Assembly: GCA_001600635.1 (NCBI GenBank)
Contig: BCKL01000023.1
Location: forward strand, 124,001-188,000
Direction: 5' to 3'
DNA length: 64,000 nt
From: Leucosporidium creatinivorum
Lineage: Eukaryota > Basidiomycota > Microbotryomycetes > Leucosporidiales > Leucosporidiaceae
Below the pieces are notes generated by a model. That model worked only from the letters and a program-made list of their open reading frames with translations, searched no databases and was not told where the DNA came from. This document shows, piece by piece, positions 1-64,000 of the stretch (positions are counted from its first letter, which is position 1; every line of letters begins with the position of its first letter). A program made the translations under genes and the position numbers.

Positions 1-2059
1 TTCTTGAGGCTCACTTCATCGGCGTCGGCGATGAGGTCGAGAGCTATCGGAGAAGAGCGAATCAGTGCTGAACGTGCACTGGGTGACAAAAGAGGCACAC
101 CGAGAACCCTGGTATGTCTTGCTACTGCGTGATGCAGCGCGCGCCTGATCCACAGCGGGATACATTTGAGCTTGAGGCCCTGCGAAGTGCGAGAGCGTAT
201 AAGTAAGGAGGCCGAGCTCGAGGTGAGAGCCGCGCACCTGCAGAGCGTAGTCGTACGCCTCCAGAGTGTAGATCGTCCTGTACGCGAGGACGAAGTGCAG
301 GTAGGGGCATTCTGGATGACGAGCGAGGTTCTTCTCGGCCAGCTTCTGCGCTTCGGCGACTTGATTCGTAAGCAGGCAATGGCGGATGTCGATACGCAGT
401 GCGCCAAGAGAGTCAGGTCCCTCCTTTCGGCGCAGAGCAGCAGCAGCGAGTGGGAAGGTCTCGTTGAGGAACGAGATCGGATGTGCGAGGTCGGGGCGTG
501 AGCTCGGCTGGCCCGTGAAGGGATGGGGGGAGGAGTCCTTTACGCGCGTTTGGCCATCGTGTACGCCGAATTCGAACCTCATGATGCCGGCTGCCAATTT
601 GCGACCTACTGGGGCGCGGTCGTGTCAGCTTCCGACCTCGGCGATGACGGAAATGGGTTCGAGAGGCAAGACGTACTGTTTCAATGTCCCAGTCAGGTGC
701 GCAAAGCCCATCAAGGGTGTCCTCGAACAGATCTTGCCCGTCAGCGGCCATGAGTGCTTCCGAGCGGCCGTTATGCTCCTTGAGCAAAGGGAGGAATTCG
801 GGGTCGGCCTGCATGATGTTGTAGGCGACTTCTGCTGTCTCCCGCGTCACGACCGTGCCTGGTGGCTTTTACAGGCTGTCTGACAGTCGGTAGAGGCAGC
901 GAAGACCTTGCAGGCGAGCTTGTCGGAGCGGATGGCGAGTGGTGAAAGCGACGAGGCAGCGAAGGTGTCGAGGGCTCTTCAGCACGTGGGTACCTCGCGC
1001 TTCTGCGAGGTTGACGAATGCGGTGAAGGCTGCGCTGCGGGTTTCTGGGTCTCTGTGGGTCATTGGGAACGAAGGAGAGCGAGAGAAGTGACAGACGGAA
1101 GTAGGAGAGGAGTGAGTCAGTGAATGAGCAACGGGTACTCTGCTGTAGCTCACGAGTTGGTGAAGCATGTCATCAAAAAGCCGAGCGTCTCGTCGACATC
1201 AATACCCTACGAGGGAGAGAAGCGTCGGGGTTAGCGATACGCCGAGACGAGAACGTCCGACGTCGCCAGCATGACACTCACCATCTTGCTGGTCCTGACC
1301 TCCTTCATCCAACAGGCTTGACGAAGTGCCCAAGCAACCCAGTACAGCCGTTCATCACCAGCCTCTAGCCTCCGACCGAGAGCGACGACCGGTTTGGCGA
1401 CGAGAAGGGCCAGCTTGCGCCGTTCGGGACGCGCCGAATGGACGAAGCACTTGCCGATGGAGTGGAGCGCCTTTGCAGAGGCGTCGTCTTGCGATGATGG
1501 CAGGAGCGAAACGAGGAAGGGAACGAATCCATCTGAGGGCCGAGTACGTGACTGTGAGCGCGTAGCGAGATGAGAGAATTATTGAGGGGGGCTACGCACC
1601 GAGAGTCATGAGCTTATTGCAGAGCAGCTTGTCGTGAACGAGACTGTAGAAGAGCATCACCATGCTCGCCGAGAGATCCTGATTCTCGGTCCGAAAGAGC
1701 ACCTCGAGCGTCGGCCCGACAGTGTTGAAGCTCTGTGGGAGGTTGTGTGAGTCATAATTCTTTTGCAGGAAGCACGTCCTGCTGCGATGCTCTCAGCCGG
1801 CTTCTCGTGGCCCCTCACTCACTCTATTAGCCCACTTGTAGAGCGCTTCGTCCTTTCTCGAGCCTGTGCGAGCGAAGGCACATCAGCGCAGCTCAAGGAA
1901 GATCCCTGAGATCCGCTACTACTCACCAAAGCCCAGCTCCCGCAACGTATTCGCCCCGATTACGTGCAGTCTGGTGCGTCGAGCAATCGCTTTGGTAGCG
2001 TCTGCAATCCGCTCGTATCTCGCTAGCAGAGCTCGATCTTGTGGTGATAGCCTTGCCAT
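1..2059 (-). CDS. Armadillo-like protein of the MYND-finger family, 3' end beyond the window
   Basis: Multi-exon minus-strand gene starting at the ATG at 2057-2059 (MARLSPQDRALLARYERI) and running off the left edge. Short introns separate helical exons that read, in order, VGPTLEVLFRTENQDLSAS, then GDERLYWVAWALRQACWM, then EARGTHVLKSPRHLRCLVAF, then HPECPYLHFVLAYRTIYTL. The helical repeats suggest an armadillo/TPR-like scaffold. The same blocks recur in the plus-strand gene at 5750-7936, which ends in a MYND zinc finger, so this copy probably carries a MYND finger outside the window; that part is inference. No catalytic motif is visible. The 5' leader contains a GA-rich run near 2105-2130. 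Function is unknown; MYND fingers usually mediate protein contacts. Confidence 0.7.
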
Positions 2060-2394
2060 GGTCCCGGGTGCTGTGCGGCGCCGAAGAGAAGAAGAGCGAG
2101 AAGAGCGGAGAGAGAGAGAGAGAGAGAGGCGTGAAGTGGCCGGCAACGCGAGCTTGAGCGGGAATTAGAGGGGCTAGCGTTGAGCAGAGGTGACTCAAAG
2201 GATGAAGAGCGCCTTTATCAGAATACGTGTTTGGCTCGAAGCTGCTCTCGCCTCCTCCCGGCCTTCGTAGGACAATTCTCGGCGATAGCAAGCTGCCGAC
2301 TAGCTCGTGCTCGCTCTCCAGCTCGCTAAGCACATCTTATCCATCGCGATATTTACAACAGATACCCAAGCTATTCCTACTGCATCAAGGTCTT

Positions 2395-3144
2395 TCAACC
2401 GACGACAAATTCGGCCCCTCCCCTGCTCGGCGATCCCTTCGTACTCGTTCTCTCCTTCTTCGTCTCGTCGACCATGACTCCACTCCCCTCTCCAGCCGAT
2501 CCCGAACATTCTCCCTCCATCGTCTCGACCGACTCGAACGAGAGCGGGGTCTTGTTGCCTGGCAAGTCGACGAGTTGACCCTCTTCCTCTTCCTCCTCGG
2601 CGCCGAGCTCGGGGTCCTTGATGCTGACGCTCTCGCTCGATGCCTCCTCTTCTTCATCGTCGTCCTCAAATCCTACACCTTCCATTCTCCTCCTCAACCT
2701 CTCGCACTCATCCACCTTCTCCACGAGCGCCATCTCTACGCCCTTCTTCTCCTCCTCGACCTGCTTCAACCTCATCTCGGCCCTCTGCGCCCTCTCCTCC
2801 GAGTCGGGGTCGTGGAAGATTCCCTCTTCCTCTTTCTTCTGTAGGGCGAGCTCCAACCCCGAGATCCTCGAGCGAAGAGCCACCTCCGAGCGTTGAGACG
2901 AGTGAAGACATTCGACCGCTTCGTCGGTCTCCTCGCGGGACATGAGGAGGGAGCGTTCGAGCTCTTGGATGCGGGTGAGGAGACGGGTGTGTTCGGCGCT
3001 GGGAGGCTGGTGGGAAGGCGAGGAGCGCATCGAGGAGGAAGCGGAGGGCGAGCGACGAGGAGGAGGGAAGTCGAGGGGGATGGAGGCGACGGGTGCTGGA
3101 GCGGAGGCGAAGGAGGGTGGGTAGGCGTGTAGAGGGGAGAGCAT
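2395..3144 (-). CDS. Acidic coiled-coil protein, unknown function
   Basis: Single open frame of 249 codons. The N-terminal 60 residues are Pro/Ser-rich. Residues about 55-145 form a heptad-patterned coiled coil (IQELERSLLMSREETDEAVE onward, then RAEMRLKQVEEEKKGVEMAL). The rest is a very acidic tail with Glu/Asp runs. I recognise no family. The frame is long, has a plausible protein composition and lies head-to-head with the gene at 3922, so it is probably real. An upstream exon cannot be excluded because the 5' region holds further pyrimidine-rich stretches. Confidence 0.6.
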   Translation of the reverse strand: MLSPLHAYPPSFASAPAPVASIPLDFPPPRRSPSASSSMRSSPSHQPPSAEHTRLLTRIQELERSLLMSREETDEAVECLHSSQRSEVALRSRISGLELALQKKEEEGIFHDPDSEERAQRAEMRLKQVEEEKKGVEMALVEKVDECERLRRRMEGVGFEDDDEEEEASSESVSIKDPELGAEEEEEEGQLVDLPGNKTPLSFESVETMEGECSGSAGEGSGVMVDETKKERTSTKGSPSRGGAEFVVG

Positions 3145-3921
3145 TGGTTGGGCGAGCGAACGTAGCTGTAGCGCTGTAGCAGAGGGAGCAGATCAGCTTA
3201 GACGCTCGTGGAGATCTCGAGCGTGCGACGGGCCTGTACAGCGGTCTGTAGACAGGTAGAAAACTCACTGAGTAGCGCGGGTGCGCCTACCGAGATGGAA
3301 GCCGTCGCTGCTGTTGATTTCGAGTGCCGAGCGGTTGCGAAGATGCAGTCGGAGGGAGAGAGGCGGAGCGGGCTCGGCGACGGTTGATGAGAGCTAAAAA
3401 GTAAGGAGGCCGTGATCTTTCGGTCGGCTGCAGAGGCGTATTGGATCGTACAAATTGCTCTGCAGTCTTGTCTACTCTTCTGTAGTCCTACAGCTCGTCT
3501 CGGCCTCTCCTCTCCCCTTTCGCGATCGCCGAGGTCGCTGTAGCAAGGGAGCTCAGCAGTTTTGCGAGTTGTAGACAGCTGTACAGCTTACCTACTCTAC
3601 TGCTCACCCGCTGAACAGCTGGCATTCTTTTGCTAGAACATCGGTCTTCTCGCACAAAGGCCAAGGCCAAGCTCGAAGGGGGTCTCTCTCGATCCACAAC
3701 TTGCTCGACTACATTCTCTCGCCTTACAGTTTCGTGCGCTTCTTGGTCGCAGAGCTACAGCCGCACACGCCCCCTCACGTCTCTTGAGGACTCGTTCGCT
3801 CTCTCCTTCGGGTCGTTCGAGAGCAGCTCCCAGGCGCGCTCCTCGTCGTCTCGATTTCAGCTATCCAGCAAGCTCGCACCGGTTGCAGCTTGTAGGTCAG
3901 TAGCTAGTACTGCAGCCCAGC
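3145..3921. other. Intergenic region between divergent genes
   Basis: 777 bases with no supported gene. It should hold the promoters of the minus-strand coiled-coil gene and the plus-strand gene at 3922. Short open frames here have no recognisable protein character. Repeated CTGTAG/CTACAG words occur, as in many other intergenic stretches of the window. Confidence 0.6.
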
Positions 3922-5722
3922 ATGTCCGGTAAGCTCCCCCACCTCGCTGCAAGCGCTCAGGCCACCCGTGTTGATCCAGCTCGTTTCTCGCTTCGAAATG
4001 TAGCCGTCTACTCGATCTTCACCTCGCCCAACCACCCGCCTGTACCAGATCATCTACCGACACTCATCGTCACGCCTCATGGTCGACCCTCGCACATCCT
4101 CTGTACGTTTCTCGGCTCTCATAAGGCGACCAAACGCGCTCTGCGACGCGAAGGGGCCCCTCGTCCGTTCAGCCTGGAGCTCTGAGCTCTGTACAAGATT
4201 ACAGGCGAGCTGACCGGGATCGCCACGAACAGATACCTACCTGCACACGAACGTCAACCGCGAAAATTACCTCCTCACCCCTTCGGAAGCGGGGGACCTT
4301 TGTGTCGCCAAGCTCTTTCCTCCCAACTCGCGCGGAGGAGCTGGAGGATCCTCGGCGCACTCGCATGGTGGAGGAGGCAGTGGTGGAGTCAAGTGCGAGG
4401 CCTCGAGGAATCTCAAGTGGACGATCAGCAACACGGGAATCCAAAACCCCGTCTACAAGTTGACGCTGCCGAACCCGGATCAGCCTCAGCAGGACCAGCC
4501 TCTCTTCCAGGTCTCCAAGCCCAACCCCAACGCCGGATGGTGGACCCTCTTCTACTTCACCTACGCCGGCCACCTCATCCCACCCAAACGCGTCGAGTTC
4601 GGCCGCATTCAAAAGAACACGCCCGAGTCGGGAGGAGGGACTCGAGTCGCCATCACGGGCAAGTCGGAGGAGGAGAAGGCCGTATGGAAGACGCTGGGAG
4701 AGAGCAACGAGGATATGGTCGAGTGGATCGTCATCTGCGCCGCGTTGGTCGTTCTGGACGATGAGATTATCAGCGCCGCCGAGAAGGCTGGCGTTGGACT
4801 GTCGGCGGGAGGACCTGCGGGAGGGATGAGGATGCCCAATGGGAGCAGTGGGACGGGAGGGAAGATGCGCTCGCCACCTCGGGGTCCTCCGCCTCAGCTG
4901 CATGCGACTGGGATGCCCAACGGTCGTCCTCCGCCGAACTCTTGTGGACCGAATCCTTCCTCCTCGCGCGGTCCCCCACCTCCCCAACAGCATCAGCAGC
5001 ACTCTCCTCCCCGTAATCCTAGTCGACAAGGCTCCGTTCCAGTCCCTCCCGTCTCGGGCTACCCTCTTCCCCCTCCCATGTCGAACGGCCACGGCGCTCC
5101 TCCTCCTTCTCGGCCTGGGCTCCCCTCCAACGGTAGCTACCAGCAGCGGCCAGAACCCCAGCGCGCGTATCCCGATACGCGAGGACCTCCGCCTCAACAG
5201 CAGCAGCAGCAGGGCTACCCTCATCCTCAGCAGGACCCCCGAGCTCAAGGCGCTCGTCTCCCTCCTCCCATCAACACTCAGCACTCCTACGCCGGCCCAT
5301 CTTCCGCCCCCGTCCGAGGTCATCAGCTGCAAGACCCTAGCTACTCTCAACAGCACCCACAGCAGCTCCAGGACCTCCCCGCTCGCGGCGCTTCCTCCCT
5401 CTCCAACCTGGGCCAGGGTCAGCGGCTGCCTAGCCCGACATTCCCATCTTCCTCGAACCCAGCTTTCGACCCTCGCTACCACTCCCAACCCCAGCAGCAA
5501 GGCCCACCACCTCGCGTGCCCTCTCCCCTTCAGCCCGCCGCCGGCCGAGCGCCTTCCTCTTACCGACCTGGCCCACCTTCGCAGCAAGGCTACGCTCCTC
5601 CTTCGCCGGGAGGGTATGGACAGCAGCCGCCGGGGTCTGGCGGGTCGCAAGGAGGCGCGGGACGGATGTTGCAGGCGCAGGTGGAGGCGAGAAGGCAGCA
5701 GCAGGGTCAGGGTGGGTGGTAG
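3922..5722 (+). CDS. Conserved fungal protein with a Pro/Gln-rich tail
   Basis: Two exons, joined by a 130-nt intron at 4103-4232 (GTACGT donor, GCTGAC branch site, CAG acceptor). The join gives a smooth reading, HGRPSHIL-YTYLHTNVNRENY. Residues 1 to about 285 form a compact domain with VYSIFTSPNHPPVPDHLPTL near the start, then GIQNPVYKLTLPNPDQ and GWWTLFYFTYAGHLIPPKRV. From about residue 290 to the stop the protein is low-complexity, rich in Pro, Gln, Gly and Ser, with poly-Gln and poly-Pro runs, and is probably disordered. I know of no assigned function for the N-terminal domain. The large open frame on the opposite strand (4199-5650) is a compositional shadow of the GC-rich tail. Confidence 0.8.
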
Positions 5723-5749
5723 TTAGCTGGAGGAGAGAGGACACATTGC

Positions 5750-7936
5750 TTGCTTGTGATAGTATTCGAGTGGGGCTGTATTGGAGGCGCATTCGCATGG
5801 CTTGGAACGGCGAGAAAGAGAACCGAAATGACCGGCTATCGTCGACCTCGGCCGATCCTTCGTAACGGGCGACGAGAGGTTGCTGTTGAACGTTCAGATC
5901 TTGAGGAGGGTTTGTGGAGTCAAGGAGGCCAGCACTGGCAAGTCGGTGAGTCTCGGGGAGGACTTCAGTGGCCGCTGTCGACGGCACAGAGGCGGCCGAG
6001 CGTTCGGAGATGGCTGACAGTCGCATTGACAGGGTCTCGACGTCGACGAGACGCTAGACTTCTTGATGGGGCTGTTGAGCAACCCGTACGTCAATTGTCA
6101 ACGCCTCCCCAAGATTTACTGACGGTCTCCTTTCTGTTCTCTCATCCCCATCGCGCTCGGCTTCCCCCACGCCGATTCCGCAGAGAGGTCGCTACTCGGA
6201 GCTTAGCCTTCGCCGCTTTCGCCGACATGTGTGAAGCTCGCGGTTCGCATGTTCTCAAGAGTTCTCGGCATATACGCTGCCTCGTCACCTTCGCCGCCCG
6301 GCACCCTCATCGTCAAATTCGTCTCCAGGCCTTCCGAACGGTCTACTTACTATCTTGCGACCTCGAGAAGGATCGATCGGAACGCTTCCAGCTGCGTAAA
6401 GGAGCGGAGGGGGCCTTGAAGTTCTGTGAGAAGGACCCCGAGGCAGCGGAGCTCCTCAAGCCGAGTCGAGGCGTCATCTCTACGGAGGCGTATTCGATGC
6501 ATATCGGAATGTTGTTCTTCCTCAGGCTACTCAAGGACTTGGAGGAGACGTGGGACTTTGAGAAGGTGAGTCGAGCTGACTCGGCGATTCGGCGCTAGCT
6601 CGACACTGACGGTTCCGTCCACAGTTTGGAACCCAACTCGCCAAAGCGATACCTCTCATGGAGTTCTGCGTCTCTGAGATGCCCATGACCGTACCAGACC
6701 CGACTGGCCCTCACCCTTTCTCCGGCAAGCAAGGCCGGCGACCAAACCCGAGCAGTCGAATCGCGATGGCGACGGACGCCCTGCCAATAGCAGCCAACGC
6801 CCTTCGCGCAAGAGACGGTCAGCACTCGAGGGAAGCGTACATACTCGATGCCAAGTACCTCGTGATCCAAGGTCAGACGATGCACGGTCAGCCTGAGAAG
6901 GCGCGCAAGATGGCCGAGGAAGCCTTACGGCACCATCCCGACTGCGCCTACTTCTACCTCGTCCTGCTCCATGACCGCACAGTTCCATTGGAGTCCTACG
7001 ATTACCAGCAGGTCAAGAAGGTGCGTTCTCATCCTGAGGCAGTGCTGTACATTCTATCGCCGCTCGGCGACTGCTCGCTCACTATCCCCATTCGCAGAGC
7101 CTCGCGCTCAAGCCCAACGCTTACATCGAGCGAGCACTACACTCTTTCCGCTGCATCATACTTCTTCGACTCAGGCCTTACCGTCCTCGCCGAGGCCAGC
7201 AACGATGCCCGCTTGACCCATGCCTGGACATTCTTCCTCTACGCCTTCCAACACATCGATTCCTTCAATAAGCTCTCGCCTATCGACAGCCACGTCAATC
7301 GCGCTTATTACCACCGTCACCTACTCCTCATGATCATCCTCAACACCCGGCCGCGCACCGCCGAGCTCGCCAGCCTTGCTGTGCAAATCAATCGAGCTCG
7401 CCTACTGGATCGCCTCAACAAAGCGTCGTGGAAGATGACCGACTACAATGGGCCTCGTCTGGCTTGGTCGTTGAGTGAGGAGCACCTTAACGAGGGGATT
7501 AAGGAGTGGGAGCCCATTCTCGCGGGGCTGGGGGATGAGGAGTGGACGGAGAAGGCGAGGACGAGGGCAGACGACGATCTCGAGATAGACTCTATGACGC
7601 TCGATGCCCTGAAGGCTGCTCTGCAAGAGGTGAGCTTCACTGTCTCTCGCCGTCTCCTTCCGCCGAGCTTCAACTCGTGCGCCGAGCCTCAACGCTGATT
7701 CGGCCTTTCGCACTTCGTTTCTGCCCTCTAGATGGCTACAGCAGGGCTACACCTTTGTGGATACTGCAAAATTCCATCAGCTGCGCTCATGAAATGCGCT
7801 CGCTGTCAAGGTGAGCTCGCTTGTCTTTCCTGCGCCGAGCTGACTGCCCTCTTCCATAGCTACACGGTACTGCAACTCGGTGTGCCAAAAGAAGGCGTGG
7901 AGCGTTCACAAAGCGTCTTGCAAGCGCTCGACGTAG
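5750..7936 (+). pseudogene. MYND-finger family paralogue, 5'-truncated and frame-broken
   Basis: Paralogue of the gene at 1-2059. Exons read GDERLLLNVQILRRVCGVKE, EARGSHVLKSSRHIRCLVTF and AEEALRHHPDCAYFYLVL, and finish in a MYND zinc finger split by a 48-nt intron near 7811. The finger reads CGYCKIPSAALMKCARCQ then RYCNSVCQKKAWSVHKASC, with all seven Cys and the His in register. Homology starts abruptly just after the preceding gene's stop, so the N-terminal 100 or more residues of the paralogue are absent. The residual 5' homology (HSHGLERRERE matching HSARPERRK) is interrupted by an in-frame TGA. Near 7140-7165 the reading frame changes with no GT available for an intron. It could be a transcribed shortened gene, an assembly error, or a decaying duplicate; I favour the last. 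Confidence 0.6.
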
Positions 7937-8403
7937 CCCCTCCTTCATCGAGCTCTTTCCTCCTTCGACCAAGCCGAGTCGGCCCCGCCACCGCCGACTT
8001 TCATCTACCCGTCTTTCCTCTCATAGCCATGTCTACCGCTGCAACCCGCATTATGAATCGTTCTCGAGGCGCCCGCGAAGACCTCGGATGAGCGCGAGGC
8101 AGCCAGCTTGAACTCGACCTGGTACGGCGCGAGCAGCCATCGCCGAGGTGCTCGTTCTACGCCGATGCAAGGTCAGCAGGAGGGCCGGACAGCTTAAGAG
8201 CTTTTAAAAACCCTACGCGCGCCATTAACCCCCCTGCATCTCGGTATTTCGACTTCGACTTGAACGCCCATCTCTCGAAAACGCGCCCGTGAGCTACTCT
8301 CCCTCCTCCTTCTTCGCTTGCAGCTTCGACTCGACTTCATCGGCAGCCTAAACTACTCTCCTACACTCCTTCGACTTCACCTCTACCGCCCAGCACACTC
8401 TCC
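7937..8403. promoter_or_regulatory. Intergenic/5' region upstream of NDUFA2
   Basis: 467 bases with no supported gene. The sequence CTACTCTCCTACA lies about 50 bases before the NDUFA2 ATG (around 8352). The same word occurs upstream of the mitochondrial ribosomal protein gene at 23176. A regulatory role is only a guess. Confidence 0.3.
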
Positions 8404-9526
8404 ATGTCGGCCCTCCGCTCTGCGCTCCCCAAGACCCTTCGCGAGCTCCGTCTCGTCGGCTGCCAGCAGTCTGCCGCTTCCGCTGGGATCAGGTAAGCTG
8501 CAGCGTTCTCATCTTCCTGCTCCCAGCGTCCTCGCCCTACGACCGTACAGCGCAAGCAGCCAGAGCTGACCAACGAATCAACACCTCTCAAACTCCCCCT
8601 CGCCCTCGCTGCTTCTCTGCGTCGACCCGTACCGACGTACAGGGCTTTCATCAAGTCGTCATACCCTGCTGTCAAGAAGGCCAACCCCGAGCTGCCGATA
8701 CTCATTCGCGAGGCGCTCGGCACCCCTGCTAGGGCATTTGCGCGGTTTGGTGAGTTTGGTCAGCGCAGGGAGCTGGAGGCTGAGGCTGGATGGGAGAAGG
8801 ATTGTAGGAAGCATGCCTCAGAGCTGTAGGCGGGGTCGTCAGGAGGCTGGCGGGAGCTAGTGCGCGTCTGGGCGCTCGACGAGGAAGTGCTCAGCTCGCA
8901 GGCCGGGCGCTCGCTCTCTCGTTGTTGCGCTCGGCGGTGTTGATGAGCTCAGCAGGGCAGATCTATTGTGCTGGCCTCTTCCTCCGCCCTGTTTCGCGCT
9001 GGCCTGCTTCTCGGTGGAGGAGTGGGCGGTCGAAATACGCGGCTGGGTTTCGGTTCAGCTTAGGGTCTGTCAGCTCGGCTTGGAGCTTAGAGCGGAGAGC
9101 AGAGTTGCGATGGTAGCTCTGGATGGACCGCCATCTCGGATGGCGGCTTTCGGGGCTGGCTCGGCGTCGGGCTGGCTTTCGCTCGGATCCGCCATATGCT
9201 GTGGTGTCGAACTCCAAGCATTGCCTCGCAGGCCACAGGACCTGGTTCTCACGGTCGTTCGAGGCAGTTCAGGGCTGCTGGACCGGTCCTGCGTCGATGA
9301 GCTAGCTTTGCAGAGCAAGCTGGTCCTCGGCGCTCAACGCACTCCATAGCGCCCCTCCGTCTGCTTCTCAGCCAAGTGCCACGCCTCCCTCGACACTCGC
9401 AACATATGCTAACCGCTCACCCCTCACCCCTCACCCACAGAGCACGGAGTCGAGAAGGTCGCCCTCCTCGATGGAGTTTCGAGCGCCGAGGAGGTCGAGA
9501 AGAAGATTGCCGAGCTCCTCAAGTAG
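8404..9526 (+). CDS. NDUFA2: NADH dehydrogenase (complex I) subunit NDUFA2/B8
   Basis: Three exons, 8404-8492, 8643-8749 and 9441-9526, encode 93 residues, the usual size of this small accessory subunit of mitochondrial complex I (thioredoxin-like fold, matrix arm). The reading is continuous across both joins: TLRELRLVGCQQSAASAGIR, then AFIKSSYPAVKKANPELPIL, then ARFEHGVEKVALLDGVSSAE. The family's L-x-C-Q and Y-P-x-x-K-x-x-N-P-x-x-P-I-L-I-R-E signatures are present. The second intron is 691 nt, several times longer than typical introns here. Presence of complex I fits an obligately respiring basidiomycete. Confidence 0.93.
8750..9440 (+). other. Unusually long intron of NDUFA2
   Basis: 691-nt intron with GTGAGT donor and CCCACAG acceptor. 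It contains no open frame with protein character and no obvious RNA gene. A TTGATGAGC word near 8940 resembles a C/D snoRNA box C, but no convincing D box or terminal stem was found. Confidence 0.5.
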
Positions 9527-10036
9527 AGGGTGGAGGAAGACGATGAAGATGTAATATGGTGGTGGTTCTAGACGTACCTTGCTGATCCGAGTCGGAGAGT
9601 TGAGAGGAGATGGCTCAGAACAGCGAGCGGCGCACCGAGGTCGAGCGACGGCTTGCAGCAGGGTTAAACACACTGTGCGCTGCATACTGCTCTCTACCCA
9701 TTGCCGAGCCACCTCTACGAGGGGCCTGTATCTCGTCATCGCTGTAGCACTTGACCGCTGCGCCTCCGAGCTGGAGTTCGGCGGCAACTCGGGGCAGCTG
9801 CCTTCCTGGCGAGCTTTCGGCACTGTGAGGTGCTCCAGAGAGGTGGTACGGCTTCCTGAGCTGAAGCGGCCCTAACCTGCCCCTATTCGATCTGCTCTGG
9901 TGTGGGTGAGCTGGAAGCCAGGTCGAGCTGAGCCCGAAAGTTCGGAGCTGGACCGAACGGGTTTGCCCTCACTTCGCCTCGCATTGGCCTCAGCTCTCTT
10001 TCCGCTGTCAGATCTCCGCTCTAGCCACCTTTCATC
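9527..10036. other. Intergenic region upstream of the eS24 gene
   Basis: 510 bases with no supported gene. It must hold the 3' end of NDUFA2 and the promoter of the ribosomal protein gene. No tRNA-like or repeat structure was seen. Confidence 0.5.
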
Positions 10037-11282
10037 ATGGCAAGTCTACCATCTACAGTTACCTCCGTACTCGCCTACACACACCCGCCCTCCTTCCAAC
10101 GACCTCTCTACGCCGCCTCGCCGTCCACTGCTGGCGAAAATCTGAATCGACGCTGGGAGAGGGCTGCCGGCAGGCTACAAGTGGGAGCAGGGACAGCAGG
10201 AGCAGGGGGATATGCTTCCAGAGGGGGAGACTAGGCTTGTGCACAAGTTGCAGGTCGTCAAAGAAGTGTTGGGAGGGACAACCGCTGCCCGCGTTGAGCG
10301 AGGGCCGGCACGGAGCACCAGCTCACGAGGAGGGGGAACCTATGCTTACACGTCCAACTTATGCACCTACAGGACCCCACCGGCGCCGTCACCATTCGCA
10401 CCCGCAAGTTCTTGACCAACCGTCTCCTTCAGCGCAAGCAAATGGTCGTCGATGTCCTCCACCCTACCCGTGCCAACGTCGCCAAGGACGAGCTCAGGGA
10501 CAAGCTTTCGGCCATGTACAAGGCTCCCAAGGACCAGGTCATCGTCTTCGGCTTCCGCACCGTCTTCGGAGGAGGAAAGTCGACCGGCTTCGCCCTCATC
10601 TACGACTCGAAGGACGCCCTCAAGTTCGAGCCTAGGTACCGCCTGATCCGAGTGAGTCTCGTGGTGCATTCTACGGAAGAAGCGCGGCTCGGAGAGGTGT
10701 AAAGCAGCCCGAGCGATTGGCCGGGGAGGTGCTGCCCGAAACGCGCGCCGAGCAGTCGGCTCAGCAGTGGTCTGAGGCCCCTCGGAGCTCGGGCGGCCTC
10801 CCGGGAACGCTGTACGCAAGGCCAGTACGCTGACCTCGATGTTATTCTGCACCACAGTTTGGCCTTGCTCAGGCCAAGGAGAAGACCGGACGCAAGCTCC
10901 GCAAGGAGCGCAAGAACCGTGGCAAGAAGTTCCGTGGTACGTTGACCTTCCCTACAGGCGACGCAATGCGCGTTTCGCGCGTTGCTGCACTGCCCAACCC
11001 GAGCTGCTATCGCCGAGCCGACGACCAGACGCTGACCTTCGCCCTTCCCTCCCTCCCTCCTCCGCCTCGCTATGTCCCCATCAACTACATCATCGTCTCC
11101 TCACTCGCCCACTCCAATATCTCTACACCTCCCCGCCACTTCGCAATTCTCACCGTCACCCCCACATCACTCAACCTTTCCGCTGCCTCATCCTCCCCCT
11201 TCCCTCGCCCTCGCCTCCTCGACGATCACCGCCAACAGGAACCCAGGCCGCCAAGAAGTCCGCTGAGGGCAAGAAGAAGTAA
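10037..11282 (+). CDS. RPS24: 40S ribosomal protein eS24 (Rps24)
   Basis: Structural protein of the small ribosomal subunit. Exons 10037-10039, 10373-10651, 10858-10936 and 11239-11282 encode 134 residues. The core reads [40 protein letters not shown] and [20 protein letters not shown], and the tail ends in GKKK, all as in eS24. The first exon appears to be the start codon alone: ATG is followed by GCAAGT, a consensus GC-type donor, and the frame resumes at GAC CCC ACC GGC. The alternative is an ATG at 10361 just before the core exon, which would add four residues (MHLQ). Introns are 333, 206 and 302 nt, longer than in neighbouring genes, as is common for ribosomal protein genes. Confidence 0.93.
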
Positions 11283-11930
11283 TCTTGTTCATCTCAGAGG
11301 GACCGAATGCGTGTGTTTGTGTGCAAGGGGAGCGAGGGAGGAGTCCTGGGAAGCAGGATGTACGGTTGTTGGAAACTCTACCAGGTTGTCCAATCTCATC
11401 CATTACGATACACCAAAACTCGGCGAGGTTGCGGCGCGGGAGGCGAGCGGTGTAGGCCTGTAGCGAAGGGCTCTCGGCGCTGGGCTGGCGGTCGTTTGGG
11501 CGGGCGAGGGGCGCCGAGTCGCTCTGACCTCTCCGTGCGGCACGAGAGTTGGTGGAGCACTCCCATCCCAGGGAAAGGTGCTGCACGTGAGGTCGGGTGC
11601 TGCTCAGTCGGTCGGTCGGTTCGTCGACTTGTTCGAAGCTCGCTCGCGTCCCTCTCCGGCGCGCTTGCACGGCGGTCGAGGAGCTTCAATGGCAGCGAAC
11701 TCGGTATACGAGGCGTGAGGTATCTACTGAGAACGTCGAGTGTTCTGCTAAGCTGAGACGGCCGACGAGCGGCGGACTGTAAGGAGAGGCTGGTCAGCTC
11801 GGCTCGTCGAGGGGGAGCGAGAAGCTCGAACTCGCTTATTTTGAGATTGACTGTACAGTTTGACGACCTTGGCGGTCTGCGGAGACCCTCGAGTCAGCTG
11901 CAGCTCTGAGCAAGGCCCCAAAGACTCACT
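11283..11930. other. Intergenic region between convergent genes
   Basis: 648 bases between the stops of eS24 (plus) and the next minus-strand gene. Several short frames exist but none looks like protein. No terminator-like or repeat element was identified. Confidence 0.5.
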
Positions 11931-13990
11931 TCATCTCCCTCGGCTCAACGACCTCGCCGACCCAGATCCAACACTCATCCTTCTCCCTAAGCTCGGCCTC
12001 GGCGATGGCGACCAGCCAATCTTTCCCGCCCCACCACCCACCACGCCCTCGCGATACCTCGCATCCCTCGCCGCCTGCTGCAGCTCGATGGAGATGAACG
12101 TCGTCGGCCGAAGATGAGGAGGGTCGGTCACGCCGGCTGAGTAAGAGGGAGGGAGGTAGCCCGTGACTTTGAGGTTCTGTAGGAGGTACTGGTAGGAGTT
12201 GGTGGCTTGGACGAGCGATTTGGAGATGGTCGATTCGACTCGGCGGTAGTAGTGGAAGGTGTCGCTCGCTTCGAGGGCGTTGTAAAACGCGCCAGAGGAG
12301 ACGGTAGGATCGGAAGATAGAGGACCTGATGCATAACGAGATCAGCGTGTGCCATAGAGATCGAGGCACTGCACACAAACCGAGAAGCGAGTAGAAAGCC
12401 TGTGAGACAAGAGCCGGTCAGCGCAAAAGCAGGACGCCTCGAGGGTTGAACCTCACCTTGGGCAGGTCCGAGAGCTCCACCGATGTCCGAAGAAGTGCTT
12501 TGAAGTGCTCGCTTGACGGCTTATGTGCTGTTCGACGAGAAACTCAGCTTTCGGCGATAGCTTCGGCTCGAACGGCCAGCTCACGCGGCGAGTCGATGGC
12601 TTCTATCACTCTGGTTACCCTCTCCACTCCGCCAAGCACATACAGAAACTCCTCTGCACTCCCGAGAACGCGCGCCGTCGCCTCGTTATGCCTCCGCTCG
12701 CACTCGACGAATCCTCGAGCAGTAATCGCCAGCTTGGTGACCGTGCGCTGCACTGCAGTAGCCTGCATAGGGCGAAGAACCTCCCGCGCCGTTACCGTGT
12801 GACTTCCTCCTGCTGGATCCGGCCTCTCTACCTCAACGCTCTTTCCGCCCTGTTCTCCTGGCCTCCCCTCGGTCAACCAGCTCAACAGCCCTCCCGCTGC
12901 TCTCCAGAGATCCTCGCAGATCTCGCGGAGCTGAGCGAGCGACTTGACGATTAGATCTATGGCAGGGATAGCGTGCTCGACGAAGGAATAGAAGAGGTGG
13001 GCGTAGGAGGGGTTGAGTTGAACGGCCGAGCAATCGGACGGGTGGGCTTTGGCGAGGTCTTCGTAGCAGGTGGAGAGGCGTTGGATGAGGAGGGTGTACT
13101 TCGGTATTAGATCTTCGAGGAGGGGAGCGATTCGGAGGAAGGGAGATCGTGGTGCGCTCTGATCAAGGGGAAAGCGAGGTGAGATGAGCACGCCGAGGTC
13201 CCGTGAGCTCTGAGGGAGGCCTATCAAACTCACTCGGTCGGGTTGTCCAGCTGCAGAGAATGGGTACATGACTTGCGGCGGCGGCCAGGACTGTCGAAAG
13301 TGAGGTCAGCTCTGAGTTCGGCGATGCAGTCTTGCCGACTCGGAGGAGCTCACCTTCGAGTTCTGCCGACCCGTGCTTGACTGTACACGTTCCGAAACGA
13401 GGTCAGCCAAGACTGAGGATCGTTTGTGAGTCGGAGCACTCACAGCAGAGGTGGCAGGCCTCTGCATCCCCAACCCTCCAGCGCCGAGTTCTTCGCCGAG
13501 CGGCCCTGGCGAAGCCAATCTGAACGAGTTGGACCTCATGGGCGAGCTGCTTCGTAAGCTGCTACCGTTCCAAGTCGGACGTCCACCAGAAGGAGAAGGA
13601 GCACGCGAAGGATTCGGCGTTGGGGTCGTGCGCGAGCGATGTGAGGTGAGCGAGGGGCGACGAGCGAGCGAGGATGCAGGGAGCGGTTGTGTGTAGCCTC
13701 GCTGAGGTGTTCTCTGCTGTATGAGAGTAGCATCGTCAGCTCCGACCGCTCCGAATCTTTAGCGTCCTCCTCGCTCCTCCCCTTTTCCTCCCAACTCACC
13801 GCACCGGGCTGTACTGTAGCGGATCGAGGAGGTGTTGCTCCATAGCATTGTGCTGATCCTCTGCTATACGATACTGCTCTGCTTGGAGGCGCGGGGCGTT
13901 GGCTGGCGAACATGAGGGTTGAGGAGAGGTGCGAGTCGACGAAAGAGGGGGAAGTCCGTCTCGAGTTGGGGAGAGATGGCCCTGCTGTTG
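11931..13990 (-). CDS. Unrecognised Ser/Pro-rich, C-terminally helical protein
   Basis: Multi-exon minus-strand gene; the start is unresolved (approximately 13540-14050). Order from the N-terminus: a Ser/Pro-rich segment (NAPRLQAEQYRIAEDQHNAM, then RTTPTPNPSRAPSPSGGRP, then SFRLASPGPLGEELGAGGL); a long helical segment containing LEDLIPKYTLLIQRLSTCYE, LNPSYAHLFYSFVEHAIPAI and RVLGSAEEFLYVLGGVERVT; and a final exon with YYRRVESTISKSLVQATNSY ending in an Arg/Ser-rich tail. Exons are joined by short introns with CTGAC branch sites. No motif identifies a family. The helix-rich core suggests a scaffold or tether, but that is inference only. Confidence 0.55.
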
Positions 13991-14344
13991 AGTAACTGAC
14001 TGCAGATGAGCCGAGCAGGGTGTTGATCCTCTTCAAACGGCTCAACTCAGCGGCGGAGAGCTCGCATCGCAAGCAGAAGAAGGAGCGAGCAATTCTTTGG
14101 AACGAGACGAGGGGAAGCTGGCGAGGGGTCAAGGGAACTCTTTGTGGGGTGGGTGATAGAACTCAGCTGCACGTTCTTGTGTAAGAACCACGAGCGAGCA
14201 GGAAGAGAGCGATTAGAGAGCGAGAACAGAGATTACAGAGCAGCTCGGCGCTCGGCGATGTTTTCGCAACGCTCGTTTCGCCGTCTTCGGCCTATTCTAC
14301 CTCCCTCGACTCAGTCGCAGCGCTGATCTACTACTACGGCTCAT

Positions 14345-16000
14345 CTATGGATCTCCCCCAGGCCGAACCTGCACCCCAGCACTCCCCACCGCACGCCTTC
14401 GCCGCTCCAGCGTCTCTCTCGCGCGTTCGATCTCGCCTCTCAACTGCACCCAGACTCGTTCTACCTCGTTCTCCTCGCCTTCCTTGAAGTAGTGCTCGGA
14501 CGCAAACCCTCTCCGAGAGTGCAGAGACGTGGCGATGGCGACTCCTCGGCTCGAGAGGAGATTGAGGAAACGGAAGACGGCTTTGAGTGATTCGTGGAGG
14601 GCGACTTTGGAGACGTGGAGGGACTGGAGAGCTTGGAGGACTGCTGAGGAAGTCTGAGTCAGCGTCTCGTCCACCCGGAGCAGCTTCGAAGCACTCACCT
14701 CGCGCTTCTTGCTCCCCTCCCTCAATCGCTGCCCTCGCCAATCCTTGCGAGCTCACCGTAACACCATTCACCCACTCCACATACCCCACCTGCACTCTTC
14801 TCCATCCTTCTTCCGCCCTCCCGACGGTTTCGCTAACTTGCATCACCGCGCCTTGCACATCGTCGCCCGCTCTTGACAGCCGAGCAAGCTGGACCATCCT
14901 CGCTGCCAGAGCGGTATACTCTGTGCAGCGCGATTGGAGCCTGGCGAGGACGGAGAAATATCCTTGCAGGAGGGAGAGCGAGGTCTGGGACTGAGGATGC
15001 GCCGGTGGAATGAGGTCGTGGAGGGCGAGAGGGAGGAGGTGAAGGAGATGAGGGTGGTGGAAAGGGTCGACCAGTCGGCTTCGGCGGTGTGCTGGAGAGA
15101 GATGGAGGTAGGATTGAGGTCCTGCGGTAGACTAGGCGTCAGTGAGGCTAAGGTAGAGATCGGGAGACGGCGACACACGAGCAGTTCGGCACCGATTCGC
15201 GACGAGATGCGCTGCGCCAGAGTCGGACCGGACCCCAGTTGGTTGGGCTGTGCAAGAAAGCTCGTTAGCTGTCTGGCTGCTCGTTGAAGCCAGATATAGC
15301 TTACTGTAGCTGCTCTCGAGATGAAGAAGAAGCCCGACCGAGATCTCGCCGAAAGCGGCTGCGAAGGGTTCTGAGCGAGTCAGCTTGGCGAGGGAAGCTG
15401 TAGCTAAGCTGCAAGATTCACAGGTGTACTCAGACCACCAACGAGCGACCTTGCACCCGATCTCGACGGTGCTCTCGGCGGTGGTGCTGGTGCGAAGGAG
15501 CTGCTTGGCCATGGCTGCTGGACGTCAGGAATCAGCGGGTGGCTGCACTCAGCTCAGAAAGAGTACTCACTTCATGATAGTCCCTCCGATACCCTCCAGG
15601 CTGTCGAACAACGGTCGGTCAGCTCGGTTGCTCGCGGGAGAGCGACAGTCACTCACCACCGCTGTAGCAGACCTTTGCGGCAAGTCGTGATGGCTGTTTG
15701 GGGTATCCTGTACATCGAACAGTATGTCAGCGGACCCGCCGCCTCGTCACATCGAACAGTATGTCAGCGGACCCGCCGCCTCGTCGAAAGAGCGGAGCTC
15801 ACCAAACTCGTCCCTCCTCTCCCCCCCGTCGATGATGCAGGGCAGTAGGGTAGGTAGCTGCTCCCTCTGCTCGCTGCACTCCCTCTCCTCAGTCCATACG
15901 GGTCCGGCGAAGCGCTCCGAGCAGCAAACATCGAGCGACAAGCGAAAGGCGGGAGGACAAAGAGCGGTCGCTCCCCTCGCTCTTCGTCAAGCTGTGCATG
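14345..16000 (-). CDS. Unrecognised helical protein, multi-exon
   Basis: Minus-strand gene ending at the TAG at 14345-14347. Later exons read LQALQSLHVSKVALHESLKA, FRFLNLLSSRGVAIATSLHS and RVWVQLRGEIERARETLERR, with SVGLLLHLESS and QLLRTSTTAESTVEIGCKVA further upstream. The 5' end probably lies near 15900-16030, where an exon reading EQREQLPTLLPCIIDGGERR ends at a GTGAGC donor. That intron contains the 37-bp tandem duplication at 15712-15785. The frame across the small exons near 15170-15300 is not fully resolved. The protein is mostly alpha-helical; I do not recognise a family. It is tail-to-head with the gene at 11931 and could be mis-split from it. Confidence 0.5.
15712..15785. repeat. Perfect 37-bp tandem duplication inside an intron
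   Basis: Two identical, directly adjacent 37-base units, 15712-15748 and 15749-15785. On the minus strand each unit carries a CCGCTGAC word, the local branch-site consensus, so the intron near its acceptor has two complete candidate branch sites. The unit length is not a multiple of three, consistent with non-coding sequence. Confidence 0.9.
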
Positions 16001-16318
16001 CATTCCTTCACTTGATCTCTCGTCGGTCATGATGCAGCAATTGAAGCGCTTGCAAATCAGATCGGGGTAAGTACGGAGCGTGTAAAGGACTAGCGAAGGG
16101 GTATCAATGAGGGAGAGCGAGCGAAACGAAGGGGCTAGTTAAAGGTGGCTAATAATGGTTGACAGGGCGCTGCCCTTGTAATTCGAAGAGAATGGTAACG
16201 AAGGTGTGTAGTAGAGTAGCGTCGACTGGCGAGCCGAGGGCGAAAGAGGGTGGAAGGCCTCGGCGAAGGTGTATCGACCGAGTCGCGCTCTGAGGGCTCG
16301 GAGGCGAGACTAACTAGC

Positions 16319-18032
16319 CTACAGACGATGGCCGGGGATGACGGTGAAGATGACGGTCAAAACGGCGACGATGACGGCGGTCAGGAAGGTGACCCAGAGG
16401 GCTCGGCCGAAGAGCAGCTTGCGGACGTAGGGCTCGCGGATGCCGATGGTGCGGAATGGGGTCTGTGGGGGGAAGCGGTAGTTGTCAGCTCGAGCCCGAG
16501 AACAGCGGACCCTCGGAACGAGAGTACACGCGAGAACGCAGCGCAGAACGAGAGATTAACTTACGGTCTCGGAGAGGCCCATGAAGACGAGGAGAGGGTC
16601 GAGGTCGTAGGAGTGGGCGATGAGGTTGTTGATGGCGACCGTAAAGGGGAGGATGATCTGTGCGGTGAAGGAAGAGTCAGCTCCATCGTCTCAGCCGAAG
16701 CCTCCAACCCCCAACCGAACTCACCCAGAGCCTCTTGATCTTGGGCTTGTAGTCCAAGAAGATGAACGCGAACGCCGTCGCCAACGCCACCCAAAGCGCC
16801 AAGAGTCCCACTCCCAGCCTCACGAGCGCCGAGATGGGCGTCAGGTTGCCAAACGCCTTGGCTCGGAGGAATCTCGGGAACGTATCCATCTCCATCGCCC
16901 TGTAGACGTACTCCTTCTGCGCATGAAACATATCGGGTACGCGAGCCTGAGCATCGGCTTCTCGATCGTAGTCCGGGTGGGACATGGCAGGGAGGGTCGA
17001 GGAGGAGAGGGGGAACTCGTGGATCCGGAGGGTAGGAGGGAGGTAGACTTCTTTGTCGGCGCCGGGCATGAGGTAGCGAGAGTAGATGCGCTCGGCCGAG
17101 GCGAGGAGGTCGGTGCGGGAGATGGCGGTGTCGCGTTGGATGTAGGGTTGGGCTGGTGGGAGGGGAGTCGAAGAGCGCTTGCCTCCCTGAGCGGCAGAGG
17201 GTGAGTGCTGATCGTCGTGAGGGTAGAGGGCTTTGAGGGTCGGTGAGAGAGGGTAGACGGAGGAGCCTCGTTGATGTGGGTGCGTGTCGGGGTTGGGCGA
17301 AGGTGTCCTCATGGCATAACGCTGCTCGTCGCGCTCGGCTGCCAGTCCTCCTCCTCCTGCCGCTCCTCCATGCATATTGTCGTCGAACCTGCCCTGCGCT
17401 GCCTCCTTGTCGTACTTCTCACTGTACTCCTCGCCACCCCTCGCATACCTCTCTCCGTCCCAATCGTCCGGGCTGTCCTCCATTAAGTCGCCCCTCTTGA
17501 TGCCCGTCACTCCGCCGTAGATGCTGCCCCTCGTCCGCGCATACTCGTGATACCTTGGCCAATCTTCTCGAACCGCACGGCCAGACTTCCTCAGATCCTT
17601 GAAGTAGGCTCGGCCTGGTGCGAAGCAGACGAGGTCAGTGCGCCGAACGCGCGCAGTGGGAGCGAAGCGACAACGTACAGAGGTTTTCGTGCTGCTGTAC
17701 ATCAAGCCAAAAGTCCAAGGTGTCCTCTGAGCCCTCGCGCTGCAGGAAGAGGTAATAGCAGTAGAGGTCGACGGGCGGGCGAGTGCCTGTTGCCAGGGGA
17801 AACGCGTGAGAGTGCAGCGAGGAGGAGGGGAGAAGGCGACAAAGTAGGATGAAGGTTAGCTGTGCTCTGTGCGAAACCTCTGCTCGCCCTGTGGTGCTGC
17901 CTGAAGCGTTACAGCCCCAGCGAAGCGGACTGAGACCCGAGCGAGAGGAGAGACGAGCTACTCACTCCTTCTCAGCACCTCGGCAAGCGCTGGCAGCCTG
18001 TTGCGCACCATCGGCGGGTTACGCTGGGCCAT
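16319..18032 (-). CDS. RAX1: RGS-domain membrane protein, Rax1-like
   Basis: The start at 18032 gives MAQRNPPMVRNRLPALAEVL. The next exons form the first half of an RGS fold: TRPPVDLYCYYLFLQREGSE, DTLDFWLDVQQHENL, RAYFKDLRKSGRAVREDW. A Gly/His-rich, probably disordered insert follows. The second half of the RGS fold comes next (AERIYSRYLMPGADKEVYLP, then YVYRAMEMDTFPRFLRAKAF). Three transmembrane segments end the protein: LGVGLLALWVALATAFAFIF, the segment starting IILPFTVAINNL, and LWVTFLTAVIVAVLTVIFTV, stopping at VIPGHRL. This split RGS-plus-three-helix layout is that of fungal Rax1, a plasma-membrane/polarity protein used in bud-site selection in yeast. It is divergent from the thioesterase gene, sharing a promoter region of about 290 bases. 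Confidence 0.87.
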
Positions 18033-18323
18033 ATTGTCGCTCTACTCGAGGGTGTAGGTCGCTGAGAGGTTAGAAGAGCGTCAGTAGGCGAAGTCGGGAC
18101 TGTTTGCGCTCGCTCCCTGCGCGTCGGTCGAGCCGGGGTTGTAGGGTGGTAGAAGAGGCATTACGGGGCTGGGAGCTCACCTGCTGTTCTATACGAGGTT
18201 CGACGGCGGCGAGACGTAGAAGCTGAGCCGAAGACGAGGATCTCTGAGGTCGGGCGAGAGGGAGCGCTTGTTGTGAGACGGCGACTGTTTCACGAGCAGC
18301 AAGGCGAGCTGTAGCCGAGTAAA

Positions 18324-19883
18324 GTGCCAAAGGTCGAGGTAACGAGATGTAGCGAGGTAGAAGTGGGGAGCGAATCCTTCAAAATCGAGCCTCGCGCTTC
18401 TTCCTCTCCGCCCACATCTCGTCGCTCGTTCTCCGCCTTCAACACGACGTCTTCGCTGTCCGTTTCACGCAAGGTCATCTTCTGCTGCTTGTCTGTAGTA
18501 GTCCTTCTACTCTTCCTTCTTACGCCCGCTTCGAAAACCGGCACCCATCACCCTACAGCCCGCGTCGTTTCGCCTTACGCTCCCTCGCCCAAGAAACTCG
18601 GTCCCCAGCGCCCAAAGACTTACAAAGTACCGTTCGCCGACTCCCTACTTATCAAGAAAATGTCAAAGACCATGACTGTAGCCGCCGCTGGCAAGTGAGT
18701 GCTCTCGAACAGAATCCAACGCCCGCCGAGCTCCGCTGACGACCGCTCCCCTTCAGGCATACCGCTACCATCATCTTCTCCCAGTAAGCGCTTCCCACTT
18801 CTCTCTCCACGGTACATACTAATCCTCTCGTCATTTGCAGCGGACTAGGCGACTCTGCTGCCGGCTGGTACCCTCTGGCCCGCTCCCTCGCGGCAAACCC
18901 CCTTCTGTCCCATATCAAGTGGGTCCTCCCTACGGCCCCCAACCAGCCGGTCACTCTCAACGGCGGCGCCAAAATGCCGAGCTGGTTTGACATCCGCTCC
19001 CTGACGCCCGGAGGACCTGAGCCGGAGGACGAGAAGGGCCTCCTCGCGAGCGTCAGCACCATCCAAGGCCTCATCTCGAAGGAGACCGACGCTGGCATCC
19101 CTGCCAACCGTATCGTCGTCGGAGGATTCTCCCAGGGTAATTCGGTACGGCATTGCATGCTCCCGGTAGCCTCACTGACCTGGCTTGCCCTCACCTTGCT
19201 CCATTTCCCCCTTCGGCGCTCGCTGTCTTCGTCCTCTCGCGCCCATCCGTCCATCGCGATGCCCTTCGACTTCTCCAACTCTCTCTTTTGTACCTCTTCG
19301 CTGTGCTCGCCGACACCTCACGCACCACAGGCGCCGTCATCGCCCTCCTCACCGGCGCCACCTCGGAGCTCAAGCTCGGCGGTCTCATCTCCCTCTCCGG
19401 CTTCCTCGCCCTCTCCAACAAGATCAAGGCCATGCAAGTGGATCATGCGCCCAAGTACCCTGTGTTCTGGGGTCACGGTACTGGGGATCAGGTGGTCAGG
19501 TGAGTCGAGCTGACGCCTGCGAGAGAGGGAGCGCGAAAGCTGACCAGCGGAAGAATGACAGGTACTCTTGGGGAAAGATGTCGGTCGACAAGCTGCGCGA
19601 GGTGGGATGGAAGAACATTCAGTTCGAGAGCTACGAGGGTGAGTCTCGCTATCTCTGTATCTCCCTAGCTCGGTCGCGACTCGGCGCGCTCAGCGCTTCA
19701 AGCAGGCCTCTCTCTGCGACGCTCGCTGACCTTTCTCGAGTTCACTTGTCACTTCACCACGTCCTTCCCTCCCCTCCCCTTCCCTCTGCTCCCCTCCTCC
19801 ACACAGGCATGCCCCATTCCTTCTGCGACGAGGAGCAGGACGACCTCGAGAAGTTCATTCAGAAGGTCTTGCCCGCTCAGTAG
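18324..19883 (+). CDS. Acyl-protein thioesterase (APT1/LYPLA family)
   Basis: Alpha/beta-hydrolase that removes palmitate from cysteine of membrane-bound proteins. The catalytic elements are visible: HGLGDSAAGWYPLARSL, the nucleophile elbow GFSQG, the acid in HGTGDQVV, and the His in GMPHSFCDEE; the protein ends FIQKVLPAQ. Several short introns interrupt it. The reading frame is open from an ATG at 18324, which would add about 110 residues including a hydrophobic segment (VIFCCLSVVVLLLFLLTP) and a Ser/Pro linker. A second in-frame ATG at 18661 (MSKTMTVAAAGK) gives the usual cytosolic length. Either start is possible; the longer form would be an N-terminally membrane-anchored enzyme. Product certain, start uncertain. 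Confidence 0.9.
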
Positions 19884-20187
19884 TAGATGTGAGAAAAAGA
19901 CAGTCAGAGGAGAATCATATCTGTTTACCGACATGAGGCGGCTGCTGGCTCGTACACTGGCGGAGGCTGGTAGGGAGCAGCGACCAAGCTGAGGGGCCGA
20001 GATCATGAGCGCCGGAGACCTCCGGGCTGCTCTCTGTTCGTTTCATCTCCTCGTCGTCGCGGACAGGATAAAGTGACCTAGTACACCCTCACTAGCTCCG
20101 AACCTTTCTAGGCCAACTTCCTCCTGAACCACCTTCGAGTGACGCCCATCCGACAATCCCGCTGCTTCATCTTCGGCGACAAAGTTC
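19884..20187. other. Convergent intergenic spacer
   Basis: 304 bases between the thioesterase stop and the end of LARYY copy 1. No gene-like or repeat feature was seen. Confidence 0.5.
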
Positions 20188-22600
20188 ATGTGCTGTCCTC
20201 CTCCTCCTCCTCAGTCCCTTGATCAAGGTCGGCCTGCGCAGGATGAAGCATCAGCAATGCTTGCAGAGTACGACCGGTCGGAACACAGAGCTCACCAAAG
20301 CTGCGAAGGCTCCTCCAGTGACGAGTCGGCGAGGCTGCCGAACGGGCTGAAGAGGAGAAGAGTTCAGCAAGAGCAGGCGGGACTCGATGAATGAGTGGAC
20401 GGAGGACTCACTCTTATGCTCGCGGTAGGTAGCAGGTTGTTCCTACGAGTCGGCGTACTCGGCGCAGGGCCCAGCTCAGGCCAATCCGAAGCTCGTCCGA
20501 GAGGCGAGACGGGAGGCGGGCTGCTCTGCAGCTGTGGTAGAGATACAGTGCGAGCTCGTGGTGTAGTTGATCCTTCCTCCTCCTCCACCACTGATGATAC
20601 AGGCTCGAGGCGCCGTAGGCCTCCCAATCCCAATCCCGTCCCGTCAACTTCGGCGCTCGACGACGAGCGAGCCTCGCCAGGCGAGTAGAGTGGGTCCGAG
20701 TTCTCGGCATGGTTTAGCTGCTGAAGTCGGTCGGCCAGCTCTTCCTTGAGCCTGTCGAGCCTGAGCAGAGGGACCAGCGTCTTGGCGAGCGTCGTTCCGC
20801 CGAGTTCGTCCAGCAGCTCGGCACGGCTAACCACGTCGTCCAACATCGTATGAGCGGCGCGATTGCGGTTGTGATGCAGGTCAATGGAGCTGATGGCAGC
20901 GGCGTCAGCTGTATGCAAAGAAGAGATCAGCGCGCATCAAGGAGCAAGAGGTGAAGGCCGACCCGCCCTCGGGGATGCCCAGCTGTCGCGCCGAAAGAAC
21001 TCGCAGGACTCCACTCTTCGTCCCAGCGCCAGTTATGCGTGATCAGATTGATGTGGCCGTCCTTGACTGACAAGTTTGTGCCCGTGGTCTCGAGGCGCCA
21101 GACAGTGAGATAGTAGCGGGCGAGGTCAAACGCGATGATAGGGCCAACGATAGCCAGCGAGGACGCCTGTAGTTGTAGAAGAAGTGTCAGGAATGTACTC
21201 CCGTCTGCTAGCGAAGTCTGAAACGGAGGGGAGATCCCAGCACTCACCTTCAGCCGCGCATGCGCTCGCTCCCTCTGCTCCAACCGAGCCTCGCTCGCCG
21301 TAAGCTTGTGCAAAGCCATCGAAACCTCGCCCTTGGCAAGCGCGAGATCATGCTCCAGCGCTACTGTAGTCCTCCCATTGACCACCTGCGCGGCGAGCTC
21401 GGCCTCGGAGGACCTGATCTGCTCGGTGAGGGGGTCCCTCCTCGTCTTCGAGCGTTGCATAGCGGTCTTCGAGGGCGAGATGGTCCGCTTTGGTTGAGTT
21501 GAGCTCCTCCCAGGCGTCGGTGAGCTGATAACGAAGGCTAGAGAGCTCTTCGACCTGTCGAGAGAGCAACTTGATGTCACTGTCAGTGAGCCGCTGCGAG
21601 CGCTTCGCAAAGCTGGAGAGACAGTGACGGACCGAGGACGTCGGAGGAGCAGCACGGTACTGTTTAAGCTCCTGCTCTAACTGAGTGAGCTGATCCTGTG
21701 TATTGTCAAACGAGCTTTAGTGAGGCCGATGAGCAAGGCAGCTTCACCGAACTTACTCCGCGCATTTGCAGCTCCTCTTCCAAATGCTCCAGCCTCTCCT
21801 CCGAAGCTTCATGATGAAGATGAAACCTCGTCCTGGTATTCACGAGCGTCTCTCTTGCCTCGACCAGCTGCTCCTCAAGGGCTCGACTTCGATCTTGCTC
21901 AACGTCGAGCGCTCCCTCGAACAAGTCGATGTCGTGCTCAGCGGCCTGAAGGTTTTGGTGCTCAATCTCAAGCGCTTTGTTGAGGGCAAGGTTCTCGTGC
22001 TAGTGCAGAAGACTCAAGGTGAGCGATTCTGCTCAACGGAGCGAGTTCGGCGAAGGCTCACCCTCAACCTTCTCGCCCTTCTCCGGTGCTGCGTAGCGAC
22101 TTGGAGCATCCCACGAGCAATGTCCCGCTCAGAGATGATCTGAGCATTCATCCACTCGTATCCACTGCCGGCGACGAGGGCGTCGACTTGAGCCTGCGAG
22201 CGAGCGATAAGTGAGCGCAAGTCACAGCGCCGAGCTCAGCCCAAACTTACCCTGAGCCGAACGATCTCCGTGTCCCTATCTTCGAGCTCATGTCGAGCGT
22301 GTGTGAAGGTCTCTCTAAGCTGCCTGCGGGTGATGGAAGGACCAGCCTTTCGAAGGGGTAAAGAGCGAAGGTCAGCGTCGTGGGTCCTCTGCACCACAGC
22401 CTCAGGGCTGCCACCCGATACGTGAGGAGGGAAATATAGCTACTCACTCTCCCTCGATGCTCGACGCCACTTCCCGAGCTCTCGGAAGTCGAGTAGCCTC
22501 CCTCGAGAGACGATAAGGACGCGGAGCTTGAGGAAGGTCGCCTGGAGTTGGAGATATGCTGTAGAGCGTCAAAAGCAGCCAGGACATTGTCGTCGTCCAT
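20188..22600 (-). CDS. LARYY-family coiled-coil protein, copy 1
   Basis: Undescribed multi-exon family with three copies in this window. The start at 22600 reads MDDDNVLAAFDALQHIS, followed by a Ser-rich stretch (TSESSGSGVEHRGRV). A long coiled coil comes next (EIEHQNLQAAEHDIDLFEGA, then ERLEHLEEELQMRG, then LEHDLALAKGEVSMALHKL). A conserved globular segment containing GPIIAFDLARYYLTVW follows, then HTMLDDVVSRAELLDELGG, a Thr/Pro-rich stretch, and a last exon ending TEEEEEDST. The shared exon order with the other copies supports the model. One apparent extra base near the LEDRYATLEDEEG segment shifts the frame relative to copy 2; it may be a real lesion or an assembly indel. Function unknown. 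Confidence 0.65.
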
Positions 22601-23175
22601 AGGTATGTCGTAGCTAGAGGTGTAGAGGCAACATGCGACGAGTGAGGCGAGAGAAGAGGAACGAGATGGCGAGGCGGAGCCGCCGAAGCGATTCCGAGAG
22701 GGCTTGCTCCGCTGGAGGAGGCGCATTGCATGGCAGGTGGAATCAAGCAGCTGAGTATGTACATCTTGAAACAGTGCTACAGACCTCCGAGTGGCCAGCA
22801 GTGTGCCGCTCGGGCTCGGCGTTCACCTCGGCGCTGGCAGCAAGGCTTCCAGCTCGCTCTGGTCGTTGCTCACACTTGCCAAAGCTCTCACTGATACAGG
22901 TGTCTTGCTTCTCGATCTGTGCCATCACTACTCTCCTACAGCCTCAGAATACGAGCCCGGCGGTGGTTCGGACTTGGCTAAACCGTCGCCCTTCGACCTG
23001 CCGAAAAGGCGAGATTGTGGAAGCGATTTCTCGGTAATGCTCGAGTGCAAATGAGCAGCTGCTGTACTATTTTCACCAAAATGACCCCTTTTCGTCCTCG
23101 ACCTCCGCTTCTCGTCGCTCTTTGGCTCCCTTCTCCCTCTCAACCCTCACCTCGCTTCTCCCAACAACCGACACC

Positions 23176-23754
23176 ATGTTCAAACGCGCCTTTGCGACCA
23201 GCCGATCTGTAGCCCAGCAGGTCTCCACCTCTTCCGCCCCTGCCAGCGCACCTCTGCGCCGCAACAAGGATCCGCTCCTCACTTCGGCGTCCGCTTCCCA
23301 CTACACGCTGCCTTCCGGCGCTCACTTTGTAGTGCGACCACCTCCCTCGACTCTACCGCCTTCGCACCCCGTCCCTTCCTCTTCCCTCTCGTCTTCCACC
23401 CTCCTCAAACCCTCAGCAGCAGCAACAGCAGAGCACCTCCTCCCCGTCTCTCGCTCCGCTTCCGCCGCCTCTTCTTCGCCCAAAACCCACCTTACAGCAG
23501 AAGAGCTCTCCACCTTCTACGCCCTTCGCCAGCAAAACCCTTCCCACTGGACTCGCTCCAAGCTGGCCGCAAAATTCGGGGTGTCGCCCAAGGTCGTTGG
23601 GACGTTGGGATGGGGCGAGGGCAGTGAAGCGAGGAGAGCTGAGCGGGAGAGGAAGGAGAGCATCGAGGCGGCCAAGGAGAAGAGGGAAGGCAGGTGGGGA
23701 TGGAAGAAGAGCATTGCGAGGCAGGAGAGGCGCAGGCGGAGGGAGCTGTGGTAG
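23176..23754 (+). CDS. MRPL20: Mitochondrial large-subunit ribosomal protein mL58 (MRPL20 family)
   Basis: Intronless, 192 residues. The start MFKRAFATSRSVAQQV is a typical mitochondrial presequence rich in Arg and Ser. The family core is HLTAEELSTFYALRQQNPSH then WTRSKLAAKFGVSPKVVGTL, followed by a basic, helical C-terminus (RRAERERKESIEAAKEKREG to RRRRELW). It is a structural component of the mitoribosome large subunit in fungi. The start is the first ATG of the frame with the right targeting sequence. The word CTACTCTCCTACA lies about 240 bases upstream. Confidence 0.88.
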   Translation: MFKRAFATSRSVAQQVSTSSAPASAPLRRNKDPLLTSASASHYTLPSGAHFVVRPPPSTLPPSHPVPSSSLSSSTLLKPSAAATAEHLLPVSRSASAASSSPKTHLTAEELSTFYALRQQNPSHWTRSKLAAKFGVSPKVVGTLGWGEGSEARRAERERKESIEAAKEKREGRWGWKKSIARQERRRRRELW

Positions 23755-24042
23755 ACTACGGAGGGCAAGGAGGAGGCAGCAAGTGCTGTCGGTAATCTGA
23801 AGGCGTATCAAGCTACTCGACGGCTGCTGTAGGAGCCGACTATGGCGGGCGAGGAAGCTGCTCGGCGAAAGAGGACAGACGCCGCGACTGCTCATGGAAG
23901 CTACTTGCGAGGGTGCAAGGGGTCTGCAGGTCTTCTAGGGCCTTCTAGATTTGAGAACCGAGGTGATACAAAGCTACAGCAACATTTCTGCCCTTCTCAT
24001 CCTTCGACCTCTGCGCCGAGCCTCCCTCTCTCCGACCCTCAT

Positions 24043-24557
24043 TCACTTCACCTCGATCTTGTCCATCGGGTCTGCATCTCCCCGCCCACTCGTACCATTG
24101 TACATCAACTCCGGCCCATCCCATCCCTGCTCTCCCTCCCCTCGTCGCCGAACTGCGCTACCCTTCGTCGGATCCTCCCCTCCCGTGGCCGAGCCGAATG
24201 CTGGCGAATAGAGAGGTGGTGAAACGGTGCCGTCGTCAAGATTTGATGGCGATGAGAGAGGTAAGATGGTGTGCGATGCCGAAGGTTTGAGACCGCTCAT
24301 GAAGGGGGACATGCGCTTTTGGATGAGCCGGACGGCGAAGAAGACGGCGATGAGGACTGCACGATCGTAGCGGGTCAGCGTGAGTACAGCCGAAGAACCT
24401 CAAAATGAGTTACAGAGAACGAGGCAACCGAGGATGACTGCAGATGGGACTTATAGGGTCAGCTCAATGCTCGGCGCTCGGTCGGCGATGCTTGGCCGGC
24501 GAATTGCTCACCTCCTGCTGTGACTCCAGTGCTCTGCTTGCTGCTGGTGGCTCCCAT
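24043..24557 (-). CDS. Small single-pass membrane protein, unknown
   Basis: Three exons starting at 24557: MGATSSKQSTGVTAG, then VPSAVILGCLVLFLIAVFFA (hydrophobic), then VRLIQKRMSPFMSGLKPSAS and a polar tail ending PMDKIEVK. Both introns have CTGAC branch sites. The product of about 130 residues has a short extracellular or luminal N-terminus, one transmembrane helix around residues 17-40, a basic stop-transfer sequence and a Ser/Gly/Pro-rich cytosolic tail. I recognise no family. It faces away from LARYY copy 2. Confidence 0.6.
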
Positions 24558-24857
24558 ACTTCTCAAAGGACGAAGGAAGAAGGCAAGAGAGCAAAAGACA
24601 CAACACAGACGCTCCCCCGACTTGCGGACAACGGCCAAAGGAGACGAGCGCCGAGCCCCTCCTTGCCCGGCCTCCGGTCGCTCCTTAGGCGCCTGCAGCT
24701 GAGCAGACGGAGGTTTTCACAGCTGCCGACTGTGGATACACCTTTCGGTGGAGAGCTAGCCCGCTGAAGTACTTCAAGTTCGACTTCGCCCTTTGCCCTC
24801 CTACTCTCACCTCAGTCGTCGCATCTCGTCTATTTCACATCGGCCAACGCATTAAAC

Positions 24858-27214
24858 ATGGTCAACGACAGCATGGCAACCGCTCTTGATGCTCTGCAGT
24901 ATGTCTCTGGAGCACAGGCCGCGAGTTGCGGGTCCGCGTCGTCTTCCAATGACTTCCAATGAGGGCTGGGAGAGCGAGGGAAGTGATCTGGAGCACCGAG
25001 TGAGAGTGAGTCGATACATCTCTCGCCTCTTGCTCTAGTTGTGCCCCAGGCGGATCATGCAGAGTACCCACTGAGCTGACCTTCTCTCCTCGACAGAACG
25101 GCGCCAACATCACTCGAGGCGAGCTCAGGCAGACGCTGGAGCATTGCAGACGAGGCTTCGAAGACAGGGATACGGAGATCGTACAGCTAAGGGTACGCCT
25201 CGCTTTGAACTCTTGTGCTGAGAGTGCTCGCTCACGGTTCGGTTTCTGCACTCAGGCTCAAGTCGATGCTCTCGCTGGAGGCAGCGGCTACGAATGAATG
25301 ATCGCTCAACTCCGGACCGAACGTGAGACCTCTCGTCGGATGGTCCAGGTGGCTACGCAGTACAAGCGAGCGGCTAGGAGGGCGACTGTAAGCCTCCCCG
25401 AGTTTCCTCCTCGATAGCCCAGCTGACCCCTTCTGTCCCTTAGCTCGACGTCTTCCGTATCGAAGAGCGCTGCGAAGCTGCCTACGAAGCTCTCGCCGGC
25501 GCCGAGGACGACCTCGACTGGTTCGAGGAGGAGCTCGTCTTGGAGAGAAGCCGAACTGCTTCGCTTGAGGAGGAGCTCGAGCAGGAGAGGCAGGCAAGGC
25601 AGGTTCTGGAGCGCAGGATTACGAACGTTCATGTTCATTATCAGCGCATATTTGCGGAGAACCAAGCGTTGGAGGAGGAGTTTCGCATGGCGGGAGTAAG
25701 TTCGGTTCGCCGGTCTGCTCGGTGACAAGCCCGCTTACACTCGCTCTCTCTTGCAGGATCAACTCGACCACCAAGAGCAAGAGCTCGCGCGCTACCGAGC
25801 AGCTCCTCCTTCTCTCACGGTGCGTTCCTCCCCCCGCTTTGCCGTCTGCTCGGCGACCGCTCGCTAATCGACTTCGCTCTCACTGCAGGCGGACGAGGCA
25901 TCTGGTCTTCGCTCCCAGCTCTCGGATACGAGGACAGAGCTCGCCGCAACCAAGTCGGACTACCTCAAGCTCGAGGATCAGCACGCTGCTCTCGAGGACG
26001 AGAAGGCCGCTCTGGCCGAGCAGATCAAGTCCGCCGAGACAGAGCTCGCTGCGCAGAAGATTCAGGGCAAGACGTTGGTGGCGCTCAGGAATGATCTCGC
26101 TCTGGCCACGGGCAAGATGTCGATGATTTCGCACAAATTGGGGACGAGCGAGACTTGTTTGCGCGAGAAGGAGGAGGCATATGAGAAGCTCAGGGTATGT
26201 TGTCTTCAGCTCTTGAGCTCCAGCAACGAGACTCAAAGTCTCAAGCGCGCTTGCTGATCTCTTCCTTTCTCGGCAGGCCTCTTCGCTCCAGCTGCTGGGC
26301 CCCATCATCAGCTTCGACCTCGCTCGCTACTACTTTACCACATGGGACCTTGAGCGCACGGACGAAGCGCCGCAGATACAGCAAGGAGGGATCAACTCGG
26401 GGAGGTACAACTGGTGCTGGCGAGTGGAGCATGAATTGGAGTGGCTCTCGGCGAAGGAATTGGGGATCCCGCCAGGCGAGTCGCGCCTTCCCTCTCGTAA
26501 GCGTTCGAGCTTTCAGACTGACTTTCTGTCTCTCCAATAGCCGACGCTGCAGCTCTTAACTCCCCCAATTTACACTACAACCGCAATCTCGCTGCCCATA
26601 CTACCCTCGACGACGTCGTCTCTCGCGCCAAGCTGCTCGACGAGCTGGGAGGAACAACACTCGCCAAGACGCTCATACCTCTCTTGAAGCTCGACAAGCT
26701 AAGGCAAGCGTTAGCCGAGGAGATTGAAGCGCAGAACAGCGCGACGCGACCGCTCGTCCTGCCCAGCGTCGGCAACGAGGCGGGTGCCCAAGATGGAAGT
26801 TTGGCGGCGGAGGGGGAAGATGGATCGACTACACCTCGAGCTTGTACGCGACCCTTACCTCCGCAACAACGACAAGGCGAGGCGTTTCCCGCTCTGTCGA
26901 ACGGCTCGAGTTGGCCTGAGCTTGCCCGAGCGCCGAACCGCCCTTTTGCTAGGGAGGATGGCAAGTTACGGCGCCCGAAGATTACTGTACGTCACTTTCA
27001 GCTCCTCTGTGCCCCCCAAGCCCTCTTTACTTACCCTCCTCTTCTCCAATAGCCGGCTCGCCAAACCCCTCGACCTCGGCTCTCGAGCGGTGGAGCTTTC
27101 GCTGCTCTGGTACGGGCTTCTTACTCCGAGCTCGGCCGAGAGGTATACAGCTGATCCTATCTCACTTCACAGGCCGACACGAATCAGAGTGGTGAGGAGG
27201 AGGAGAGCTCGTGA
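24858..27214 (+). pseudogene. LARYY-family coiled-coil gene, copy 2, disabled
   Basis: The same exon series as copy 1 is on the opposite strand. MVNDSMATALDALQYVS starts at 24858, and the gene ends at the TGA at 27212-27214 after TNQSGEEEESS. The coiled coil reads LAATKSDYLKLEDQHAALED and ALAEQIKSAETELAAQ; the conserved block is GPIISFDLARYYFTTWDLER; then HTTLDDVVSRAKLLDELGG. Two disabling differences are visible. A perfect 10-bp tandem duplication (24943-24962) shifts the frame and makes an in-frame TGA in exon 1. In exon 3 the Trp codon of GYEWM in copy 1 is a TGA here (GYE-stop-MIAQ). The remaining exons keep open frames and good splice sites, so the loss looks recent. Use of a downstream start is possible but would remove the conserved N-terminus. 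Confidence 0.75.
24943..24962. repeat. 10-bp perfect tandem duplication in LARYY copy 2
   Basis: The unit CTTCCAATGA occurs twice in direct succession. Removing one unit restores a reading (SSNEGWESEGSDLEHRVR) that matches the Ser/Glu-rich exon-1 end of copies 1 and 3. Confidence 0.9.
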
Positions 27215-27924
27215 AGCTCGGCGCTCGGGTGGAGAGGGAAGGGGAGGGGAGGCTCGAGCATGGCGCGTAGAAAGTTGGGGACAGGAGATGGATAGACCGA
27301 GTGTAGCTGTGTAGATGACTTGTCACGACAGTATCCTATTATTCGCCGAGCTCTCGAGGCGCAACCTTTGCTTCCCCTCTTCCTTGCCCCGCGCCGAAGG
27401 CTGCTTCTCGCTCGCTCGCCAAGAATTCCCTACAGAACTCTCGTGTTGGGCTGACCGCGAGTCGAGTGCAGCCGACATATAGCTTCATAGCCTATCAAGT
27501 TTGAGAGTCACTGGAGGGGGCTCACCACGGTACAGCGAGCTTCGGCGATGAGCCTCGCCGCCATGCTTTTGTTCTGCAGAAGAAGGCTTCAAACCGAATA
27601 ATGAAAGGCTTACAACCCCGGATTTGTTGGTTGATGCCAGGTGGTCGAAACCGGCCCAGAGGGGAAGTTGAAGCGAGCATTCCAGCGCGATCACCGATTC
27701 GGCGCCCAAGTCGCGAGGGTCGTTGGAGACTTGGCCGCCTCGTTCTCTTCCTCTCGCTACTAACTCTACTCGACTACATCTTGCTTTTTACGCCCGGCGC
27801 GCTGGTCTTGTAACCCTCTCCCGACAACCTCGAGTCTCCTACAGCTCAACACCCACACGCGACCAACACAGCGGTCACCCTCCCCTCCTCCTCACTCAAC
27901 TTCTCTCTCCCTTCAAGCTACACG
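27215..27924. promoter_or_regulatory. Intergenic region upstream of secreted protein 1
   Basis: 710 bases with no supported gene. A CTCCTACAG word sits about 90 bases before the ATG at 27925, preceded by pyrimidine-rich sequence, which suggests the promoter/5' leader of the secreted protein gene. Confidence 0.4.
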
Positions 27925-29654
27925 ATGGTCTTCATCCAAGCAGCTCTCTCCCTTGGAGCCTTTGCTGGTCTCGCTTCGGCTGGTGGCATCGTTCACATGG
28001 CTTCGGCCATCCAGCCTGTCATTGTGAGTTTGCAGACGAGCTGAGCCGAGCCGTTGGAGCGGGAAGAGAGCTTTTGCAGCACTGCAGCGAGACCGCTCGC
28101 CGAGGTCGCAGAGGGGTAGAGCTGACCATTCAACGCGCTTCTGTAGGACTCTGCTTCCACCCTCGAGGGCTCGGGCAACTACATCCTCGAGAACCAGGCG
28201 ACTGGACAAGTCCTCTCCTTCTCGCGCGAGGGCGGAACGACCAACTTCTACCCCGGTGGATCCAGTGAACCCATCGAGATTCAGGTGAGTCTTGATGTCC
28301 TACAGCAGCTGCTGGCGCCTTTCGAGCGACACAAACTCGACGCGACGGTGTTTGGGCGGCGCCCTTCTCGGCCTTCTCGTCGAGGCGCCAGGCGCGACTT
28401 TGAGATCGTGTTTTCTCTCTCGCTTGCAGAGGCTGACCTGTAACAATACACAACAGTTCGAGGGCAACGCTGCTCGTCTCTCTGGAGGCAACAACAAATG
28501 CGCTTCGGCCCAATGGAGCTACGACGTCGAGGGTGGTGTCGACCATGCTGCCGTTTCGTACGCTTGCGCTGTTGGAAGTGGACAGTCGGGAACCGCTTCG
28601 CTTGAGAAGACCAAGCAGTGGTGAGTCTTGCGTTGCTGTACCGAGGAAACGCGTCAAACGGGCGTGGCAAGGGGAGGAAGGCCGGATCGCCGAGATGGTT
28701 GACGCGACGTGATGGAGAGCTGTAGAGGTGTTGGGAGCCTAAGAAGAGTCGGAGCTGACCTTTCGATACTCAATAAAGGTGGTACTTCATCCCCGCCGAT
28801 GGATCCTCGTCGGACGACAACTCGCGCAACGACGACAACCAGGGTGACGACAACTCCTCCGCTTCCACCACCGAGGCTCCCGCTCCCTCGACCACCGAGG
28901 CTCCCGCCCCTTCCCCTACCGACGCTGCTCCCTCTTCCTCGGACGAGGCCGCTCCCAGCCCCGCCTCGGGCCGTGCTGCTCGTGTCCTCCTCTCCTCCGA
29001 GTCGACCTCCTCCTCCTCCGACTCGAGCTCCAACTCGGGCCTCCTCACCAAGCCCAAGGGATACTACGAGACCGAGTCCTCGACCATCTCTCTCGACCAG
29101 GTCGACAAGTCCTCGGTCGTCAAGGGTGACCGCAAGACCTGGATCTGCCGCCACCCCGGATGGTGGCTCAACAAGTGAGCTAGCTGCCCTCTGCGCTCTC
29201 CGCTTCGCTATGCTGACTCGACCGCTTGATGATGAACAGCCACCCCGCCTACGTGACCGCCGCTGGACACGTCGAGTGCGCCTCCGACCTCAAGGCCTAC
29301 CGCGCCGCCAACAAGCGCACCAAGCGCTCGCACCACGACCTCGCCAAGACCCTCAGCAAGCGTGGTGGACAGCAGTTCTACATCCTTACCCAGGACCACA
29401 TCTACGTGAGTTGCTGGCGCGGGCGATGAGAAGTTGGCGAGAAGCGAAACTGACCCGAGTGTTGGTTGAACAGGACATGGCCACCCGCGCTATGGCTGGA
29501 TCGGCTCTCTCGACCTACGGAGGATACACCTCGACTACTCTCAGCCTCTGGGACAAGGTGAGCTTCGCTTCTTGACCTCGTTCTTGGTCCGGCGCTGACC
29601 CTCCTCCTCCCAAAGTCCGACAACTCCCAGATCTGGACCGTCAACTCGGCCTAA
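27925..29654 (+). CDS. Secreted beta-trefoil (ricin-B-like) protein 1
   Basis: Seven exons (27925-28023, 28147-28284, 28457-28620, 28779-29174, 29240-29405, 29474-29557, 29616-29654) encode 361 residues. A signal peptide is clear: MVFIQAALSLGAFAGLASAG. The first half has a lectin-like N-x-x-T-G-x-x-L repeat (YILENQATGQVLSFSREGG), then a Ser/Thr/Ala/Pro-rich linker likely to be O-glycosylated. The second half has KTWICRHPGWWL, HPAYVTAAGHVECASDL and a closing GGYTSTTLSLWDKSDNSQIW, whose Q-x-W fits a ricin-type trefoil repeat. It is a paralogue of the genes at 30779 and 57949. Carbohydrate binding is inferred from the fold pattern only. It is expected to be extracellular or in the cell wall. Confidence 0.8.
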
Positions 29655-30778
29655 TCGCCTCTCCCTCTGTTCCTCTCTTCACGATCCCTCCCACGACTCG
29701 CCCACGACCTTCACCTCAAGCTTTCGCCTTTCGACTCCCCCCTCGTTCGGCTAACCATCCCGCCTCTTCCCTCCCTCCCCTCCGCCAAAGTCGCCAGCGC
29801 GCGTTTGACACGCTGCGCCACCCCCTCCCCTCCCAGCTCTCCTTCGCCTCGACTCGAATACCCCCCTTTACTTTCGCCCCCTCCCCCTGCCGCCTTGTTC
29901 ATTCCCTCCCACACTTTTCAGACGCTTGCTTGATGGTCAAGCTGTAGTAGGATTCTCTTGCCCCAGGGGCAGAGGTCGCTGTAGTCTTGCTTAGAGTAGA
30001 GTTTAACTTATCGATTCCCCTTCACCCGACGCCGAACTGAGGAGAGCGAGAGCTGGGCCACTGGCAAAAGAGTGAGTGAGAGATGAGAAGCAAGAGGTGA
30101 GAGCCGCGAGGGTGGAGGGGATCATCAAGTTGGTGCAGACCGAGCAAGCGGAGAGGCAGTGCCCTCCCATCGAGAAGACCGAGAAGAAGGGACTCCCTCG
30201 CGACTCGGCACGAGGTGCGCTTGAGCCTCCTCTTCCATTGCCGAGCTTTGTTGACCAGACAGGCTTAATGCAGCGTAGACCTCTCCGTCTGTAGCTCTAT
30301 GATGCTGCAGGTCATCTGAGCGTACGAAAGCGACGAGCTCGGCGCTCGTTTCGGACGCGCCGAAAACGGTGTATCTCGAAACAGGGAGCTCAGTTTCGCT
30401 TTTGTTCGGTTTGAGGTATATTCGGCCACGACAGAGGAGCTGCTCGCATGTAGAGCGGAGCAACGGCTGCACCGAAGCAGGCAGCAAGGGAGGCTCGGCG
30501 ATGGGCTCAGCGGGCAAGAGGAGGAAAGCTGCACAACGTGTAGAAAGGTCGATCGCAAGGATTGAAGAGAAAATAAAGACTAGGCGAGAGGTCCGTGCTT
30601 CCTGCTCTCAAATCGCGAAGTCGAAGACGACCCTTGTCCTCCTCCCACACACTACTTACGACTCTCCCCCTCAGCAGGTACTGAGCGCAGTCGTCCTCGT
30701 CGTTGACCTACAGCAGCAGCACACTTCCTCGCACTCCTTCCATCGTCCACACGACACACACAACCTACAAATCTCGAA
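29655..30778. other. Intergenic region between the tandem secreted-protein genes
   Basis: 1.12 kb with no supported gene. The first 250 bases are extremely C/T-rich (3' region of secreted protein 1). The last 120 bases, containing CA-rich runs, precede the ATG at 30779 and should be its 5' leader. Confidence 0.5.
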
Positions 30779-32404
30779 ATGATCGCCCCCTTCTCTCTCC
30801 TCGCCCTCGTCGCCGGCGCCAACGCCGGAGGTATCTTCGACAATCACTCGATGCGCGGGAAGGTCATTGTGAGTGCCGAGCAGCTTCTTCCTGGTGGAAA
30901 CTGCCTACAGCTTTGTTGGACGACACAACGGACGGCTGAAAGACGCTAGCCAAGAGACGCGACCCGAGCGAGCGGTGCGCGACAGGGATGGAGATTCCTT
31001 GGATGTAGCTCGGCGAGCAGGGAGGGATACCTACAGATGTACAGAACAGACTCGGAGCATTCGCTGACCCCCGCTTCTCACAGGACGCCGCAGTGACCTT
31101 CGACGGCAATTACACGGTCAAGAACGTCAAAACGGGCGGATACCTCAACTTCAATCGCCCTGGAGACACCACTAACGTCCACACAACCGATGACTATGCC
31201 ACAATCGAGCTCGCGCACGGCAGCGCAAAGGGCCAGTCGGGCGTCAACTTTGGCCAGTACTCGGGCACCATTATCACTGGGATGGGCAAGTGTGGATCTG
31301 CTCAGTGAGTGGCTGCTTCCTCTCCGCTCGCCTATATCTTCCTCGACTCGCCTACATCTTCCTCCACGGGGTTGAGCCGGCGGGAGCAACGAGACGGCGG
31401 GAACGACATCTCGGCGATCCTGTCTCAGGCTCGGTCGGCGCAGAGACAGCAGCTTACCTACCTTTTGTGCAGATGGGGAGAAGAGGGAGGACTCGGCGTA
31501 GATGTCGCCTTCGTCTCGTACGCCTGCAAGGGTGAGTTACAGCCTCTGCCCTCACGTTCGGAGTCGCCGAGCAAATCTCGGCGCCCCTTTGAACGCCGGC
31601 TGACATCGCGCCTCTCCCACAGTCGGAGATGATCCCACGGGAACCGACACTCTCGAAGTCGCCAAGCAATTCTGGAGGAGTGAGTCTTGTACAGTCTTGG
31701 TATCGCCGAAGAACGGAGCTGACCGTCTCCGCTCACAGTCGTCCCCTGCGGCTCGGGCGGTGGAGGAGACGACGGCTCGAACGTCAAGTTCAACGCCAAG
31801 GCCGCTGCCAAGGGTGACTCTGCCGACAAGGCCGATTGGTCGTCGAACGCCAGCCCCACGGCCGCTCCCGTCGCCACCGCCGCTTCGAACGACGATTCGT
31901 GGTCTCCTCAGACCACTCAGAGCGTCAACGGCTACGACCAGACCACTTGGGTCTGCCGTCACCCTGGGTGCGTCTCTACACACTTCACTGAAGCGCCTCG
32001 CTGACCTCCCCTCGCCGAAACAGATGGTGGCTCGCTCGTCACCCCGACTACATCACCGACGCTGGCCATGTCGAGTGCAAGGACGACCTCGAGGCCTACA
32101 AGGCGTCGCTCAAGAAGCGTTCTACTCACGCTCAGATGGCCAAGCGCGTTCGCAACAAGCGCGCCGGATCGTCAGGTCGCTACTGCATGTCCGTCGCCGT
32201 CGCCGTCGCCGCCCTTCTCCCCTCTTTCGGAGCTGATTGCTGACTTGATACATCTACAGCGTTGCCGAAGATCATTTGAGTGACATGTCTTCAAGGGCCC
32301 TCGGTAGTGAAGTTGTACAGAGCTTCGGAGGCTACACTTCGCAAGGTCTCGTCGACTACGACCCCGAGGACGAGGGCCAGCAGTGGGACATCTCCTCCGT
32401 CTAA
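30779..32404 (+). CDS. Secreted beta-trefoil (ricin-B-like) protein 2
   Basis: Seven exons (30779-30868, 31084-31304, 31473-31531, 31623-31679, 31739-31967, 32024-32188, 32260-32404) encode 321 residues. The signal peptide is MIAPFSLLALVAGANAG. YTVKNVKTGGYLNFNRPGD is a trefoil-like repeat. After KCGSAQ-W and VSYACKVGDDPTGTDTLEV comes a short Gly/Asp/Ser linker. The most conserved block follows: TTWVCRHPGWWLARHPDYI, then AGHVECKDDLEAYKASLKKR. The C-terminal repeat ends in QQWDI. Intron phases match the paralogues at 27925 and 57949, so duplication preserved gene structure. The donor of the sixth intron (GTCCGT) is slightly atypical. Extracellular; ligand unknown. Confidence 0.82.
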
Positions 32405-32898
32405 GCTCGCATCATCCACTAGTCTTCGTCTTTCGCACTCGCATGTTCATTCCCTTCCCCTTTGATACCACACTATGAGCAGCTCGGTGGACTGGTTCCG
32501 CCGAGCTTGCTAGCCCTCGCCCCTCCCCTCTTCGCTCCCTCCTCACCTTCATGTCGTTACGTTGGCTTCCCAATTCGATTTTGCGTTCAAATAACGTAGT
32601 GTAGAGCTCCGCGAACGGTACAAGCGGGCGAGAGTATGAGAGCAAGATAGGACAAGCTCGGCGAACGGAAGGAGGGCAGCCCCAACGCCGAAGGCTCGAG
32701 CTCTAGGGGAGCGGGTCCTCCGACGACAACAAGACGGATAAAGCTGAGAGTCATCTGTGCAGTGCTTGGAAGCTCCAGCATTCTCAGAAAACCCGTCGAG
32801 CAGGCGCGGCGCCGAAGGCCGAAGCGCGAGCACTTTTGCTCGCTGTCACTTCTGCTGCTTGCTCTTTCCTTCTTTCAATCGCCTCAGCTCGAGACAAC
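32405..32898. other. Intergenic region upstream of the DUF4188 gene
   Basis: 494 bases with no supported gene; promoter and 5' leader of the gene at 32899. Confidence 0.5.
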
Positions 32899-34117
32899 AT
32901 GTCAACCACCCCTTCGCACCCCCACTGCCTCCCCCGCGCCACCAAGCCCGCGCTTCACTACAACTCTCCCGCAGGCCGAGCTTCCTCCGCGCGCTGGTTC
33001 CTCCTCAATAGCATCCCTCTCACTTCCATCATCGGCACGGGCGCTCTCCTCCAGTACGGCTACACCCTCGCACTCGCCTACATCCCTAACCTCCCCATTA
33101 GCGCTAAACTCGGCGTTTGGTGCGCTCTCCCCCTCGCCATGATCTTCGGACCTTTCGTCAAGCCCACTCTTCAGTCGTTTGGACTCCTTAGAAACCCCTG
33201 GATGGACGACGTCATCCCCGGCAAGACTTACCCCCATCTGCCTGGAGGGACCGTCGACGAGCAAGGAGTGAGGCAGAGCCCGGAGTTTGCTGTGCTGCTT
33301 ATCGGTGCTCGCTGCAATGCTCCTTTCGGGGCTTTTAGTGGCAAGAAGTTTGCTGAGATCGGCAAGGGGTTCTCTCAAGTGAGTTTAACGACGTTCCAAG
33401 AGACTCGGCGATAAGCTGACGAGCTTCGGCTTTCGCCCTGCAGCTTTGGAGAGATTTCGAGGCTGATCCAAACTCGGGACTGCTCAAGTCAGTAGCGCTC
33501 CCCAGCTTCTTGCGCTATGGGGCCCTCCCACGAAGCAGCCATCACTGACCCCTTCCCTCTTCCCTCCTCCAAACTTCGGCGCTCGCCTCTCCGTTCTCCT
33601 TTCTTCCACTCTCGCCCAACAGCGCCGAAGCCTTCATCTCCACCTCTCGCCCTCGCAACAACAACCTCATGACCATGGGAATCTTCCGCTCCACCGCCGA
33701 CGTCCATGCCGCCGCTCGAGGACCGCTTCATCGCCAGATGATGAAGCTGTACAGGGATATGAGCGAGGAGGAGGCCAGGACTTACGAGGTTTGGCATGAA
33801 CTCTACACGGTGCGCGTCTTTTGCTCTTCCCACTCCCTCTTTCTCCGCCTTCTGACCTTCGTCTGCCTATCTTCCTTTCGGCGCAGATCAAAGCGGGCGG
33901 ATCCGAAGGCGTCTACCTCAACTCAGCTCCGCACGGTCTCGGCGGGATCTTTACGCCCGATGGAGGAGAGTCCACCGAGCCGGGAGAGGAAGAGTCGGCG
34001 AGCTCGGACGATGGAAAGACGAGCGCCGAGGAGAGAGCGATAATGTGGCAGTCGGTGCTTAGGGTTGCGAGGGGAAGGAACGGCACCAGCAGGGGTAGGA
34101 TGGGGATGAAGGAGTAG
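32899..34117 (+). CDS. DUF4188/AF470-like monooxygenase-family protein
   Basis: Four exons (32899-33378, 33444-33487, 33623-33809, 33887-34117) encode 313 residues. The N-terminal 110 residues contain two hydrophobic segments (IPLTSIIGTGALLQYGYTLA and WCALPLAMIFGPFVKPTL), so it is probably membrane-anchored. The DUF4188 domain follows: SPEFAVLLIGARCNAPFGAF, LWRDFEADPNSGLLN, NNNLMTMGIFRSTADVHAAA, then GPLHRQMMKLY and WHELYTIKAGGSEGVYLNSA. Family members have a dimeric alpha-beta-barrel-type fold and are annotated as haem-free monooxygenase-like, sometimes within secondary-metabolite clusters. No cluster is evident here. The substrate is unknown. The C-terminus is Ser/Glu-rich. Confidence 0.8.
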
Positions 34118-34375
34118 ATGTTTCGTCTGAGCCTTCCGCCTATCACTTTGCAATTCGTGCTGTTCTTGACGAGTGTGGACTTTCGAGCGCCGAGCGGTTC
34201 GCATTCTCCAGCTCTCTTGCGCTCTGCAACACTCTTTCCTCCGACTCGAGAGTCTCCCAGCTAAACAGTGATTTTTCACTCGTCTACATCCGACCCTCTA
34301 CCCCCCATAAGAAGTAGCAACAAACGGCCCTCGCCCTCTTTCTTCCGCCGCTCCTTCGCCGAGCCTCACTCGCTC

Positions 34376-37300
34376 TCACTCACCCCCCCACTCACTCTCG
34401 TCAGTCTCGTCATCCGAGACAGCCTAGAAGGTCGACAACAGTTCAGTGAACGCTCCAAGGATCAACGCGCATCACGAGGAACGTACAAGGACGGCAAAAG
34501 GGTTGCCCAAGCCAGTGCCGTTGCTCGGTCGAGCGGGCTGACGGCGAAGATGAGGGTCAATGATAGCTTCATGGAAGTGGCAAGCGTGATAGAGGAACTC
34601 ACTCGGTGCGCCTCACTCGGAAAAGGTCTCGCAGCTCGAGAGGGCGAGCTCGGAGCAAGTCTCGGCCAGCTCGTCTCCCTCAGCAGAGGCGAGGAAGGAG
34701 TTGGACTGCCCTGGAGCTCTGGGAGAGCCACTGTACGCGCTCTTGGAGTAGCCGAGCCCTCCTGTTCCTCCACCACAGCTACAGGCGAGGGCACACCGCC
34801 TCTTCTCCCTCCCAATCCCAGCGCCGTCCCTCCTGCCCGCCCCTCCTCATCAGGCAGCACAAGGGCATCCGATTCATCCTCCTGCACATCATCCAGCTCT
34901 TCTATCCGCTCAGCCAGCGCTCTCTTGAGCTTGTCGAGCTCCAGTAGAGGTAAGAACGTTGCCGAGAGGGTCGTCCCGCCGAGTTCTGCCTCCTTCTCGG
35001 CGAAAGTTGCGAGATGTAGCCAGAACCGTCGGCCGGGGCCGTTCCATTTCGATGATGCCTAACTAGAGAGCTACGATAAAAAATTACACGGATGGCCAGT
35101 GAAACCTGCCCCTGCAGGGAAACTGTCCGCTCCGTGGTCAACGAGGATAGCCGAGATGGAAAGGGGAAGGTGCGAATAGAAACGACAGGGAAGGTGGGTG
35201 GGATGTCAAAACGCAGCGTCTGAGAGAGCAGAGCGCTGTTAGCTATCGTCCCCGATCCCCAGCGACGATGAGGGCGCTCGGCTGACCTGAGAGAGCAGAG
35301 CGCTAGACTGAGACGTTGATCTGCTAAGAGCGAGAGCGCGGTGGGCGAGCGTCTGCAGTCGAAGGGAAACGTCTGAGTTAGGATGTAATCTACTCGAGCG
35401 GATCGAGAAAGAGCGTACGAAGTATTTGCGCGGTGAGGGACGAGCGCACTTCGTAGCGAGCAGCAGCCGAGATCTCGAATCCTGCGAGCGGGAGAGAAAG
35501 GGCACCTCTATCAGCGCGAGCTCGTACGGAACGAGAGCTACACGGCGACTCACCTAGTCCTGTAGGCGAAGGGCGTGCTGCAGAGAACCGAGCAAGTTGT
35601 GCGAGGAGACAAAGAGTCGGCGGAGCTGAAAAGGCGAACCGGGGACGAGACCGATCATCAGCTCCTCGAACATCCACTGAACCAGACTCATGCACGAGAC
35701 TCACAGAGCAAGCAGCTCCCGTCAGGGCAAGAGGGTACAGCGATGTCGGCGCCAGAGCCTGGGCTATTAGAGCGACAAAGGGAGGTTAGCCCTCGGCGGA
35801 AAGGGAAGGTGTCTCGACGACGAGACCTCGTCGCGGAGACGAGCTGCTCGAGACGGGTCTCGAGAGCGAATGAGACTGGCTCACTTTAGAAGACCGGCAA
35901 AACTCCAGCGGCTTGCTCCCTCGTTCCTCCTACTCCACCGAAGACGATCGTCAAGCAGCTTGATGCGGTCGACGAGATTCTCGAGAGAGACATGGGCAGC
36001 GGGGTGCGCGAGTGGTGTAGATTGATGGAGTTGATGACAGCAGCATCAGCTTTGTGTGCGAGATCGAGTCAGCGCGGCAAGGATCGGGGAGCGGAGAGTC
36101 GACTCACTCTCGGGGATGGCGAGGTTTCTTGCTAATAAGCGCCACAGGTCGTATTGCTTGTACCAGTGCCAATTGTGACCCGATAGCTTGATGTTGCCTT
36201 TGTCGAGCTCAAGGAGCCGCGTGCCATGGTGCTTGAGGCTGCAGGCGACAAAGTAGTAGCGAGCGAGGTCGAATGCGATGAGTGGGCCGAGGATGGCGAG
36301 ACAAGACAGCTGAATGTGGATGAGGAAGGTCAGCGCGGTACAGCTGGCTGTCAGAGTAGCTGGAGAAGACCGGTAGAAGGGAGGGCTTGCCTTGAGCTGC
36401 TCGTGTGCTTGCCCCTGAGACTCAGCCGAGCCTCAGTGGCAGACAGCTTGTGCAGCGCCATGGAGGTCTCGGCCTTGACGAGTGCAAGATCATGCTTGTT
36501 CGCTGCTGAGCTCTTGCCTTCAGCTTCCTGCGCACGAAGCTCGACCTCGAACGACTTGATCTGCTCGGCGAGGGCCGCCTTCTCGACCTCGAGTTCTGAG
36601 TGTCGAGCCTCAAGCATCATGAACTGTCTGTTGGTGGAGTTGAGCTCTCTTCTTGCTCTGTAGAGCTGAGAGTGTAGCTCGTGGACTTCCTCAGCCTGCA
36701 AGAAGAGCCAGTCGAATTAGCAAGAGCTCCGAGCGCTGGTTCAAGCAGAGATGGACTGACCGAGAGGAAAGGGGGAGCTCCACGATATGGCTCTAGCTCC
36801 TGTTCGAGATGGTTGATGTGATCCTGTGTAGGCAGGAAGGGTCAGTAAAGATGGGGACGGCGAAAGCCAGCGCGCCGAGCGTACAGCCATGCTCCCGAGC
36901 TCCTCCACCAGGCTCTCCTGCTCTTGCAGACGCCTATCATACTGAAGATGGAACTCCTCCCTTGTGTCCACAAGCCGGTCTCTTGACTCCCTCAACTTCT
37001 GCTCGAGGGATTCCGTTCGGTCTTGCTCGAGGCTGAGTGCTGCTTCGGCCCACTCGCGATCGTCATTAGCCTTCTGGCGCTCTTCCCGCTCCGCATTCAG
37101 ATCTTCGCGGAGTCGGAAAAGGTCGAGCTATGTCGGAACATCATTCAGCACATACTCGGCGAAGGGCTGCTCGGCGAAGACTCACCGCCGCCCTCCTGGC
37201 TTTGCTCTTGTATCTGACTACATGTCGGGCCATGTCAAGCGCCCTCTCCTGTTCGACCTTCACTTGATCATGCATCCACTCGACTCCAGTGCCGGCGAGA

Positions 37301-37717
37301 AGGGCGGCGTTTTGAGCCTGCGATGAGTGAGATTGGTTAGCGAATCGTTGGCAAGCAGTCTAGTCGAGGTGAGCGGTACCTCAAGTCGGGAAATCTGGAT
37401 TCTGGAATCGTTGAGCTCATGGAGCAGCTGTCTAACTTGCCCTTGAGTGAGTGAAGGGCGACTCTGGGGAACGGGGAGTCGGCGAGGGTCAGCGCCGTGA
37501 GTCCTTGGCTTCTCGTCTTCGGGGCTGTTCCTGACGGTAAGGAGAGAGAGATGTAGCGACTTACTCTTCCTCCTTGCTCGACGCCACTTCCCGAGCTCTC
37601 TGAAGTCGAGGAGCCTTCATCTCGAGCCGAGCAGGACGCGGAGCTTGAGGACGGTAGTGTAGAGGCACAATCGTATTGTAGCGTCTCGATAGCGGCGACG
37701 AGATGCTCGTCGACCAT
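34376..37717 (-). pseudogene. LARYY-family gene, copy 3, interrupted
   Basis: The 5' part (37717 down to about 35955) reads MVDEHLVAAIETLQYD, TSESSGSGVEQGGRV, a coiled coil (AALAEQIKSFEVELRAQEAE) and GPLIAFDLARYYFVACSLKH. The 3' part (about 34995 to 34376) reads ELGGTTLSATFLPLLELDKL, then a Pro-rich stretch, PARPSNGTGLGNPFAVL and a final exon DDETDESEWGGE with a conserved intron. Between them lies about 0.96 kb of unrelated sequence, breaking the copy inside the LLDELGG motif. In addition a one-base loss near INLHHSRTP shifts the frame just before the insertion. It could be two partial copies rather than one interrupted copy, but the pieces abut at the same motif. Confidence 0.7.
34995..35955 (-). 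other. Insert of about 0.96 kb with exon-like segments inside LARYY copy 3
   Basis: Non-homologous to copies 1 and 2. On the minus strand it contains segments flanked by plausible donors, acceptors and CTGAC words: LALTGAACS, LRRLFVSSHNLLGSLQHALR, FEISAAARYEVRSSLTAQIL and LRFDIPPTFPVVSIRTFPFP. The frames do not join cleanly, and a TAG closes the second segment. It may be a fragment of another host gene captured at this site. No terminal repeats or target-site duplication were recognised. Confidence 0.4.
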
Positions 37718-38192
37718 GTGCAGTGCTTTGGCGGATATGTAAATGCTGAGATCTTTCGCAGAAAGTGAGAGCAGAAGAGAGATCTTGAGAGGTGCCCAGG
37801 CCGAACCTCGAGCTCAGTCTGTTGAGCTGCGCGAGCCCTAGGATCGTGCAGAGAGGTTCACTGGCGGCCGGAAGACCCTCAGAAACCACTGGCAGCTCCA
37901 TATGCTCGCTACCGGCCGCCAAAAGTTGGAAGGCGGGCGATGGAGAAGGGGTTCGGCGCTCGGGGCTGAGGGAGGAAGCCGTCGCTATGCGTAGTGACAA
38001 GGCCAAGAGCGGAAGTAGGACAGCACCATTTTGTCGTATTGTCTGATGCACTGAGGAGCCGACGACCTGGTACAGCTCGCTCGAGGTTTCGGCGATAGCA
38101 CCCTCGGCGGCGAAGTAAAAGCGAGCAAAGCTGCGAATCGATGTACAACAAGTCACTACCAAACGAAAAGCGAACGATCAATCACCGCCTCA
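37718..38192. other. Intergenic region
   Basis: 475 bases between the start of LARYY copy 3 and the stop of the RAD1 gene; no supported gene. Confidence 0.5.
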
Positions 38193-41100
38193 TCACTCCT
38201 TGCCCTGCTCGACACGAATATCCTGATGGATAAACTCGTGCAGCTTCCTCCCCGGCTCGACTCCAATCAACTCCTGCACCTCGCCCAACTCCAACGAGCA
38301 CAACCCTTCCACATTCTCCACCTTGCCCATCACATAGCGATAATTCTTGGTCGAAATTCCCGGCAGACTCCTCAGGATCTCCTGACTCGCAGCACTGAAG
38401 CCCGCCTCCCCCGTCCCCTCGGCGGCGACTCCTCCGCTCTCCTCGTCCGCTCCTACGAGCAAGGCCTTGTCGGCATCGGGCTCCGAGCGGTTCTCTTTGA
38501 GCTCGCGGATGATGTCGACGGTTTGGTAGGGGGAGGAGGACCAGATGATGCGAAGGCGAGGGAAGGAGATGGTGAGGAGGACGAGTTTGGAACGGATGTC
38601 GGTCTCGGAGGTGCTGTCGCCTTTGGTGCGGATTTCGGCGTAGGTCTGTTGGCGGAGGAAGTGGTGTCAGCGAGTCAAGCGAGCAAGAAGACGAAGAGCG
38701 ACGACGTACCTCGAGCGTGAACGACTTCTTCTCGTCAAACTCGATGAGGAGGATGGGCTGCTGGTAGTGAGCCGTCATGATCTCGCACTGCTGGTAGCTG
38801 TGATCGGGTAGTCGGCGGTCAGCTTGTCTCTTCATCCCCTCGACCTCGACCTCGACCTCGACCTCGCGAACTTACAGACGACCCGAGTTGAAACTCGAGA
38901 TCAAATCGCTGATACTCTTGCGCTCGACGCACATCTCGGGAGTGATGATGTAGTCGCCGATGCTGATGGTGAGAGGGACGACGTCGAATCCGCCGCCGTG
39001 AAGGAGGGAAGGGAGGGAGGAGCGGAACTCGCGGACGTCGACGATGACCTGGAGTCAAGCGAGTGAGGTGAGCAGGCGCTAGAGGACGAAGGGAAGAGAG
39101 TGAGGGCCCACCTTGGGCGGAGCAGTCTCGACGACTCGTCCTCCGGCCTTGCGACTGCTAACAGCGCGAAGCGCTGCCGGCTCCTCCTCTCCCGGTCGAT
39201 ACTCAGCCTCATGAGGGATGGCCATGGTCTGCGTGTCAGGCAAAGAAGGAGATCAGCAGTGGTCCTCGCAAGCCAGCGAGCCGAGAGAGTGAAGAAAGCT
39301 CACCCCCTTCTCGCGAATGAGCTTCTCGAACGCATCCTTCTCCTTGCGAATGCTGCTGAGGTACCGCTGCTCCTCGACCGAGTCCTTATAGGTGAGGAAG
39401 TAGACCCTGATAGCGAGATTGGCGTGCGCGGCTCGGTAGGTCTGTTCGTCGTCGGTCGGTTCGTAGGTCAGCGCCCGCCTCGTCGCCGAGCTCGACTCGC
39501 TCTCGCCTCGCGCCAACTCACCTCCAACCTCCTCACAAACGCCGGATTCGGATCATACATGACGACAAACTTGGGCCGAATCTCCTCCAAGATACGATCG
39601 TCGTCGTCGTCGGCGTAAGGGCGGATGATGACGAGGTCCTCGTTGGAGACGATGCCGAAGTAGTTGTTGAAGTCGAGTTCCGAGAAGATGTCGTTGGCGA
39701 GGGGGGCGTCGGGGACCATGTAGGAGGGAGCGGAGGCGTCAGAGGTGGTCGCGTCCATGCTGTTGGAGGGAGGTAAGCGAGAGGAGGGAGGTAAGCGAGA
39801 GGAGGGAGGTCAGCTCGGCGAGGTCAACGTTGCGAGCGGCGAGGGACAGGGAGAGGGAAGGAACGGCGGAAGAAAGACGTACATATCCGCGACCTGACCA
39901 CTCTCTTCCTCCAAAGCCGTGGCACTAGCACCCGTCGCCTTGAGCGTCGCCTGCGCCGAGACATTTAGATTCCCCCCGCCCCTCACCCTCCTCCTCTTCC
40001 CACTCGGCGCCTGACCCCTCTGCCACTCGGCCTTCCTCTTCAACGCCGCGCTCTCCTGCCCTCCTCCTGAGCCTCCTCCTCCTCCTCCTCCACCGCCCGA
40101 CTTCCCTCCCCCTCCTCCTCCTCCCCCACCCTTCTTCAAACTCCTCTGCATCTTCCCCATCGCGGCCTTCCAATAGAAATAGCTGCGCAGCTTCTCCCGC
40201 ATCATGGCTTGACCGCCTTCGGCGTCGGTTTTGGACGAGAGGTACTCGCCGAGGGTGGCGCAGGTGTCGGAGGAATCGCACATGGGGGGGGGGGTGTCGT
40301 TGGAGAAGGGGGGGGGGGTGAGCGAGCGGAGGGGGGGGGGAGGAGAGGCGAGAGGGGGGGGGGNNNNNNNNNNNNNNNNNNNNNNNNNNNNNNNNNNNNN
40401 NNNNNNNNNNNNNNNNNNNNNNNNNNNNNNNNNNNNNNNNNNNNNNNNNNNNNNNNNNNNNNNNNNNNNNNNNNNNNGGGGGGGAGAGAGGAGAGGGAGG
40501 GTCAGCGCCGAGCTCCAAGTCAAGTCGAGTCGAGTCGCGTCGAGGGAGAGAGGGAGAGAGAGAGAAAACGCACAAGGATCCACATCCCCCCAATGCAACT
40601 CATTCTCAATCTCATCCAACACATCCGCCAACAGCAACCACTTAGGCTGCTCCTCCAACACGGCCTCAACACCAGGCGGGGTCCATCCGTTCCTCCAACT
40701 GGGCTTCTCCTGCTCGGGCTTCTTCTTCTTCGGCGCCGGTGCTGGTGGAGGAGCAGGCTTGGGGTTGGAAGTGGAAGGCCCAGCGACGGGCATAGCTCCC
40801 CTCGACTGAGCGAGCGCAGCCTGCCGACTTTCCTCCTCCGCTTCCATCATCCTGAGCATCTCCTCCTCCTCCTCATTCGGTCCTCCATCGTCCCCCATGC
40901 CCCACTCATCCTCTCCCAAATCCCCCGGGATCTCCTCTCCCTCGAGACTAACCGTCCCCTCCCGTCCCGCCGAAGAGGAGGAGGGGGGGACGGCCTTTTT
41001 GATGTAAACTCGGCTTTTGGCGACGGTGAAGAGAGTTTCGGCGGCGGGGGTGAAGAGCCAGGGGGATTGATCTTTTTTGTCGCCTTGACTGGAGAGGAGC

Positions 41101-42704
41101 GTCTCGAGGAACCGGTTGAACGAGACGCAGTCGAAGGCGAGGAGGTAGCTGCTCGGTCGTCGGTCGTCGGTCGGGGTCGGGGTCAGCTCTCATGCCTCAC
41201 TTCTTCCCAGGAAAGATGAAAAGGAAACAAAGCACCAACTTACACCTGCAGCTTCCTCAACGTCGTCAAATCCGCCACCAAGCCCCTCGTCTTGGGCCCG
41301 ACTTTATGCCAGACGGGATCGAGTTGGGTCCGGACGAGGACGTCGAAGGAGCGGAAGAGGGCGTTCTCGACTGTTAGGTCTTCGACTTCGAGCTGTGTGT
41401 TGAGGGTTGGGGGGCGGAGGGGGGGGGGGGGCAAGAGGGGTTAGCGAGCTCGAACTAGATCTCGATCTGGGTCGATGGGCGAGGCGGAGAGGCAGAGAGG
41501 CAGAGGGTGTGGGAAGGAGGGAGGGGAAGGGCGAGCTAGGGAGAAGGACACGCAACGCACATAGGTATTACTCCTCTTAATCTCACTCAACGTCGCCTCC
41601 ATGCAATCGATGATGGCTCCCTGGATCTCCATCATATGAGGACTGAGGGGCTGATACATCTCTACGACGTCGGCTTTGCGCTTTTGGAGGTCGTGGTCGA
41701 CTGTGGTGTGGAAGCTGCGACCGAGCGGGTGGGAGGGAGGGGGGGAAAGGGTTAGGGTCGGCGATGGCGGGAGGGAGGGAGGAGGGAGGAGGGACGAACC
41801 GAGGACAGATGATCGTTTCCCTCAACTTGAGCTGAGTCAACACCGTCTGTAGGGGGGAGAGGCCGAAGGTGAAGTGCTCGGGCTGGTCCGAGAAGGCTTT
41901 GAGGAAGCCGGTCTACTCGAGTTCGAGGTTCGGGGGGTCAGCGAGCGGGTCGAGAGCGAGCGCAGAAGATTGGGAAGAGTGTTGAGCGCACTCGGTTCTC
42001 CTTGCGGTAGATTCGGACGATGAAGGCTTCAAGGGAGGTGGGGGTTACGCTGCTCGGAGCCGCGCCGAGGGAGGGGGAGGGGGAAGAGAGTTAGCTCATA
42101 GGGCGGACGGGAGAAGGGAGAGGAAGCGTACGTCTCGGCGTGTAGTACGACGATCCCCGTGACGAGCTCGACGGGGATCTTCTTGGTGAGCATGTCGACG
42201 ACGAGGATCCGAGAGGTGACGGAGAAGAGGCCGCCTTGCTTGTACATTGACTCGCTGTGTAGCAGAAAGAAGAGCGGGATCAGCTCTCCCACCTCTTCAG
42301 CCTGAGACGAATGAGACATACCGAGTAGCAGCAGGCAGCTCAAAGCCTACGACCTTGATCCTCATGCCCAACTCCTCTGCAAAGCCTTTCTCCTCCTCCG
42401 CTGTAGCGTTGACAAGCAGTACAAGATGGTCCGAGGTATCGTAGATCCTCAACTGTAGTCGATTCGACGATCCGAACAAGTCAGTTGTCGCTCCGCTCCC
42501 TCTGAGCAGCCCCAAACTGACCAGAGTAGCTACGATGCTCCTGAGACCTAACCCCCTGGCCAAGATGAGCAAAGCATCTCCTGTAGTGATTGCCGTGTCT
42601 GGCGGGGGCAAGAGTTGGGAGAGCAAGTTGCGTTGGAAGGGGAGGAGGTGGCTCGAATCGGCTTGGTGTGCTGTAGATTGTTTGCTGATGGATTTTGGTG
42701 GCAT
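38193..42704 (-). CDS. RAD1: DNA repair structure-specific endonuclease Rad1/XPF
   Basis: Catalytic subunit of the Rad1-Rad10 (XPF-ERCC1) nuclease, which cuts 5' of lesions in nucleotide-excision repair and in single-strand annealing. The start [20 protein letters not shown] is followed by the family's [12 protein letters not shown] and [20 protein letters not shown] and by [19 protein letters not shown] of the inactive helicase-like half. The nuclease centre is intact: [19 protein letters not shown] (ERKxxxD motif). The C-terminal helix-hairpin-helix pair reads [20 protein letters not shown] and [14 protein letters not shown], ending RVEQGKE. There are about ten introns, several G/C-tract-rich; one holds the assembly gap at 40364-40477, so one intron is incomplete. 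Divergent from YIF1. Confidence 0.93.
38839..38866. repeat. CTCGAC hexanucleotide microsatellite in a RAD1 intron
   Basis: Four exact copies of CTCGAC plus one degenerate copy, just downstream of the donor that follows the exon coding the ERKSISDL nuclease motif. Confidence 0.8.
39765..39810. repeat. 18-bp tandem repeat in a RAD1 intron
   Basis: Two full copies and one partial copy of an 18-base purine-rich unit beginning GGAGGGAGGTAAGCGAGA. In gene orientation they form an expanded pyrimidine tract next to the CTGAC branch word of the intron. Confidence 0.8.
40284..40490. repeat. Poly-G tracts flanking an assembly gap
   Basis: Runs of 8-11 G on the plus strand lead into 114 Ns (40364-40477) and resume afterwards. 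It lies in an intron of RAD1 (C-runs in the transcript). The real length is unknown. Protein frames drawn across the Ns are artefacts. Confidence 0.9.
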
Positions 42705-43007
42705 CGTGAACTCTGTCTTGATGAGCTACAGACGCCGCTGCGAGAGCTGCGAGACGAGCAAGACGAGGAGAGAGAGAGAGAGAGGCGACGCGAGCGAGAC
42801 GGCGACGTAAGAGCTCAGGTGAAGGATCAGCTACAGCGACAGGGAAATGGAGCTATTGCAGCTGGTTAATTGTGTATTAGGTGCGATTTAGTTGACTAAT
42901 AGCTGAAATGGTACAGAACTCCTCTTTCCCACTTGCTCACACGTCGCGTCTCTCTCTCTCCCTCTCTTTCCCCTCTCGCTTTTCTCGCTTTCTGCACCTC
43001 TTCAACC

Positions 43008-44619
43008 AGTAAGGTCTCCCAGCTAACTTCTGTAGCTCATCAGCTGACCCTTCTACTCTGACAGTGTACGGCCACGCCGCCCGTTCGCCTCCTCCCCTCC
43101 AACACCCCCGACCTCAACACCCCCCTTCAGCCGTCCCTTCCGCGTCACCTCCTCCTCCCGATTACCCTCCTACACAAGAACAACAATACCAACGCTTCTC
43201 TTCCCCTCCTGTACACTACCAACAACAACAGCAACAGCAACCACAGCACAACCAGTACCAACAGCCTTATGGAGCTCAACCACCCTCTTCCTCTTCGAGC
43301 GGTCTACCTCATTCCACCAGTTATGGTCAGATGCCAGAGAGTTATATCCCTGCTGCTCATCAGGGGGGGATGGGAGGGTACGCTGCTCCCATGCAGCAGC
43401 AAGGGGGAGGGGGTCAGCAGCAGGGAGGGGGAGGGGGAGGGGGAGGGTTCAACATGCCCTGGATGGGAGGCAACAACGGCGGCGGCGGCGAAGGAGCGTG
43501 GCCAGGGATGAACGACGCGACCACAGCCATGGGAATGCAATTCGGCTCACAAGCCCTGCACGCCGGGTCGGCCTACATCGACAAGAACCTCACTCGCCTA
43601 CTGCCTCTCGCGCACTTGAAGTTCAGCTTCAATGTCAGCAATGGCTATGTGTTGAACAAGTTGAGGTTGGTCCTGTGGCCTTGGAGACATAGGCCTTGGG
43701 CTAGGGGAGTTAGGAGGAGTGAACAGAGCGGCGTGGTCGAGGGGTGGAAACCGCCGAGAGAGGATATCAATTGTCCTGATTTGTACATCCCTGGTGCGTT
43801 CTACCTCCCTCCTTCTCTTCTCTACTACACCGAACTGACCCCGTCAATTCCACAGTCATGGCTCTAACGACCTACATCCTCCTCTCGGCCCTCCACGCCG
43901 GCCGAGCCGGCACTTTCGACCCCCAAATCCTCGGTCAAACCGCTTCCAAGGCATTCGGACTCCTCTTTCTCGAGTTCTTGTGCATCAAGCTGGGATGCTA
44001 CTTGTTGGGCATTGGCGAGGAGGGCGCCGTGGTCGATTTGATCGCCTACGAGGGGTACAAGTTTGTCGGGTGGGTCGTCTTTCACACTGTTCTCTGACCG
44101 AGGACCCTCTCTGACCTCGCTCCTACTCTTTACCCTCTCATCGCGCCATCCCCCTCTCTCCTTCTCGCCGAATCGAAAACAGCGTCATCGTCACCCTCCT
44201 CGCCGGCCTGCTCGGCGCTCGCGGCTGGGTCTTCTGGTCCATCTTCCTCTACACCGTCTTTGCCAACTTTTTCTTCCAGGTGGGGGTTGTTCTCCTTTCG
44301 GCACTCCTTTTCGCTGTCCTCGTCGCTGACCCGCTGCTCCTCTCCTCCCCTCCTCGCTCTCCTCCCCTCCTACGCCCTCCCCCCTCCACCTCTCCCCTCG
44401 CTCGCTCAACCCCTCGTACCAACCAACAAACAGCTCCGTTCCCTCCGCCACATCATCCTCCCCGACCCGGCCCTCACCCCGCTGGACCACGCCACGCCTT
44501 CCACCTCCTCCACCTCGACCGGCGCGCACGGCCAGGGACAGCGAGCAAGGAGAATTCAGTTCTTGTTTGTTATTGCGTTGGCTCAGGGAGGGAGTATGGG
44601 CGTGTTGATTTGGGTTTAG
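43008..44619 (+). CDS. YIF1: Yip1-interacting factor Yif1 (ER-Golgi transport)
   Basis: Golgi/COPII-vesicle membrane protein that partners Yip1 and Rab GTPases. The N-terminal 170 residues are Pro/Gln/Gly-rich and disordered. The conserved part follows: FGSQALHAGSAYIDKNLTRL, NVSNGYVLNKLRLVLWPWRH, PPREDINCPDLYIPVMALTT, then transmembrane helices around YILLSALHAG, KAFGLLFLEFLCIKLGCYLL, TLLAGLLGARGWVFWSIFL and, at the end, FLFVIALAQGGSMGVLIWV. The first in-frame ATG is created by splicing: exon 1 ends in A at 43008 (GTAAGG donor follows) and exon 2 begins TG at 43065 after a GCTGAC-CAG acceptor, giving CAACC-A/TG-TACGGC. No other ATG fits the frame. Introns are short. Confidence 0.92.
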
Positions 44620-44967
44620 AGGGGCAGGGAGAGAGCGGGGGGGAGAGAGGGAGAGGGAGAGGAAGGGAAGGGAGACAGAGAAGGAGGGAGTGGAGGCGAG
44701 AGTGGAGTGGAGTGGAGGCAGTGGTGTACATGACCTTTTTTGACGGAGCGTACGGGAGGTGGGAGAGGACCACGAGAGCGAGAGCCAGCGACAGCGACCA
44801 AGTATCTTCGCCCGCCCGCCGAGAGCCATCGCCGAAAGCCTCGAAATCGACACGCTCGCTCGCTTGCTCTCTCTCACCCCTCTCACTCTCTCGCTCGACT
44901 CGTCCATCCACCTACTCACTGCTTCAAGAAAGTAATGATATCAACCTCACCACGCAAAGCTGCCCCT
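44620..44967. other. Convergent intergenic spacer
   Basis: 348 bases between the stops of YIF1 and the next minus-strand gene. It is strongly purine-rich (GGGAGAGA-type runs) at 44620-44720. No gene is seen. Confidence 0.5.
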
Positions 44968-47900
44968 CTACATCTTTCCCTCCCTTATCGCCCTGCTCAC
45001 TCCCCCCTCTTCCTCTTCCCCCTTCCTCTCCCTAACGTCCCTCCTCCTCCCCTCCAACCACTCGGCAAACTCAACGACCACCATCCCCTCGGGCAACTTC
45101 CTCCTCTTCCTCCGCTCGCTGCTCTGCTGCTGGGATGGCGGTGGAGGTGAGGCGACGGCCTCGGTCGGGGGGAGAGAACGAGCTGGCGAAGGAGGAGGGG
45201 AGGAAGGACCCGCGACGACGAGGACGGGGCAAGGGGAAGGGGAAGGGGAAGGGGAGCGAGGCCGTTTCCTGCTGCTCGGGTCCTCGTGGGTCTCCTGCTG
45301 CACCACCGCCGGTAGCTCGACGTCCATCCTCGTGGGCGCACCCTCTCTCTCCACCTCTCCCTCTCCCTCCCCGTCGACCTCCACGCTCTCCTCCCTCTCA
45401 TCCTCTGTCTCCTCGATGATGTCGGTCGATTTGCCCGAGCCGGTCTCGTGCGATTCGGGCTGAGGCTGCGATTGCGAAGGCCCTTGCGCTTCTGCTGAAG
45501 TGTCGGCGGTGGGTGGAGGAGGCGCAGGTGGAGCGACGGCGGGAAGGATGGGTGCGGGAGGAGGAGGGCGAGGGCGAGGTCGAGGCGTAGGGACGGCAGG
45601 CGCGAGTCGGTGGGCGGTGAAGGGGCTTTCTTCGGGCGAGGGGAGGTGCTGTGGTCGGTCGTTGAGGGGGCGAGGGGGTTTCGAGATGGGCTCGGGTTCC
45701 GGGAGGGAAGTCGACGCCTGCTGCGGCTGCTGCTCCTCGTCCTCCGACGACTTGATCTCGATCTCGCTCAATTCGACTTCCTTCGGCCCCTCCTCCTTCT
45801 CCTCCTCGCTCTCCGCCTTCTCATCCTCCTCCATCTCCACCTCTCTCTCCTCTACCACCATCCCAACCCCACCCATCCCCTCCCTAACCGGCCTCACCTT
45901 CTTCAGATCCGCCAATGACTTCCTCCTCGGCTGCTCGGCCACAACGGGGAGAGCGGCCGAGCGAGAAGGCTGCTCCGTCGTCGTCGTCGTTGATGGAGCG
46001 GCGCGGGCTCTAGGGACTGGAGGAGCGGTGGGCATGGGAATGAGAGTCGCTCGAGGGGAGGGCTTGGGCGCGGGACGTGGGAGGACGAAGACGGAACGGT
46101 AGGGGGGAGGTGCTGGTGCTGGTGCCGAAGTAGCAGGAGGTACTGGTGGTGGAGCGACGACCGGCGCTGCGACTGGCACGCGAGCGATTGCCTCGGGCGG
46201 CGGTTGAAGGGCTTGAGGTGGCGGGTTCGGCGATGGCTTGGTTTGGGGCTCGCGCTGGAGGATGGTGACGGAGGAGGAGCGCCCGGGAGCCGCGCGAGGA
46301 GCCGGTGCTGGAGGAGGTGGTGGTAGAGCGACGACGGGCGCCGCAATCGTCGGCTTAGCTTTCCGCTCCCTCGGCTTGCCAAAGAGGACTCGACTGAACC
46401 GCTCCTCGATGGCCAAGAAAGTCGGCAGCGGTTGGTCGGGCTTGAGGTTGCGCCATGCCGTCCAGACGGTCAAATGAGCTCGTTGGAGAATCTTGAAGAG
46501 CGCTAAGAGCTTGGGACCGGGCTCTTGCGGCTGGCTGGGGAGGAAGCGAGGGTGGGATGGAGCCCATGTCGGAAGGACTTCGACGAGGCGAGCCGACGCG
46601 GGGAGGTTGGTGATGCGTAGGAGGTAGAGCATCGCCGTGATGGACATGATGGGGAATGAGTCGATATGTGTGCTGTCCATGAAGTCGATATACGAGTTGA
46701 TGGTAAAGACGGCCTCGCGCTCCTCGACAGTGGCTCCCGAGGTCTTGGAGAGGGCCGAGAGAGGGTAGGTGGCTAGAGCGAGCTCGCGTAGCTCTGTTCC
46801 CCGAAGACGAGAGGTCATGTCGTCTGTCGTCAGTGTAAACTCTCAATCGCTTCCCTCTATGCTCGCCGTGGAACTCACTGGGCTGGAGAGGCGCGCGTGT
46901 GGCAAACATATGCGGCCGCTCGCTGAGGAAGGTGACGAGAGCATCAAGATCTGCGATGTGAATGTCGGCTGGTGCAGGCGGCGGCGCAGGCCGAGGCTCT
47001 GCGGGAAGCGAAAGCGAGTCAGCAAGTGAGCGCCGAGGTCCGAGCCGCCGAACTCACTTGGTGTCGGCTTGGGCGGTTCGACGCCCTCGCTCAACGTGAG
47101 AATCTCAGCGATTAAAGTATCTGAGCTAATCATCTCTGCGTCGGTGGTGCTGTAGAGGGCCCGAAGCTCGGTCTGAGCGACGAGGAGGGAATTGAACAAG
47201 TCGCTGAGCGGGACTTGACGACTCGTCTCGGCGCAGAGGTGGGTGTGAGCCTCGAGTGACTGGCGAGCGCGAGTCTCGTGCAGAAGGCGCGAAAGGAGGA
47301 AGAGGGTCGCCTTGGTGCTGGAGATTGGGAAGTCCGCGACGCCAATGTCCGCCAGGTAACGGCTATATAGCGCGACAGCGTCAAGCACGTTGCGGTCGCG
47401 CTTCCATACAGCTTGGAGGATCGTCGACGTCGACCGGTGGAGGCCTGCAAGTCACGGTCAAGTTCAGCGAGAGCCGGCGGAGGTCGACAGCTCTTGAGCT
47501 TACCGGGGCTCGAATTGATGGGGGGGCGGGCCCGTTCCGCCTGCAGTATCTCGGGTAGCCTATCGACGAAACTCTGGAGGAGCGGGAGCGAGTTCCCTGC
47601 GAATCGAGCTGGTCAGCGGGAAAGTTGAGGGAGTGAAGGGAGCGGGCGACGCACAGTCCTTCGTCGCAGCGGGTGCAAGCGAAGGATCTGCAGCGAGCTT
47701 TGGAGCTCCCTGCTTCCCTGCTGCTGCACTTGGCCCTGCCTCCACAGCCGCCAGCTGAACGGGCGTCGTCGAGAAGCTGGTGGTCGACGAAGCGGCGCCG
47801 TTCGCGCCGGGAGGATTGGGGCGAGGGCACGGACCATCCGTTCGAGGTATGTTGTAGTAGCTGTAAACGTCCACAGTCGCAGGGAGGGCGGGCACAGCCA

Positions 47901-47991
47901 GCTGAGGCGAAGCGGGACTAGCGGTTTGCTGATCCTCCTGACTCGAGCCTGTTGCCAGTTGCGAAGCTGGCGAAGAGCCGGAAGGAACCAT
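44968..47991 (-). CDS. Pro-rich acidic protein with two integrase-SAM-like repeats
   Basis: Start at 47991 (MVPSGSSPASQLATGSSQED), with several exons. Two related segments of about 60 residues occur: VALYSRYLADIGVADFPISS followed by TKATLFLLSRLLHE, and INSYIDFMDSTHIDSFPIMS followed by ITAMLYLLRITNLP. Both have the Y-x-x-[FY]...FPI...T-x-x-x-[FY]-L-L pattern that resembles the N-terminal SAM-like domain of tyrosine recombinases and related fungal DNA-binding proteins; this likeness is inference. The large last exon (46818-44968) is dominated by Pro/Ala-rich and Glu/Ser-rich stretches, a basic KRPRSPSPSPSP patch and a C-terminal LPEGMVVVEFAEWLEGRRRD. No catalytic recombinase residues are seen. 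A nuclear regulatory role is possible. Not recognised beyond this. Confidence 0.65.
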
Positions 47992-48277
47992 ACAGCCTCT
48001 TCTGAGTTCCCTGGTGGCGCTGTAGTCGACTGAAGTTGAGACGCGGAGAGCAAGCCAGGTTCGAGCTTCGAAGTCGAGGAGCAGCTGACGGTGCGAGAGT
48101 GATGCAGAACAACTAAATTACAGTCTAGCACCTTTCACATTTCTCTACAACTCTGCACAGCTTCACAGCGCCCTTCAGAGCAGCTTCGTCCCTTCGCCGA
48201 GATCTCGGCGAATCTGTCCAAGTGAGGGCAAATCGACCTGCACGTGCACGTCTATATACTAACAGCTCCTCACTAAC

Positions 48278-50427
48278 CTACTCCTCCACCTGTGCCACCT
48301 TCCCCCCATCGTCCTCCAGCTTCTCCGACCCCTTCCCCTCCTTCACCCTCTGCAAGATCTGCCCGACCTTCCCTCTCAACTCCAGATGACCCTTGACGAG
48401 GTCACTGACATCTACATCTCGAATGCCTTCCACCTCCACCGCCCTCAAGCCTCCTACCCGATTACTGAGCGTGTACAGACGAGTATTGAGGGCCAGACAC
48501 CAGTCGTGGACTGAGTAGCAGTTGACGAGTTCGTGCGCTACGACCGAGCGAGCGGCGGACCAGGTGACCTGGTGCAGCATTAATCATTGTTAGTGAGATG
48601 TCCTGATTCTTATACATCTTCCGGACGTACGGGAGAAGGCGAGTCGGGGAGGGAGATTAGTGTCGCCGAGTAGACGAGGGAGCCGAGCTCGCGAGCGTGG
48701 AGAGTGAGGAGGCAGTTGAGGATAATGGTGGCGCCGGGACCGTATCCAATGAGCACTGCTGGCCGTTTGCCATGGACTTGCTTCTCGAGGACCTCGGCGA
48801 GGAGGACACCCGCTTTCTTCGCCTTGTCCTGCGGAGTGGTCGAGTCTCAGCAGGCGCGCCTCATCGAAGAAGAAGACGGACGGGCTCACCCTACACCTCG
48901 TAAAGTCCGAGTCGAGCACCATAGCAGTTCCGTTGTAGATCGTCAGAGGGAGGGCGACTCCAGCGTAGACGGCAGCGAGCGCGGTGGTCTTGATGAGCTC
49001 GGTCCCGCCCAGTGTGAGGACCTTGTTGCGAACGTACTTGTCGAGCGCTTGACCAGCTTCGAGGAACGAGTTGGGATCGGCTTTGAGTGCGTAGGCGTCG
49101 ACTTGGGCTACTGAGAAGGTCGGGCGCCAGGGTTCGGTCGAGTCGGCGAGGTCGAGGAGGAAGCCAGAGGCGACGACTGTGGAGAAGGAAGGGAGAGGTT
49201 AGTTACTGGAATTTGTTCATCAAGGGCTGAGACCCAACACACTGGTGGCGGTGAGGGAGGGGATGGTAGGAACGTCGGCCTCGGTGATGGGCTCGAACGT
49301 GACATCCTCGAGACCTATAGAGACAATTGATCAGCTTGAAGCTATGCCACGCCTACCGAGTACACCCACCTTGCATTCGACGATGGGTGCGATAGCCAGC
49401 GAGTCCTCCTGCGAAGGAGTGGAGGTCAGCTCGACGGTCTAAGGAGCTGGCTCATTCTCGACGACAGAGCACTACACGCAGCGAGGATAGACGAAACGCA
49501 CCTCCGCCTAACCCAAGTAGTGTTCCGATGAGGATAGCTCCGCCGCCTCCACCAAAAGCGGCGATGCCGAATGTGCCAGCGAGTAGAGGTGCGAGAGCAG
49601 GAGCGGCGAGGCCTGTGAGAAATGGGATCAGCTCTGAGGCTACTTTGCATACCAGAGAAGACCTCACCTCCAGTCAATCCGATGGCCACTCCTCCAAGCA
49701 CGAATCCGGCCCCCGTAGCCGCCCACTTGAGCGCCGAGTTCTTGTTCTTGTTCTCCTCCTTGTATGCCTGAGTCGCCTCATCCCACTCTCCCTTTGAGCT
49801 GATTCCCTTTCCATCCTTCTCCTTTGCCTGCATCTCAAAGTAGAGGAACTGAGCAATAGCCTTCTCGGCGCTCTCCACGACGTCCTCGCCGATGCCGAGC
49901 ACTCCGACCGCCCGCATCGTCAACGACCGTTCGAGGGCCGTGTAGTCGAGGACGGGAGCCGACTTGTCCTTTCCTTCCTTCTTGGCGAGGACCTCCTGCT
50001 CCCTGGCATCTCGAGCGGCGAGCCCGAGGCTGACGAGGACGAGTTCGAAGGCGATATCGAAGTCGCGCTCATGATCCAACCCCTCCTTGAGACTCGTGTC
50101 GAGCGCCGGGTCGTCCGGTAGACTCTTCATGTCGACCTCGAGATGAGTGCAAACGATCTGCAGCCACCTCAGGCTGTTCTGGATCGTCCGAGCCATCAGG
50201 CTCTTGACCCTCGCCTGCTCGGTGTCGAGCTCCGCCTGCGCATCCTTCTCGCCATCCTTGCCCTCGGTGTCGACATCTTGCAGAGAGAGCTTTTGGGTGT
50301 AGCGACCGGCGAGAGCGTGCAGCGTGGCGACTTTGGCGGCGATGGCGATGAGGAGCTTGAGATGGGGAGAGAAGGAGTCGACTTGGGATTTGAGTGACTC
50401 GGTGGACGTGGGGTTGAAGGGGGACAT
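48278..50427 (-). CDS. DUF726 family (TMCO4/Mil1-like) hydrolase-fold membrane protein
   Basis: N-terminal 200 residues are helical (SPHLKLLIAIAAKVATLHAL, NSLRWLQIVCTHLEVDMKS). The family's glycine-rich membrane segment follows: ALKWAATGAGFVLGGVAIGL, APALAPLLAGTFGIAAFG, AILIGTLLGLGGG. The alpha/beta-hydrolase part contains DSTEPWRPTF, then KRPAVLIGYGPGATIILNCL, then AHELVNCYSVHDWCLALNTR and GLRAVEVEGIRDVDVSDLVK. Yeast Mil1 and human TMCO4 belong here, linked to membrane trafficking at the trans-Golgi. The nucleophile elbow is GYGPG, not G-x-S-x-G, so the usual Ser is absent. The start at 50427 is the first ATG of the main frame; an upstream exon near 50536 is possible. Confidence 0.85.
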
Positions 50428-51447
50428 GGTGAGGGCTGGCGGTGATGGAAACGAAACCTGTGGAGGCTACTGTAGGGATAGAGCGAGTCAGCGGAGGGGG
50501 CTCGGCGATGGGTTGGGACGGTTTCGAGGTCGACACATCGAGCTCTACTCGAGGGAGGAATCGGAGATGCTGTAGCTGCCAGCACGCCGAGCCGTCTGTC
50601 CTCTAGCTCCCCTACAGCTCAGGCTGGGATTGGAGCGCCTCGAGCTAGCAGCTTCGGCCATCTGCCTTCCTGCCTTCCTCCCTGTGCACCGAGCTCATAC
50701 CAACAAATAGGAGAGCCGCTCGGTAATCCACCGCCCTGCACTACTCTCCTACAGCCCCTTCACTCAAAATCTCGAGCGTCCGGCTGCGTCATGCTCGCGA
50801 CAAGCCTCCGCCGTCGAATCGGCTGTAGTCGACGAGAAAGGATCCTGAACAGCCCCCGCGAGTTGTTCAAGCTTACCTGAAGCTTTCGATGAGCTGACAC
50901 GGGTTGGCGTGACGTTTATCGAGCAAGCCGAACAGTGAGCCTGTCGAGAGCTCGAGGCGCGAGTCGAGTCGTAAGGCGCTGGGGAGCTCTTGGAGTAGCT
51001 GGAGAGCTCTCAGGGGGTCTCTGTAGCGCTGTACGAGATGTCGAAACGGAGTCAAGGCAATTTGGAGGAGGACAACCGCCGGGCCTAGCCGCTCTGCGAA
51101 GGTTAGCATCCTCGATCGCGCTTCCAGTCCGGCATATCGCCCTACAGGAGCTCTCGAGATTGAGTCGGAAGCTTCTAAGGATCGCCTGCCTGCTTCCACG
51201 ACTTGCCATTACCCCTCAGAGGCCCACCGCGCCGACCCTCCAAGGCGAACGGCCGGCTTAGCTGCTTCTGCAGCTCAACACAGCTCGTACGTGCTTGCAT
51301 AGGCTTTTTGAATCCTGTATCGACCTGCCCTTCCACCCGTGAGTCATCTGAGCTGTTTTAAGAGTTGAGCTGTTTCGAGTGTCGCGCTGAGCTGAGCAGC
51401 CGAGCAAGCTGAACATCCCTTGCCTTCCTGCCATACACCAGACCGAC
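50428..51447. other. Intergenic region with one exon-like frame
   Basis: 1.02 kb between the DUF726 gene and the copper ATPase. Apart from the frame at 50873-51199 nothing gene-like was seen. A CTACTCTCCTACAG word at about 50741 matches those upstream of two mitochondrial genes. Confidence 0.4.
50873..51199 (-). CDS. Possible small protein or exon, unrecognised
   Basis: 108-codon frame with protein-like helical composition (MLTFAERLGPAVVLLQIALT, then YRDPLRALQLLQELPSALRL, then GSLFGLLDKRHANPCQLIE). The end of the frame (SFR) is followed directly by a good GTAAGC donor, which suggests an exon of a larger minus-strand gene rather than a full ORF. No family is recognised. Confidence 0.3.
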   Translation of the reverse strand: MEAGRRSLEASDSISRAPVGRYAGLEARSRMLTFAERLGPAVVLLQIALTPFRHLVQRYRDPLRALQLLQELPSALRLDSRLELSTGSLFGLLDKRHANPCQLIESFR

Positions 51448-54400
51448 ATGCGCACCTCAAACCAAAAGCCGTCCACCTCCAACCTCCTCATCACCAACAT
51501 CCACTGCCCCTCGTGTGTCGAGGCAATCACGCTCCTCCTCTCTTCGCCGCCGCTCTCGCTCGACGCCAACAGCATTTCCATCTCGATCCTCACCCGAATC
51601 GTCACCTTTTCGCATCCTCCTTCTCTCTTACCCAGCATCAAACGCGCCCTCGTCGATGCCGGCTACGAAATCGCCGCCGAGGACGAGCCACAGTCCAGCT
51701 CGGGCGTTCACCTTCGTCCTCATCGCCCACGCCCTTCAAGGTGGTTCGAGACGCAAGCCCAACAACAGCGCAAAGCTGGGCGGGAGGAGGAAGCCGAGCG
51801 CAAACGCTACGAGGCGCATCGGGCCAGCTGCCTCGCCTGCCGAGACTCGGCGCCGACCAGCAAGGGCAAGGCCAAGGAGTGCGTCGTGCAGCTCGACTCG
51901 GACGTCAAGGATCGTAGGACAACCCTTGTTGTCGGAGGCATGACGTGCGCCTCCTGCGTAGGTGCCGTCGGCAGAATCCTCTCGGCCGACTCCGACGAGC
52001 GGATCAAGAGCGCCGAGGTGACCCTGCTGCCGGGCAGGGCGGTCGTCTTGCATAGTGCCACGCTGTCGGAGGGAAGCCTGATCGAGATGCTCGAGGACGG
52101 AGGCTACGACGCCGAGGTAGTTGAGAGTGTGGCGACGGCAGCGGTCGGCGAGAGCGAGGGGTGGGTGGAGAGCAAGTTCGTGATCGAGGGGATGACCTGC
52201 TCGTTAGTCGACTGTCTCTCTTGAGTCTTCGTCTGTGCTCCTTCTGACAGCCTCTCTGTCTGCAGATCCTGCGTCCAGTCTCTCAACGGCATCCTCGACC
52301 CCTCAGCGACGAAGGGCATCCGCTCCGTCTCAGTCACACTTCTTCCTGGCCTCGCTGCCATCATCCACGACCCTCAAGTACTCAGCACAGATGCTCTCGC
52401 CGAAATGATTGAAGATGGGGGTTATGGCGCCGAGTTGCTGAGCTCGCTGCCGCTGGAGCCGGACGAGGAAGAGCAGACGGCGAGCGCAAGGTCAAGCTGA
52501 GGATCGATGGCATGTTCTGCGAGTGAGCTTCTGGTCTCAGCTCTCCCTCTCGAGACTGCTTCGCTGACACCCTTCGTTCTCACGCAGCAAATGCTCGTCA
52601 GCCATCAATGCCCTTCTCTCCACCCTCCAAGTCGATGGCTCCCTCCTCTCCTTCACCTCCATCTCGATGGCAAACTCTACCACGACCATCACCTACGTTC
52701 CCCAACCTCCCTCGGGCTTCACTCTCCGTACCCTACGCTCCAACATCACCGCCCTCGGCCCCTTCACGCTCGTTCCCCTCCACTCGGCATCGACCCTCTC
52801 CACGCTCGCCGCCGCCTCACAGGCTCGCGAGTCTCGCGCAGTCCTCACCCGCTTCCTCATCACCCTCCTCTTTGCCATCCCCACCTTCCTCATCGGCGTC
52901 GTCTTCCCCTCCCTCCTTCCCTCTTCCAATCACCTGCGCCGTTACTTCGAAGACCCCGTCTGGGGATCCGCCTCGCGAGGGATGGTCGCTCTCTTCGCTC
53001 TCTCCACTCCAATCCAGTTCGGCGTTGGCAGCTTCTTCTACAGTCGGGCTTGGAAGAGCTTGCGAGGCGTGTGGAAGAGGGGAAGCTGGAAGGATAGGCT
53101 TTGGAGATGGGGTAGCATGGATACGCTGGTCGCTCTAGGGACGACGGCAGGTTGGGCGGCTAGCGTGGGATTCATGGCGATTGAGATTAGGAAGCCGGCG
53201 ATGGGGATGGGCAACGGCGAGATGGGCTACTTCGATTCGACAGTGCGTTGTGCTCGTTCAAAGCTCGACCTGCAGATCGCTGATCTTCTTGGCCCTACAG
53301 ATTTTTCTCATGCTCTTCATCCTCTTCGGTCGCTGGCTCGAAGGTATCAGCAGGAAGAGGACAGGCGACGCCGTCGAAGCGCTCGGCAAGATGAAGGTCG
53401 AAACCGGTCTCTTCTACACTCCTCCTTCCTCCGAGTCGGACGCTCTCTCCCTCGACCGCAAGGAAAGCTTCGACTCTTCGTCTTCCTCCCTCGCCGACGC
53501 CAACCCCGACGCCGCCGCTTCCCCTTCCACCTCCAACTCGACCGAGCCCGTGGAGCTGGACTTCCTCGAAGTCGGCGACCATCTCCTCATCCCCTCGGGC
53601 TCCTCCGTACCTCTCGACTCCATCCTCCTACCCACATCCTCACCCTCCTCCTTCGACGAATCCTCCCTCACCGGCGAATCAATCCCCGTCCTCAAATCCC
53701 CCGGCGACGCCATTTTCGCAGGGTCCACCAACCTCGGTCCCTCGGTGGTCATCGCTCGAGTCACTAGCCATGCGGGAGAGACGATGATTGATGGGATTGT
53801 GCAGGTCGTGAGGGACGCCATGGCCAACAAGGCGGGCATTGAGAGGATCGCGGATAAGATCACGGGTGTGTTCGTGCCCGTCATCGTCGCTATCGCTGCT
53901 ACGACCTTTGTGGCCTGGATCGTGAGAGGATATGCTGGTGGATGTCCCGATGAGTGGCTGGACAAGGCGGGCGCGAGGGATGGAGGTTGGGCGTTCTTCT
54001 CGGTGCAGTTCGCGGTCGCCGTTCTCGTCGTGGTGAGTGACCTGCACTCTTCTCGCTCGGTCCGATCGAGCTGACCCTCATTTTTATCCTACAGGCTTGT
54101 CCGTGCGGTATTGGACTCGCGGCTCCTACGGCTCAGATGGTGAGTTTGTCTCTCCCTCTGCGCCTTCTGCCTCAACGCTGACCTTTCGCACTCTCATAGG
54201 TCGGCACAGGTATCGCAGCTCGTCTCGGGATTGTTCCTTACGGTGGAGGTGAGCTTACTTCTCCTTCGCCTAACGTTAGCGCCCCGCTGACAAGGATCTC
54301 GGCGCAGGTGAGGCCTTCCAGAACGCCAACGCCGTCAACGTCGTCGTCTTCGACAAGACGGGCACCATCACTCGCGGAGAGTTCAGCGTCGCCAATCACC

Positions 54401-55672
54401 ACCTCGCTTCACCATCTGTCCTCAGCGCGCCGGTCTTCTTCCGTCTCCTCGAGCTCGTCGAGAACACCTCGGCGCACCCTATCTCTCTCGGTCTTCGCTC
54501 GTTCTGCAAGGAGCAGGCCACCCTCTCGCCTAACTCTACCGAGCTTCGACTCGTTCGCGCGGAGGAGATCCCCGGCCGAGGACTCGCCGCAGTCGTCGCC
54601 ATCGGCGCCGAGTCGACCTTCGAGGTGCTAGTCGGCAACGAGCTATTGCTACAAGAGCGAGAGACGGTCGACCCTGCCCCCGACCGCACCGCCGCTCTCA
54701 TCACTGAATGGGGCGCGGAAGGCAGCTCCATCGTCCTCGTCGCTCTTCGCGCTCTCTCCACCTCCGCTGAGCCCGTTCCTTTCACCCTCGTCGCCCTCTT
54801 CGCCGTACAAGACGTTCCCCGACCCGAGTCCGCTTACGTCGTCTCTCAGCTCGAGTCGCAGGGCATCGCCGTCTACATGTGCACGGGCGACAACGAGGTG
54901 ACCGCTCGCGCCGTTGCGATGAAGGTCGGGATTCAAAAGGCGTGTGTGCGGTCGGCTGTGATGCCTGTTGGGAAGCAGGAGTTCATCGAAACGCTGCAGC
55001 GGGGTGGAGCGGAGGATCGACTGAGGGAGGTGAGGAGCAAAGCGGGGTGGTGGAGGAGATTAGTTGGGCGAGGAAGCAAGGGGAGGGCCAAGGTCCTGTT
55101 TGTCGGCGATGGGGTGAGTGGCCTTACTCTGCCTTCGGTTGAGCGCCCCCTCGTGTCTTGATCGAGCCACGAGCTAACCTTCCTTCCATACAGATCAACG
55201 ACGTCGTCGCCCTCACTCAAGCGGACGTCGGCGTCTCGATGGGCACCGGCGCTTCAGTCGCGCTCAGCTCCTCAGACTTCTGCCTACTCTCCTCAAACCT
55301 CCTCACCCTCCTCACCGTTCTCGCCCTCTCGCGCGCGACCTTCAACAAGAGTGAGCTTGGCTTCTCCCTTCAGAGATTGCCGAGCTGACCTTCTCCCCGC
55401 GGATAGTCATCACCAACTTCGTCTGGGCCGCTTCCTTCAATACCATCCTCGTGCCCATTGCTGCTGGCGCGTTCTACGATTTGGGAGGGACCAAGCTACC
55501 TCCGGTCAGCTTCTCGCCGTTGTCGCTGCTCGGCGAAGGCTGACATCTCGGGTTTTCGCAGGTCTGGGCCTCGCTCGCCATGGCGCTCTCGTCCGTCTCT
55601 GTCGTGCTCAACTCGCTTCTCCTACGCTGGACGTTCTCCATCCCCAAGGCGGTTCGTAACTTCGAGAGGTAA
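51448..55672 (+). CDS. CCC2: Copper-transporting P1B-type ATPase (Ccc2/ATP7)
   Basis: Pumps Cu(I) into the trans-Golgi lumen, for example to load ferroxidases. Four N-terminal metal-binding sites are seen: NIHCPSCVEAI, GGMTCASCVGAV, GMTCSSCVQSL and GMFCDKCSSAI. Then come transmembrane helices (LITLLFAIPTFLIGVVFPSL, IFLMLFILFGRWLEGI), the actuator loop SSLTGES, the CPC helix ACPCGIGLAAPTAQM, the phosphorylation site DKTGTIT, the S-x-HP motif (NTSAHPISLGL) and the hinge GDGINDVVAL, ending AVRNFER. It has about ten short introns. Between the third and fourth metal sites (about 52470-52490) the frame of SLPLEPDEEEQ must shift by one base to reach KVKLRIDGMFC, with no intron visible. In such a conserved gene this is probably a sequence or assembly indel, but the locus may be defective. 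Confidence 0.92.
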
Positions 55673-55803
55673 ATCGAGCGAGCGGCGCGGAATTGGATCC
55701 GTGCTATTTGAGTAGATGTTATTGATTAAGAATGTAAGGTCTGATTCTACAAATGCAAGGGGTAATTAATGATGACAGCTAAGACTCGGCGAGCCGCTCC
55801 CTC

Positions 55804-57003
55804 TCAAAGTCCCAGCGGCACTTGACCAGCCGACCACTCGCTCTCCCACTGCTCCTCCCGCTCGAGAGCAACCTCCTCCGCATCCACCTCCTGACCCAGA
55901 CCCAGCAGCGCAAGCAGATCCGCCTCCTCCAAGTCCATATCATCCTCCTCGTCCTCCTCCTCAGCATCAAGGTGGTCGGGCTCGACTACCAAGTCGCGGT
56001 CGTGTCTGTCGTTCAGGCGGTCGTCGTCGATACCGCGACACTTCTCTGACTCCTTCGAGATGATACGCCGATGTTTCATGATCCACATGATGTCGAAGCT
56101 GGTGATGGGGAGGGATTCGGCGAAGGAAAGGCAGGGGCAAGGTCAGCTCTGGCTCGCAGAGCGGCAAAGTGAGCGAGCTGCAGCTCACCGGTCGTCTGGG
56201 TAGGTGAGCTTGGCGTGCGAACCGAGACCTTGAGCGATAGTGTGGAGGAACGAGTGCTTCTGCGAACGCCGAGCGTCGAGGTCAGCCAATCGAGCTCTCT
56301 CGATTGTAAGAGGCGCACGCACCCAGCAGATGAGCACATCCTTGTCGCTACGCTTGGCAAAGTCCGCGACGAGCTTGGCGACGCACTTGGGGTCGTCTCG
56401 TTCGCTATTGGTCGTCGCCGAACGAGGAGGTCAGTGGCGTTTCGGCGTGCTGAAACGAGGGAGCAAGGGCTCACCAGTCCGTGTGGACCTCGAGACCGAG
56501 ATCCTTGGCAAGTGGTAGTACAGTGAAGTAGGGTCGAGCTCGCTTGCCGCTGTCGGGGTTGTAGGATTGAGCGATGATGAGGCCGATGTTGTGCTTCTGC
56601 GGTCGGAATGAGGCGAGTTAGCAGGCGAAGAGAGGTAGGAATCGCTTCTACAGCTCAGCTAAGCGCCGACTCACATGGGTGTTGTGTCGACCGAGGACTC
56701 GTCGCAGACACTGAGCGCGCTTCCTGCCTGCCTTTGACAGCCCTTCCTTGCCGTGAGGTCGCTTCTCGCCTGCAGGGGAACCGATCAGCAGAGGCAGACG
56801 ATAGAAGAGCAACTGAGCTCACCGTGTCGAATGAGCAGCACGCGGTTGTTGTACAGCTCGCGTTTACGCACGTGCGTCGAGGTTGAAGGAGACGAGAGCA
56901 GGTCGAAGGACGGCGGGCTGAGCGCGGTCGCGTCCAAAGCTGTAGGAACGACGAATGCTGCTGCTAGCTGTACCAAGAGAGGCAGCAGAACCGCGAGGTG
57001 CAT
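55804..57003 (-). CDS. Secreted histidine-phosphatase-superfamily protein
   Basis: Start at 57003 with a signal peptide MHLAVLLPLLVQLAAAFVVP. The catalytic motif is NNRVLLIRHGEKRPHGKEGL (RHG, phospho-accepting His). Exons continue GRKRAQCLRRVLGRHNTH, NIGLIIAQSYNPDSGKRARP, AKLVADFAKRSDKDVLICW, KHSFLHTIAQGLG (likely second catalytic His) and FDIMWIMKH, then an acidic tail (EEEDEEDDMDLEEADL). Family members are phosphoglycerate-mutase-like phosphatases. The fungal secreted branch has no settled substrate. It is convergent with CCC2, with only 131 bases between stops. Confidence 0.8.
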
Positions 57004-57948
57004 CCCAGGCGGAAGGCGAGCTTGTTGACTTGGGAGCGAGCGCCTAAGTGAGGGGATGACGCCAGAAGGGTGGCGTAGGATTGAAGGGAGTGGTGCGCTG
57101 TAGGTGAGGAGTGTAGTGCTGATCTTGTAAAGCGTAGACCGAGCTGGACGAGACGAGTTGAAGCGGTGCAGCGAGGAGGCGAAGGGAAGAAGCTCAGCGG
57201 CAAGTTCGCTTGTGAAGCTCGCGAAGATCAGCTTGCGCAAACGGGCGAAGAGGGCTGCCTAGGTCGACTAAGCTGTAGCAGAGGTCTTAATGTACCACGC
57301 TGCAGCTCAGAGAGGTCCACGGTGCACATACCGTCCGCCTCCTCTCCTTCAAGGCTGCTCGGCGAAGTTGTCAAGTTGTCGGCGTCGACCTGCAGACGTA
57401 TGGCAAGTTCGAGATATGTGACAATTGAATTTGCGCTGCGGCTGCTCGAGCTGTCAGCGAGGGCTGAACGATGCCTGTGCAAGGATGGGCTGACCAGGTT
57501 CGGCGAAGCAGCCCGAGCAGCAGAACGGACTGAGATGGCCAGTAGAGCTGTGAAGCATCACGTAGCGAATATCAGCGAGCGTTTGGGATCCATTCTAGTC
57601 GGCTGGACCTGCCGCTTGATGGTCACCACGCTGCTCAGCTCGGGCTCGACCATCGCCGAGCTGCCTCACTGTCCGCATTCGCAGGCGCCGCTGGAGAAGT
57701 TGCCACGAGCACAACAAATTGCGTCCTATAGTGAGTTACCCTTGTGCTGCTCTCTCTATGGCACAGGGCGAGCGATCCCTGCTCCTCAATAAAGCACCGA
57801 CCTGCGCGAGAGCTGCGCGAGAGCTGCGAAGGCAAGTCGGTTTCAACGGTCGCGTCCGAGCTCTGCTTTTGGCCACACCGCGACGACCACACAACACAAA
57901 GCGAGCTCGCTTCCCACACTCCTTCCACCTCATCAGTGCCATCCCAGC
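57004..57948. other. Intergenic region with unresolved exon-like segments
   Basis: 945 bases. On the minus strand, segments such as ANSIVTYLELAIRLQ and VDADNLTTSPSSLEGEEAD (57300-57440) lie between plausible splice signals. They do not assemble into a convincing gene. The right end is the leader of secreted protein 3. Confidence 0.3.
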
Positions 57949-59587
57949 ATGCGCTCCTCGCTCCGCTTCACCTCACTCGCCCTCTCACTCGCCGCCCTCT
58001 GCTCCTCAGGCTCGGCAGCAGCCAACGGTCAACTCGCGCGTCGCGGAGGTATCGTCGACATGGCTGCGACGGCGGTAGAGATCTTGGTGAGCTCAGTTTC
58101 ATCTGGAACGCAGGAAGAAAGTGGAGCTTGGGCGACGAAGGGAAGGTGGGAAGGAGAGCTGACCGAGTCTCCTTCCCTGCGAGCTATCAGGCCGCTGCCG
58201 TCCCCCACAGCGGCGAGTACTACGTTCAAAACGTTGCCACCGGAGAGTACCTCCACTTTGAGCGACCTGGCTCCACTACCAACATCGTGACGGGCTCGGC
58301 GAAGACGAGCATTACGCTCGGCCAAGATTCGGCGACGGGCTACAGCGGAACGAACTATGGGACATATAGTGGGACGTACTTCACCGGTCTCTCGAAGTGT
58401 ATGAGTGCTCAGGTGCGTGTGTCGTTGCTCGAGTCGCCTTGATTTCAGTTCAAAAGCTGACTCAGCCTTTCCCGACAACTCGCAGTGAGTTGAGCTTAGG
58501 CGGGCTACCTCATCCGAGAAGAAGAACGATGCTCATTGTTGTATATCGCAGGTATGGCTCCGAGGATGGAGCAGGCGTCGATATAGCCGGCGTGAGGTGA
58601 GTCGTGCTGAGCCGACGCCGAGAGCCATTGCCGAGGCTGATCCTCGCTTGCCACGCTCCCCCCATACATCCTCCTCTCTCGCGCTATCGAACGTCGACCA
58701 AACTCTCGCACAGTTATGCCTGCGTGGTCGGAAGCGATGCAACCGGCACGGCTACGCTCGAGGTCGCCAAGGTGAGCTTTTTGAAGCGCCCCTTCGGCGG
58801 GCAAGTTGAGAGCTGATCGCGTCCACTCTGCAGCAATTCTGGGCGCTCGTCAAGGCTGACGGCTCGAGTTACTCGAGCACCGGTACATCCGCCTCAGCAG
58901 TCGTACTCGCCGCTGCCGCCTCAAGCGAGACTTCTTCGTCCTCGTCCTCCGCCGAGCCCGCGGCAAACAGCATCACCTCGTCCACTGCTGCCGCTTCCAC
59001 TTCCACCGACTCCGCATGGTCTCCCTCTAATACACAGAGCGTCAATCCTAACGATCAGACTACCTGGGTTTGCCAGCACCCGGGGTGAGCCTCTCTTTCG
59101 GCGTTTCACGCTACCTCGGCGAAGGCGAAACCCCGCTTGTTTTACCTCAGAGCCAGCTAATTGACCCTATCTTCTCCACACGCCTTATATCCACACTAAC
59201 TAGATGGTGGCTCGCTTGTCACCCCGACTACATCACCAACGCCGGTCACGTCGAATGCAAGGACGACCTCGAGGCCTACAAGGCATCGCTCAAGAAGCGT
59301 TCGACTCACGCTCAGATGGCCAAACGTGTCCGTACCAAGCGTACTGACGACGGCATCTACTCCATGTAAGCCTCGCCGCGCTCGACTGGGAGCTGCCTCA
59401 TCGCCGAGTGACTGATCGCTGAGCTCCCTCCCCCTTCTGCAGCATCGCCGTCGACCACGCTACGGACATGGCTACACGCGCTGTCGGTTCATCCATCATC
59501 ACTACTTCGGGCGGCTACCTGTCAGTGGCACTCGTCGACTACGACTCGACCGACACGAACCAGCACTGGAGGATCACCTCGGCGTAA
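57949..59587 (+). CDS. Secreted beta-trefoil (ricin-B-like) protein 3
   Basis: Signal peptide MRSSLRFTSLALSLAALCSS, followed by YYVQNVATGEYLHFERPGST (trefoil-like repeat), KCMSAQ, GVSYACVVGSDATGTATLEV, a Ser/Ala/Thr linker, then TTWVCQHPGWWLACHPDYIT and AGHVECKDDLEAYKASLKKR, and a C-terminal repeat GGYLSVALVDYDSTDTNQHW. The HPDYIT...KKRSTHAQMAKRVR block is nearly identical to secreted protein 2, also at DNA level, although the genes are 25 kb apart. At the second intron, the donor after SAQ sits one base away from the paralogues' position (CAG before GTGCGT), so the frame into YGSEDGAGVDIAG does not close. This is either one extra base in the sequence or a defective copy. Confidence 0.75.
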
Positions 59588-60057
59588 GCTTGGGCTCGCT
59601 TTGACCCTTCTTCTCTTTCCCCTTCTTTCCACTCCGAAGACCGAGTAGTACCACGCATACGCTTTATTTCGGCGTCTTCGAGCTCCCCACCATCGCACCT
59701 TGTCGTTAGTTCGCTTCACCCTTTCCCTTCTCGCTGTGACCCATCTTGAGCTGGAACTCGAACGAAGCCACGAGAGCGGGTTCGAAAGTAGCGAGAGTCA
59801 AGCTAGAGTGAGAAGAGGCTGGCGAGAGCGCCAAAGCTGAACAAGTCGACGTTGAGCGTGGCTCGATTCGACGCGAGTTCGGCGAAAGGATTAGATGAGC
59901 TTTCTGAGGGCCAGCACATCCGCCGATCCGCCAGAAGCGATCCGACATGGAAGAGCAAGCGCTCTACTCGCTTAACGCTCCCATAACCTCTCAAGTCCTG
60001 GCGCCCAGAACGACATTAAGGCTTACACTTCCGCTCCTACATCCCGAGGAACGCGCC
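59588..60057. other. Convergent intergenic spacer
   Basis: 470 bases between the stops of secreted protein 3 and SYN8; no supported gene. Confidence 0.5.
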
Positions 60058-60957
60058 CTACTTGAATAAAACGATGAGAATAACCAGCACGATCACTAGT
60101 AGTACAATGAGCCCTGTGCTCCCTGTCTCCTTGGCCTTGCGACTGTACTGATTTAGTCGTCCTCCCGCTCTCCGAAGGCCAGTCTCCGTCCGGTCGAGCG
60201 CCGAGTCGGTGTCGTCCAGCAGGGTGGAATGCATCTCGAGTTCTGAGGCAATGTTGAGGGAGAGCGAGTGTTGCCGTGCGATGGCGGTGGAGAGCGAGTC
60301 GAGCGTTTCGTCTTGATCTGCTCGGCGGAGAAAGGGTCAGCGAGAGCGAAAGCCAGAACGAAGAGAGTCGCCGCACCTTCGATCATGCGCTTCTGCATCT
60401 GCATGACCTCTGAATTGGCTCGTCGCATCTCGTCCTCGTCCTCCTCCATCTGCTCCAGATCCCTCTGCGTATCGTCGTCGGCGAAGGAAAGGGCGACATG
60501 CGGAGGCTTGAGGGGTTGTAAGGCGACTCCAGATCTGATGGTAGAACGCACGTTAGCATGGCTGAGTCCTCCGCGAGCTGCACATCGACCGAGGCGACTC
60601 ACTCATCCGCGTCCTGCTCATCGAACTCGCCCTCTTCGTCGTCGCCCGTATCGACCAGCCTGCCCGTCTTGCCTATGCTTCTGCTGCTGCCCTGCTCGAC
60701 GTGTACCCCTAGCCCTTCTACGAGCCCCACCAGCCGGTCATATTGCGCGCTGAGCCCATTCAACACCTCGTCACTCTCGACTCCTTCCAGCTCGAGCGCT
60801 TCGATCCCTTTGGACAGTTGTCCGAGATTCTTGGAGATGGTGTTGGCGAGCGAGGTAGATGGTAGCGCGAGCTGAGTCGCCCTGGTGAGCTCCAGGATCT
60901 GGGAGAGCGTCGAAGTCGAGAGCGACGAGAGTCGAGCGGCGGAAGGAGCTGGTGCCA
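60058..60957 (-). CDS. SYN8: Qc-SNARE, syntaxin-8-like (Syn8)
   Basis: Endosomal/vacuolar SNARE. The start at 60957 (MAPAPSAARLSSLSTSTLSQ) is chosen because it has a good initiation context; upstream in-frame codons lack an ATG. An N-terminal helical domain (QILELTRATQLALPSTSLAN) is followed by an acidic linker (DTGDDEEGEFDEQDADE), then the SNARE motif: MQMQKRMIEDQDETLDSLST, AIARQHSLSLNIASELEMHS, TLLDDTDSALDRTETGLRRA. It ends with a tail anchor (GLIVLLVIVLVILIVLFK). At the ionic layer the Gln of human STX8 (ELDEQ) is replaced by His here (ELEMH). Introns are short with CTGAC sites. Confidence 0.88.
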
Positions 60958-62604
60958 TTGAAGTTTGATCCAGTTTCTGTAGCTCTTTCGAGAGTAGCTG
61001 ACGTCTGCTGCTTCCGGGCGCGCCGGCTGATTTCTGATCAGGTGTCGGATGAACGGAAGACAAGCGGAGGAGTTGGTGGGCGGAGCAAGAGTTCCATTCT
61101 GCACCGCTAGTAAACTCTTTGTCCTCCCACCATTTCCTCGTTCAGACTCGGTCGACACTCGTACAGCTCGCCTGAGCTCTGCAGCACTACAGGAAGCTCT
61201 ATGTGATGCTTCAACGCCCTCCCTTCGCCCACGCCTCGGTCCCCCTGACCGGCGCCTGCTGGAAAGGCCAAGACGATGCTGTGCTCGACCAAATTCTCTC
61301 AGCAGAGCTCTACAGAGGTGCAGCAGAGTACTGAAAACGCTCTACCCCTCCTCCTCTGTTCTCCAACAATCCGGGGACCCCCTTCGCCGTCGCCCTTCGT
61401 CGTCGCTCGCGCCAGCAGCCAGAACGCATTTCTCTCGCTGAGGGGACAGTGCGCTCGCGAGGAATGAAGCTGGGAGCAAGAGCTGAGTATGCTGGTCGAT
61501 GTCGGTGCAATTCGAGGGTTGTAGCAAGGTGCGTTCAAGCACTTGGCGCGCTTGAAACGAGCTTCGGACAAGGCTGAGCTGACGTTCCGTTCGGGGGCCC
61601 AACTTGTAGCTCTGCGTCCATCCTCGTCCCTCCCTTCCTCCGGCTCTTCATCCTTATCCTCGGATCCTCTCGGATCGCTGTACAGCTCTCCCCGCCGCGC
61701 CGTCTCGAACCTGGAGGCCCGAGTCTCAGCCGCTCGGCGATCCAAGAAATCGACAACGACCTCGTTCGGGATCCGTCGTCGCCTCCCCGCCATCAGCATG
61801 CCTCTCCATACGAACCCCAGAAGGAGCTCTCAAGGCAACGAGCTGGGGACTGCGGGAGGTGCTGGCAGCAGAGACTCTCTCGGCGCAGGGGTTCGACAAC
61901 GAGGCGGACACGGAATCGGCCTGTTACCCGTTCGGATCGTCTCGCCCCTTCTCGGACACCTCCCGCCCTTCTCAACGTCGTTCGTCGGTTGTGGGCAACG
62001 TCGCAGAGTTTTCGAGTCGCGCCCGAGCTCGCGGGGAGGAATGGCTGGGCTCCTTTTCGACGAGCTCGCTCGTTCGAGGAGCTGCAGCAGGGGAGGAGCT
62101 AATCGTAGTGATATGCCTTAGTGCATGTTACTAGTGTGCGATTGGCAGTCAATCGTACACGGTCCTCGGCGCAAGGAAGGCCGAACTTCGGTCTTTCTCA
62201 ACACCATGCGCCTCCTCGCGCAGCAAATCGATGGACGTCTATTCTTGCGTTGCCGAGCTGTCCCGCGTTTGATGGGCCCCTTCCACACGACGAGCGAGGG
62301 GAAGGATACCTCTGCAGACGAGCGCCGAGCCGGATGAGGGGCCAGCACGGCAAGAGGAGGAGGGATGTGAGCTGTCGATGATCTGTTGGCTGCCAGTCAC
62401 CGAGATTTGCGCTGGGCGTGTGGAAGACGAGGACGTCACTGAGCCTGGGCCTCCCCTCAAATAGTCACGAGGAACATCGCGGCTCTCCTCAAAATCCACA
62501 TCGACAAGAGCAAAACCTCTGGCTCCCCTCCTTCTCCCTCTCTCCTTCCTCTTCTCCACATCTCTCCCTCTCCTTCACTCACCACCAACCACCTACCCTT
62601 TGCC
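60958..62604. other. Intergenic region, possibly with a small unrecognised gene
   Basis: 1.65 kb. A plus-strand frame at 61543-62121 (Ser/Arg-rich) and another frame at 61859-62134 (FDNEADTESACYPFGSSRPF) have weak protein character. Neither has a family signature or clear gene structure. Low-complexity pyrimidine runs precede the transporter ATG at 62605. Confidence 0.4.
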
Positions 62605-64000
62605 ATGTCGACTGCCGTGGCAATTGCAAAGACCAGCAAGATGGCGGTCCTCATGACCTGCTTCGCCGTACGTCTCTCGCCTCCCCTGCAGCTTTTTTCT
62701 TGCTCGACGCCCCACTTGTTTGCATCGAGCACCATCGCTGACCTCCCATCTGCTCTCTCCCCCTGCAGGCCTTCGGAGGATTCCTGTGAGCATCCACTCT
62801 TCGGCGGTCATCATCAAAACTCGTGATCTCGTCGCTACTCTGGCGTAGAGCCAGAGTGGGTCGACTCGAGCGCCAAGCACATCTCGCTGACCTCCGTTTC
62901 CTTAGTTATGGATACGACACTGGATACATCTCTGGAGTCAAGGTGCGTCTACTCGCCACCACTTCGGCGAACGGGCTCAGACCGCTGACTTGTTTTCGTT
63001 CGTTTCTGCAGGAGATGCCCGGATGGCTCGAGCTCTTCGGAACTCTTGACCCCGCCGACGGCCTCTACAAGATCTCGTCGGGCGACAACTCGCTCATCAC
63101 CTCTATTCGTACGTTCTGCTCTCTGTTAAGAAAGCGAATTCGTCGCTAACTTGCCTCTCGCTGCAGTTTCGGCTGGGTACGTTTTGCAAGCCCCCGCGTT
63201 TGGGCAGAGGGCCGCGGCTCACATTCCTCCTTCTCTCTAGTACCTTCGTCGGTGCCCTTCTCGCTTACCCCATTGGAGACAGGCTCGGCCGTCGTTTCGG
63301 TGAGCCCTTTTCCTTGTGCTTCTCGCGCGCGCCGAGAGGCTGACCCTTCTCGCCCCCACGCTAGGTATCATCGCCTACCTCGGACTCTTCTGCATCGGTG
63401 TCGCTCTCCAGACTGGAGCTACCAGCATCGCTCCCTTCGTCGTCGGTCGTGTCGTGAGTCTTTCGCTCTTCTTGCCAGCCCCGCCTCGACCGAGATCGGC
63501 GCTAACGCCTTGCTCGCTCTTCTGCCCCCCAGTTCGCCGGACTCGGTGTTGGAGGAACTTCATGCCTCGTTCCCATGTACCAGTCCGAGTGCGCTCCCAA
63601 GCACATTCGTGGTGGAATTGTCGCCGCTTACCAGGTACGTCACTTTGAAGCCCCACTTCGTTGCCGAGCGGCCTTTGACGAGCAAGAGGCTGACTTTGCC
63701 GGCCGGTTCGCTCCTTCCTATAGTGGATGATTACTATCGGTCTCCTCATCGCTGCCGTCATCGTTAACGGGACCAAGGACATGGCCGGCGCCTCCTGCTA
63801 CCGCATCCCCATCGGTCTCCAGTTCATCTGGGCTGCCAGTGAGTGATCTGGAGCGAGTTCGGTCATTCTGAGTGGCGCTGACCCCGACTCGCCTACAGTC
63901 CTCGGTACCGGACTCGCCATTCTCCCCGAGTCGCCCCGCTACCTCATCATGAAGGGCCGCGACGAGGCCGCCCAGAAGTCTCTTTCCCGCATCTTGGGCG
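62605..64000 (+). CDS. MFS sugar transporter, 5' part (3' end beyond the window)
   Basis: Plasma-membrane hexose-type transporter. The start [20 protein letters not shown] leads into [20 protein letters not shown] (TM1), [20 protein letters not shown] (the D-R-x-G-R-R loop), [58 protein letters not shown] and the PESPRYLI motif before the central loop, all typical of the sugar porter family. At least seven introns occur in 1.4 kb. Exon 2 is 17 nt (62769-62785) and a later exon is 10 nt (63167-63176); both are needed to keep the frame (GGF-L/YGY and SI-LSAG-TF). The remainder runs past the right edge. Confidence 0.92.

Follow-up and report, generated by a model that had tools for sequence, protein, structure and literature searches.

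Local gene families that are small, uncharacterised and partly made up of pseudogenes form a general class, and the locus analysed here resembles them in having paralogues, three in 17.5 kb, that have diverged, and members that are damaged, but differs in that all three are damaged while the exon structure is still kept in all. Two described protein families also bear on the comparison. The coiled-coil region of Apg6/Beclin (PF17675) matches the coil of one copy weakly, and HEPN domains are described as carrying a motif of the R-N-x3-H type, Rx4-6H with a polar residue after the arginine (PMC3710099). The window, that is the whole stretch of 64,000 nucleotides under analysis, corresponds to positions 124001-188000 of contig C23 in an assembly of 27.7 Mb and 63 contigs, and contains three homologous multi-exon genes, referred to below as LARYY copies 1, 2 and 3 (Table 1). 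From our comparisons, these paralogues of ten exons each are probably an old local cluster in which constraint was lost late, with copies 1 and 3 as pseudogenes and copy 2 as either a pseudogene or an N-terminally shortened gene.

Table 1. Positions in the window of the three LARYY copies, of selected exons and lesions, and of the sites of a second gene family
Feature	Position	Strand	Remarks
Copy 1	20186..22600	-	Exons (5' to 3') 22600-22448, 22346-22251, 22193-22062, 21999-21757, 21695-21633, 21554-21248, 21166-20967, 20908-20412, 20346-20296, 20233-20186; chain of homologous exons; all introns GT-AG apart from intron 7, with GC start
Copy 2	24858..27214	+	Exons 24858-25005, 25097-25192, 25256-25387, 25444-25695, 25757-25819, 25889-26194, 26277-26475, 26541-26986, 27053-27109, 27173-27214; intron 7 with GC start
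Copy 3	34376..37717	-	Exons (5' to 3') 37717-37565, 37463-37380, 37317-37186, 37127-36885, 36823-36761, 36695-36391, 36309-36108, 36049-34603 (interrupted), 34537-34487, 34423-34376; intron 6 with GC start
Exon 9	20296-20346 (copy 1), 27053-27109 (copy 2), 34487-34537 (copy 3)	+ (copy 2)	AG on the 5' side and GT on the 3' side in 3/3 copies; length a multiple of three
Exon 7 of copy 2, GPIISFDLARYY block	26277..26475	+	
Exon 8 of copy 2, LHYNRNLAAH block, helical stretch and Ser/Pro-rich tail	26541..26986	+	
Copy 1, frame change in coiled-coil exon 6	21425..21445	-	+1 relative to the other two copies; conserved protein on either side in different frames
Copy 1, second frame change, exon 7 after NWRWDEE	20995..21015	-	+1; conserved LSARQLGIPE resumes in the other frame
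Copy 2, frame change in exon 1	24945..24965	+	Exon of 148 nt vs 153 in the other two; leads to TGA at 24960-24962
Copy 2, in-frame TGA in exon 3	25295..25297	+	Trp in copies 1 and 3; ATG directly after
Copy 3, frame change at end of exon 6	36405..36425	-	-1
Copy 3, frame change in exon 8 within RNxAAH block	35995..36010	-	-1
Copy 3, insertion in exon 8	34987..35947	-	~0.95 kb; ends uncertain by ~10 bases
Second family, site 1	28174-28278		E 0.065
Second family, site 2	31102-31266		Query
Second family, site 3	58212-58373		E 7.4e-11

The homology of the three genes is evident at both the DNA and the protein level. A DNA search with copy 1 recovered both of the others, copy 3 with E 1.2e-29 and copy 2 with E 7.0e-20, far above chance, and the protein of exons 7-8 of copy 2 matched copies 1 and 3 at E values from 8.8e-24 to 9.8e-6; in an alignment with X at the breaks, copy 1 is 52% and copy 3 is 42% identical to copy 2. 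When all frames were read and cut at the conserved splice sites, exon order and intron positions were found to be common to all three copies. These coordinates and splice cuts agree with an earlier note on this DNA, which had described three local copies of the same layout, and the GP[IL]I[AS]FDLARYY block and acidic last exon that it had pointed out are present in the alignment of the copies. The same note had given the genes nine exons, whereas there are ten, the tenth (exon 9, 51-57 nt) being hidden in all three copies inside an apparent long intron 8 of 178-186 nt. Intron 7 is in phase 1 and all the others are in phase 0. Three introns start with GC, at 20966, 26476 and 36390 (intron 7 of copies 1 and 2 and intron 6 of copy 3, respectively), and the GC start of intron 7 in both copies 1 and 2 is possibly ancestral. 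Intron lengths and ends are kept; intron identity (0.57-0.77) is little above that of shuffled sequence (0.57-0.64), and the 200-base flanks show likeness at the level of shuffles, with a possible exception upstream of copies 2 and 3 (0.69 vs 0.62).

The ten-exon models give a protein of ~580-590 residues with a Ser-rich N-terminus, in which no signal peptide was seen by eye. Exons 3-6 encode a charged stretch nearly without proline (2, 2 and 3 Pro in 250, 245 and 246 residues of copies 2, 1 and 3, respectively). The ~3.5-residue hydrophobic periodicity of this stretch was reached by 23 of 1000 shuffles for copy 2, 38 for copy 3 and 140 for copy 1, in which it is not significant. The long coiled coil proposed earlier, in exons 3-6, may thus be regarded as only moderately supported. 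Models of exon 7 (mean pLDDT 61) and exon 8 (mean pLDDT 64) are weak and show helix over part or most of their length. As the plainest guess for a role, we suggest a coil-joined scaffold or adaptor: the intact protein would have worked inside the cell as an oligomer, in which the ~250 residues of exons 3-6 would pair as a coil. The conserved region of exons 7-8, with LARYY and RNxAAH, would form a head that is mostly helical, and the tail, Ser/Pro-rich and acidic, would presumably be disordered.

Exon 8 of copies 1 and 2 contains R-N-x3-H, i.e. Rx4H with asparagine after the arginine, which is the pattern given for HEPN domains (PMC3710099), and in copy 3 a frame change crosses the motif. On this basis the RNxAAH region might be a HEPN-type RNase domain joined to a coiled coil, an arrangement seen in conflict or self-recognition genes. 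However, the motif is at chance level, an arginine followed by N/D/H/S/T, then 3-5 residues, then a histidine being present in 43%, 83% and 71% of shuffled copies 2, 1 and 3, respectively. There is also no profile match of HEPN type to the LARYY copies: a Pfam search with four exon 7-8 pieces at E <= 10 returned no family, and the DUF4145 profile had no match over the assembly at E <= 10. Finally, in a low-confidence model of exon 8 only (mean pLDDT 64), the motif lies inside one long helix and not at a helix end. A HEPN domain in the LARYY copies seems to us barely plausible.

As far as the Pfam, NCBIfam, PHROGs and PDB libraries go, the family stands as uncharacterised, in line with the earlier remark that no known family has this layout, and none of the four sources gave a convincing match. 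Pfam scans of exon pieces and of the three aligned copies returned weak coil matches only. The best of these, APG6_N (PF17675) against the coil of copy 2, scored 20.7 bits (E 5.9e-4), and 18.1 bits in a second scan, against a curated cut-off of 45, whereas copies 1 and 3 of the aligned set reached no E-value better than 0.019. With one copy of three matching, below the 45-bit cut-off, and no other Beclin domain matched in the scans, the similarity to Apg6/Beclin is, on these scores, a coil-on-coil resemblance. For the exon 7-8 block, NCBIfam (E <= 10) and PHROGs (E <= 1) gave no matches; among PDB sequences, a one-copy query gave six chance-level matches (E 0.18 or worse) and a three-copy profile none. 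Two peptide patterns returned 106 pattern matches in GTDB (prokaryote) contigs and 113 in IMG/VR (viral) contigs, with no confirmed relative in either, and Rfam had no match over 18000-40000 at gathering scores. The family may, as the earlier note proposed, be lineage-specific. Literature searches were likewise negative by title among the matches listed, with no fungal gene for the string LARYY and no such family by word search. The stretch DLARYY...INLIT bears what we take to be a resemblance to neuropeptide Y, which was dismissed because the spacing differs and no such family appears in the Pfam and PDB search results.

DNA and protein searches of the 27.7-Mb assembly with different parts of the genes found no fourth LARYY copy, such counts being lower bounds. 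The only other matches in these searches were weak, one on contig C2 (E 0.05) and one on contig C39 (E 0.14), and the former was set aside, since the place reads like an RNA-dependent RNA polymerase gene (by reading the frames). The crtI-family profile TIGR02734 gave 5 short matches in the assembly, confined to its first 40 positions and all below the cut-off.

As assembled, the three copies carry five frame changes, one in-frame TGA and one insertion in ~5.3 kb of coding sequence, spread so that each copy has a break, as the earlier note had it. For copies 1 and 3 the damage is heavier than was described there. Copy 1, credited with one extra base, changes frame twice, in exon 6 and in exon 7. 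The two disabling changes of copy 2 were recovered as the frame change in exon 1 and the TGA in exon 3. For copy 3, the insertion was confirmed, but the single frame shift proved to be two (exons 6 and 8). In-frame stops outside the frame changes and the insertion number 0, 1 and 0 in copies 1, 2 and 3, respectively. Programmed frameshifting was ruled out by breaks that lie at differing places and go in both directions, and repeat-induced point mutation by the ratio of five frame changes and an insertion to one nonsense change. Inspection by eye showed no clear target-site duplication at the copy 3 insertion. Within it, 89 bases (35079-35167) belong to a dispersed repeat with at least 17 other places in the assembly, 89-94% identical, and in three of these places that were compared the mutual similarity extends over 277-306 bases. 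We take this repeat for part of a dispersed mobile element, probably retrotransposon-derived.

The age of the copies and the timing of their decay were assessed from codon alignments of exons 1-8 and 10, leaving out exon 9 and the codons at breaks. The NG86 method gave dN 0.416, dS 1.267 and dN/dS 0.33 for copies 1-2 (546 codons), dN 0.422, dS 1.112 and dN/dS 0.38 for copies 1-3 (557 codons), and dN 0.520, dS 1.391 and dN/dS 0.37 for copies 2-3 (538 codons); the corresponding YN00 values of dN/dS were 0.28, 0.41 and 0.31, obtained with run-time warnings. The copies are thus old and were long under purifying selection, ages being rough because a dS of 1.1-1.4 is near saturation. This does not agree with the rapid turnover that had been suggested for the family, and neither do the dN/dS of 0.33-0.38 and the failure to find further copies in the assembly. 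In units of dS, the terminal branches measure ~0.49 (copy 1), ~0.77 (copy 2) and ~0.62 (copy 3). Simulated drift without constraint left each copy with 2.6-2.9 in-frame stops at 0.05 substitutions per site and with ~5 at 0.1, compared with which the stops found are few for branches of such length; therefore constraint was lost late and the damage is late. By this comparison, most of each terminal branch was passed under constraint, and the history of the three paralogues would be one of purifying selection for the most part, followed by a late loss of constraint. At 22365-22538 and 37482-37655, exon 1 of copies 1 and 3 is closer than the rest of these genes, with third-position differences at 19/51 vs 265/506 (Fisher p 0.04, one test), and the DNA match of the two (78%) extends into intron 1; this likeness perhaps reflects gene conversion.

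Copy 2 may have escaped this fate in part. When its exons are joined across the introns, the remainder of exon 3 through exon 10 is a single open frame of 484 codons that keeps the LARYY and RNxAAH blocks, and copy 2 could be a live, shortened gene started at the ATG directly after the exon 3 TGA, with copies 1 and 3 as its dead sisters. That ATG, however, has T at -3, which is a poor start context, intron 7 of this copy starts with GC, and its terminal branch is the longest of the three; we regard a live copy 2 as unlikely. A further possibility is that the LARYY and RNxAAH blocks form an undescribed, mostly helical domain on a coiled-coil stalk, in a cluster of three genes that were all released from constraint at a late stage, which would fit a self-recognition or conflict set that had become useless in this lineage; we consider this highly improbable. 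To return to the old cluster that probably lost constraint late: if relatives are present in other fungi, the alignment and ten-exon models could seed a protein family not yet listed, and the cluster would be a neat example of long-separated paralogues in joint decay. No known principle is overturned, and the locus is moderately unusual but not surprising.

The damage may also be questioned at its source, since the frame breaks could be mostly sequencing or assembly errors in genes that are intact. Of the four single-base changes in the copies, three adjoin runs of four or five equal bases, there are few stops by substitution, and a Cu-ATPase gene in the same window (51.4-55.7 kb, with HMA and Hydrolase domains) has one frame switch of its own without an intron explanation. 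In that gene, the other frame switches that were joined have introns, but the switch at 52434-52479, in the linker between two HMA-like stretches, has no plausible intron; sequence error, damage or an odd intron would each account for it. Because of this nearby switch, part of the LARYY breaks could be sequence error, and any single break might be one, especially with short homopolymers beside three of the four single-base changes. As an accuracy control, chaperonin (PF00118; 39 matches, 14.1 kb) and HSP70 (PF00012; 30 matches, 11.1 kb) were matched over the whole assembly, 25.2 kb in all, a control that detects breaks only between neighbouring matches. There, 38 of the 51 junctions between neighbouring matches switch frame, and 36 of these 38 imply at least 56 intervening bases, as introns would give; of the remaining two, one implies 28 bases and the other spans 212 model positions and is uninformative. 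Because the control shows almost no switch without an intron-sized gap, five frame changes per ~5.3 kb are well above what is seen in the control genes. Moreover, the copy 3 insertion, the copy 2 TGA and the five-base length difference in exon 1 are not homopolymer errors, and the sole N run in the window (40364-40477) lies outside the copies. Intact genes obscured mostly by errors are thus, in our estimation, distinctly unlikely.

Other features of the window lie beside the cluster. The N run is upstream of an ERCC4-like end that scored below the cut-off (16.6 vs 24 bits). A second gene family was detected with a 55-residue query from a gene near 31.1 kb, whose three matches, its own site included, all fall in the window (Table 1). 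Its members at 28.2 and 31.1 kb sit between LARYY copies 2 and 3 and have, by eye, a secretion-like N-terminus.
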